From assembly GCA_025454975.1 (NCBI GenBank), contig JALONK010000029.1:1-42290 (forward strand): 42,290 nucleotides of DNA, written 5' to 3'. Shown in pieces: positions 1 through 42,290 of this stretch (the first letter of the stretch is position 1; each line of letters begins with the position of its first letter). Both the position numbers and the translations under genes were made by a program. The notes beneath the pieces were generated by a model. It saw only the letters and a program-made list of their open reading frames with translations. It was not told the DNA's origin and made no database searches. Source of the DNA: Bacteroidia bacterium (GTDB lineage Bacteria > Bacteroidota > Bacteroidia > UKL13-3).

Positions 1-102
1 GGCTAAACTGTAATCGCGTTGACTGCGTCTTTTTCTTTGTTCATCTGTTTTTTTCATAATAAGTCGATTTTTTGTCAACTTATTTCAGGACAAGACAAGG
101 CC

Positions 103-136
103 AAAAAAAAGGGCGATCAAAGCGACCGCCCTTTTT
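103..136 (-). terminator. Rho-independent terminator of the T9SS gene pair
   Basis: Read on the minus strand, GGGCGGTC and GATCGCCC pair over eight positions (one G-T) around a GCTTT loop. A-rich and T-rich flanks on both sides lengthen the stem and supply the U tract. It lies about 20 bases past the stop codon of the minus-strand gene ending at 155. The flanking A and T runs mean it could also work in the plus direction. Confidence 0.85.
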
Positions 137-154
137 ATTATAGCTAAGTGTTCT

Positions 155-2572
155 CTATTTACCGGAAACTACAAACTTGATGGTTCGGCTTCCTTCTGCA
201 TTTTTTATTTCACAGAAATAAACTCCATTGTTAAGGTTGCTGATATTGATAGTATCTTTCACTTGGTTGTCGTGATAAGTGCGAGTCAATAATGTTCTTC
301 CCAGCATATCAATCATGGTAACAGTAACCGGAACTTTGTTTATTCCTTTTACAGTGATATTTACCACATCATGCGCAGGGTTAGGGAATACGTTAATATC
401 AGCAGTTGACAATAAGTTATTACGTAAACCAACATTAGGCGTATCTTTTACATGCACATTACGAGTTATTGATTCCGAATTACCACAAAAATCAGATGTT
501 GCATACGTGATAACATAGTTTCCTAATTGTGCTGTGTTTACAGTGCCGGTAATACTTAAGTAGCCGGTTAAGTTGCCATCACGGTTGTCAAATGCAGTTG
601 CTCCAACATCATTATACGTGCCACTACCTACTTCTACTGTATCAAATTCGTTTCCGTTTAAAGTAATTACCGGAGCAAATGTATCAAGTCCGCATAAACC
701 AACATCACTAAGCATGCGAGGAATTAATTTAAAATTAGAGAAACTGAAAAACATGGCGCCTTTAACATATTCAAAAAATTGACCTTTGGTTAAATCGCGG
801 TTCATGTTTAAAATAGAAGCGTTAAGGTCATCAACACGAAGGCCTAAATTAGCAGTTGAATCTTTACTGAATGCCCATTCTCCAAACTGTCCGTTTGTTG
901 CTGAATCAGCATTGGTTTGTGCAACATACACCGAATCCCAACTCATTAAAACACCTTCCCAAGGGCGAGCATAACGCACCCTGTTTAAACGGAATGAATC
1001 AATTGGTAAATTCATTTCAAATGCTGGAAGTGTAGCATTACTTTTTATGATAGTAGCCGTAGGATTAAACAAAGTTGTTACGTTAAATACCTCAGAAACT
1101 CTTGCAGCAGTAATCAATATTGAATCACCAATTTTCCAATTTTGAGTTGCATCACTGTTTTGTACGAAAATAGCTGAATTAACACCTTGCCCATCTTGAA
1201 TAATAGTTTGATTATTCATGCGTGTTGCAGTAACCACTCCCGTAACATTCATACTTGGAATTGAATCACCATTCCATATTGATGCGCCTGTTGCCGGAGC
1301 CGCTGTAAACTGTATATCACGAATATTGTTTATTCCATTAGCAGTAACATAATATTGTTGTCCGGTAGCTAAAGTATCAGGAACTACAATACTGATATTT
1401 CTTCCATCAATTGCTCGTATAAAGTATTTAACTAATGTTCCCGCAGGATACGGTGGAATTTTAGCACTGAAATTATCACTTAAAGGATCTTTAACCATTG
1501 GAATTGTAAAAAATACATTAGTATCTGACTTTGCATAGCTTAAGTTTACAGAAGCTAACGCAGTATCTCCGGTTATTCGTGCAGTTATTGTTACCGAGTC
1601 GTTAGCCGTTGGCACAATTGGTGTACGTAATCGGTTTCCAATGCGAGGCGGACAAATATTACATGGTCCAACATCAGCAGGATTTAAAGGGATGATGCCA
1701 TAACGTGCAATATTTCCAACAGTATATTCAGTAATTATACCCCTAATGTATGATAATCCTGTTCCGGCTACCGGAGGAACGAATACATTTGGAATTTTTG
1801 GAATAGTATCTTCATTGTCATCGTTACGAAAATGTGACGACATATCACGAATTACCAATTCATTTCCTGCATCGTCAATAATTGACCAATTCCATCTAGT
1901 TCCACCGAATGGAGTAACGTTGGTAACACGAACATTTCTGATTTCAACCAATACCCCTTCCCATTTTTCACCGCGTGCTTTTTGTTGTGTCCATGTACCG
2001 GCGGTTTGGTTACCTGTCATCAATGAATCAACTGTTATTACCGAATAAACCGGTTGGTATGTGTTTAAATCCAATTGTTCAACTGCATTGCTCCAGTTTG
2101 CATTATTTCTTAACAAATTCATTTGTGTTTCATTTTGGAAAGCTGCGAAGCGCGCAGAAACACGAACTTTATATCCGGGTACAAAGTTTTCGTAAAACTT
2201 GGTCTCTGTTATAAATTGTGCAAGCGTTGGACGACCTGCAGCCGGAGTAGTAGCAGGATCACACATCACCAACACACCGCTCCACGGCCCACCTCCTTCT
2301 TTCTGGATATAGGCAGCTTTTCTGAGTGTGGCCGACAAACCGTAGGTTAACGGATTACTTACAACAATACCATCAAATCTAACAGTATCGCGAAAAGTTG
2401 TGTTTTTGAAAGTCGGACTGATATAATCCGGTACATCAACAACAGGAGATGCTGTTAATTTAGAGTCACTAACAAATTGAACCGAATCAATCGTAATGAT
2501 TGGATAAGGGTTTTGTGCCATGGCAAACATGCCGGTAATCAAGGCATAAAAAGTGAGTAATTGTTTTTTCAT
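155..2572 (-). CDS. T9SS-exported protein with OB-like repeats, Ig-like domain and C-terminal sorting domain
   Basis: The chosen start is the ATG at 2572, giving the signal peptide MKKQLLTFYALITGMFAMAQ; the open frame runs 28 codons further upstream into the preceding gene, but that extension lacks a leader. The mature protein has two stretches resembling bacterial OB-fold domains of exported Bacteroidota proteins (phrases WSGVLVMCDP and ATRMNNQTIIQDGQG). A later Ig-like, DUF5011-type domain begins APVITLNG and contains the typical YNDVGATAFDNRDGN stretch. The last ~80 residues are a type A sorting domain, with INVFPNPAHD, a central MIDMLGR and a final SRTIKFVVSGK. It follows the 2583-4685 gene by 10 bases with AGGT just before the ATG, so the two are probably cotranscribed. 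Export and anchoring are firm family inferences; substrate is unknown. Confidence 0.85.
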   Translation of the reverse strand: MKKQLLTFYALITGMFAMAQNPYPIITIDSVQFVSDSKLTASPVVDVPDYISPTFKNTTFRDTVRFDGIVVSNPLTYGLSATLRKAAYIQKEGGGPWSGVLVMCDPATTPAAGRPTLAQFITETKFYENFVPGYKVRVSARFAAFQNETQMNLLRNNANWSNAVEQLDLNTYQPVYSVITVDSLMTGNQTAGTWTQQKARGEKWEGVLVEIRNVRVTNVTPFGGTRWNWSIIDDAGNELVIRDMSSHFRNDDNEDTIPKIPNVFVPPVAGTGLSYIRGIITEYTVGNIARYGIIPLNPADVGPCNICPPRIGNRLRTPIVPTANDSVTITARITGDTALASVNLSYAKSDTNVFFTIPMVKDPLSDNFSAKIPPYPAGTLVKYFIRAIDGRNISIVVPDTLATGQQYYVTANGINNIRDIQFTAAPATGASIWNGDSIPSMNVTGVVTATRMNNQTIIQDGQGVNSAIFVQNSDATQNWKIGDSILITAARVSEVFNVTTLFNPTATIIKSNATLPAFEMNLPIDSFRLNRVRYARPWEGVLMSWDSVYVAQTNADSATNGQFGEWAFSKDSTANLGLRVDDLNASILNMNRDLTKGQFFEYVKGAMFFSFSNFKLIPRMLSDVGLCGLDTFAPVITLNGNEFDTVEVGSGTYNDVGATAFDNRDGNLTGYLSITGTVNTAQLGNYVITYATSDFCGNSESITRNVHVKDTPNVGLRNNLLSTADINVFPNPAHDVVNITVKGINKVPVTVTMIDMLGRTLLTRTYHDNQVKDTINISNLNNGVYFCEIKNAEGSRTIKFVVSGK

Positions 2573-2582
2573 AATAACCTTT

Positions 2583-4685
2583 CTATTTAATAATTGCGAA
2601 TTTTCCAATGTCAATTTTTCCGGTGTCTTCATCTCGCACTGTAAAGAGATAAACACCTGTACTTATAGTTGCTTTACTGTTTGAAAGAATATCCCAAGCA
2701 TGCTCACCGCCTGAGAATACTTTTTCACCTGTTTGTGCAAATCGAGAAAACCATTGAGAATTATCTCCTTGATAGGTGCTGCTGTTATGTCGCAAACTGG
2801 CCACTAAGTCGCCATTGCTGGTGTAAATATTAATGGTGCATTTTGAAGGTAAGTTGGTGAAATAAATTTTCCTTTCACGAGATAAATTACCATTCCAAGC
2901 GGCAGTTGTTTGATATGGATTGGGATAAACACCTACTTTATTTTCACTGTTTTCTGTAATTGCTGTTGGCGTTGCACCGGTAAATACCGAGTAAGCATTT
3001 TCAGTAAAGGATGATTCCAATGAAGGTAAATTTATAGCTTCGTCACCTTTGTCGAATGCAGTTAAAATAAACAAATATTGCCATCCGTTTTGGAGGTTTT
3101 CCATTGTGTATTTATAGTAATACTTGGTAGTATCGCCATCTAGCGTAACAGGTTGGTCGAGTTTAACCTGCGAAAAACCATTGTTAAATCCAACGGTATT
3201 TCCCGCTGAGTCCCATTGTGCAATTAAATTACGTTTGTCAATAAGGTTACCTCCTAAGTCGTCACCAATATTTGTGCGATACAAACGATAACCTTCGAAA
3301 TCTTTTTTCCTAGAAATTGGATCAATAGATTCTCTTGCATCATCATTCCAATATATTTCTACTTTATTAGTTAAAGCTACAATTTTAGTTTTCGGTGTTT
3401 TAGGAGGTTCAGGTAATACATATCTATCCATCACTCCATTCAAATTAGCATCTTCACCTTCATCTAATACACCATTCTCATTAACATCTTCACCAACATA
3501 GGTGGCTTTTGCACGTGTGAAATTTCCAGTTAATTCGCTTCGAGTTGCCGGAGTAGATACAGTACCATTATTTACCGGTACGCTTCCATCATTTACTCTA
3601 TTGGCGCAAACGAATGCAATTACATAATTAAAGGATTCGCCAGGCTCTAAGCTAATCATTGGACCGGCTGTTATTAATTGAATCCAGTTATTTGGTTGCC
3701 CTCTTGATGGGCCAAATGAAGCTTCATTTACTTGAACAGAATCAACTGAAACTTTCATTCTATTATATCTTTCTTGTTCATTTTGTGGCGTAATCCATGG
3801 AGGGTTTACTGAATTAAAATTCCAGAAATTATAATTAACCCTTGGAGCAGGCCAACCTCTTTGTAAAAACGTATCCGGTTTGTCGGGGTTAAAAAACATG
3901 CCCCTGTATTCTATTCCTAAAAATTGTATAGCACCGTAACTGTTTATATAGTCAATATCATCAGCAGATAAATCGCTCAACCAAGCATATACTGCTTTGT
4001 TTTGGCGGTCAACACCATTACGACCTTTGTTAAAGAAATTAGTTCCCGTTTGTCGCGTAACGTTTACATTTCTCACAACCAAGTCGCTCCACTGACCAAC
4101 CCAAACACTATCCCAGCGTTTGTTACTTGTGTTTGTGATTTTATAGTTCAGGATAACAAAAAAATCGGCAAATGAAAAATTCCAAGCGTAGGTTTCTAAT
4201 AAAATTTGTGCCCCTAATGGCTGAGTATGTCCGCTAATTGGAGTGGATGTACCGGGCACTACCGTGGCAGTATCGCTAAAATTAAAGATAAAGTCTTGAT
4301 GAGAGATTGCTGAGGCTGAAAAATTTGGACTTGAAGTTAAGGTAGATCGTTGAAAAGGAATAGCCAAGGGGCTAAATTCAAAACCAGCGCCTCCTGTACT
4401 ATAACCGCTTGAAGCATCTACAGCACTTGTTGATACTAAGGGTTGTCCATCTACAATAGCACCAATCCATATTCCGGCTTCAAACAAATGTTCGCTACCT
4501 TTTTGAGGAAAAGCCATACTTGGAGGTCCTTGAGTATTGCTTCGTACTTGCGGACGTCCGATTGTTCCTGCATTACTTAAGGTGAGTTGTAGGCGACCCA
4601 CAGTTGTGGAGGTTTGTGTAAATGGAACCTGTGCATACGACAGGTGCGTTATCATTACCCAAATAAATATCAGTTTAGAGCGCAT
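2583..4685 (-). CDS. Large T9SS-exported surface protein with calcium-loop-like repeat
   Basis: 700 residues opening with the signal peptide MRSKLIFIWVMITHLSYAQ. The first ~400 residues are rich in W, F, N and G and match no enzyme family I know; they look like a large beta-structured surface protein. Around residue 400 the segment EDVNENGVLDEGEDANLNG carries two D/N-rich loops of the dockerin/EF-hand kind (DxNxNGxxDxGED), which usually bind calcium. A fibronectin-like stretch follows (VEIYWNDDARESIDP, then FEGYRLYRTN). The C-terminus has VGVYPNPYQ and ends STGVYLFTVRDEDTGKIDIGKFAIIK-like, a variant sorting domain with an insertion in its middle. It is first in a two-gene unit with the gene ending at 155. 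The ATG at 4685 is the only start that keeps the leader. Confidence 0.8.
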   Translation of the reverse strand: MRSKLIFIWVMITHLSYAQVPFTQTSTTVGRLQLTLSNAGTIGRPQVRSNTQGPPSMAFPQKGSEHLFEAGIWIGAIVDGQPLVSTSAVDASSGYSTGGAGFEFSPLAIPFQRSTLTSSPNFSASAISHQDFIFNFSDTATVVPGTSTPISGHTQPLGAQILLETYAWNFSFADFFVILNYKITNTSNKRWDSVWVGQWSDLVVRNVNVTRQTGTNFFNKGRNGVDRQNKAVYAWLSDLSADDIDYINSYGAIQFLGIEYRGMFFNPDKPDTFLQRGWPAPRVNYNFWNFNSVNPPWITPQNEQERYNRMKVSVDSVQVNEASFGPSRGQPNNWIQLITAGPMISLEPGESFNYVIAFVCANRVNDGSVPVNNGTVSTPATRSELTGNFTRAKATYVGEDVNENGVLDEGEDANLNGVMDRYVLPEPPKTPKTKIVALTNKVEIYWNDDARESIDPISRKKDFEGYRLYRTNIGDDLGGNLIDKRNLIAQWDSAGNTVGFNNGFSQVKLDQPVTLDGDTTKYYYKYTMENLQNGWQYLFILTAFDKGDEAINLPSLESSFTENAYSVFTGATPTAITENSENKVGVYPNPYQTTAAWNGNLSRERKIYFTNLPSKCTINIYTSNGDLVASLRHNSSTYQGDNSQWFSRFAQTGEKVFSGGEHAWDILSNSKATISTGVYLFTVRDEDTGKIDIGKFAIIK

Positions 4686-5172
4686 GAAGCTGATTAAATT
4701 CGACCTGCAAATATGGGTATTTTTACCATTATATTTCTCACTTGTATATTTTGTTAGTATTAATTTTATGCAGGTGTTCTATTAACTTGATTGATTACTG
4801 TTAACTGAATGTTAACCCAGACATTAAATGATTCTTATGTGTTAATCAGGTAGATATGTAATAATACATGAGCAAGTAAAGTTGTTCCTTTCTTCCATGT
4901 TAAAAAATTGTTACATGCGAATTTGCGCTTAACTACATTTAAACACGAAATGAGCAGGTTAGCAAAATCACTATTAAATAATGAATATGGCTATGTGTAT
5001 AACTAGTAGTTCTTAATCAATACATTAATCAAATATTTTTCTGATATTAACATGCCTTTAACAATAAAAATTAATCAGTGAATAAGTAGGAATGTGTTAA
5101 TCTGAAGTGCAAAAAAACACCGTGATACTTACCTTTGATAGCTGGCAAAAATAGAAAATCAGTATTGAACAG
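4686..5172. other. Divergent intergenic region with TTAATCA heptamer cluster
   Basis: A 487-base AT-rich gap between the T9SS unit (minus) and dnaB (plus), with no credible coding frame. It holds four copies of TTAATCA on the plus strand (4842, 5013, 5025, 5071) and one TTAATCT (5097). The 11-mer ATGTGTTAATC occurs twice (4837-4847 and 5092-5102). Both flanking promoters should lie here: a perfect TAnnTTTG box for dnaB at 5130-5137, and only a 7 of 8 match (4707-4714, minus) for the T9SS unit. Confidence 0.6.
5130..5137 (+). promoter_or_regulatory. Candidate -7 element for dnaB
   Basis: TACCTTTG is an exact match to the Bacteroidota -7 consensus TAnnTTTG, 35 bases before the dnaB ATG. The -33 element is poor: GTG instead of TTG about 20 bases upstream. 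This makes the call plausible but unproven. Confidence 0.45.
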
Positions 5173-6723
5173 ATGACAGAGACAAGAAGAACAATTAAGG
5201 GAATTACAAAATCGAATACCGGTACAATGGAATATGGGAAATTACAACCTCAGGCGGTTGATTTGGAGGAGGCTGTTTTAGGGGCGTTGATGCTTGAAAA
5301 AAATGCGATTACCATTGTGTCAGATATCTTAAAGCCTGAAAGTTTTTACAAAGAGTCTCACCAAATGATTTTCCAGGCAATTAAAGATTTATTTTCTTCA
5401 GCCCAACCAATTGATATACTAACCGTAACTAATGAATTAAGGAAATCGGGAAAATTGGATATAGTAGGTGGTGCATATTTCATAACTTCATTAACCAATA
5501 GGGTTGCATCTGCGGCTAATATTGAATACCACGCCCGTATAATTGCTCAAAAGTTTATTCAGCGTGAACTGATTCGAATCTCTACTGAAATTCAAAAAGA
5601 ATCATACGAAGAAAGTGCTGATGCATTTGAACTGCTTGATAGTGCTGAACGCAAATTGTTTGAAATATCTCAAGGGAATATTAAACGCGATTATAAACAA
5701 ATGAATAGTATTATTCGTGATACTATTCGTGATATTGAAGGATTAAAAGATAAACAAGGCGGCTTAACCGGTATTCCATCCGGTTTTACTAAATTAGACC
5801 GTCTTACTTCCGGTTTTCAACGTTCTGATTTAATTATTCTAGCTGCTCGTCCGGGTATGGGTAAAACAGCAATGGTGTTATCATTGGCAAGAAATGCATC
5901 ATTATCTGATCCTGAAAACCCAAGAGGAATTGCTATTTTTTCACTTGAAATGAGCAACAAACAACTAGTAACTCGTATGATTAGCGGGGAAGCGGAAATT
6001 TCGGGTGAGAAATTAAAGAGAGGTACATTAGCCGAGCATGAGTGGCAACAACTTAATACAAAAGTTGCAAGGCTGAGTGAAGCGCCTATTTTTATTGATG
6101 ACACCCCGGCATTATCTGTATTTGAATTAAGAAGTAAATGCCGAAGGTTAAAAGAACAACATGGCATTGAAATGATTGTGATTGATTATTTGCAGTTGAT
6201 GAGGGGTGATGATTCTGGAAATAAAAATGGAAATCGTGAACAAGAAGTAAGTTATATTTCAAGGTCGTTAAAAGCCCTTGCAAAGGAATTGGATGTTCCG
6301 GTGATTGCCCTTGCACAGTTGAGTCGTGCCTCCGAAAAACGTGGGGTATCCGCCATACCAATGTTGTCTGATTTACGCGAATCCGGGTCTATCGAACAAG
6401 ATGCAGATATGGTTATGTTTATTTATCGTCCGGAATATTATGGCATTTCACAGTTTGAAGACGGAAGTAGTACGCATGGGGTAGCCGAATTACATATTGC
6501 TAAAAATAGGAGCGGGGCACTTGAACAAGTTCGCCTAAGGTTTGTACACGAGTTTACTAAATTTAAAGATTTAGATGAAATGGATGTAGCAGGTTTTGAA
6601 AGTGCATCATTTTACGATAACTCTAATGATAGTCCATTTGGTAATATGGGCACAATAACCAGAAGTAGTAAATTAAACGAGATGGGAAATGACGAAGACG
6701 AGTTCGTTATCCCTCCATTTTAA
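5173..6723 (+). CDS. dnaB: Replicative DNA helicase DnaB
   Basis: DnaB is the hexameric ATP-driven helicase that unwinds DNA ahead of the replication fork. The 516-residue product has the usual length plus a short N-terminal extension. The N-terminal domain starts with PQAVDLEEAVLGALMLEK. The RecA-like domain has Walker A RPGMGKT (G228-T232), the SLEMS motif, Walker B VIDYLQLM (337 onward), ALAQLSRASEKR, and the LSDLRESGSIEQDAD segment bearing the arginine finger region. All catalytic motifs are intact and there is no intein. The ATG at 5173 gives the longest frame; an ATG at 5227 (MEYGKLQPQ) is an equally possible start, as neither has a clear ribosome-binding site. It is a single-gene unit, convergent with the oxidase gene whose stop lies 10 bases away, with no obvious hairpin between them. 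Confidence 0.97.
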   Translation: MTETRRTIKGITKSNTGTMEYGKLQPQAVDLEEAVLGALMLEKNAITIVSDILKPESFYKESHQMIFQAIKDLFSSAQPIDILTVTNELRKSGKLDIVGGAYFITSLTNRVASAANIEYHARIIAQKFIQRELIRISTEIQKESYEESADAFELLDSAERKLFEISQGNIKRDYKQMNSIIRDTIRDIEGLKDKQGGLTGIPSGFTKLDRLTSGFQRSDLIILAARPGMGKTAMVLSLARNASLSDPENPRGIAIFSLEMSNKQLVTRMISGEAEISGEKLKRGTLAEHEWQQLNTKVARLSEAPIFIDDTPALSVFELRSKCRRLKEQHGIEMIVIDYLQLMRGDDSGNKNGNREQEVSYISRSLKALAKELDVPVIALAQLSRASEKRGVSAIPMLSDLRESGSIEQDADMVMFIYRPEYYGISQFEDGSSTHGVAELHIAKNRSGALEQVRLRFVHEFTKFKDLDEMDVAGFESASFYDNSNDSPFGNMGTITRSSKLNEMGNDEDEFVIPPF

Positions 6724-6733
6724 CAGATGATGC

Positions 6734-8131
6734 TTACATAATCTTTCCCGGATTTAATATTTGCTTAGGGTCAAATGCAAACTTAATCCTTCTCATTAAG
6801 GATAAGTGTACTTCACTCATAACTACATTCATATATGGTTTTTGAACCAACCCAATTCCATGTTCACCACTGATGGTGCCATTCAGTTGTTTACAACAGG
6901 TGAAAATTTCTACTACAGCACGCGGGATTACGTTATTCCAATAATCATCCGATAATGCATCACGTAATATATTTACATGCAAATTGCCATCACCGGCATG
7001 CCCGTAACAAACAGTTCTAAAGCCATACTCCTTTCCAATGGCTTTAACAGTTCTAAATAACTCGGGTAATGCCGCACGCGGTACAACAGTATCTTCCTCT
7101 TTGTAAGTATTATTAAATTTAGTTGCTTCTCCTATACTTCTTCTGAGTTTCCAGAAATATTCTTTTTCTTCGGCGGTTTGAGCAAATAATACTTCTCCAC
7201 TTTCAAATGCATACAAAACTTCACTCACTTTTTCGCATATCAACATCATCTCGTTTTCGTCGTTACCATCAACTTCAATCATCAAATAGGCACCAACATT
7301 TTCTTCAATTTGAAATGAAATGTTCAACATTTCAGCAGATAATCTCAATCCCTCAGGTTCAATAAATTCGCAAGCACTGGGTTGTGCACCGGCAAGAAAA
7401 ATTCCATTAACTGCCTCGCAAGCTCTTTCCGGTGAAGCAAACGGAGCAAATAAAAGTAAGGTATGCTTAGGGTGTGGTATCAATCTAAAAACAATTTTAG
7501 TAACTATTCCAAGAGTGCCTTCACTGCCAATCATTAAATGAGTTAAGTTATAACCGGTTGAGTATTTTAATGTGTTAGCTCCTGTTGTGATTATTTCTCC
7601 TGTTGGTAAAACTACCTCCAAGTTTAATACATAATCTCTTGTGGTGCCATATTTTAAAGCACGCGGACCACCACTGGCATGGGCAATATTTCCTCCTAAA
7701 AAACAACTGCCTTTGCTTGCAGGGTCAGGAGGATAAAACAATCCTTTTTCTTTAACGGCTTGTTGTAACTCCTCGTTAATTACACCGGGCTCCACTGTTA
7801 CCTGAAAGTTATTTTCATCAATATTTATGATGCGGTTAAAACGTTCCATTGCAATTACAACTCCGCCAAAAACAGGTAACGCACCACCACTTAAGCCGGT
7901 TCCTGCACCTCTCGGAGTAACAGGTATCATCCACTCATTGCATAAGGTAAGGATTTGTGAGATTTCTTGTGCAGATGAGGGTTTTATTACCACTTCAGGC
8001 TCAAAACTTAAGTCTTCTGTGTAATCCTTCGAGTAAATAGCTTTTTCTTCACCAGTTAATATGACGAACGGTTCACCAACAATTTCTTGAAAAGCCTTTA
8101 TTTGTGTTTCGGTTACTTTGTTATATTGCAT
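6734..8131 (-). CDS. FAD-linked 2-hydroxyacid oxidase/dehydrogenase (GlcD-like)
   Basis: A member of the FAD-binding-4/FAD-oxidase C family, which oxidises 2-hydroxyacids such as glycolate, D-lactate or 2-hydroxyglutarate. The N-terminal PCMH-type FAD domain shows PRGAGTGLSGG (residues 73-83), DPASKGSCFLGGNIAHASGG and GSEGTLGIVT. The C-terminal domain has YGHAGDGNLHVN (~376-387), with the metal/substrate histidines, and SGEHGIGLVQKPYM. At 465 residues it matches GlcD subunits; no GlcE or iron-sulfur GlcF partner lies nearby, so it may act alone or with distant subunits. The substrate cannot be told from sequence. A TAnnTTTG box 5 bases before the ATG suggests a nearly leaderless transcript. 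The gene has no signal peptide and should be cytoplasmic or peripheral on the inner membrane. Confidence 0.9.
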   Translation of the reverse strand: MQYNKVTETQIKAFQEIVGEPFVILTGEEKAIYSKDYTEDLSFEPEVVIKPSSAQEISQILTLCNEWMIPVTPRGAGTGLSGGALPVFGGVVIAMERFNRIINIDENNFQVTVEPGVINEELQQAVKEKGLFYPPDPASKGSCFLGGNIAHASGGPRALKYGTTRDYVLNLEVVLPTGEIITTGANTLKYSTGYNLTHLMIGSEGTLGIVTKIVFRLIPHPKHTLLLFAPFASPERACEAVNGIFLAGAQPSACEFIEPEGLRLSAEMLNISFQIEENVGAYLMIEVDGNDENEMMLICEKVSEVLYAFESGEVLFAQTAEEKEYFWKLRRSIGEATKFNNTYKEEDTVVPRAALPELFRTVKAIGKEYGFRTVCYGHAGDGNLHVNILRDALSDDYWNNVIPRAVVEIFTCCKQLNGTISGEHGIGLVQKPYMNVVMSEVHLSLMRRIKFAFDPKQILNPGKIM

Positions 8132-8135
8132 GATT

Positions 8136-8143
8136 CAAATATA
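8136..8143 (-). promoter_or_regulatory. Candidate -7 element for the GlcD-like gene
   Basis: On the minus strand TATATTTG matches TAnnTTTG exactly and ends only four bases before the ATG at 8131. If used, transcription would begin at or next to the start codon. A TTTG at 8167-8170 is the nearest -33 candidate, with a rather long spacer (about 24 bases). Confidence 0.4.
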
Positions 8144-8260
8144 AATTGAGACTACAGGAGTTTATATCAAATTATGCACATAAAATGTAGCTTAGTAGTT
8201 GAAATATGAATTAATAGTTGAACAATTATTTGAAAACAATACTAGTCAAACCCTAAAAAA

Positions 8261-10441
8261 ATGAAACATAAAATAATAAATACAATCATGACTAATTTAA
8301 AGCATTCGTTAGGACTAATTGTAGGTGTGTGTTTCTGCATTTCTGCTTACGCACAAAACCAAATTACTCTTGAAGATATTTGGACCAAAGGAACTTTTGG
8401 TACCAGAGGTGTTTCAGGATTTAATTCAATGAATGATGGTAGGTTTTATACAGCAGTAGATAAAGAAGAAAATATCGTTAAATATAGGTTTGCTTCTGGT
8501 GATGAAGTTGAAACAGTTGTTAAGCAATCCCTTCATGGATTAAAACAATTCTCCTATTCGTTCAGTGATGATGAAAATAAAGTGTTGTTTCAAACCAACT
8601 TTAAACAGTTATACCGTCATTCTTATGCAGCTAATATTCATGTGTTGGATTTAACCACAAGGAAATTAATTCAGCCTATTAGCGATCCGGTAATGTTACC
8701 GGAGTTTTCTCCGGATGGTACAAAACTAGCCTATGTGCGTGGCAATAATTTATACTGGTATGATTTAATCGAACAGCGCGAAATTCAAATTACAACCGAT
8801 GGCAAACAAAACAATATTATTAATGGTGCAACTGATTGGGTTTATGAAGAAGAATTTGCTTTAAGTAAGGGTTTTTATTGGAACAGTAACAGCACTCAAA
8901 TCGCTTATTACCGCTTTGATGAAAGTGGTGTTAAGGAGTTTACAATGGCTATGTATGGTTCATTATATCCTGATCAGTACACTTTTAAATATCCTAAAGC
9001 AGGGGAGAGTAATTCTGTTATTGATATTTATGTATTTGATGTTTCAACCGGAAAAAAACAAGCAATTGACATAGGAGTTGAAAAGGATATTTATATTCCC
9101 CGTTTGCACTGGACAACCAACTCAAATACATTGATGGTTCAGCGATTAAACCGACTTCAAAATAAGTTAGAATTATTGTTAGCTAATACTTCCAATGGTC
9201 AATCAACAATTATTTATACCGAAGAAAATAAGGCATATATTGAAGTTCCTGAAGTGTATTTTTTACCGGATGGCAAGACCTTTATTTTAAATAGTGAAAA
9301 AAGTGGAAATAATCATTTATATCAATATCAATTAAATGGAACACTTATACGTCAGGTTACCAAAGGTAATTGGGATGTGGATCAAGTTTATGGTATTAGT
9401 TCAAATTCCAAATGGATATATGCTTCAACCTCCGAAGTTAGCTCAACAGAAAGATATGTATATGCACTTTCAATTGATGGTAAAACAAAAAAACAATTGA
9501 CCACAATGAAGGGATGGAACAGTGCTATTTTTAATAAAGATTACAGTTATTTTCTATGGTCACATTCTTCTATCAACTCTCCGCCACTGTATGCCTTGTG
9601 CGATGCAACCGGTAAAACAATTAGGGTGCTGGAAGAAAACAAACATGCTACCGATAAAATGAAACAATTCAATATTGAACCGGCAGTGATTACCACGTTT
9701 AATAATTCATATCAAGAATCGTTAAATGCATTCATTTTTAGACCTCACCATTTTGATAGCACCAAAAAATATCCGGTGCTAATGTATGTGTATGGTGGAC
9801 CGGGCCACCAATTGGCTGTTAACCGTTGGATGGGAGCTTATTATTTTTGGTATCAAATGTTGGCAGAACAAGGATATATGATTGTTTGTGTTGATGGAAG
9901 AGGAACCGGATTTAAGGGAGAATCCTTTAAGAAAGTGACATATCTGCAACTTGGCAAATATGAAATAGAAGACCAGATTTATGTGGCAAAGCAATTGGCA
10001 AAATTACCTTATGTGGATGCTTCACGTATTGGTATATGGGGCTGGAGTTTCGGGGGATACATGGCAAGCTTAGGAATTACTAAGGGTGCTGATGTGTTTA
10101 AAACAGCCATTGCAGTTGCTCCTGTTACCAATTGGAGGTATTACGACAATATTTACACGGAAAGATTTATGCGAACACCTTCCGAAAATGGTAAAAATTA
10201 CGATGATAATTCACCCATTAACCATGTGTCAAAAATTAAAGGAAACTACCTTATTATTCACGGAACTGCTGATGATAATGTTCATTTTCAAAATGCAGTT
10301 GAAATGATTAATAAAATGATAAATAAAGGTGTAAAATTTGATAGTGAATTATATCCTGATAAAAACCACGGCATTGGAGGAGCTTCAACACGACTGCATT
10401 TATTTGAACGTATGACAAGTTTTATCAAGGAGAAACTATAA
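8261..10441 (+). CDS. Exported S9B dipeptidyl peptidase IV-type serine peptidase
   Basis: Removes X-Pro (or similar) dipeptides from the N-terminus of peptides, in the periplasm. The 726-residue product has a signal peptide ending SAYAQ (an internal ATG at 8288 would also keep it). An eight-blade DPP IV N-terminal propeller spans roughly residues 40-480 and contains DWVYEEEF, the paired glutamates that bind the substrate amino terminus. The alpha/beta-hydrolase domain has the catalytic triad Ser596 (GWSFGGYM), Asp671 (GTADDNVHF) and His703 (DKNHGIGG), with correct spacing. It is intact. The stop codon overlaps the start of a 36-codon membrane-protein ORF, and a POT peptide transporter follows, so this looks like a peptide degradation and uptake unit. 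The exact specificity (DPP IV versus a relative) is inferred from the EE motif. Confidence 0.93.
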   Translation: MKHKIINTIMTNLKHSLGLIVGVCFCISAYAQNQITLEDIWTKGTFGTRGVSGFNSMNDGRFYTAVDKEENIVKYRFASGDEVETVVKQSLHGLKQFSYSFSDDENKVLFQTNFKQLYRHSYAANIHVLDLTTRKLIQPISDPVMLPEFSPDGTKLAYVRGNNLYWYDLIEQREIQITTDGKQNNIINGATDWVYEEEFALSKGFYWNSNSTQIAYYRFDESGVKEFTMAMYGSLYPDQYTFKYPKAGESNSVIDIYVFDVSTGKKQAIDIGVEKDIYIPRLHWTTNSNTLMVQRLNRLQNKLELLLANTSNGQSTIIYTEENKAYIEVPEVYFLPDGKTFILNSEKSGNNHLYQYQLNGTLIRQVTKGNWDVDQVYGISSNSKWIYASTSEVSSTERYVYALSIDGKTKKQLTTMKGWNSAIFNKDYSYFLWSHSSINSPPLYALCDATGKTIRVLEENKHATDKMKQFNIEPAVITTFNNSYQESLNAFIFRPHHFDSTKKYPVLMYVYGGPGHQLAVNRWMGAYYFWYQMLAEQGYMIVCVDGRGTGFKGESFKKVTYLQLGKYEIEDQIYVAKQLAKLPYVDASRIGIWGWSFGGYMASLGITKGADVFKTAIAVAPVTNWRYYDNIYTERFMRTPSENGKNYDDNSPINHVSKIKGNYLIIHGTADDNVHFQNAVEMINKMINKGVKFDSELYPDKNHGIGGASTRLHLFERMTSFIKEKL

Positions 10442-10551
10442 TGAGGTTCTTTGAGAAATCTTGGGTACAAGCAATTACAGCCATTGTTATTATTTTTACA
10501 GCTATGATTGCCTTATATTTTCTAATGTTAGGCTTAACCTTGTTAAACTAA
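10441..10551 (+). CDS. 36-residue single-pass membrane microprotein
   Basis: A short frame starting on the last base of the peptidase stop codon (TAATG overlap), a typical arrangement for translational coupling. The product begins MRFFEKSWVQAIT, with a positively charged N-terminus, then about 22 hydrophobic residues (AIVIIFTAMIALYFLML) and ends LTLLN. That is the profile of a single transmembrane helix with the N-terminus inside. It lies between an exported DPP IV and a peptide transporter. I know no family for it. It could be a regulator or assembly partner of one neighbour, or merely a chance frame; the coupling and the clean helix favour a real gene. Confidence 0.6.
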   Translation: MRFFEKSWVQAITAIVIIFTAMIALYFLMLGLTLLN

Positions 10552-10602
10552 TTTGTATAATTCAGTCTTAATTTTAAATTGCATTTATTAAACTAATCAG
10601 AT

Positions 10603-12492
10603 ATGAGCCAAATCAAACAAGGTCATCCTAAGGGATTGTATGTGTTATTTGTAACGGAAATGTGGGAACGATTCAGCTATTATGGTATGCGTGCCATTTT
10701 CGTTTTATTTATGTCGAAAGCTTTATTATTCGACAAAGCAATTGGCTCCGAAATTTATGGTAGTTATACCGGACTTGTTTATTTAACGCCCCTCTTGGGT
10801 GGATATATGGCCGACAGATACTGGGGTAATCGCAAGTCTATTATTATTGGTGGTATTTTAATGGCAATCGGACAATTTTTTATGTTCATTGCAGGCAGCT
10901 TATATCAAGAATCATTTGCACCCATGATCATGTTTGTAGGATTGGGATTTTTGATTTTTGGCAATGGGTTTTTCAAACCTAATATTTCAACTATGGTTGG
11001 TCAATTGTATCAACCCGGAGATCAACGAGTGGATTCAGCCTTCACTATATTTTATATGGGAATTAACCTCGGCGCATTTGTTGCTCCATTATTGTGCGGT
11101 TACCTTGGTGATACCGGAAATCCTGCCGATTTTAAATGGGGTTTTCTAGCTGCTTGTTTAGGAATGGTATTAAGTGTAATTTTATTTGTTACCCTCAAAA
11201 ATAAGTATATTGTTACTCCCGAAGGTGTTCAAATTGGTGATAAACCTAACGTAAGCCGAATGGAATCATCAACAAATACTAATGAATCAGGTGAGATAAA
11301 TACTACTCAGATTATCGTTTGGTTATCTGTTTTTGCAATTTTGTTTTCGTTGTTCAAATTTGTATTTAGCCTTGATTTAATAGGAGCTTTTATATTTTCA
11401 CTAACCATAGTAGCTCCCGGATTTATCATCTCTGATAAAAGTTTATCGAAGCAGGAAAAAGATAAAATTTGGGTTATCTATATCGCTGCCTTCTTTGTTA
11501 TTTTCTTCTGGGCAGCCTTTGAGCAAGCAGGTGCATCATTAACCTACTTTGCCGAAGAACAAACCAATCGTACCTTATTCGGCGAAATTGTTCCTGCCTC
11601 TTATTTCCAAAGTATTAATGCAGTAGCTATCGTAATTTTCGCTCCCGTTTTTGTTTGGATTTGGGGTGGTTTATCTAGATCAAATAGAGAGCCTGCCTCT
11701 CCCTTTAAACAAGCATTAGGATTGTTTTTGTTAGCCATAGGTTATTTGGTAATCGCGTTTGGTGTAAAAGGAATTGACCCAAGTACTAAAGTTTCAATGG
11801 GATGGTTGATTGGTTTATATACCATTCATACTTTCGGCGAACTTTGTTTATCTCCAATCGGACTTTCAATGGTAAACAAATTATCTCCCGCCCGATTAGC
11901 TTCCTTACTAATGGGTGTATGGTTTTTATCTACCGCATCTGCTAATAAGTTTGCCGGAACATTAAGTTCTTTATACCCTGAAGAAGTTAAAATTGAAAAA
12001 AGTATTTCTAACGAAACTGATATTAAAAATATAAATCAATTAGCTGCTTTTACTATAGATACATCTGTTTGGTCGGCCGACCCTAAAGGTTCGAGTAGTT
12101 TTGCCCTTGCAACTTTAAACACCGTTAAATTAAATGACGGTCGCGATAGTATTATTGGAATTGATGTCGGAACTAATCAAGCTACGGTAAGTAATTTTCA
12201 CTTAAAATTAATTAAAATGGCCAATGATACTTTTGATCGCGCAGTATTAATTGATGGAGGAAAAAAATTAGTTACTCAAGAAGTAGTAGAAAAGGTGGTA
12301 GATAAAGTTCAGGTAAGCACAACAAAAATTCAAGTATGGAATTTAGCTCCTGAAAAACCTACTTTTCTAGGTGTTCAAATAAATAATTTGTTTGATTTCT
12401 TTATGGTTTTTGTGCTAATGGCCGGGGCATCATCTGTTATCCTATTTTTCTTAAGTCGTAAATTACTGCAAATGATGCATGGTATAAATTAA
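10603..12492 (+). CDS. POT/PTR2-family proton-dependent oligopeptide transporter
   Basis: Imports di- and tripeptides with protons across the inner membrane. The first helix carries the ExxER proton-coupling motif within EMWERFSYYGMRA. The PTR2 signatures are present: GGYMADRYWGNR, GNGFFKPNISTMVGQLY and FYMGINLGAFVAPLLCGYLG, and the later FAFEQAG-like and GELCLSPIGLSMV segments. At 629 residues it is longer than most bacterial POTs because of a hydrophilic stretch of ~120 residues before the last helix (approximately 455-590), a layout seen in Bacteroidota members. It follows the DPP IV gene and its microprotein by 51 bases and is closed by a strong terminator, so the three probably form one operon for peptide use. 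Confidence 0.93.
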   Translation: MSQIKQGHPKGLYVLFVTEMWERFSYYGMRAIFVLFMSKALLFDKAIGSEIYGSYTGLVYLTPLLGGYMADRYWGNRKSIIIGGILMAIGQFFMFIAGSLYQESFAPMIMFVGLGFLIFGNGFFKPNISTMVGQLYQPGDQRVDSAFTIFYMGINLGAFVAPLLCGYLGDTGNPADFKWGFLAACLGMVLSVILFVTLKNKYIVTPEGVQIGDKPNVSRMESSTNTNESGEINTTQIIVWLSVFAILFSLFKFVFSLDLIGAFIFSLTIVAPGFIISDKSLSKQEKDKIWVIYIAAFFVIFFWAAFEQAGASLTYFAEEQTNRTLFGEIVPASYFQSINAVAIVIFAPVFVWIWGGLSRSNREPASPFKQALGLFLLAIGYLVIAFGVKGIDPSTKVSMGWLIGLYTIHTFGELCLSPIGLSMVNKLSPARLASLLMGVWFLSTASANKFAGTLSSLYPEEVKIEKSISNETDIKNINQLAAFTIDTSVWSADPKGSSSFALATLNTVKLNDGRDSIIGIDVGTNQATVSNFHLKLIKMANDTFDRAVLIDGGKKLVTQEVVEKVVDKVQVSTTKIQVWNLAPEKPTFLGVQINNLFDFFMVFVLMAGASSVILFFLSRKLLQMMHGIN

Positions 12493-12510
12493 TACCTCAA
12501 ATTCATAGTT

Positions 12511-12549
12511 AAAACTTCAATACCTTTTGGTGTTGAAGTTTTTTGTTTT
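12511..12549 (+). terminator. Strong Rho-independent terminator after the POT gene
   Basis: AAAACTTCAATACC pairs with GGTGTTGAAGTTTT over 14 positions (one G-T) around a TTTT loop, followed by a T-rich tract. It begins 18 bases after the transporter stop. Confidence 0.9.
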
Positions 12550-12805
12550 GAAAGGGTATACACACAAAATTGATTGTATAAATCAATATTGATTAACTTC
12601 CCGAATGCGCGTTTTATGCTACATCTTCTGCATCCTTATCTCTATATTTATTAATGTCAAAGTCAACCTATTGTAGCTTAATGTCTAGGTAAAACACATT
12701 GGGTTAGAATGTGTGGCTTGTTATAGGATAATAAAAATAACTTTTACCTCATTTTATTTTTGATTTTATACTAAGTTCAAAGTATTTAATTTAAATTAGC
12801 AGTGC
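12550..12805. other. Non-coding gap with inverted repeats
   Basis: No coding frame seen. Two inverted repeats are present: ATTGATT-N5-AATCAAT at 12569-12587, followed directly by a third ATTGATT copy, and ACACATT-N7-AATGTGT at 12694-12714. A TATTTTTG box (TAnnTTTG) at 12755-12762 is the best promoter candidate for the lipoprotein gene. Confidence 0.45.
12755..12762 (+). promoter_or_regulatory. Candidate -7 element for the lipoprotein/beta-barrel pair
   Basis: TATTTTTG matches TAnnTTTG and lies 43 bases before the ATG at 12806. No good TTG is seen at -33, and the region is AT-rich, so chance matches are easy. Confidence 0.35.
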
Positions 12806-13240
12806 ATGTTAGCCAATTATTATAAGTTTATTTTCGTATCTATTTTGGGATTAACTGCATTCAGTTCATGTGATGATTGCTATTCTGATGGATATTATTC
12901 TCAAGCCAATTTTGGATACTCTTATTACCACGGGCAACAAGGCACAGCCAAATTAACATTATATAAAGGTGGCAAGTTTTTCTCTCCTTGGGTTACAGTA
13001 TATTATCCGAAAGCCTTTAAAGCGGAATTGTATAAACTTGATTTACCTGTTGGTGATTCAATACTTAAATTCACTATTCAGTCTGATTCTTTAACAATTG
13101 ACACAGTTCACTTAATTTATAAAGTTATAATTGATTATAATGAAACCTGTAATAATACTAATATTCGATTTAATTCTAGGAAAATTGTATTAAACACCCT
13201 CGACACTAATTTTAGCCTTTACACTAATCCCGGCTATTGA
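12806..13240 (+). CDS. Small cysteine-containing lipoprotein, possibly DUF6452-like
   Basis: 144 residues with a leader ending LTAFSSC, a plausible lipobox with the lipidated cysteine at about residue 22, followed at once by DDC. The mature part is beta-rich and contains KLTLYKGGKFFSPW, a LPVGDSILKFTI strand pair and a further Cys in NETCNN. The layout (cysteine near the N-terminus, LPL/LPV-type strand, late cysteine) and its pairing with a beta-barrel gene recall the DUF6452/DUF6048 pair common in this phylum, but I cannot confirm it. Its stop overlaps the ATG of the next gene (TGATG), so the two are translationally coupled. Function unknown. Confidence 0.7.
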   Translation: MLANYYKFIFVSILGLTAFSSCDDCYSDGYYSQANFGYSYYHGQQGTAKLTLYKGGKFFSPWVTVYYPKAFKAELYKLDLPVGDSILKFTIQSDSLTIDTVHLIYKVIIDYNETCNNTNIRFNSRKIVLNTLDTNFSLYTNPGY

Positions 13241-13902
13241 TGTATTATCTAAGAATTTTTATATTTTTTCTATCTGTATTGTTTTTTAAACAATCAATAG
13301 CACAAACAAGAGTTGAATTGGGTCTTGGGGTTTTCAATTTTATTAGAACTTTGGCATTAATTGATTCGGATCGTGCTTTTATGCATCATTACCTACTTGA
13401 TTTAAATTCACGTTTAGTATTAAATGAAACCTTTGCGTTACAAGCTGAAATGGGTGCAGGACGACATATAAATTTACAACATCCAACTACTCGATTCACA
13501 AATTATACCGATTTTTTGGAATTGTATTATCAACCAAAATTTAAGTTCCTTTTTAGTTTGAATGGTCGAAAAGACGATAATATAAATTTTGAACTAGGGC
13601 CTTCCATTGCTTATTACCATTCACAAAAAATAATACACATTAACTACATTGATATATATGGTACTTCAATAAATCGACGAATCGAAAATAGTTATTCAAC
13701 ATTCAACGCTGGAATTGTTCAACGAACCAGTATATATACAGGTGGCTTTGGTGTTGCCATTGAGCTAAGTTTAATAAGACTTTTAAATAATAAACCTGAA
13801 CTTAATTCAGTTGAACGTCTTCTTGGTTTTAAAATGGACGAAGGAAGTGCGGTGTTTTTAAATTTTGATTTTGAAGTTTATTACCGACTTTTTGGTAAGT
13901 AA
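13240..13902 (+). CDS. Predicted outer-membrane beta-barrel protein
   Basis: The ATG at 13240 shares its A with the upstream stop and is preferred over an adjacent TTG one codon earlier. The product starts with a leader, MYYLRIFIFFLSVLFFKQSIAQ, followed by alternating hydrophobic/polar strands: VELGLGVFNF, FALQAEMGAGRHI, FLELYYQPKFKFLF, INFELGPSIAYYH, GFGVAIELSLIRL. It ends in FEVYYRLFGK, with aromatic-rich strands typical of an 8-stranded porin-like barrel. It may be the partner of the preceding lipoprotein. No specific family is certain; DUF6048 is one possibility. The convergent Wzz-like gene ends 42 bases downstream. Confidence 0.7.
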   Translation: MYYLRIFIFFLSVLFFKQSIAQTRVELGLGVFNFIRTLALIDSDRAFMHHYLLDLNSRLVLNETFALQAEMGAGRHINLQHPTTRFTNYTDFLELYYQPKFKFLFSLNGRKDDNINFELGPSIAYYHSQKIIHINYIDIYGTSINRRIENSYSTFNAGIVQRTSIYTGGFGVAIELSLIRLLNNKPELNSVERLLGFKMDEGSAVFLNFDFEVYYRLFGK

Positions 13903-13944
13903 AAACTCAATCTTTAACCACAAGTGTAAGATGAAAAAAAATAA

Positions 13945-14826
13945 TTATGGTTTTGAAGTTTTGATGATAGCTGAAATGTTCAGTATCAAATTAACGCACA
14001 AGGCTAGGGCCAAAGCAGCAGGAAGTAGAATTGATAACCTTGGCCAATACCTTTTTTTTGTGCTAACACAATTTTTAACCAACTCAAAACTTGAAGTGTA
14101 TTTTTTCTGATAATTTAAAAGTAATTGTTCTTTATACAGTAAGATAGCTTTTTCAAAAACATTCATCGGATTTATAGGTTCACCATAAACAAATCCCCCC
14201 GCACTTCTTGGGCCTGCATTTGTAGTTAAAATTCTTTTTAAACTATCTATACCTGCCATATCCCTATTTAGCCTACGCTCCATTTCATTAATGTTTTCCA
14301 TTCTAATATTACGGCTTTTTGAATAATACGGGCTTTGTTCTAAATAGGAGTGAATGGCACGCTGAAGGGTGTCAAAGTTACCCCTGTCAGAAGTATAAAT
14401 AAAAATCGAAAGGCTATTGATACTATCACTGTACTTATAAAAGTGATTAATCTTCTCAGTAGCAAAATCCAACTTGATCAACTTCTCAGATAAACTATTA
14501 TCAATACGCAGTAAATCCGATATGCCTTCAATGTCATCGTCTTCTATTAAGCTAACTAAATCATCTAACATCCCTATAAAATATAAATCGCCAAGGTTGG
14601 TTGGTTTAAGTGTAAAATAGGATTTATAAACAGGTTTAACAGTATACCTGATGGTAATGGCGCCAATAAATAGAATACTAATGATAATAATTAATCTTTT
14701 TGGCTGTTTAAACATCAATAAAAACGGCGTAAGTATCCAACGAATACCTTTTTTAAATAATAAAAACAGTTTATATATCAGGGCTTCGATATCAAACTCG
14801 TCATCTTGCAATGGCTTGTTGTTCAT
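13945..14826 (-). CDS. Wzz-like polysaccharide co-polymerase (chain-length determinant)
   Basis: 293 residues with the two-helix topology of polysaccharide co-polymerases. A cytoplasmic N-terminus is followed by a membrane helix at about 44-60 (RLIIIISILFIGAITIR), then a YTVKPVYKSYFTLKP segment like the start of Wzz domains. A long periplasmic helical region (~65-258) includes a coiled-coil-like stretch (MENINEMERRLNRDMAG). The last helix is at 264-285 (LSILLPAALALALCVNLIL). Such proteins set the chain length of Wzy-polymerised glycans. It points away from the flippase gene with 109 bases between them, so the two sides of the locus probably share a divergent control region. No tyrosine-kinase domain is fused. 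The assignment rests on topology and context. Confidence 0.7.
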   Translation of the reverse strand: MNNKPLQDDEFDIEALIYKLFLLFKKGIRWILTPFLLMFKQPKRLIIIISILFIGAITIRYTVKPVYKSYFTLKPTNLGDLYFIGMLDDLVSLIEDDDIEGISDLLRIDNSLSEKLIKLDFATEKINHFYKYSDSINSLSIFIYTSDRGNFDTLQRAIHSYLEQSPYYSKSRNIRMENINEMERRLNRDMAGIDSLKRILTTNAGPRSAGGFVYGEPINPMNVFEKAILLYKEQLLLNYQKKYTSSFELVKNCVSTKKRYWPRLSILLPAALALALCVNLILNISAIIKTSKP

Positions 14827-14935
14827 TGTTTGAATATAAAAAACGAAAGTATTAAAAAATAACTAATAAAGTAATTTTATCCTTGATTTGCTCATGAAAT
14901 AAAACTGCTATATTCGAACATTAATACCTGATTTA

Positions 14936-16408
14936 TTGCCTTTAATTAAATCTCAACTTTTTAAAAATTCTATTTGGCTACTAGCAGATGTAATCACCTA
15001 TCCGTTGATTATGCTTATTGCTACACCCTTTTTCATTCATCAATTAGGTGCATCACAATATGGTTTATGGATGTTGGTAAATGTGGTGATGCAATTAATA
15101 AATGTGTTAAATTTCGGAGTTGGCGACAGCACAATTAAGGCCACTTCACACTATTATGCTCAACATGATTATTCTCTTTTAAATAGAAGTTTTAATTATA
15201 ACCTTGGTTTAAGTATTCTTTTGATGATTCTTGCTTCAGTTGTAGGTTTAATTTTAGCATGGTTGGTGCATCACGATTTACTTTTCACCATTGACAATTC
15301 AGTGAAACAACAAGCTTTTTCTGCAATTTCCCTCTGTGCATTGTCGGCTGGTTTGAAGATAATTGAACAAGTTTTTTTATCTGTTTTTAAAGGGTTACAG
15401 CGATTCGATATTGCCTCTAAACTAAATCTAACATCACGGGTTTCCGTTTTGTTAATTTCAGTAGTAGTTGTACATGCAGGTTATGGATTATCTGAAATTA
15501 TTATGACTACCGTTGCGGTTAATATTTTAAATATTGTTGCTCAAATTATTGTTGTACTTTCTTATACCCAAATTAAGTTTAGTTTTCCTTCGTTTAACCA
15601 ACAGTCGAATCAACTTTTCCTTAAAAATAACATTTGGTTTTGGTTGCAATCCATGATTGCTATTGTGGGTTTTTTGGCCGACCGACTAATATTAGGAGAG
15701 TTTGCCGACCTCGAAACCATAGGATATTATTCAATTGCAACTATGATTGGAAGTCAGATACATAACGTTTTACTGTCGTTTGGAAGTTTTGTTTTCCCTA
15801 AAGTAACCGCTTACCAAACCGTAAATAAAAGCACCTTAGATATTTATTATATGGCTCGCTTTGCTATTGCCGGAGCGGGTTGGTTTATTATTATGCTTAT
15901 TCTGCTATTTGGAAATAGTGCATTAACCTGGTGGCTGGGTGAAGAAGTATTTGCGCATGCTTATCCTTATATCAGGCTTTATCTTGTATATATCGCAGTT
16001 ATATTATTAATTACCGTACCTTATCATTTTATTAATGGAAGTAATTATGTTAAATTAAATTCATTGTTTGAAACAGTATTAAGAAGTTTGCATCTGGTTT
16101 TTATGTTTATTGCTTATCAGTATTACCAAACAGAAGGCCTAATTTGGGCCTTAATTGTTGTAACGATAATAAATATACCTTTTCAGTACTACTTGTTTCA
16201 TAAGTATGTATTAAATCTAAAGCAAATAAAAGCCGCTATTTTACCTGTATTACCGGCAATTTGCTTTGTATTGTTAATATTAGTTGAACTTTGGTGGCAA
16301 AAGCTAATTATAGTTGGCATTTTTTTACTTTTGTTCTGGTTTATTTATTTGGTAAAGGTCGAACCTTATTTACATAGGTTTATTAATGTTCATGATAAAA
16401 AGGATTAA
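14936..16408 (+). CDS. Wzx-type oligosaccharide flippase (MOP superfamily)
   Basis: A 490-residue multi-pass membrane protein of the polysaccharide-exporter family that flips lipid-linked repeat units to the periplasm. N-terminal features fit well: FKNSIWLLADVITYPLIMLI and FFIHQLGASQYGLWMLVNVV, then NFGVGDSTIKATSHYYA, typical of Wzx proteins. About 14 helices can be counted. The start is TTG at 14936; the frame is closed by a stop at 14900 with no ATG in between, and the first in-frame ATG downstream would cut into helix 1. Its end overlaps the next gene by 23 bases. It heads the main plus-strand operon of the polysaccharide locus. Confidence 0.87.
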   Translation: MPLIKSQLFKNSIWLLADVITYPLIMLIATPFFIHQLGASQYGLWMLVNVVMQLINVLNFGVGDSTIKATSHYYAQHDYSLLNRSFNYNLGLSILLMILASVVGLILAWLVHHDLLFTIDNSVKQQAFSAISLCALSAGLKIIEQVFLSVFKGLQRFDIASKLNLTSRVSVLLISVVVVHAGYGLSEIIMTTVAVNILNIVAQIIVVLSYTQIKFSFPSFNQQSNQLFLKNNIWFWLQSMIAIVGFLADRLILGEFADLETIGYYSIATMIGSQIHNVLLSFGSFVFPKVTAYQTVNKSTLDIYYMARFAIAGAGWFIIMLILLFGNSALTWWLGEEVFAHAYPYIRLYLVYIAVILLITVPYHFINGSNYVKLNSLFETVLRSLHLVFMFIAYQYYQTEGLIWALIVVTIINIPFQYYLFHKYVLNLKQIKAAILPVLPAICFVLLILVELWWQKLIIVGIFLLLFWFIYLVKVEPYLHRFINVHDKKD

Positions 16409-17657
16409 GATTTCTAAATATTATATCCTGGCTTATCTCTATTTTTTTGTAAATAGTGTTGGATTGTCGGGTGGACTGTTATTTACCAACCTGCTAACTC
16501 CATTCTTTTATATTTGGTTGTTTTTAAAAACCAAACAACCCGTTCTTTTACCATTATTCTTAGTGCTCGTTCCGTTCAATATTATCCATTTGTTAAATGG
16601 AGTAGATATAAGCTCCTTTCTTGTTTCTAATGCCCTATTTATTAGCACCTACATTTTTGTAATGAGCTTTTCATATTTTATTAATCACTTTCCAAATCCT
16701 GAACATATATTCAAACATTTATTAATCACTAATTTTGCATTAGTAATAATTGCCTGTGGTATTTATTTCACCGATTACAAAGAATTAATGTGGTATAAAA
16801 ATAAGTTTACTGCAAGTGTTAATGAATTTTATCGGTTGGCACTTTTTACTTTCGAAGCATCTTATTATTCATTATTGATTGCTCCAATAGCTCTTTATTA
16901 TCTTTTAAAGGTAATATTTGGTATGCACAAGAAGTCGGCAATCAACATATTTATTTTAGTGGCTATTCCTTTATTACTTTCTCTTTCATTCGGTGTTATT
17001 GCGGCTTTGGCTATCAGCTTAGGTATAGTATATCTTGTTAACTGGAAACAGATTTTTTATAAAAAAAACATGTTTAATTTACTGGTAATAGGGCTTTCAC
17101 TCACAATATTTGTTTTGGTTTTTTTAATGGTGTTTTTCCCCGACAACGCCATATTTATCAGGTTAAATAATATTGCATTAGGAGTTGATACTTCTACAAG
17201 AGGACGTACAACTGAATCAATTGGTATGGCTTGGCGAGTAGCAAGTGAAAAAAGCATTTGGTTTGGGGTTGGTTTAGGACAAATTAAAATAATAGCACTA
17301 GAAATTGTTAAAAGGTATTATCAATATTGGGGCGAACTAGAAACTGTTAGAATTCCCAACGCCGTGGCAGAAACACTTGCCATATTTGGTATCAGCGGAG
17401 TGCTTTTCAGGTTTGGATTAATTATTTACCTCTTCTTTAAAACTAAAGTCGCGTCAAATGATTACCGACTTGCGCTATTTGTATTGGTATTTGTGTATCA
17501 ATTCACAGGTAGCTATATAACTAATATTGTAGAATATGTAATTTGGGTGATGGCTTTTTCTTCTGCTTTTCCCCAATTTAACCGACAGTCGAGATTATCC
17601 TCACCAACCCTAATAAATAAACCTACAAATGAAAGTACTATTCATCGCCCGTCATGA
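16386..17657 (+). CDS. Wzy/O-antigen polymerase-like membrane protein
   Basis: 423 residues, 10 or more predicted helices, and a large periplasmic loop late in the protein, the usual shape of O-antigen polymerases and ligases. Weak family cues are the TRGRTTESIGMAWRVASEKSIWFGVGLGQ segment, similar to the sRx..iW......pl.G.G pattern before the loop, and the late helices after RIPNAVAETLAIFGISG. It overlaps the flippase gene upstream (23 bases) and the glycosyltransferase downstream (29 bases), so the last ~10 residues are encoded by DNA that is also the next gene's start. ATG at 16386 or 16392 are both possible. Polymerase versus ligase cannot be told apart; a second such protein is at 20556. 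Confidence 0.75.
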   Translation: MFMIKRIKISKYYILAYLYFFVNSVGLSGGLLFTNLLTPFFYIWLFLKTKQPVLLPLFLVLVPFNIIHLLNGVDISSFLVSNALFISTYIFVMSFSYFINHFPNPEHIFKHLLITNFALVIIACGIYFTDYKELMWYKNKFTASVNEFYRLALFTFEASYYSLLIAPIALYYLLKVIFGMHKKSAINIFILVAIPLLLSLSFGVIAALAISLGIVYLVNWKQIFYKKNMFNLLVIGLSLTIFVLVFLMVFFPDNAIFIRLNNIALGVDTSTRGRTTESIGMAWRVASEKSIWFGVGLGQIKIIALEIVKRYYQYWGELETVRIPNAVAETLAIFGISGVLFRFGLIIYLFFKTKVASNDYRLALFVLVFVYQFTGSYITNIVEYVIWVMAFSSAFPQFNRQSRLSSPTLINKPTNESTIHRPS

Positions 17658-18711
17658 TTTATTTAGCTATGCAGGTGGTGATACAACTCAAATTGTTTCA
17701 ACAGCTAAATATCTTGAAAAGCTAGGAGTTCAGGTAACAATTAAATTAAGTACCGAAAAAATTGATTATTCCCCTTATCATCTTATTCATTATTTTAATA
17801 TTATTGACCCTGAAGATATACTTGGGCACATATTTAAAAGTAAAAAGCCTTATGTGGTATCTACTATCTATGTTGATTACAGTGAATACGATAGAGTTGC
17901 AAGAAAGGATTTACTTGGTTTTGTAAGTAAGTTTATAGCCAAAAACAGAATTGAATATCTTAAAACAACCGCAAAGTTTTTATTAAAAGGCGAAAAGGTA
18001 AGTACCTTGCTTTTCTTTCTTTATGGGCACAAAAATTCAATCCGTTATATCCTTAAAAATGCCAGTGCTCTATTACCAAATTCACATAATGAGTATAAGC
18101 GAATTGTAAATGATTTTGGAATAGATAAACCATATTTTGTAATAACTAACGCCATTGATGCTGAATTATTCAAGTCTTCAAAAGAATATATACGAAATGA
18201 ACAATTGGTGTTATGTGCTGCCCGTATCGAAGGAAATAAAAATCAACTAAATCTTATTAAAGCAATCAACCAAACACCATATCAATTATGGTTGGTAGGA
18301 AAAACATCAACTAATCAAAAGCGATATGTTAGTTCATGTAAAAAACTAGCCAACCAACAAACAACCTTTTTAGCACCGGTAACACAAAACGAATTAGTAG
18401 CCTTATATGCACAAGCAAAAGTGCATGTGTTACCTAGCTGGTTTGAAACCACCGGTTTATCAAGTTTGGAAGCGGCAGCAATGGGTTGTAATATTGTTGT
18501 TGCAGATAAAGGAGATGTGCGTGAATATTTTGGAGATTTAGCTTATTATTGTTCGCCTGATAATCCTCAGTCAATACTTAATGCTATACAACAGGCTATG
18601 CAATCAGCAACTAATGAAGTTCTTAGGCAAAAAGTATTAACTGATTATACTTGGGAAAAAACAGCACAACAAACCTACCAAGCCTATAAAGCTATATTGA
18701 AAAATGATTGA
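17629..18711 (+). CDS. GT4-family glycosyltransferase
   Basis: Retaining GT-B glycosyltransferase that probably adds a sugar to the lipid-linked repeat unit in the cytoplasm. The N-terminal domain begins MKVLFIARHDLFSYAGGDTT, with the early glycine pair of GT4 enzymes. The C-terminal donor-binding domain has LVLCAARIEGNKNQLNLIKAI, then the E-x7-E motif (Glu273 in PSWFETTGLSSLEAAAMG and Glu281), and VADKGDVREYFGDLAYYCSPD. Length (360) is normal. Its ATG lies inside the end of the preceding gene and its stop overlaps the next start by 8 bases. Sugar specificity is unknown. Confidence 0.88.
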   Translation: MKVLFIARHDLFSYAGGDTTQIVSTAKYLEKLGVQVTIKLSTEKIDYSPYHLIHYFNIIDPEDILGHIFKSKKPYVVSTIYVDYSEYDRVARKDLLGFVSKFIAKNRIEYLKTTAKFLLKGEKVSTLLFFLYGHKNSIRYILKNASALLPNSHNEYKRIVNDFGIDKPYFVITNAIDAELFKSSKEYIRNEQLVLCAARIEGNKNQLNLIKAINQTPYQLWLVGKTSTNQKRYVSSCKKLANQQTTFLAPVTQNELVALYAQAKVHVLPSWFETTGLSSLEAAAMGCNIVVADKGDVREYFGDLAYYCSPDNPQSILNAIQQAMQSATNEVLRQKVLTDYTWEKTAQQTYQAYKAILKND

Positions 18712-19474
18712 TTTTATAAGATTAGAAAATGAAAAGGAGCAATTAAGGATACAATACTTAATTGCAAAACCTTTTCCTCATTTAATTATTGATGCATTTT
18801 GCTTTTCAGATAAAGCATTGTTGCTACACAATCAAATACCTGAAATTACAACTAAAAGTAGAGATTATGTATTTGCAGCCAATAAGTTCGAAAAATCAAA
18901 AATTAAAGATATTTCGCCATTGTTTGAAGAATTGTACAACGATCTGATTTCAGAACGATTTCAACAATTGCTCAGATTTATTACCAATGAAGATGTTTTT
19001 GTTGACCAAGCCTTTCATGGTGGAGGTATTCACCAAGGTAAAAAGAATAGTTTCTTAGATATGCATATTGATTTTAATTATCATCCACTGCATAAAAATT
19101 GGTTCCGAAATTTAAACTTACTTTATTATTTAAATAAAGATTGGAAGCCCGAATATGGCGGACATCTAAAAATAGAAGACCTGCGTTCCGGTGAAAAGAA
19201 AAGTTTAGAGGTTCCATTTAATAGATTAATCATTCAACAAACCCGCAATTATACCTTACATGGATATGATTTAACCTCTTTTCCTGAAGGTAATTATCGT
19301 ACATCAATAGCTGCTTACGCCTACACTATTCATCAAGTGCATATAGAACGGCCACGTACCACCGATTGGCACCCTGCAGATGGTCAGCCGATAAAACAAT
19401 TCTTGGCACGTATTTATGATCCTGCTGTAAAAATTAAAAATAAGTTGTTTGGCAGCTCTACAGCAAAGCATTAA
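18704..19474 (+). CDS. 2-oxoglutarate/Fe(II)-dependent oxygenase
   Basis: Belongs to the prolyl-4-hydroxylase-like 2OG-Fe(II) oxygenases, which hydroxylate an organic substrate while decarboxylating 2-oxoglutarate. The iron triad is visible as His121-x-Asp123 (FLDMHIDFNYHP) and His186 (NYTLHGYDL); Arg199 (GNYRTSIAAYAY) would bind 2-oxoglutarate. The core NLLYYLNKDWKPEYGGHLKIED matches the typical YLN.dW....GG.l.l pattern. There is no leader, so it acts in the cytoplasm. It sits inside the glycosyltransferase operon, overlapping both neighbours, which suggests that it hydroxylates a sugar, a lipid-linked intermediate or a non-sugar decoration of the glycan. The substrate is an inference from position only. 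Confidence 0.87.
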   Translation: MIDFIRLENEKEQLRIQYLIAKPFPHLIIDAFCFSDKALLLHNQIPEITTKSRDYVFAANKFEKSKIKDISPLFEELYNDLISERFQQLLRFITNEDVFVDQAFHGGGIHQGKKNSFLDMHIDFNYHPLHKNWFRNLNLLYYLNKDWKPEYGGHLKIEDLRSGEKKSLEVPFNRLIIQQTRNYTLHGYDLTSFPEGNYRTSIAAYAYTIHQVHIERPRTTDWHPADGQPIKQFLARIYDPAVKIKNKLFGSSTAKH

Positions 19475-20559
19475 TGAAAGTAGCCATTATAGGAACACGA
19501 GGCATTCCCAACCACTATGGCGGATTTGAACAGTTAGCTGAGTACCTGTCGGTGGCTTTGCATAATAAAGGTTTTGAAATTACAGTTTATAACTCATCAT
19601 TACATCCTTTTCAAAACTCCTCATACAAAGGTGTTCGAATAATTACATGTAAAGATTTTGAAGACAGATGGGGCACAGCAGGTCAGTTTATTTATGACCT
19701 GAATTGCATACTTCATTCTAGAAAAGAAAACTACGATGTAATTATTCAGCTTGGCTATACCAGCAGCTCTATTTGGTGGTTTTTATTACCATCATCTGCT
19801 AAAATAGTTACTAATATGGATGGTTTAGAATGGAAGCGATCTAAGTATTCATGGCCTGTAAAATTGTTTCTTCACCTTGCTGAATTTATAGCTGTTTTTT
19901 CAAGTGATGCACTAGTGGCCGATTCTGTTGGGATTGCATCTTATATTAAAAACAAGTTTAGAAAAGATTCCCACTATATTGCTTATGGAGCAAATATTTT
20001 TAAATCTCCTGATGCTTCCGTTTTAAATAAATATCAATTAAGTCCGTTTGCCTATTATTTAATTATTGCGCGATTAGAGCCCGAGAATAATATAGAAACT
20101 ATAATTAAAGGCTATCTAAAAAGTGATAAAAAATTCCCATTGGTAATTGTTGGGGGGTTAAATAAATATGGTGCACAACTCAAAAATAAATATAACAATC
20201 CCGGTGTGATTTTCTTAGGTAGTATTTACCAACTTGATGAGCTTAATCAACTTCGTTATCACTGTACATTATATTTTCATGGACATACTGTTGGAGGAAC
20301 AAATCCTTCCTTATTGGAAGCGATGGCTGCTCATGCATTTATTGTTGCTCATGATAATGTATTTAACCGATCCGTATTAATGCAAAGCGCTAAGTTTTTT
20401 GTTTCAGATGATGACATAGCAGCTTTAATTAATGAGGAAGTTAAAGAAGAACAACGCAAGCTGTTTACTGAATTTAATGCCGAAACCATTACTAAAAATT
20501 ATTCATGGCCTTTTATATCAGACAAATACGAACATTTGTTGAATACAATCATTAAATGA
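19474..20559 (+). CDS. DUF1972-type GT4 glycosyltransferase
   Basis: The N-terminus MKVAIIGTRGIPNHYGGFEQ is the signature of the DUF1972 domain found in rhamnosyltransferase-like GT4 enzymes. Further family blocks are TNMDGLEWKRSKYSWPVK, DALVADSVGIASYI, YGAN, and in the donor domain HGHTVGGTNPSLLEAMA. Members transfer a sugar, often to an early intermediate of surface polysaccharide. Length (361) is normal and all blocks are present. Its ATG shares one base with the oxygenase stop (TAATG) and its TGA overlaps the next ATG (ATGA), so it is translated as part of a coupled chain. Confidence 0.92.
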   Translation: MKVAIIGTRGIPNHYGGFEQLAEYLSVALHNKGFEITVYNSSLHPFQNSSYKGVRIITCKDFEDRWGTAGQFIYDLNCILHSRKENYDVIIQLGYTSSSIWWFLLPSSAKIVTNMDGLEWKRSKYSWPVKLFLHLAEFIAVFSSDALVADSVGIASYIKNKFRKDSHYIAYGANIFKSPDASVLNKYQLSPFAYYLIIARLEPENNIETIIKGYLKSDKKFPLVIVGGLNKYGAQLKNKYNNPGVIFLGSIYQLDELNQLRYHCTLYFHGHTVGGTNPSLLEAMAAHAFIVAHDNVFNRSVLMQSAKFFVSDDDIAALINEEVKEEQRKLFTEFNAETITKNYSWPFISDKYEHLLNTIIK

Positions 20560-21800
20560 AGCTTATAAGCCGGTATATCAACGCTGAACAATTACAATCT
20601 ACTTCATTACTGTTGGTGGTGCTTACCATGTGTTTGCCCATTCCAATCAATAATGTTTGTATTATTCTTGCGCTATTACTTCAAGTTATCCATTGGCGTT
20701 TTAATACTTTTTTGCAACAAGCAAAGCATAATAAAGTAAATATACTTTTTGTCTGTTTTTTTCTTATATGTTTATTCTCAGCATGGCACAGTAATCAACA
20801 GGATCAGGCTGCCATTGAAATTGAAAAGCGACTTTTGTTTATCATCTTTCCGGTTATTATAACCGGGGTAAATAAAATATATGATGTAAAACGAATAGAA
20901 AGGACATTTGCTGTGGCCACCACTATTGCAATTCTATATTGTATAATAATTGCAGTAATCAACTATTCTGCTACCCATCAAACAGATGTATTCTTTTACC
21001 ATAAGTTTTCTAACGCAATCCATTTTAATGCAATCTATCTTTCAATGTATGCCGTGTTTGGTGTATTTATATGTTTAGTTCATTACCGTAATTCGGCCCC
21101 GCTTTCTAAAAAAATATTAGCTTTTTGCTGCATAATATTATTCATAGGTGTAATTTTACTTAATTCAAAAAACATGCTTTTTGTATTGCTCGCAGGCATG
21201 TTATGGATCACCGTTCAATTTTTAGCCATGCCTAAAAAATGGCTTTTTGTACTTCCAATTATTTTAATTGTATTGTCATTAATTAATCCGGTTCGTCAAC
21301 GATTCATTACTGAATTAAAATCCGATTTTAGTGTCGTTAAACAAGACTCTTTTAGGTATGATACACCATTTTCAGGAGCAACCCTACGTCTTGTGCTATG
21401 GAAAAATAGTTTGCTTATAATTGAAGAACAAAATGCATGGATAACCGGAATAGGGTTGGGCGACTTTCAAAGCTCATTAAATCAATTATACCAACAAACC
21501 GGAATGTACACCGGAAATCCTAAATTAGGCGATACCGGTTACCTTGGCTACAACCCGCATAATTTTTGGGTTGAAGTGTTCTTGTTCAGTGGTTTAGTCG
21601 GATTGCTTATTTGTACGCTGATTGTTGTTTTTTTAGCTTACCAGTGCATACGAACCAGGTTATACCTTGGCATTTTACTTATCTTTATTTTTTTATCATT
21701 AAGCGTAACCGAATGTTTGTTAAGTACAAATAAAGGTATCGTTTTCTTTACCTTTTTTTTCTCGTTGTATTCTTCGGTTAAAATTATTAAAAGCCGATAG
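20556..21800 (+). CDS. O-antigen ligase/polymerase family membrane protein (Wzy_C-like)
   Basis: 414 residues with about 11 helices. The big periplasmic loop contains TLRLVLWKNSLLIIEEQNAW, ITGIGLGDFQSSLNQLYQ and GYNPHNFWVEVFLFSGLVG; the NPHN...E....G.xG pattern is typical of the Wzy_C/WaaL family. This makes it the better ligase candidate of the two such proteins in the locus, the other being at 16386. It overlaps the DUF1972 glycosyltransferase by four bases. A 110-base gap before the sugar-transferase gene follows. Whether it joins glycan to lipid A or to protein, or polymerises, cannot be decided from sequence. Confidence 0.82.
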   Translation: MKLISRYINAEQLQSTSLLLVVLTMCLPIPINNVCIILALLLQVIHWRFNTFLQQAKHNKVNILFVCFFLICLFSAWHSNQQDQAAIEIEKRLLFIIFPVIITGVNKIYDVKRIERTFAVATTIAILYCIIIAVINYSATHQTDVFFYHKFSNAIHFNAIYLSMYAVFGVFICLVHYRNSAPLSKKILAFCCIILFIGVILLNSKNMLFVLLAGMLWITVQFLAMPKKWLFVLPIILIVLSLINPVRQRFITELKSDFSVVKQDSFRYDTPFSGATLRLVLWKNSLLIIEEQNAWITGIGLGDFQSSLNQLYQQTGMYTGNPKLGDTGYLGYNPHNFWVEVFLFSGLVGLLICTLIVVFLAYQCIRTRLYLGILLIFIFLSLSVTECLLSTNKGIVFFTFFFSLYSSVKIIKSR

Positions 21801-21910
21801 ATTTTCAGCATTTCTTTTGTTATGTTTGGTGTCTGTTTTAGTTGTTTCCCCACGTTACAATTGCCAATTTAAATAACTGACTGTTGTAATTATAACTAAC
21901 ACCTATTGTT

Positions 21911-22543
21911 TTGGAAAATTTTGAGATTGATTGCAAACTAGATAATCCATTTTATGCCGCCCTTAAGCGCTTATTCGATTTGTGCTTTACATTAGTTGCC
22001 TTTGTGATGATTCTGGTTTGGCTTATCCCGTTGCTTGCTTTATTAATAAAATTAACCTCTAAGGGTCCGGTTTTTTTCTTGCAAAAACGCACAGGGTATA
22101 AAAATAAACCATTTGTTTGTATAAAGTTTCGATCAATGAGGTTAAATGATGAAGCTGATACCAAACACGCCATAAAGAATGATGCAAGAGTAACTGCTGT
22201 CGGATATTATTTACGCAAGTTTAGCTTAGATGAATTACCTCAGTTTATTAATGTATTCCTAGGACAAATGTCGGTAGTTGGGCCGCGTCCACTTATGATT
22301 AAACATACAATGGAAAATGAGAAAGTACTCATAAATTACCAATGCCGTCATCATGTTAAGCCCGGTATTACCGGTTTATCTCAATATAAAGGATACCGAG
22401 GGGAAATGCACGATTACCAAATGCTACGTAATAGGCTGCGTCTTGATTTATTTTATATCAATCATTGGAGCTTTACTTTAGATTCGTTTATCATTGTTAA
22501 AAGCATAAAATTAATGTTGTTTGGTGATGCTAAGGCATTTTAA
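21911..22543 (+). CDS. Initiating polyprenyl-phosphate sugar-1-phosphate transferase
   Basis: A WcaJ/PglC-type bacterial sugar transferase that moves a sugar-1-phosphate from a UDP-sugar to undecaprenyl phosphate, the first step of glycan assembly. At 210 residues it is the short form: one N-terminal membrane segment (LCFTLVAFVMILVWLIPLLALLI-like, ~20-42) and the catalytic domain. Family motifs are KRLFDL, GPVFFLQKRTGYKNKPF, IKFRSM, LRKFSLDELPQFINVFLG and SVVGPRPL, then KPGITGLSQ. The start is TTG at 21911; the frame is closed at 21893 and has no ATG before the membrane helix. Its place in the middle of the locus is common in Wzx/Wzy systems. Confidence 0.92.
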   Translation: MENFEIDCKLDNPFYAALKRLFDLCFTLVAFVMILVWLIPLLALLIKLTSKGPVFFLQKRTGYKNKPFVCIKFRSMRLNDEADTKHAIKNDARVTAVGYYLRKFSLDELPQFINVFLGQMSVVGPRPLMIKHTMENEKVLINYQCRHHVKPGITGLSQYKGYRGEMHDYQMLRNRLRLDLFYINHWSFTLDSFIIVKSIKLMLFGDAKAF

Positions 22544-22623
22544 CATGCTACGCTAAAAGTATAACCTAACTCCTTAAATTATGCCAAATAAAAAACAGTA
22601 AATGTTATGTAATCAAATAAATT

Positions 22624-23790
22624 ATGATTAAAGGAGATGCTCTCTTTAATATTTTAAAAAATGTATTAGCAACTTTTCAGTTGTTCATATTATCAATTAT
22701 TGTTGTGCAGTTAACCTCGTTAGCTGTTTGGGGCGATTTTATTCGCGTTTATTTGATTTGTACCTTAATAGTTATGTTAATTAATACAGGTAGTAAAGAG
22801 TTTCTTATCACTGCTATAAGTCATACTCCAACTCAACAATGGCAACTATTGTATAATCACTTTTGGTTTCGTTTTTTACTGCTGCTTGCTATTGTGCCTG
22901 GCTTGTTTTTGTTCGCAAAGTTTAACGTCATTACTTTGCTGATAGTTTTAATAATGATTTTTATACGAACCATTTTGTCAAGTGTTGATGGCCTGGTAGT
23001 GTATAATAAGGCATTTAACTTAAGCTTCTATGTTGAGTTATTCTCCTTATTCATGCTTTTGATTATGCTCATTACGGCGTATAATTTTACAAAATTAAAT
23101 ACTCATGTTATACTGCTATTGATGATTTTTATTGATACAGTAAAACTGTTTGCTTTTAATCACCGTTTTAAACTATTTCGATATTTTCGTGTACAAGATT
23201 ATTCATTTCTTAAACAAGTTAAATCAATAACACCTTATATGCTTATTGGTATAATTGGTTTTATTATGAATAAGGCTGACCTGTATGTTTTTACTTGGTT
23301 ATCGCCCGATAAAGAATCTGTAGCTGTTTATCATATTTTAAACACATTAACTAATGGTATATTAATTATCATTAGTTCTATGATTCTTGTTCGAAGTAAA
23401 GTTTTTTTTCGTATGCCTTTATCATTAATTAAACCTCTTCAATTTAAATATCTTTTGTACAGTTCTGCTATTATTATGTTTTGCCTCGGATTATTTTATG
23501 CAGTTGCCCCAATCGTATTTAAATATAACGTGGGAGTGCTGGCTTTGCTGCTAATCGGCCTTAATGGAATTGTATTTAGTCAGTATGTGATATTAATTTA
23601 CTTGAATCTACGATTCAACCAAATTAAAAACAATAACCTTATTATTGGGGTTGCCGGATGCACACAGATTGCTGCTACGTTTTTGCTTGTGCCTGTTTTT
23701 AATGTAGAAGGAGCATTATCAGCTGTTCTATTATCTAACTTAATTGTAGGTTTCGGGTTGAGGATAAGTACGACTAAATATTTGACCTGA
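22624..23790 (+). CDS. Second, shorter Wzx/MATE-like flippase
   Basis: 388 residues, almost all hydrophobic, with about 11-12 helices. It starts IKGDALFNILKNVLATFQLFILSIIVVQ and has WGDFIRVYLICTLIVMLINTGSKEFLITAIS, the helix 1-2 pattern of MOP-superfamily flippases. The segment MLIGIIGFIMNKADLYVFTWLS matches the mid-protein helix with a charged residue pair seen in Wzx. It is about 90 residues shorter than the flippase at 14936, and unlike it. Its last 51 bases overlap, tail to tail, the end of the SGNH gene on the other strand. It may flip a different lipid-linked glycan, or have another transport role. Confidence 0.7.
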   Translation: MIKGDALFNILKNVLATFQLFILSIIVVQLTSLAVWGDFIRVYLICTLIVMLINTGSKEFLITAISHTPTQQWQLLYNHFWFRFLLLLAIVPGLFLFAKFNVITLLIVLIMIFIRTILSSVDGLVVYNKAFNLSFYVELFSLFMLLIMLITAYNFTKLNTHVILLLMIFIDTVKLFAFNHRFKLFRYFRVQDYSFLKQVKSITPYMLIGIIGFIMNKADLYVFTWLSPDKESVAVYHILNTLTNGILIIISSMILVRSKVFFRMPLSLIKPLQFKYLLYSSAIIMFCLGLFYAVAPIVFKYNVGVLALLLIGLNGIVFSQYVILIYLNLRFNQIKNNNLIIGVAGCTQIAATFLLVPVFNVEGALSAVLLSNLIVGFGLRISTTKYLT

Positions 23791-25062
23791 ATCTTTAGCT
23801 ACCGATTGGTGTTTTAAAATTAAACCGGCAATCAATGCATTCATGGATTTAGAATAATGTGTTAAATCAACATAAGGATAATCACAATATCGCTCAGCAT
23901 CAGAAATATCAATCATTCTTTTCAGTTCACCTGACCGAATTTTTGTTTTAATATGTTCATATACAGGCTTAACATTTTTGTATATAAGTGCTGATTGTTT
24001 TATGTTGTTTGTGTCAACAATAAATAAATTTTTTGAACTGAATACCCCAAACGGCTGAAAATAAACTTGGAAATCAAAATTGTAGTGGCTGCTTAAGGCC
24101 TGTACAAGATCAATATTTGTTTTATAATAATTTAAGATTTGTGCAAGGAAATTTGAAATGTCTTTTGTTTGTTGGGATAATATTTCACTGATATAATAAT
24201 GTAAAAAAGGTTGTTTAGTATAAAGATCATTCATGTGGTATACCCCTTGTAATTCTTCAGATGTAGGCTGATTATTTTGAATATAGTTTTTAGCCCTGTA
24301 TTCATAATAAAGCCTGATAATAGGTAAAGAATATAGGGCTGAAAATGTCGTTTTTGTTTTTGCCACATCATTTGGTAATCTGTATGAATTAAAGTTTTTC
24401 GCACTAAATTCCGTATGGTGTAAGGTTGTTTGCCCTAATGAGTATAAGTCATTCAAGCCGTCAATAAATATAACTGATTTGGGTCGATACCCTTTTTTTA
24501 GTAACAATATTAATTTGTTTATTTCAGTTAGCTGATTGTATGCCGGTACTCCGAAATTTATGTATTTGTTGGTTGAATCAAATAAATTTAAAAAAGACGC
24601 AATGGTTTCGTTACCCGCTACCCCTACACCAAATGCCGTACTTCCACCAAATACCCAAACACTTCCATTAATTATTGATTTGATGTTTTTATCGTGAATA
24701 AATGAATCGTACCTGCAATTTTCAAATCCAATATGATAGTACTTCGTTTGGACAGGTATTGTCATAAATTCTAGAACGGGATGCGACTTTACATTGGGAA
24801 ATTGCGAATAAATACCTTTTATTTCTTCAATTGACTTCCCATCATGTATTTGCTGCATTAATTCAGGGTTATTGGCTAATAAATCATGAGGGGTTTTATA
24901 ATATTGCTCAAGATTATTCTTCTGAGCAGGCGAAGGTATAAAGTTTGCAAGTATATTTAGTGCTATAAATATAATTACCGTGTTCATAAGAATGATTGAT
25001 AAGCTGCGATAAATTGCAATGCTTTTTTGTAATACACCTCTTACATTAGGCCTGTTAATCAT
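23740..25062 (-). CDS. Membrane-anchored SGNH/GDSL-type hydrolase
   Basis: 440 residues with one N-terminal membrane helix (~20-42, SLSIILMNTVIIFIALNILA) and a periplasmic catalytic domain. All four SGNH blocks can be read: Ser141 in VFGGSTAFGVGV, Gly171 in NFGVPAYNQ, Asn204 in FIDGLNDLYS, and Asp399-x-x-His402 in YVDLTHYSKSMNALIAG. Such proteins often remove or transfer acyl groups on surface sugars. The position inside the polysaccharide locus fits O-acyl editing of the glycan. It is transcribed against the main operon, divergent from the CxxCH lipoprotein gene (66 bases) and overlapping the flippase at its 3' end. Confidence 0.8.
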   Translation of the reverse strand: MINRPNVRGVLQKSIAIYRSLSIILMNTVIIFIALNILANFIPSPAQKNNLEQYYKTPHDLLANNPELMQQIHDGKSIEEIKGIYSQFPNVKSHPVLEFMTIPVQTKYYHIGFENCRYDSFIHDKNIKSIINGSVWVFGGSTAFGVGVAGNETIASFLNLFDSTNKYINFGVPAYNQLTEINKLILLLKKGYRPKSVIFIDGLNDLYSLGQTTLHHTEFSAKNFNSYRLPNDVAKTKTTFSALYSLPIIRLYYEYRAKNYIQNNQPTSEELQGVYHMNDLYTKQPFLHYYISEILSQQTKDISNFLAQILNYYKTNIDLVQALSSHYNFDFQVYFQPFGVFSSKNLFIVDTNNIKQSALIYKNVKPVYEHIKTKIRSGELKRMIDISDAERYCDYPYVDLTHYSKSMNALIAGLILKHQSVAKDSGQIFSRTYPQPETYN

Positions 25063-25128
25063 AGTGGATTTAATATTCGAATTTATTAATTTTATTCGTA
25101 ACTATGCATGTAAATTGATAAATCGAAA

Positions 25129-26292
25129 ATGCACAGCCGAACCATTGTAAGCGCAATATACTTTTGCTTAATAGCTATTGTGTTTGGTGTGTTTATTGAA
25201 GCCTGTAAACATGAAAACTACCAGCCGCCTGAATCCAACCTCACTATTAAACTTAAATGGAATAAGGGCTACAATGCTGAAACAATTGACAAAGCAGCTA
25301 CAGGATTGTTATGGTGCTTTAGTTTCTTGGGTGCCGAATTACCTAAAGGTAGCTTTGAACAGGCAGTAACCTTTAATCAACAAGTTTTAACAGTGCAGTT
25401 AAACAAACTTGGATTTAATTCGCAGGCTATTGAAGCATTCTCTAAATTAATTCCGATTATTAAATCAAGTGAAGAATATAAAATTACAGGCGCAATTGAT
25501 TTAGGACGTTTTATAATGCTCACGTTAAATTCATCTTACCACTATTATGCCATTGTTGGTATGCCGCTTTTATTTAATGAATTTAAAGCAGGTAAGCGAT
25601 TTGACAATAAATTGTTTGTTTCTACCAATTCCAAAATTTCGCGCAATGACAGAAAAATTCAATTGCCCGATAGCAATAACACAAGCTTTAAAGAAGATGC
25701 ATATATCGCTAATGAATGTGAAGGACGCATTAATTTAGGTCAAACAACTATTGTTGCGCATGAAGTGTCGGAGCAAATGCCCAATGGACAATTTCGTTTT
25801 GCGGTATATGATACCACAGGTAGTTTATTAACCGCAGCAAAAGGTGAGGCCGGGAAACCTGCTAAATGTTTATGGTGTCACGAAATTTATGTTTCACCAT
25901 TGTTTGCCCCTCAAACCGATGTTCCGGGTTATTATAGTGCTGAGGAGTTTAATAGAATAGTCGCCAGAAATATGCTTCGTATCACTGCATATCGTAATAC
26001 ATTAACCTCTGATTTAGATTTTAAAAAGAGACAAGACCATACTTTAATGGAGTTATTGTACATTTCATTTACGGAGCCTTCGGCCGAACGTTTATCACTA
26101 GAGTGGGGATTGACAGTTGAAGTTGTGAAAGAAAAATTAAAAGGATTAACAACACACCGACATGATGAATTTGACTACTTAGGTGATTTATACTATAGGG
26201 AAGAAGTTGAACCCTTTGCTCCATTTGCAGCTATCAAAACACCAACATCGGCACGCGAAAAATCATCTTACGAACCTCGTTTAATACCATAA
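25129..26292 (+). CDS. Exported lipoprotein with a single CxxCH (haem c-like) motif
   Basis: 387 residues. The leader ends FIEAC, giving a lipidated Cys26 and an outward-facing product. One CxxCH motif is present, Cys247-Leu-Trp-Cys250-His251 within GKPAKCLWCHEIY, which could attach haem c. No standard cytochrome c fold is obvious around it, and the remaining protein has no repeats or enzyme motif I know. Later landmarks are QDHTLMELLYISF and THRHDEFDYLGDLYYREE, the latter rich in His and acidic residues that might bind metal. It is 8 bases upstream of the first radical SAM gene, in the same direction, so it is likely the first gene of that operon. Haem binding is an inference; a zinc site is the alternative. 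Confidence 0.7.
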   Translation: MHSRTIVSAIYFCLIAIVFGVFIEACKHENYQPPESNLTIKLKWNKGYNAETIDKAATGLLWCFSFLGAELPKGSFEQAVTFNQQVLTVQLNKLGFNSQAIEAFSKLIPIIKSSEEYKITGAIDLGRFIMLTLNSSYHYYAIVGMPLLFNEFKAGKRFDNKLFVSTNSKISRNDRKIQLPDSNNTSFKEDAYIANECEGRINLGQTTIVAHEVSEQMPNGQFRFAVYDTTGSLLTAAKGEAGKPAKCLWCHEIYVSPLFAPQTDVPGYYSAEEFNRIVARNMLRITAYRNTLTSDLDFKKRQDHTLMELLYISFTEPSAERLSLEWGLTVEVVKEKLKGLTTHRHDEFDYLGDLYYREEVEPFAPFAAIKTPTSAREKSSYEPRLIP

Positions 26293-26300
26293 TTGGAATA

Positions 26301-27380
26301 ATGATAAAAGGTAAAATCAAATCACTTAATTCAAAATACTTTCCTCAGCATTTATTTTATGCTCCTGAATGGCTAGTGCTTGGTGTAAATAATGCCTGCA
26401 ATTTACACTGTAAAATGTGTGATGTGGGTGTCGGATATACTTCAAGCAACTTTGCCACTAACCTTTTAGGAAGTAAACCATTAAATATGCCTATTGATTT
26501 GTTGAAAAAAGTAATTGATGAAACTGCAACCTATTTTCCACATACTAAATTGGGATATGCTTCAACTGAACCATTGGTTTATACCTACTTGGAAGAATCA
26601 TTAAAGTATGCACAATATAAAAACCTGTATACTGCCATAACCACTAATGCATTAGTTTTACCACAAAAGGCTAAAATGCTTTGTGAAGCAGGATTAAACG
26701 AGATTTCAATTTCTTTAGATGGTACACAAAATGTACATAATGAAATTAGAGGCAATGCCAAATCTTTTCAGCAAGCTATAAAAGGTATTGAAGCCTTATT
26801 GGAAGAAAAGAATACGCCTGACATTTCAGTTTATTTTGTAATTACCGAGTGGAACATTGATGAAATGGTAACTTTTGCCGAATTTTTTAAACCATATCCA
26901 TTAAAGCGATTAGGATTTATGCATACCAATTTCACCACTAAAGCCGGTGCTGAATTACATAATTCAATTTGGGGTGAACACTATCATGCTACTTTATCAA
27001 ATACACAAGAGATAAACGTAGAGCAAATGAATTTGCCTCACTTAATGGGGATTATAAATAAGATTAAACAAAGCCAATATCCTTATGAGATTACCTTCTC
27101 GCCTAATATTACCTCACTTCAAGCTTTAGAGAAATATTATTTGAAGCCTGAATTGTTCTATGGAAATAAATGCCATGATGTAAATAGAAATATCATGATA
27201 AAATCAGATGGATCAGTGATTCCATCACATGGAAGATGTTATAACCTTACCATCGGTAATCTTTATCAACAAAACTTAAAAGAAGTATGGAACAGCGACA
27301 TAATTAAAAAACTAAGAACAGATTTAAATAAAGCAGGCGGTTTATTTCCTGCGTGCAGCCGCTGCTGTAGCGCTTTGTAA
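26301..27380 (+). CDS. Radical SAM protein with SPASM-like C-terminal cluster domain
   Basis: The 4Fe-4S/SAM motif is Cys33-x3-Cys37-x2-Cys40 in NNACNLHCKMCDVG. The partial TIM-barrel continues with YASTEPLVYTYLEE, TTNALVL and ISLDGTQNVHNEIRG, a common radical SAM layout. The C-terminus has a Cys in GNKCHDVNRN, another in SDGSVIPSHGRCYN, TIGNLYQQNLKEVWNS, and a final CSRCCSAL, which is a SPASM/twitch-type auxiliary cluster region. SPASM enzymes modify peptides, sugars or other small molecules. It has no B12 domain, unlike the three other radical SAM genes downstream. The gene follows the CxxCH lipoprotein by 8 bases and precedes the next radical SAM gene by 75 bases. Substrate unknown. Confidence 0.88.
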   Translation: MIKGKIKSLNSKYFPQHLFYAPEWLVLGVNNACNLHCKMCDVGVGYTSSNFATNLLGSKPLNMPIDLLKKVIDETATYFPHTKLGYASTEPLVYTYLEESLKYAQYKNLYTAITTNALVLPQKAKMLCEAGLNEISISLDGTQNVHNEIRGNAKSFQQAIKGIEALLEEKNTPDISVYFVITEWNIDEMVTFAEFFKPYPLKRLGFMHTNFTTKAGAELHNSIWGEHYHATLSNTQEINVEQMNLPHLMGIINKIKQSQYPYEITFSPNITSLQALEKYYLKPELFYGNKCHDVNRNIMIKSDGSVIPSHGRCYNLTIGNLYQQNLKEVWNSDIIKKLRTDLNKAGGLFPACSRCCSAL

Positions 27381-27455
27381 CTAAAGATGTTAGTTTTAGT
27401 GCTAAATAGTTTTTAATTATATTGCAACTTAAATTTCGATAATATACCTACATTC

Positions 27456-28952
27456 ATGTCAACCGTCCTTTTATTTAATCCAAGAAGTGCAAATTTTAAA
27501 TTCCGAATTCCTAATTCAGTTTTGCAAATAGCTGCCTCTATTGATGGATTATATTCCTGGACAATAGTAGATGGAAACCGAGAATATAAACCATATGATA
27601 AGTTGTTGGCTTCGATAACTCCTCAAACAAAATTTGTTGGATTTACTGTTATGCCGGGGCCACAACTAAAAGAGGCCATCCCTTTTGCAAAAAAACTTAA
27701 ATCATTATATCCTCACATAAAAATGATATGGGGAGGTTATTTTGCATCAAATCAATATAAAGCTGTGTTACAGTCGGGGTTTGTTGATTATGTGATTAAT
27801 GGCCCGGGTGATTATGCATTTCCTGCTTTATTACAAGCCTTAGAACTTAATCAACCTATTCATGATATCGAAAATTTAATTTATATACATAACGGTGAAA
27901 TATTTAAGACAAAAAAAGCAGAGTTGGTAAATTATGACAACCTTAAACCGTTGCCATATGATAAATTAAATCAACAATATGATATTGAAAAATATCTTGG
28001 AAAAACATACCTCGGCGAAAAAACATTAGCTTACCATAGCAGTTTCGGTTGCCCATTTACCTGTTCATTTTGTGCAGTCGTGCCTATTTATAATGCCAAG
28101 TGGAAAGCAAAATCAGCCTTAGGTGTTTATCATGATATTAAATATATAAAAGATAAATGGGGGGCAAATGCTGTTGAATTTCATGATAACAATTTTTTCG
28201 TATCAGAGAAAAGGGTAATTGAGTTTTGTGAATTGATAAAGGATGAAAATATAATTTGGTGGGGCGAAGGAAGAATTGATACTATAAATAAATATAAAGA
28301 TTCAACTTTAGCTTTAATGAGGGAATCGGGTTGTAAAATGATATTTTTTGGAGCAGAAACCGGAAACGATGAGGTACTTAAAAAAATGGATAAGGGTGGT
28401 ACACAAACCGGTCAACAAATAATTGACTTTGCTGCACGTATGAAAAGGTTTAACATTATTCCCGAATATTCATTCGTGCTTGGAACACCCGCCGATACGC
28501 AGGAAGAAGTAATGAAACAGATAGATTTTGATATCAACTTTATCAAGAAAATCAAAGAAGTTAATCCCGCTACCGAAATAATCATCTATGTATATAGTCC
28601 GGTCCCTACTGAAGGATCTGATATGTATAATAAAGTTTTGGAGAGTGGATTCAAATTTCCCCAAAAACTTGAAGATTGGCTATCTAATGATTGGGAAAAT
28701 TTTGACCTGCGTAAAAATCCGCTTACACCATGGCTTACCCCTAGTATGATAAATAAAATCAAGAATTTTGAAACTGTATTAAATGCATATTACCCAACAG
28801 AAACTGATATTAGGCTTAAGAAGTATCAACGCTTAATTTTAAAAGCAATCTCTTTTATAAGGTACAAATTAAATTGGTACAAATTTCCTTATGAAATTAA
28901 AGCATTACACATTTGGTGGAAATATCGTCAGCCTGAAACACAAGGATTTTAA
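27456..28952 (+). CDS. B12-binding-domain radical SAM protein (BchE-like family), copy 1
   Basis: 498 residues. The N-terminal ~150 residues form a Rossmann-like cobalamin-binding domain (VLLFNPRSANFKFRIP, VGFTVMPGPQLKEAIPFAKKL, MIWGGYFASN, VINGPGD), without the DxHxxG histidine used in classical B12 binding. The radical SAM motif is Cys199-x3-Cys203-x2-Cys206 in FGCPFTCSFCAV. It continues with EFHDNNFFVS, WWGEGRID, FFGAETGNDEVLKKMDKG and YSFVLGTPADTQEE, typical of this family. Members methylate unreactive carbons or rearrange rings. Its stop shares one base with the methyltransferase start. It is the most divergent of the three B12-type copies here. Confidence 0.9.
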   Translation: MSTVLLFNPRSANFKFRIPNSVLQIAASIDGLYSWTIVDGNREYKPYDKLLASITPQTKFVGFTVMPGPQLKEAIPFAKKLKSLYPHIKMIWGGYFASNQYKAVLQSGFVDYVINGPGDYAFPALLQALELNQPIHDIENLIYIHNGEIFKTKKAELVNYDNLKPLPYDKLNQQYDIEKYLGKTYLGEKTLAYHSSFGCPFTCSFCAVVPIYNAKWKAKSALGVYHDIKYIKDKWGANAVEFHDNNFFVSEKRVIEFCELIKDENIIWWGEGRIDTINKYKDSTLALMRESGCKMIFFGAETGNDEVLKKMDKGGTQTGQQIIDFAARMKRFNIIPEYSFVLGTPADTQEEVMKQIDFDINFIKKIKEVNPATEIIIYVYSPVPTEGSDMYNKVLESGFKFPQKLEDWLSNDWENFDLRKNPLTPWLTPSMINKIKNFETVLNAYYPTETDIRLKKYQRLILKAISFIRYKLNWYKFPYEIKALHIWWKYRQPETQGF

Positions 28953-29620
28953 TGTATAAATTGATAAAATATTTTGTTTCGATTTTTATTAATCCTTTTC
29001 TAACTGCTTATTTGAAAAATGACAGGTGGTATAAATATGGACCTATAAAAATACTAATAAAACAAGGTGTTTTTCATCCTTCTTTTTTCTTTAGTACCAA
29101 GTTCTTACTTACCGAGGTTAAAAAATTACCCCTCGCAGATAAGAGACTATTAGAACTAGGAGCGGGTAGTGGATTAATATCTTTTTATACGGCCCGGGTA
29201 GGAGCCCATGTTACTGCTACTGATATTAGTGAAAGGGCAATTGAGGGATTGAAATTTAATCAACATCGGTTAAACTTACCAATTACAATTATAAAGTCTG
29301 ACCTGTTTCAAAAAATTCCCCTGTGTGCATTTGATATAGTGGTTATTAATCCTCCTTATTATCCTAAAAATCCAACTCATGAATCACAATTTGCATGGTA
29401 TTGCGGCAACGATTTTCAATATTTCAAACACTTGTTTAATCAACTTAAACCTTACCTGCATTCTTCAAGTATAGTATATATGTCACTGTCTCAAGATTGT
29501 CAAATCAACGTTATTCAAGAAATTGCTGCAACTGCCGGTTTCTATTTTGAAACACAAAAAGAAAAGCGTTTATTGTGGGAAGTAAATTATATTTATAGCA
29601 TCAAAGCTAAGGCTCATTGA
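28952..29620 (+). CDS. SAM-dependent methyltransferase with NPPY motif (HemK/MTQ2-like)
   Basis: 222 residues. The SAM site is visible as LLELGAGSGLISFYTAR (motif I) and VTATDISERAIEGLKFN (acidic loop), then SDLFQKIPLCAFDIVVINPPYYP (motif IV). NPPY marks enzymes that methylate a planar amide or exocyclic nitrogen, as in PrmC/HemK and DNA adenine enzymes. The N-terminal 45 residues (KLIKYFVSIFINPFLTAYLK) are basic and partly hydrophobic, perhaps a peripheral membrane contact. It is coupled to both neighbours, sharing one base with the radical SAM stop before it and four with the nucleotidyltransferase after it. It therefore probably acts on a small molecule of this pathway rather than on release factors. 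Confidence 0.87.
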   Translation: MYKLIKYFVSIFINPFLTAYLKNDRWYKYGPIKILIKQGVFHPSFFFSTKFLLTEVKKLPLADKRLLELGAGSGLISFYTARVGAHVTATDISERAIEGLKFNQHRLNLPITIIKSDLFQKIPLCAFDIVVINPPYYPKNPTHESQFAWYCGNDFQYFKHLFNQLKPYLHSSSIVYMSLSQDCQINVIQEIAATAGFYFETQKEKRLLWEVNYIYSIKAKAH

Positions 29621-30570
29621 GTAAGGTTGAATCATATATTGCCCCACAGGAAATAACATCTTCCGAAATTAAAATACTAAAAGCAGTATTGTATTTTAAT
29701 ATTTTCAATCATCCACTTTCAATACAAGAAATCATAAGATTTAGTGAATTATCCAACACTGAAATTAATGACTTACCAGCCCTGTTACAAAATTTAATTT
29801 CTCGAAATTTTCTTTTTGAAATTAATGGATATTATTTGATCAACAATCAACCGTTATTTGTTCAGCGACGTTTGGAAGGTCAACATTTAGCTAAACGATA
29901 TTTAACACGTGCAATCTTGGTATCTCGAATAATATCATGGTTCCCATTTGTTAGAGGGGTAATGATTTCAGGCTCCCTTTCTAAAGATTATATGGATGCA
30001 GGTTCAGATATTGATTATTTTATCGTAACAGAAAAAGGCCGACTTTGGGTTTGCCGAAGTATCTTAGCCTTGCTACGTAAAGTTATGATTGGTCCCATGC
30101 GTAAATATTTCTGTATTAATTATTTTGTTGCTATTGATGCCTTGCAAATACCTGATCAAAATATTTTTACTGCAACAGAAATTGTAACAGTATATCCAAC
30201 TTATGGAATAGATGTATATCAACTATTACAACACTCGAATCAATGGACAAAGCAATATTTACCCAATGCCGAAGTACGTGTTGTTGATATAAATAGTAAG
30301 AAATATGTGTTAAGTCTAAAATCATTATTTGAATGGATTTTCAGTGGCTCGCTTGGCGAACGGTTAGATACATATTTATTTAAATTAATGCTTAAACGCT
30401 GGAAGAATAGGTACAATCATTTTGACGAAAGTGAATTCGATGTTAATATGCGTACTAAAAAGAATATTGCTAAGCAACATGAAAAAGGACATCAGTTCGT
30501 GATTTTGCAAAAATATAAATCACAAATAGATGTATTTGAACAACAACATGGAATAAAATTGAATGGCTAA
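29617..30570 (+). CDS. Winged-helix plus nucleotidyltransferase (MNT-type) protein
   Basis: 317 residues. Residues ~15-80 look like a winged helix (SSEIKILKAVLYFNIFNHPLS, then LLQNLISRNFLFEINGYYLI). The pol-beta-type nucleotidyltransferase core follows: Gly119-Ser120 in MISGSLSKDYMDAGSDIDYFIV, with the metal-binding Asp131 and Asp133. The C-terminal ~170 residues have some amphipathic and hydrophobic segments but no known domain. Such enzymes transfer NMP groups to small molecules or proteins; the winged helix could contact nucleic acid or be structural. The start is a TTG that overlaps the methyltransferase stop (TTGA), and its end overlaps the next radical SAM gene by 8 bases. The substrate is unknown. 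Confidence 0.82.
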   Translation: MSKVESYIAPQEITSSEIKILKAVLYFNIFNHPLSIQEIIRFSELSNTEINDLPALLQNLISRNFLFEINGYYLINNQPLFVQRRLEGQHLAKRYLTRAILVSRIISWFPFVRGVMISGSLSKDYMDAGSDIDYFIVTEKGRLWVCRSILALLRKVMIGPMRKYFCINYFVAIDALQIPDQNIFTATEIVTVYPTYGIDVYQLLQHSNQWTKQYLPNAEVRVVDINSKKYVLSLKSLFEWIFSGSLGERLDTYLFKLMLKRWKNRYNHFDESEFDVNMRTKKNIAKQHEKGHQFVILQKYKSQIDVFEQQHGIKLNG

Positions 30571-31996
30571 AATATTTATTACTCACTCTTACTTTTTAAG
30601 GTTTGATGCCAAGCAATGGGAGAATCAACAGCCCTATGCTCCTTTAGCAACGTTATATGTTGCTTCAGTATTACGTAATGCTGGTAATGAGGTGTTCTTT
30701 TACGACGTCATGTTTAATGAAACTGTTGAGCAAATGGAAAAAGTTTTAACACAACAACAACCTGATGTATTTATTATTTGTGATGATGGATTTAATTATT
30801 TAACAAAAATGTGTCTTACCAATATGAGACACGCCGCTTATGAAATGATAGGATTGGCAAAGAAATATGCCTGTCAAGTAATAATATCCAGTTCCGATTC
30901 AACCGACCACTCTGCTTCATATTTAGATAAAGGTGCTGATTTTATTGTTATTGGAGAGGCTGAACAAACCATGCTGTTACTTGTTCAAGCCATCAATGAT
31001 AAGCAGCCAATTTTTAATGAAATTCAAGGGCTAAGATTCCTACACAATAATCAACTTATCAGCACACCAAAAAGAGAGAATCTTAAAGATTTAGATACGC
31101 TGCCAATGCCCGCTTGGGATTTGGTTAATATCGAATCCTACAAACAACGTTGGTTAGCGAAAAAAGGTTACTTCTCAATGAATATTGGAACTACTAGAGG
31201 TTGTCCGTTTAAATGTAATTGGTGCGCAAAACCAATTTATGGACAACGTTATAATTCGCGTTCACCTCAACATGTAATATCTGAAATACAATATTTACAA
31301 CAACAGTTTGGTGTTCAACATATCTGGTTCTGTGATGATATTTTTGGCTTAAAACCTAAATGGACCAATGAATTTTCCACCTTAATTAAACAAGAACAAA
31401 TTATAATCCGATTTAAAATTCAATCAAGAGTTGACTTGCTATTGGAGGAAAATAATATAGTTGCATTAGCTCAAGCAGGTTGTGATGAAGCATGGGTTGG
31501 TGCTGAAAGTGGCTCTCAAAAAATTCTCGACGCCATGGATAAAGGTACGCAAGTTCAACAAATTTACGAGGCAACAGGATTAATGAAAAAATTTGGCATA
31601 AAACCCTGTTTTTTTCTTCAGTTTGGATACCTGAATGAGACGTATGAAGATATAAAATTAACCTTAAAAATGGTATATGAACTGATGCCTTACGATATAG
31701 GCATCTCAGTTTCTTATCCTTTACCGGGAACAAAATTTTACGATATGGTAAAGGATCAGTTAAAAGGGAAAACCAATTGGACAGATTCTGATGAATTAGC
31801 CATGATGTTTAATAGCACATATCCGGGCGAATTTTATAAAAAACTACAACGTTATGTGCATAGTGAATACCGTAAACGTAAAGCAATCAAGGCTTGGCAA
31901 CAACATCGTGATATAAAAAAAGTATTGTCATTATTGTTTAGAATTCCACAAACCATTAAGTTAAAAGCGCAGGTACTCCGATATGTAAAACTCTAA
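30563..31996 (+). CDS. B12-binding-domain radical SAM protein (BchE-like family), copy 2
   Basis: 477 residues. The N-terminal cobalamin-binding-like domain runs to ~190 (FITHSYFLRFDAKQWENQQP, then GADFIVIGEAEQTM). The cluster motif is Cys214-x3-Cys218-x2-Cys221 in TTRGCPFKCNWCAKPIYG. Other family blocks are WFCDDIFGLKPKW, WVGAESGSQKILDAMDKG, FFLQFGYLNETYED and SVSYPLPGTKFYD, and a C-terminal MFNSTYPGEFYKKLQRYVHSEY block like that of BchE. The B12 lower-ligand histidine motif is absent, as in most BchE-like proteins. It starts 8 bases inside the nucleotidyltransferase gene. Its closest relative in the window is the next gene, so the pair arose by duplication. Reaction unknown. Confidence 0.9.
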   Translation: MAKIFITHSYFLRFDAKQWENQQPYAPLATLYVASVLRNAGNEVFFYDVMFNETVEQMEKVLTQQQPDVFIICDDGFNYLTKMCLTNMRHAAYEMIGLAKKYACQVIISSSDSTDHSASYLDKGADFIVIGEAEQTMLLLVQAINDKQPIFNEIQGLRFLHNNQLISTPKRENLKDLDTLPMPAWDLVNIESYKQRWLAKKGYFSMNIGTTRGCPFKCNWCAKPIYGQRYNSRSPQHVISEIQYLQQQFGVQHIWFCDDIFGLKPKWTNEFSTLIKQEQIIIRFKIQSRVDLLLEENNIVALAQAGCDEAWVGAESGSQKILDAMDKGTQVQQIYEATGLMKKFGIKPCFFLQFGYLNETYEDIKLTLKMVYELMPYDIGISVSYPLPGTKFYDMVKDQLKGKTNWTDSDELAMMFNSTYPGEFYKKLQRYVHSEYRKRKAIKAWQQHRDIKKVLSLLFRIPQTIKLKAQVLRYVKL

Positions 31997-32042
31997 TTTG
32001 GATTATTGGTGATTTAAACGAGATGGTTTAATAAGGATTGAT

Positions 32043-32050
32043 TACATTTG
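32043..32050 (+). promoter_or_regulatory. Candidate internal -7 element before the last radical SAM gene
   Basis: TACATTTG matches TAnnTTTG exactly in the 64-base gap between two radical SAM genes. The ATG follows 10 bases after it, so the transcript would have a very short leader. No clear TTG is placed at -33, so the call is weak. Confidence 0.35.
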
Positions 32051-32060
32051 TTTTATCATC

Positions 32061-33446
32061 ATGAGAATAGTATTAACGCACGGATATTTTTTAAAAGAAG
32101 ACGCAAAAGAACAAGAAATTATGCGCCCATATATTCCATTGGGTATTCTATATATTTCTGCTTGGCTTCAAAAACATGGTTACGATAATGATATATTTGA
32201 TAGTACCTTCCAAAGTTTCGAACAACAACAACAATTTATATTAGAGAAAAAGCCTGATGTAATTGGCGTATATACAAACTTAATGACGAAATTAAATGTG
32301 TTGCGACTTGTTCAATTTGTAAAGAGTAAACCCGAGCTATCACACACAAAAATTGTATTAGGTGGCCCCGAAGTTCGCAACCACATGAAAAACTTTTTAA
32401 GCTATGGCGCTGATGCTATAGTACTTGGCGAAGGTGAAGAAACAATGCTGGAGATTGTACAATACTTTAATCAAAAATTGGATAAGAATATTCATGAAAT
32501 TGACGGAATTGCATTTCTAAGTGAAACAGGTGAATGTGTACAAAATAAAGAACGTGCAAAGTTGAAGGAGCTATCTGATTTGCCTTTTCCCAACCGTAAT
32601 AAAGTAAATCTTCAATTATATTTTGATGCATGGAAACAAAAACATGGCACAAGTGCTATTTCTATCAATACCATGCGCGGATGTCCTTATACATGCAAGT
32701 GGTGCAGCCGCGCAGTATACGGTCAAAGCTACAGACGGCGTAGTGCTAAAAATGTTGTTGATGAGATGGTATGGATTAAACAAAACTATGAAGTTGATAC
32801 CATTTGGTTCGTTGATGATGTATTCACCGTTAGTCATAAGTGGTTAAAAGAATTTAAAGAAGCATTACAAGCGGCCAATATTCAATTTCCTTATGAATGT
32901 ATTACTCGCGCTGATAGAATGAATGAAGAAGTAATTCAAGACCTTAAAGCTTCCGGATGCTTCAGGGTTTGGATTGGGGCAGAAAGTGGTTCACAAAAGG
33001 TAATAGATTTAATGGATAGACGTGTGGATGTGAACAAAGTGCGTGAAATGATACAACGCTCACAAGCTAATGGTATACAAGCAGGAACATTTATTATGGT
33101 TGGCTATCCGGGCGAAACAGAAGAAGATATTTTTGAAACTGTTAATCATTTGAAAGTTTCAAATCCAGATATTTTTACGATAACCGTAGCCTATCCAATA
33201 AAAGGTACCCCGCTTTATGAAGAAGTTGAAGATAGATTTATTGCTGATTTACCTTGGGAAAAAAGTACTGATCGAGATATTGATTTTAAACGTACTTATT
33301 CACGCAAATATTATAACCATGCTGTAAGCATGATTATTAATGAGGTAAACGCTTTTAAAGCAAAACAAAGGGGGGAGCATTTAAATTATCATAAACTTAA
33401 ACTAAAAGCCATAACCCAACGTGGCAAAATGCTTTTAACAAAATAA
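32061..33446 (+). CDS. B12-binding-domain radical SAM protein (BchE-like family), copy 3
   Basis: 461 residues, collinear with copy 2: VLTHGYFLKEDAKEQEIMRP at the start matches that protein's start in pattern. The B12-like domain has IVLGGPEVRNHMKNFLSYGAD and VLGEGEETM. The radical SAM cysteines are Cys208, Cys212 and Cys215 in RGCPYTCKWCSRAVYGQ. Further blocks are WFVDDVFTVSHKWLKEF, WIGAESGSQKVIDLMDRR, FIMVGYPGETEEDI, TVAYPIKGTPLYEEV and the C-terminal FKRTYSRKYYNHAVS. All domain features are intact. It is the last gene of the block, 64 bases after copy 2, and may have its own promoter. No hairpin terminator is clear downstream. Confidence 0.9.
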   Translation: MRIVLTHGYFLKEDAKEQEIMRPYIPLGILYISAWLQKHGYDNDIFDSTFQSFEQQQQFILEKKPDVIGVYTNLMTKLNVLRLVQFVKSKPELSHTKIVLGGPEVRNHMKNFLSYGADAIVLGEGEETMLEIVQYFNQKLDKNIHEIDGIAFLSETGECVQNKERAKLKELSDLPFPNRNKVNLQLYFDAWKQKHGTSAISINTMRGCPYTCKWCSRAVYGQSYRRRSAKNVVDEMVWIKQNYEVDTIWFVDDVFTVSHKWLKEFKEALQAANIQFPYECITRADRMNEEVIQDLKASGCFRVWIGAESGSQKVIDLMDRRVDVNKVREMIQRSQANGIQAGTFIMVGYPGETEEDIFETVNHLKVSNPDIFTITVAYPIKGTPLYEEVEDRFIADLPWEKSTDRDIDFKRTYSRKYYNHAVSMIINEVNAFKAKQRGEHLNYHKLKLKAITQRGKMLLTK

Positions 33447-33483
33447 AGTTAACATCTATTTATCTTTTATTTGGGACTTTTAA

Positions 33484-33546
33484 CGGGCTGTTCATTGCAA
33501 GTCCTCGCTCGTTCCTCCCTGTGGGCTTTCCATTTCCATCCCTAAG
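33484..33546. repeat. Degenerate GGGCT...CCT tandem unit, likely dispersed Bacteroidota intergenic repeat
   Basis: Two related units lie in direct order: GGGCTGTTCATTGCAAGTCC at 33484-33503 and GGGCTTTCCATTTCCATCCC at 33523-33542, sharing GGGCT, CATT and the CC end. The base composition is much richer in G and C than the flanks. From memory, similar GGGCTnTCCnnT..ATCCCTA segments recur between genes in many Bacteroidota genomes. Whether copies exist elsewhere in this genome cannot be seen here. Confidence 0.5.
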
Positions 33547-33776
33547 CCTAAATACTCTGTACCACATCATGAGCTAATAATTTATAAAATAAACTTACCA
33601 AGGTAAATAGCCATTTATTGATAAGATTTTATTCAGCTCTAACCTCCACGTATCACATATTAATCTGTTTTATTTTCACCCATCCGTCTTACTTAATAAT
33701 CTTTATCAATTATTTAAATATCTAACAAAATCAATAAGTCTTTTCTCTCATAATTTACCCTTTAGCCATTTTATAT

Positions 33777-33799
33777 AAGCTATATAAATTATATAGCTT
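33777..33799. promoter_or_regulatory. 11-bp perfect inverted repeat upstream of the SatD gene
   Basis: AAGCTATATAA, a single central A, then TTATATAGCTT. The arms are exact reverse complements. It ends 72 bases before the SatD ATG. With one central base it cannot form a good RNA hairpin, so a dimeric-protein operator is more likely. The HTH-bearing SatD protein itself is a natural candidate to bind it. Confidence 0.45.
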
Positions 33800-33871
33800 T
33801 ATTATAAGCCATTAAACTTATATTATTATATTATAATACATTAACCTTATATTGCTTAAAATTTATTTACA

Positions 33872-34555
33872 ATGAAAGCAGTAATAACCGGCGATATTAT
33901 TCAATCAACAAAAATGACCGCTAGTCAGCGCATATCCTTAATAAAATACTTAGAAAATGCCCTATATAATTGGAGTAAAGACTATAACTTTCAATATGAA
34001 ATATATCGTGGTGATAGTTTTCAGTGTTTACTTAATCACCCTTTATATGCATTAAGAGTAGCGTTACAGGTAAAAACGTATATAAGAGGATTAAATCCAA
34101 ATTCAGTCTATAAATTAAGCGCCGAAAAACAACCATCAAAAGTACAAACCATGATATACCCAATCTGGATGTTTGATATACGACTGGCTATTGGCATTGG
34201 CGAAGTAGAAGGAAAAACAAGGTCTCTTCGAATTGCAAATGGAAACGCATTTTTGCTGTCGGGTCGAAGCCTGGATAGTTTAAAAAGAATAAAACAAACT
34301 TTAGGTATCGCATCAAATGATGTTTTCCAAGTTGAACTGGATACCGAATTCTATTTATTAGACCATATTATAAGCAAAACTACTGCCTTGCAATCAGAAG
34401 TAATCTGTTTAAAACTACTTGGTTATCCCGAAATCGAAATTGCTAAGATGTTAGGAATCGCACAATCGGCTGTTAACCAACGTTCAAACAAAGGTGGCTG
34501 GAATGCCATTGCAAAAATGGTCAGGCGTTATGAAAGTATATACCATTCCAAATAA
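33872..34555 (+). CDS. SatD-family protein: cyclase-like N-terminal half plus C-terminal HTH
   Basis: 227 residues. The start MKAVITGDIIQSTKM is characteristic of the SatD family, named from an acid-tolerance locus in streptococci; its biochemical role is not known to me. In pattern the N-terminal half resembles class III nucleotide cyclases: Asp8 in TGDIIQS, Asp48 in YRGDSFQCLL, RLAIGIGEVEG (104-114) like the cyclase RxGIxxGxV strand, and GNAFLLSGRSLD (124-135) like GxAVNxAARL. The C-terminal ~55 residues form an HTH (SEVICLKLLGYPEIEIAKMLGIAQSAVNQR) of the sigma-region-4/LuxR kind. The DUF3307 gene follows after 9 bases, a recurrent pairing as I recall. The cyclase comparison is mine and untested; catalytic activity is not assured. 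Confidence 0.8.
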   Translation: MKAVITGDIIQSTKMTASQRISLIKYLENALYNWSKDYNFQYEIYRGDSFQCLLNHPLYALRVALQVKTYIRGLNPNSVYKLSAEKQPSKVQTMIYPIWMFDIRLAIGIGEVEGKTRSLRIANGNAFLLSGRSLDSLKRIKQTLGIASNDVFQVELDTEFYLLDHIISKTTALQSEVICLKLLGYPEIEIAKMLGIAQSAVNQRSNKGGWNAIAKMVRRYESIYHSK

Positions 34556-34564
34556 ATTCAAAAT

Positions 34565-35311
34565 ATGAAAAACGAACTGGTCTTTTTTACCTTAAGTGAA
34601 GGAAACTTGTTAATCAGACTGCTGCTTTCTCATCTTTTATCAGATTTCGTATTTCAATCTGATACCATCGTTAAAAATAAAAGATGGTTTTCTAGATACA
34701 TGTTCATTCATCTAGGAATAGTTTTTATTATTACACTTCTATTATCTTATTCTTGGAAAATAACCATCTTAATAACCTTTGCACATTGGTTGATAGATGG
34801 AATCAAATACACGATTGATAAATATTTTAGAAGCAATACATATTACCTTTTTTATATTGATCAGTTTTCTCACCTTTTGGTCACTTTTTTCCTTTGGGCA
34901 CAGTTAGAAGGACTATGGTCAAAAATATTTTCAGTTGTTCATTCCCTTTTAAATAATTTTAATTTTAGTTTACTCATCTTTGGATATGTACTTGCCGTTT
35001 GGCCTGTAGGATATATCACTCAATTGGTATTAAAAGGAATTGAAAAATCTAAAAATAAGGATAATGATGCTAAATTAGAAAAAGGCGGTAAACTCATTGG
35101 TAGGTTTGAACGATTGATTATTCTCACCTTTGTTTATTTGAACGAATATGCAGCTATTGGCTTTTTGATAACAGGTAAAAGTATCATTAGGTTTACTCAA
35201 AAAGATGAAGGATTAAGAAGTGAATATGTTCTTGTTGGAACCATGATGAGTTATGCATTTTCAATTTTAATAGGAGTAGCCATAAATGGATTGTTAACCC
35301 TTAGTAAATAG
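34565..35311 (+). CDS. DUF3307 integral membrane protein
   Basis: 248 residues with about six to seven membrane helices. Conserved polar residues lie within the first helices: HLLSDFVFQSD, FIHLGIVF, FAHWLIDGIKYTIDKY and FYIDQFSHLLVTFF. This repeated H..D/D..H pattern in membrane is the DUF3307 hallmark and recalls membrane-bound metal hydrolases such as the YdjM/DUF457 group, though no activity is established. A second half (VLAVWPVGYITQLVLKGIE, then GGKLIGRFERLIILTFVYL) completes the family. It is 9 bases after the SatD gene, so the two are surely cotranscribed and likely work together as a cytoplasmic regulator plus membrane partner. Confidence 0.85.
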   Translation: MKNELVFFTLSEGNLLIRLLLSHLLSDFVFQSDTIVKNKRWFSRYMFIHLGIVFIITLLLSYSWKITILITFAHWLIDGIKYTIDKYFRSNTYYLFYIDQFSHLLVTFFLWAQLEGLWSKIFSVVHSLLNNFNFSLLIFGYVLAVWPVGYITQLVLKGIEKSKNKDNDAKLEKGGKLIGRFERLIILTFVYLNEYAAIGFLITGKSIIRFTQKDEGLRSEYVLVGTMMSYAFSILIGVAINGLLTLSK

Positions 35312-35448
35312 TTTATAAGCTTCTATCATTTAAAATAAATATTATCAATCAACGCCAACATATTTAATACTAATTATGACTAATCTCTATTAAGTTAATG
35401 GCTTGATAATATTCCATACTATTTATACATATTAACTTCTTAAGGCTT

Positions 35449-35508
35449 TTTATTTTGTTTAGATGAAGAGTTGATATTTACTTTTAAATTATTTATTTTG
35501 TTTAAATG
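35449..35508 (+). repeat. 17-bp near-identical direct repeat before the GT87 gene
   Basis: TTTATTTTGTTTAGATG (35449-35465) and TTTATTTTGTTTAAATG (35492-35508) differ at one base and begin 43 bases apart. They lie in the 243-base gap between the DUF3307 gene and the chosen GT87 start; the rest of that gap shows no gene. Each copy ends in an ATG, the second opening a 29-codon frame that overlaps the GT87 start out of frame. Confidence 0.5.
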
Positions 35509-35554
35509 TCTCAACTTTATTTTAATAAATGCTGTGATATTAAATCACATATTA

Positions 35555-37114
35555 ATGAAGGTAAATTCAAAAAAATCGTTAGATCGTATTTATAAGTTAC
35601 TCTTTAATCATTTATATGAAGGCTTATCAGCTGTAATTATTGCATTGTTAATAGCATTATCTGCAACTAAGGCAATAGGTGATTTTGGTAATTATTATTA
35701 TGGTTCCTTGTTTTTACTAGATGGGTCGTGGGGCCCATGGGTGTTTGACACGGCATCCTTTAACTTGAAAATTTACGAACTGGGACAACGTAATTATTTT
35801 CTTGATTATACTCCCGTACCTCCATTTTCTGCCCTACTATATATTCCTTTTGTATTTTCGCCTATTGCAAAGGCAAAATTGTTATGGAATATAATCAATG
35901 GAATCCTTTTGCTCCTTATATTTAAAAAGTTATACCACTCCTTCAATATTCCCAAGTATGTATTATTTAGTTTTTTTATCCTATTAATTATTCCTTTACG
36001 CAACAACTTTTATGAAGGACAATCGTATGTACTGATTTGCTTTTTATTGCTTGAAGGTTTACTGCAATATTTAAAAGGAAAAACTTGGATAATGGCATTA
36101 ACTTGGGCTATCTGCATTCATCTTAAAATAAGCCCCATAATCGTTGTTTTTTTTCTTCTTTTTAACCAAAGTTATAAAGCATTACTTTATTTACTTTCAT
36201 CAGTAAGTTTAATTTTTATTATTTCAATACCTTTTGTCGGTAGTCAGGTTTGGATAATTTACTTAACTGAAATACTAACCCGCTTGGCCAATGGTGAAAT
36301 AAACAACCCTTATGCTTTAAACTACCAAAGTATGCAGGTTCTTCTTAAAACATTGTTCGTAAGTGATAGTCATTTTAATCCTCAAGCCGCCTTTCATGCC
36401 CCTTGGTTATATGATAAATTAGTACAGCTCTTTAAATTAACATTAATGCTATTTGGTATTGCATTTACTGTTGGTCAGCATTCAAAACAAGAAAAGTTTG
36501 CTATATGGATACTCATCTTATTATTAGTAAGTGGTTATGGTAACTCCTTTAGTTTATTGTTTTTGTTATTCCCCTTAACCTTCTTTTATGAAAAATTTCT
36601 TCCTTTAAACATCTTCCAAAAATTTGGTATCGTGATTTTATTTTTGATAGTTGTAATGCCGTTTTATTGGTTTCAATCTTGGCCTTTTCCTTTTCGCTTT
36701 CTACGGCTTTATAGTTTATTAGCAATATTAATTATACTCTACCGAATTTCAGAGATACATATCTATAAACCCTTGTTTCTCGTAGTTATTTTTATATTTT
36801 TCATACCTACATCCAAACATCTTAACTCCGGCTACAATTTATTAAACTCTAATTCGCCATTATTGGTGTATGATTTTTCTATAGAAGGACACCAATTGAA
36901 ATTAAACTATTTCGATTTTAATGGTCCTAATATAAAACTTATTAAACTACCTTACCACGCTTCAAAAACGTTAGTTTTATCTGATACTGTTCTATCTTGG
37001 CGAAGGGTAAAACGAATTTGTGTCAATGATTCGGAGGAGTATTTTCTGTCTGACCAGAATCGTGGGGTCGGATTTTATACCATTTATAAAACCAAGTGTT
37101 CAAACAATCATTAG
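35555..37114 (+). CDS. GT87-family (DUF2029) polyprenol-dependent glycosyltransferase-like membrane protein
   Basis: About 519 residues from the ATG at 35555 (MKVNSKKSLDRIYKLL). The open frame extends upstream to a TTG at 35471, but that part is low in coding character. Eleven or so helices follow a first helix and a periplasmic loop with FGNYYYGSLFLLDG, YELGQRNYFLDYTPVPPFSALLYIPF, close to the D.. YR.A/YPP pattern of GT-C mannosyltransferases of family 87. Further marks are NNFYEGQSYVLICFLLLEG (the family's GQ.N/S motif) and ICIHLKISPIIVVFFLL, then ALNYQSMQVLLKTLF. The C-terminal ~90 residues are soluble. Such enzymes add mannose or arabinose from polyprenyl-phosphate sugars outside the membrane. 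It may decorate the glycan encoded upstream. Confidence 0.78.
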   Translation: MKVNSKKSLDRIYKLLFNHLYEGLSAVIIALLIALSATKAIGDFGNYYYGSLFLLDGSWGPWVFDTASFNLKIYELGQRNYFLDYTPVPPFSALLYIPFVFSPIAKAKLLWNIINGILLLLIFKKLYHSFNIPKYVLFSFFILLIIPLRNNFYEGQSYVLICFLLLEGLLQYLKGKTWIMALTWAICIHLKISPIIVVFFLLFNQSYKALLYLLSSVSLIFIISIPFVGSQVWIIYLTEILTRLANGEINNPYALNYQSMQVLLKTLFVSDSHFNPQAAFHAPWLYDKLVQLFKLTLMLFGIAFTVGQHSKQEKFAIWILILLLVSGYGNSFSLLFLLFPLTFFYEKFLPLNIFQKFGIVILFLIVVMPFYWFQSWPFPFRFLRLYSLLAILIILYRISEIHIYKPLFLVVIFIFFIPTSKHLNSGYNLLNSNSPLLVYDFSIEGHQLKLNYFDFNGPNIKLIKLPYHASKTLVLSDTVLSWRRVKRICVNDSEEYFLSDQNRGVGFYTIYKTKCSNNH

Positions 37115-37532
37115 TTACTATTGATGATAAACAGGTAATTATTAAGCCATCTAAAATGTTTTCCAATATTAACTAACTCAATTTAAATATTCAGGGTGCT
37201 CTGAATTTAAAAATTGCTTTTCTCACCAATGTTTAAACTTGTTAATGCTCATAATCGGTAAAAGATAATATCATTCTGTTGCCTGTGCTATTAACCTTTA
37301 CTCTGCTTTTCTGGTAATTCAAATGCCTTGATGTTCAGTAAAACAAATCATAAAATCAATCTTTTGTTTAGTAAGTAAAAGTTAATATCAGATATAAGTT
37401 CAAATTAAATTGTGTATTCATCAATACCAGATAACTTAATAATGTAAAATTTATTTTATAAATCAAAATACATAATAAGCGATGTTTCAGTAGCTGATAT
37501 TTGATTTAGTAATTTCCATCTGAGTCAGTACT
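37115..37532. other. Non-coding gap between convergent units
   Basis: 418 AT-rich bases between the GT87 gene (plus) and the 40-codon frame below (minus). No gene seen. A bulged hairpin at 37182-37211 (ATTCAG-N6-CTGAAT, with an outer TTTAA/TTAAA extension) could act as a weak terminator, but it lacks a T tract. Confidence 0.4.
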
Positions 37533-37655
37533 TTAATGCATTTCATTTTTATAAGGCTTATTTGGCTTTATACAATAGTATTCTGCAACATGCAGCAAGA
37601 ATTTTCTGTTTTCGTCATTCACAACATAAACCGGTTGTTGTATATGGCTTTCCAT
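37533..37655 (-). CDS. Possible 40-codon ORF downstream of the DJ-1-like gene
   Basis: A short frame on the minus strand, starting 27 bases after the DJ-1-like stop. From the ATG at 37655 the product begins MESHIQQPVYVVNDENRKF and ends KPYKNEMH; a GTG at 37670 would add five residues. The composition is protein-like (mixed charged and aromatic residues, no low-complexity runs), which is unusual for noncoding AT-rich DNA. No leader, helix or family is apparent. It may be a real small gene at the end of the operon, a gene remnant, or chance. Confidence 0.3.
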   Translation of the reverse strand: MESHIQQPVYVVNDENRKFLLHVAEYYCIKPNKPYKNEMH

Positions 37656-37681
37656 GCATACCACCAGCACTTCACTTAAAC

Positions 37682-38467
37682 CTATTTATTATATAAGTTT
37701 AACGCTTCAAGAAACAATTTACTAAAAGCTTCATTAGAAAATGGGTTTTGACTTGTCACTAAATTTCGATCCCTTACAGCATAGTTTCTAGCAGGACTTG
37801 ATTTCAAATATATAAATCCTAATCTTTTGAGTTGCTTACCAATTTTACGATTATAAGGTTTGCCTTTCATCACCACATTCTCAATAAAAAACTCCTCTAT
37901 ACCGGTTACTGAATTCACTTTATATCCTTTAAAGGGATGATTAGTTGTTGTAAAGGTGGTTAACAAAGCAGGCGCATGACAAATGAGTCCGACACATTTT
38001 TGTTTCTCAGCAAATGTTGTAATTATTTTTTGTGCCAAGGTATCTTTTATTAAGTCAACCATTAATCCTTGGCCTCCCGGCACAATAATTCCGGCATACA
38101 AGTCAACCTTATTTAGCGCATCTTCCAGTGGCATAGGATGATTAAATCCACTATCAGTCCCAATAAATTGGGAAGCTTGGTTAATTAGTGAATCACGACC
38201 GCTCCAGTATTTTTTGTTAAAACTTTCTTTATCTATTTTCGATGGAACACCTTTAGGTGTTGTAAAGTCAATTTCATAACCACGTTGTTTTAAATCATTA
38301 TACGCTAAGTAAAATTCACTTAGAAACACTCCTGTATTTGAATAAGTTTTACCATTCATTAATGGAAGTTCTTGTGCAGCACTCATCATAAATAAAATTC
38401 TTTTTGATTGCGCTAAAGAGTTGATTGCTGTGCATAAAAGCACTAAAATAATTACTATGTTTTTCAT
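37682..38467 (-). CDS. Exported DJ-1/PfpI (Hsp31-like) family protein
   Basis: 261 residues. The core matches the class I glutamine-amidotransferase-like DJ-1/PfpI superfamily, near Hsp31/glyoxalase III: TGVFLSEFYLAYNDLKQRGYE with Glu51, DFTTPKGVPSKID, IIVPGGQG, and the nucleophile elbow GLICHAPALL with Cys163 and His164. Relatives remove methylglyoxal or repair glycated groups, or act as chaperones. Unlike most relatives this one has a signal peptide (MKNIVIILVLLCTAINSLAQ), so it would act in the periplasm. It lies 16 bases after the SDR gene and belongs to the operon starting at 40111. Activity is not certain. Confidence 0.88.
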   Translation of the reverse strand: MKNIVIILVLLCTAINSLAQSKRILFMMSAAQELPLMNGKTYSNTGVFLSEFYLAYNDLKQRGYEIDFTTPKGVPSKIDKESFNKKYWSGRDSLINQASQFIGTDSGFNHPMPLEDALNKVDLYAGIIVPGGQGLMVDLIKDTLAQKIITTFAEKQKCVGLICHAPALLTTFTTTNHPFKGYKVNSVTGIEEFFIENVVMKGKPYNRKIGKQLKRLGFIYLKSSPARNYAVRDRNLVTSQNPFSNEAFSKLFLEALNLYNK

Positions 38468-38483
38468 ATCTTCTGTATTAATG

Positions 38484-39212
38484 TTATCTATCCTTCATAA
38501 TCAACGCTGCCAATGATGGACTAATGCGATGAATAGCTTTTAATAATTTTACTTTACCAATACTTATTTCATATCGGTTGTTTCTATATGAGTTTATAAA
38601 TTCATCAACTAATCTTGCTGTTGAAATTTTACCTTTACCTCGTCCGGTAGTCATTGTTGTATCAACTAAGGGGGGAATTATTTCAAATACTTTTACCTGC
38701 TTTAGTTGGTGTCTGAGTGCTTGGGTATAAATATGTAAACCGGCTTTTGTACCGCAATACACAGGTGCACTCATTTTAGGTACTAATCCTAAACCTGATG
38801 ATACATTAACAATTGCTGAATGTTTATTCAACTTAAGTGTAGGTAACAATAAAGCCGTTAACTTAAGAGGTGCTAATAAATTAACAGCTACTTCATGTTC
38901 GATTTTGTTAAGTACATGCAGTTCTTCAGCAAATAAATAGTTATACTGAACGCCGGCATTATTAATTAGTACATTTAAATCGGGATGCTCATTTTTAATA
39001 AACATCGCAATACGTTCCAATTCTTCATGTTTGGAGAGGTCAGCCCTTAATGGAATAAATTGAGGGTAATTTTCAGCTAATTCGTTAAGTTTTTGATTAT
39101 TTCTTCCAACACCAATAACCTCATTACCCAATTCAATAAATTTTTCTGTTAATGCTTTTCCGATGCCATCCGTTGCACCGGTAATCATAATTTTATTGTT
39201 AGTAAGTTGCAT
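38484..39212 (-). CDS. SDR-family NAD(P)-dependent oxidoreductase (DltE-like)
   Basis: 242 residues of the classical short-chain dehydrogenase type. The cofactor loop is TGATDGIG (11-18), with GVGRNNQKL after the second strand; the Arg suggests NADP. NNAG is at 84-87, the catalytic serines at 138-139 (VNVSSG), and Tyr152-x3-Lys156 in YCGTKAG. The closest group by pattern is DltE-like SDRs. The substrate is unknown; the later segment PPLVDTTMTTGRGKGK is typical of that group. No leader, so cytoplasmic. It follows the DUF6268 gene by 5 bases and precedes the DJ-1-like gene, so the three form an operon. Confidence 0.9.
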   Translation of the reverse strand: MQLTNNKIMITGATDGIGKALTEKFIELGNEVIGVGRNNQKLNELAENYPQFIPLRADLSKHEELERIAMFIKNEHPDLNVLINNAGVQYNYLFAEELHVLNKIEHEVAVNLLAPLKLTALLLPTLKLNKHSAIVNVSSGLGLVPKMSAPVYCGTKAGLHIYTQALRHQLKQVKVFEIIPPLVDTTMTTGRGKGKISTARLVDEFINSYRNNRYEISIGKVKLLKAIHRISPSLAALIMKDR

Positions 39213-39217
39213 TCGTA

Positions 39218-40111
39218 TTAATTCTTTAGTCGGTAGCTTATACCGGTTCTTATAAATAATCCTTCATTAAGTCTGTACCTCCCTGATGAAACAGACTCAA
39301 ATGATTGGTTTAAAGCTTCTATATTTCTTACAGGGGTGATTCCCGCCTTAAGGTGCATAAATAATTGTTTATAAATTGCCATTGATAATGTTGGCGCTAC
39401 CAGCACTTGGAAATTACGAAAATATTGAGCATCATTACCATTTACAGTAAAGCGATTAACCCTGGAAATTGAACCATCAACCGAAGAAAATAATCCGAAT
39501 TCTAATTTGGAATTGCACTTATAAATAAAATGTGCATTAGGATAAACCATCTCAATCTTCCATTTTTTACTATCATAGGTAAGCGAGCCTATTGGTATTA
39601 TTGCGTTTCTTTCAAAATCGTTATTCAACGCAATACCTAATCCTATTTTAAAGTTTGGATTACCATTTACTGCATAAGTTCCTAATAAAACAGCTTGTGT
39701 AAAAATGTCGTTCGCACTTATAGGTTGGATAAAATCACTTCTTAACATAAGTCGCGGAACGGCAACCAATTCAATCCTCTTGTTTAATTGAACCCTCAGA
39801 ATTGATGTGTAACGAATGTCGTGTAAGTTAGTTGGTTTTTCTTGCCACAACCAATTGTTGAAATTGAATTGTAATGAAGTATTTCTGTAATATAATCCAT
39901 TAATCCATTTAGCATATTTACCAATTTGAATAGGTGGTGCTGTTACATTTGTTTCCCAAAAATGTGCATATAAATTGCCATTATTATTTTTAAAGGAAGT
40001 TTGAGGAAGAGCAGTATAATTAGTATAAATAGGGTCATTAAGGGTTTGAGATTGATGTTGAATGCTTTGAGCAGCGAAAGTAACAAACAATATAATTTTC
40101 CTGAATTGCAT
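39218..40111 (-). CDS. DUF6268-like outer-membrane beta-barrel protein
   Basis: The start is the ATG at 40111, one codon after a TTG. The leader MQFRKIILFVTFAAQSIQHQSQ precedes a series of amphipathic strands: TNVTAPPIQIGKYAKWINGLYY, YTSILRVQLNKRIELVAVPRLML, FKIGLGIALNNDFERNAIIPIGSL, WKIEMVYPNAHFIYKC, KLEFGLFSSVDGS, FMHLKAGITPVRN, and a final FIRTGISYRLKN. That is a 12-or-so-stranded barrel with the DUF6268 style (GLGI..D..g....PigsL.Y...kW.ie...P). It is the first gene of the operon controlled from 40128-40171. Function unknown; probably a channel or a structural barrel. Confidence 0.78.
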   Translation of the reverse strand: MQFRKIILFVTFAAQSIQHQSQTLNDPIYTNYTALPQTSFKNNNGNLYAHFWETNVTAPPIQIGKYAKWINGLYYRNTSLQFNFNNWLWQEKPTNLHDIRYTSILRVQLNKRIELVAVPRLMLRSDFIQPISANDIFTQAVLLGTYAVNGNPNFKIGLGIALNNDFERNAIIPIGSLTYDSKKWKIEMVYPNAHFIYKCNSKLEFGLFSSVDGSISRVNRFTVNGNDAQYFRNFQVLVAPTLSMAIYKQLFMHLKAGITPVRNIEALNQSFESVSSGRYRLNEGLFIRTGISYRLKN

Positions 40112-40127
40112 CAATAGTATTTTGATG

Positions 40128-40155
40128 CAAACCTAAATCAGGTTGTAATCTCAAA
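40128..40155 (-). promoter_or_regulatory. Bacteroidota-type promoter of the DUF6268-SDR-DJ-1 operon
   Basis: On the minus strand, -33 TTTG (40152-40155) and -7 TAGGTTTG (40128-40135, exact TAnnTTTG) are separated by 16 bases. The expected start of transcription is near 40123, about 12 bases before the ATG at 40111. This is the best-formed promoter in the window. Confidence 0.65.
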
Positions 40156-40157
40156 CA

Positions 40158-40171
40158 TTTACATATGTAAA
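40158..40171. promoter_or_regulatory. 14-bp perfect palindrome, likely Crp/Fnr-type operator
   Basis: TTTACATATGTAAA equals its own reverse complement and has the 5-N4-5 layout of FNR-type boxes (TTTAC-N4-GTAAA). It lies directly upstream of the -33 element, its centre about 41.5 bases from the predicted transcription start. A gene for a Crp/Fnr regulator ends 10 bases away. Confidence 0.6.
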
Positions 40172-40181
40172 GAAATTAAGT

Positions 40182-40748
40182 TTAACGTTTAGCTCTGATT
40201 CTGCTTAATTGGGTTGGTGTTATACCTAGATATGAAGCAATATGATACTGTGGAATAAGATTCTCAACGCCCGGGTATTCAGCTTTAAATAGTTGGTATC
40301 TTTCGTCTGCTTGTAATAATGCAAGTTCTATCTCACGATTTTCTTTTTGAATATAAATTTCTTCTGCAATTAATCGTGCTAAAGTTTCAACAGATCGGCA
40401 TTCTTCATACAATGCGGTAATCGCTGAATAATTGGCTTTGTAATAACTAACATCTGTTAATGTTTGTATATTAATGCGATTTGGTTTTCTTCGAACTAAA
40501 GAAGCATAGGCCCCAAAAAAATCACCTGAGATAAAAAAGGTTTTATTGTATTCAACACCATCTTGAGTACGGTAAAAAGCCCTAATAATTCCCTTTTCTA
40601 AAAATCCTATCTCAGTTTCTATTTTTCCTTCTGAGGCAAAGTATTCTCCCTTCTTCAGTGTTTTCTGTTCGAAGCATTCGGAAAATAGTTTCCAATCTTT
40701 TTCAGGCATGTTTATCATGCTTTTAATTGCATTTTCAAGTAAAATCAT
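40182..40748 (-). CDS. Crp/Fnr-family transcriptional regulator
   Basis: 188 residues. The N-terminal cyclic-nucleotide-binding-like barrel includes LKKGEYFASEGKIETEIGFLEKGIIRAF, FFISGDFFGAYASL and the stretch INIQTLTDVSYYKANY, followed by the long dimer helix (ARLIAEEIYIQKENREIEL). The C-terminal winged helix is short, with YHIASYLGITPTQLSRIRAKR as the recognition helix. The protein belongs to the short Crp-like group common in Bacteroidota. The cAMP-binding RxS phosphate cassette is not seen, so it probably senses another signal or none. The operon downstream (40111 to 37682) is its likely target through the 40158 palindrome. A weaker 5-N4-5 repeat, AACTA-N4-TAGTT at 40794-40807, lies before its own start. 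Confidence 0.9.
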   Translation of the reverse strand: MILLENAIKSMINMPEKDWKLFSECFEQKTLKKGEYFASEGKIETEIGFLEKGIIRAFYRTQDGVEYNKTFFISGDFFGAYASLVRRKPNRINIQTLTDVSYYKANYSAITALYEECRSVETLARLIAEEIYIQKENREIELALLQADERYQLFKAEYPGVENLIPQYHIASYLGITPTQLSRIRAKR

Positions 40749-40883
40749 TAGTCTGGAAGATTGATTTTAAAGAACTGTACTAAGTTATTATCAAACTAAA
40801 TATAGTTATTGTCAAAAAACAGATTCAGCTTTAAATAGTTTTTAAATTAAATCTTTTGAAGCTACCGCTGAACTATTTATCAA

Positions 40884-42290
40884 TTATATGTTTATAAATT
40901 CCTTTCTCTTTGCTCTTTTTATCCCTTTTACCAATTCAAACCAAATTACTGAAATAAAACCAATTAATAGGCAAATTATAAGTTGCTGAAATGATATAGT
41001 TTCGAATTCAAAGAAGGTTGTAATAGGTTTAAAAAATAGTATTGCTCCGACAATAATAATCGTTAACATTATAATCATAGGGACCATATTATTCTTATAT
41101 TTTAATGTAGTTAGAATTGAGTAATAGAACGACCTGTTTATTAGTGTGAGGAAGATATTTGCAGTAATTAATACTGTAAATATCATAGTTCTTCTAAGTG
41201 CTTCGTTATAACCATTGTTTACCGAATAGATGTATACATACAATGTTCCGGAAGTTATTACTAAACCTTGAAATATACTTAACGAAAGTTCATGCCAATT
41301 AAAGAAAGTTGCAGATAATGCTTTTGGTCTTTCATGCATGATGTTCTTTTCTAATGGCTCATTTTCGTAAATTATCGAACAAGTTGGCCCCATAATAATT
41401 TCAAGAAATATAATATGAACAGGTGAAAAAATATGAGGATAAGTCCATCCAAAAGCGAGAGGAATAAATACGGTTAAAATGATAGGAATATGAATTGATA
41501 TTATATATTGAATTGCTTTTTTAAGATTTGCATAAATTTTTCTTCCCATCGCAATTGCATCAATCATTTTGGATAAGTCATCTTCCCATAATATCAATGA
41601 CGCAGCTTGTTTAGCTATTTCAGTACCCTTTCTTCCCATCGCAATTCCTATGTGAGCAGCCTTTAATGCTGGACCATCATTTACTCCATCACCCGTCATC
41701 GCTACAATTTGTTTTTTACGTTTTAATGCATGAATGATTTTCAATTTAGCATCGGGAAACATTCTGGTAAATATTGCATAATTAGATACAGCTTTTTGAA
41801 ATTCATCATCCGATAATTTCATTAGTTCATCACCAGAAATACTTTTTTCATAATTTTTAAATCCAATTTGTTTAGCTATTGTTTGGGTGGTTGACGCATG
41901 ATCTCCTGTAATTATTTTCACTTCTATTCCCGCGTTTCTAAACTCTTCAAATACTTTTTGAATATTCTTTTTTGGCGGGTCATAAAAGGCTATGAGTCCT
42001 TTAAAATCAAATGTTATTTCTTGTTGTTTTTTGGGGTAATCCTTTCCTTCAATTGTTGATGTTCCTACGCCTAAAATTCTGTATCCTTCATTTGTTAACT
42101 GAATTATCGCTTGATGTATTAGGTCTATCTCTGATTTATTAAGTTTAGAAGTTGCTATTATGGCTTCCGGTGCACCTTTAGCAGCTACAATGATATTTCC
42201 TTTATCATCCTCGAATATATGAGTCATCATTGGTGGATTTCCATCTAAAGGATATTCATGGATTAATTTAAATATATTTCTTTCATCAAC
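40884..42290 (-). CDS. P-type cation-translocating ATPase, C-terminal part (5' end outside window)
   Basis: The frame stays open to the window edge; residues before the ATG at 42230 read VDERNIFKLIHEYPLDGNPP, which fits the nucleotide-binding domain, so the gene continues past 42290 and the ATG is not the start. Visible blocks are AAKGAPEAII (ATP site), IKIITGDHA, and MTGDGVNDGPALKAAHIGIAMG (hinge). Six C-terminal helices follow, as in P2-type ATPases. The phosphorylation motif DKTGT would lie upstream, beyond the window. The usual M5/M6 calcium ligands are all replaced (see findings), so the transported ion is unknown. The gene has no partner within the window; the Crp-type gene starts 135 bases downstream of its stop. 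Confidence 0.9.
   Translation of the reverse strand, partial: VDERNIFKLIHEYPLDGNPPMMTHIFEDDKGNIIVAAKGAPEAIIATSKLNKSEIDLIHQAIIQLTNEGYRILGVGTSTIEGKDYPKKQQEITFDFKGLIAFYDPPKKNIQKVFEEFRNAGIEVKIITGDHASTTQTIAKQIGFKNYEKSISGDELMKLSDDEFQKAVSNYAIFTRMFPDAKLKIIHALKRKKQIVAMTGDGVNDGPALKAAHIGIAMGRKGTEIAKQAASLILWEDDLSKMIDAIAMGRKIYANLKKAIQYIISIHIPIILTVFIPLAFGWTYPHIFSPVHIIFLEIIMGPTCSIIYENEPLEKNIMHERPKALSATFFNWHELSLSIFQGLVITSGTLYVYIYSVNNGYNEALRRTMIFTVLITANIFLTLINRSFYYSILTTLKYKNNMVPMIIMLTIIIVGAILFFKPITTFFEFETISFQQLIICLLIGFISVIWFELVKGIKRAKRKEFINI

Follow-up and report, generated by a model that had tools for sequence, protein, structure and literature searches.

B12 radical SAM enzymes carry out chemistry that few other enzymes manage, and most of their substrates are not known. 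The described systems closest to the locus presented here are HpnJ (TIGR03471) of the hopanoid route, BchE (TIGR02026), the PhpK-type P-methyltransferases (TIGR04479) and the B12 radical SAM proteins of ladderane-type lipids (TIGR04072) and, for D and the adjoining genes, the aminoglycoside (kanamycin) nucleotidyltransferase ANT(4') and the Wzx/Wzy polysaccharide loci. The locus lies on a contig of a Bacteroidia bacterium whose full 42,290 nucleotides are referred to as the window, and comprises six ORFs, A to F, all on the plus strand and all found within positions 26301-33446.

None of these named families accommodates the radical SAM proteins of the block. B shares the architecture of HpnJ, its best named model, but reaches 118 bits against a cut-off of 577.6, and the 98% complete source genome gave no match to squalene-hopene cyclase (PF13243); a hopanoid route was thus rejected. 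BchE is the best named model for E (164.7 bits), with F at 155.5, but the cut-off of 481 is not reached by either protein, no bacteriochlorophyll genes were noticed in the loci and the context is one of glycan genes. Since both scores fall far short of that cut-off and the surroundings are of the glycan type, BchE identity was discarded and the tetrapyrrole product, entertained in the original prediction, is disfavoured. Similarly, F matches the PhpK model best (176.7 bits) but remains below its cut-off of 600, with no phosphonate genes noticed among the neighbour families examined, and was not accepted as a PhpK protein. As to the ladderane type, F and E score 134.8 and 110.3 bits against a cut-off of 360, and neither carrier nor fatty-acid genes are among the recurring families, in agreement with the original prediction that this is no such cluster. 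That prediction had also named no described pathway with this set of genes, and none was found in the open-access literature searched.

The identities first proposed for the six genes are borne out by the ORFs and by Pfam, the fold of D coming from a predicted model, and the three start/stop overlaps (28952; 29617-29620; 30563-30570) are exact. A (26301-27380) is a SPASM-type radical SAM protein, with both its Radical_SAM (66.5 bits) and SPASM (34.8 bits) domains above the Pfam cut-off and the CxxxCxxC motif in 11/11 homologues. B (27456-28952), E (30563-31996) and F (32061-33446) all carry a Radical_SAM domain above the Pfam cut-off. The B12-binding domain is also above cut-off in B (33.8 bits) and F (60.7 bits), while E scores 28.9 against 32.1 as a lone protein and 32.6 with its frame neighbours included. 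The CxxxCxxC motif is intact in 61/61 E, 29/29 F and 24/24 B homologues, cysteines C214, C218 and C221 being invariant in the E alignment. By Radical_SAM domain and motif, B, E and F belong to the radical SAM superfamily; their place in its B12-dependent class is predicted, for E from a borderline domain score, and so is the use of cobalamin. E and F are paralogues by pairwise and profile comparison (33% identical), and B is 47-78% identical to its aligned relatives.

D (29617-30570, TTG start) is the least conserved of the core proteins and gives nothing above the Pfam cut-off (Polbeta, 19.5 vs 26.9). Nevertheless, the GS...DxD catalytic motif of Pol-beta type nucleotidyltransferases is invariant in an alignment of 42 sequences, in which G119, S120, D131, D133 and E188 do not vary. 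The AlphaFold2 model (pLDDT 92.7) predicts a winged helix, with structural matches at N-terminal residues 10-78, joined to a nucleotidyltransferase fold. Among nucleotidyltransferases, ANT(4') fits D best in structural alignment, with a Z score of 8.3, near the level of common arrangements, and with about 115 of the 317 residues of D aligned. D differs from ANT(4') in its extra N-terminal winged helix and another C-terminus, and the two share only about 13% sequence identity, with a Foldseek E value above 0.01.

The conservation of these genes was followed in 296 sampled Bacteroidota genomes and in the neighbourhoods of 71 D loci. D is present in 27 of the 296 genomes, that is about 1 in 11 (9%), E in 24 and B in 14, and D accompanies every E (24/24) and every B (14/14). 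The hypergeometric probabilities of this co-occurrence with D, about 1e-31 for E and 1e-15 for B with the query genome left out, ignore shared ancestry and hence overstate the independence of related genomes. Among 58 relatives, D and E occur in an identical set of 8 genomes; moreover, E directly follows D on the same strand in 59/71 loci, mostly with overlapping ends, and the evolutionary distances of D, E and F correlate (r 0.75 to 0.94). In other words, the gene set recurs far beyond chance and D and E behave as an obligate pair. The proposal that the genes belong together in related genomes is thus upheld by the neighbourhood comparison across Bacteroidota, although the six-gene unit as such is not what is conserved. 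The conserved core is D-E-MT2, where MT2 is a class I methyltransferase, often extended by F (30/71 D loci), and A, B and C are frequent but optional partners, A especially, whose family is found in 12 core loci. A scan of genome contigs with short exact peptides gave matches only in Bacteroidota, Ignavibacteria and Chlorobiota. Carriage of the module on plasmids was rejected, since a plasmid search returned no match for D and, among the matches listed for E and B, only generic radical SAM proteins of less than 30% identity.

MT2 lies downstream of E in most relatives, comes next after D-E in 40 of 71 loci and in a single genome forms one fused gene with E (L121:7741-9921). In the source genome it is absent, the best match reaching 46 bits; MT2 has been lost from the window, and of the two methyltransferases only C is left. 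C (28952-29620; Pfam MTS, 52.4 bits) retains its NPPY motif in 13/13 homologues, usually adjoins B and resembles PrmC/HemK-type models.

The surroundings of the block show that 26301 and 33446 are no clear edges, since conserved partners lie beyond both ends. Immediately upstream, the gene at 25129-26292 (plus strand) encodes an exported, mostly lipoprotein-like protein in whose family AGKPxKCxWCHE is invariant (C247, W249, C250, H251), the CXXCH motif being a possible c-type haem site. This protein has no Pfam or NCBIfam match and no significant Foldseek fold match, which is no proof of a new fold; all tested genomes that carry it also have D and E (2/2 in one set, 6/6 in another). Further upstream, the gene at 22624-23790 (plus strand) encodes a polytopic membrane protein with about 12 hydrophobic segments, whose family occurs in 14/71 core loci. 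It has no Pfam match, and because its profile comparison with the Polysacc_synt protein of the window was not significant, homology to Wzx is not demonstrable by profiles and the term flippase would refer to topology only. Downstream, a GT87 membrane glycosyltransferase (35471-37114, plus strand; 60.9 bits) belongs to a family present in 20/71 D loci, which in Flavobacterium stands in the same gene run as D-E-MT2-F. The SatD-like and DUF3307 proteins at 33872-35311 are not counted as parts of the module, since they accompany the core in just one other locus (L030). Likewise, polA, upstream of the core in Flavobacterium, looks like an unlinked housekeeping neighbour, as do the indolepyruvate oxidoreductase-like genes that precede the core in L104 and L105.

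The adjoining polysaccharide genes (14936-22543, plus strand) encode, according to Pfam, a Polysacc_synt flippase, two Wzy_C/O-antigen ligase-type proteins, two GT4 enzymes, a 2OG-Fe(II) oxygenase and an initiating sugar transferase. This is the equipment of Wzx/Wzy loci, but we know of no locus of that type with an obligate core of nucleotidyltransferase and B12 radical SAM protein. Glycosyltransferases, exporters or polymerases lie within 10 kb of the core in 43/53 long loci, and glycan-type genes in 25/30 loci with B; across loci, Pfam identifies GT87, GT2, GT9, O-antigen ligase and ABC exporter proteins. The link is not obligate, as the recurring glycan families are lacking around the core in ten long loci, L110, L121, L122 and L124 among them. 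The description of the block as lying next to a polysaccharide locus is correct but falls short, because these genes are mostly more than mere neighbours, the GT87, CxWCHE, polytopic membrane and GT4 proteins travelling with the core in many genomes. Other families also recur: an amidohydrolase in nine loci, and a membrane-anchored cytidine-deaminase-type protein in the vicinity of the core in five, where in L110, L119 and L120 it immediately follows MT2.

From the directly observed gene identities, intact motifs, linkage, co-occurrence, E-MT2 fusion and glycan context we infer every reaction and the product. The best reading would be radical C-methylation, or the formation of a C-C bond or ring, the substrate being a sugar precursor, a glycan of the cell surface or the lipid that anchors it. 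We give about even chances to the block representing, in the window, a conserved module of D-E-(MT2)-F, assisted by A, B and C, whose output is a building block of surface glycans or glycolipids that has been modified by radical chemistry. In this scheme E, F and B, relying on a 4Fe-4S cluster and S-adenosylmethionine and probably on cobalamin, would form or methylate bonds at unactivated carbons, the target being a sugar, a precursor or the lipid carrier of the sugar. MT2 and C would be methyl-adding enzymes with S-adenosylmethionine as donor. D, which resembles aminoglycoside nucleotidyltransferases in its build, may attach a nucleotide to a hydroxyl group on a substrate similar to a sugar or to RNA, either as an activation step or as part of the product, which the GT-C/GT4 enzymes, the exporter and the CxWCHE protein would then complete outside the inner membrane. 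Only a small probability is attached to the further proposal of an envelope molecule class of its own, namely a surface glycolipid whose common part is made by the obligate pair of nucleotidyltransferase and B12 radical SAM enzyme, possibly with a group of nucleotide or nucleoside origin that would undergo deamination once outside the membrane.

The same core might instead produce a small diffusible nucleoside- or aminoglycoside-like compound, with D either modifying an intermediate by nucleotidylation or shielding the producer, and with the glycan genes decorating or exporting the compound in some lineages. The resemblance of D to ANT(4'), the deaminase-type protein and the amidohydrolase, and the genomes in which the core stands alone are consistent with this possibility, which we nonetheless regard as unlikely given the polyprenol-type glycosyltransferases, O-antigen ligase-type proteins and flippases or ABC exporters found in most loci. 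The nearest relatives of known structure for E, F and B include AprD4 and OxsB, with aminoglycoside and nucleotide substrates, but this closeness says little because few B12 radical SAM proteins have been solved. It is quite unlikely that the radical SAM enzymes act on the membrane lipid itself, by ring closure or methylation, with the sugars as head group. A precedent exists in the cobalamin-dependent radical SAM enzymes proposed to form the rings of ladderane and tetraether lipids (PMC13142503), and B scores best against HpnJ, while for E and F there are weak matches to two models from lipid pathways, TIGR04072 and HpnR; however, every score is far below the curated cut-offs, the cyclase is missing from the source genome and no acyl-carrier or fatty-acid gene recurs.

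Modification of RNA or protein, in which the predicted winged helix of D would bind nucleic acid, nucleotides would be added and the PrmC-like C, together with MT2, would methylate a macromolecule, would be in keeping with a core that can sit alone among unrelated genes. It appears very improbable in view of the frequency of glycan genes in the long loci, a patchy distribution unlike that of a housekeeping modification, and the fact that no other core protein is less conserved than D. Finally, RiPP pathways are known to employ SPASM proteins as well as B12 radical SAM proteins, and A and its B12-type companions would fit one, with weak model matches. The model scores, however, are far below cut-off, and among 383 small intergenic ORFs checked none belongs to a family found repeatedly beside the core, which agrees with the earlier statement that no precursor peptide is encoded and leaves the chance of a RiPP cluster whose precursor escaped notice close to negligible.

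To return to the preferred reading, the module points to a biosynthetic pathway, usually situated among surface-sugar genes, in which up to three B12 radical SAM enzymes are tied to one nucleotidyltransferase across Bacteroidota. As this phylum includes many cultured species, among them several of Flavobacterium such as the carriers F. soli, F. enshiense and F. noncentrifugens, the question of the substrate is genetically testable. If the product is indeed a surface glycan or glycolipid, radical carbon chemistry would be added to the envelope biology of Bacteroidota.

The six open reading frames of the block, all on the forward strand, agree with the original prediction in extent, order and in the three start/stop overlaps that connect the middle genes. 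In particular, A (26301-27380) encodes a SPASM radical SAM protein, B (27456-28952) a B12-binding radical SAM protein, C (28952-29620) an MTS/NPPY methyltransferase, D (29617-30570) a winged-helix nucleotidyltransferase, and E (30563-31996) and F (32061-33446) two further radical SAM proteins of the B12 type. Searches against Pfam recovered radical SAM, SPASM, B12-binding and MTS domains in the proteins of the block, the B12-binding domain of E being borderline. Since the cluster motifs of E, F and B are intact in every homologue, these three proteins are probably active radical SAM enzymes. Within its B12-binding domain (residues 74-89), E carries an invariant stretch, DDGFNYLTKMCL, which is missing from its paralogue F; the invariant Cys84 could be positioned near the cobalt.

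The mapping of gene families over 71 loci shows that the conserved core is D-E-MT2(-F), with MT2 being a class I methyltransferase some 265 residues long, and that the six-gene set is one variant of it. Specifically, E lies directly 3′ of D on the same strand in 59 of the 71 loci, in most cases with an overlap, and MT2 comes next after E in 40. In one genome MT2 is even joined to the C-terminus of E in a natural fusion of 727 amino acids (L121:7741-9921), with scores of 678 bits for the E domain and 206 bits for the MT2 domain. F, a paralogue of E with 33% identity, is present in 30 of the 71 loci, while A, B and C are often present and optional. In other words, the joint conservation that had been proposed for the six genes holds, and their status as the unit does not. 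In the window and in its relative L024, MT2 does not adjoin E, and no convincing copy of it was found elsewhere in the window's genome.

The members of the core also travel together among genomes. A genome scan with D returned 41 loci in named genomes, extending from relatives of the window as far as Flavobacterium, Saprospiraceae, Ignavibacteria and Chlorobiota. A search of 58 genomes with the same query added 7 further relatives, of which at least three coincide with genomes already represented in the scan. Of 296 evenly sampled Bacteroidota genomes, 27 carry D, 24 carry E and 14 carry B, and every genome with E, as well as every genome with B, also has D; the D matches of the three genomes with D only are weak or partial. 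With the query genome left out, the hypergeometric P is about 3e-31 for E and about 7e-16 for B, values that are inflated by shared ancestry. Among the 58 relatives, D and E are held by the same 8 genomes, and g25, encoding a CxWCHE protein, is found in 6, all inside these 8. Moreover, D, E and F show correlated pairwise distances. The D-E pair is missing from 7 of the 8 sampled congeners of the window, and its presence is therefore patchy.

No family matched D over the cut-off. In its predicted structure (pLDDT 92.7), a winged helix precedes a nucleotidyltransferase domain, which has its closest structural match in ANT(4′)/kanamycin nucleotidyltransferase, with a modest Z of 8.3 over about 115 residues. 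Residues G119, S120, D131, D133 and E188 are invariant among 42 D homologues.

As for known systems, the scores of the block's proteins reach between one fifth and two fifths of the curated cut-off values for the HpnJ, BchE, PhpK and ladderane models, and a squalene-hopene cyclase was not found in the window's genome. No precursor peptide recurs among the core loci, in keeping with the absence noted for the block, and no paper on the gene set was found in the open-access literature, which agrees with the earlier remark that no described pathway was known to have it. The set brings together known enzyme superfamilies in a combination that is conserved and apparently undescribed.

The genes around the core are frequently of the glycan type, being found within 10 kb of it in 43 of 53 long loci. 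Flavobacterium displays two arrangements: in one, the core is followed by membrane glycosyltransferases (GT87 and EpsG/GT39-like), a polyprenyl-phosphate-sugar type GT2, g25 and the polytopic membrane protein g22; in the other, GT4 comes after it, together with an ABC exporter and GT2. In Ignavibacteria-type loci, GT4 and GT9 join the core, along with an amidohydrolase and another methyltransferase. Because g22 (22624), g25 (25129) and GT87 (35471) of the window are members of these recurring neighbour families, the adjoining polysaccharide locus probably belongs functionally with the core.

Other neighbours deserve mention. The g25 product (25129-26292) is exported and mostly lipoprotein-like, with an invariant AGKPxKCxWCHE (CXXCH) motif; it has no Pfam or NCBIfam family and no significant match in Foldseek, and within the sets tested it is seen only in genomes with D and E. 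At 33872-35311 of the window, a SatD-like/sigma-70 region 4-like protein precedes a DUF3307 membrane protein; in L030, these two are located upstream of the core. An ATZ/TRZ deaminase-like amidohydrolase, K13, occurs in L029 (7783-8958) and in eight other loci, and its pairing with the methyltransferase K20 recurs beside the core and B, for the most part in genomes other than Flavobacterium. Three close relatives of the window have an arylsulfotransferase (ASST)-type protein (L017:5765-7105) that stands upstream of B on the opposite strand.

The core may also make a small-molecule product. Ten of the 53 long loci are devoid of the above glycan families and, in four of these (L110, L121, L122 and L124), the core is surrounded by unrelated genes; such stand-alone loci would fit a small molecule. 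The same holds for a cytidine/deoxycytidylate deaminase-type zinc protein with an N-terminal membrane segment, encoded near the core in five loci: directly behind MT2 in L110 (10121-10840), L119 (9241-9789) and L120 (10124-10699), and in its vicinity in L031 (18005-18559) and, as a homologue, in L047. The established chemistry of B12-dependent radical SAM enzymes includes methylation at unactivated carbons or at phosphorus, as well as ring contraction and ring formation (review PMC13331322; BchE paper PMC13142503). The best-supported reading is that the core would carry out the radical modification of a glycan, of its lipid carrier or of a sugar precursor, with D adding a nucleotide to a hydroxyl.
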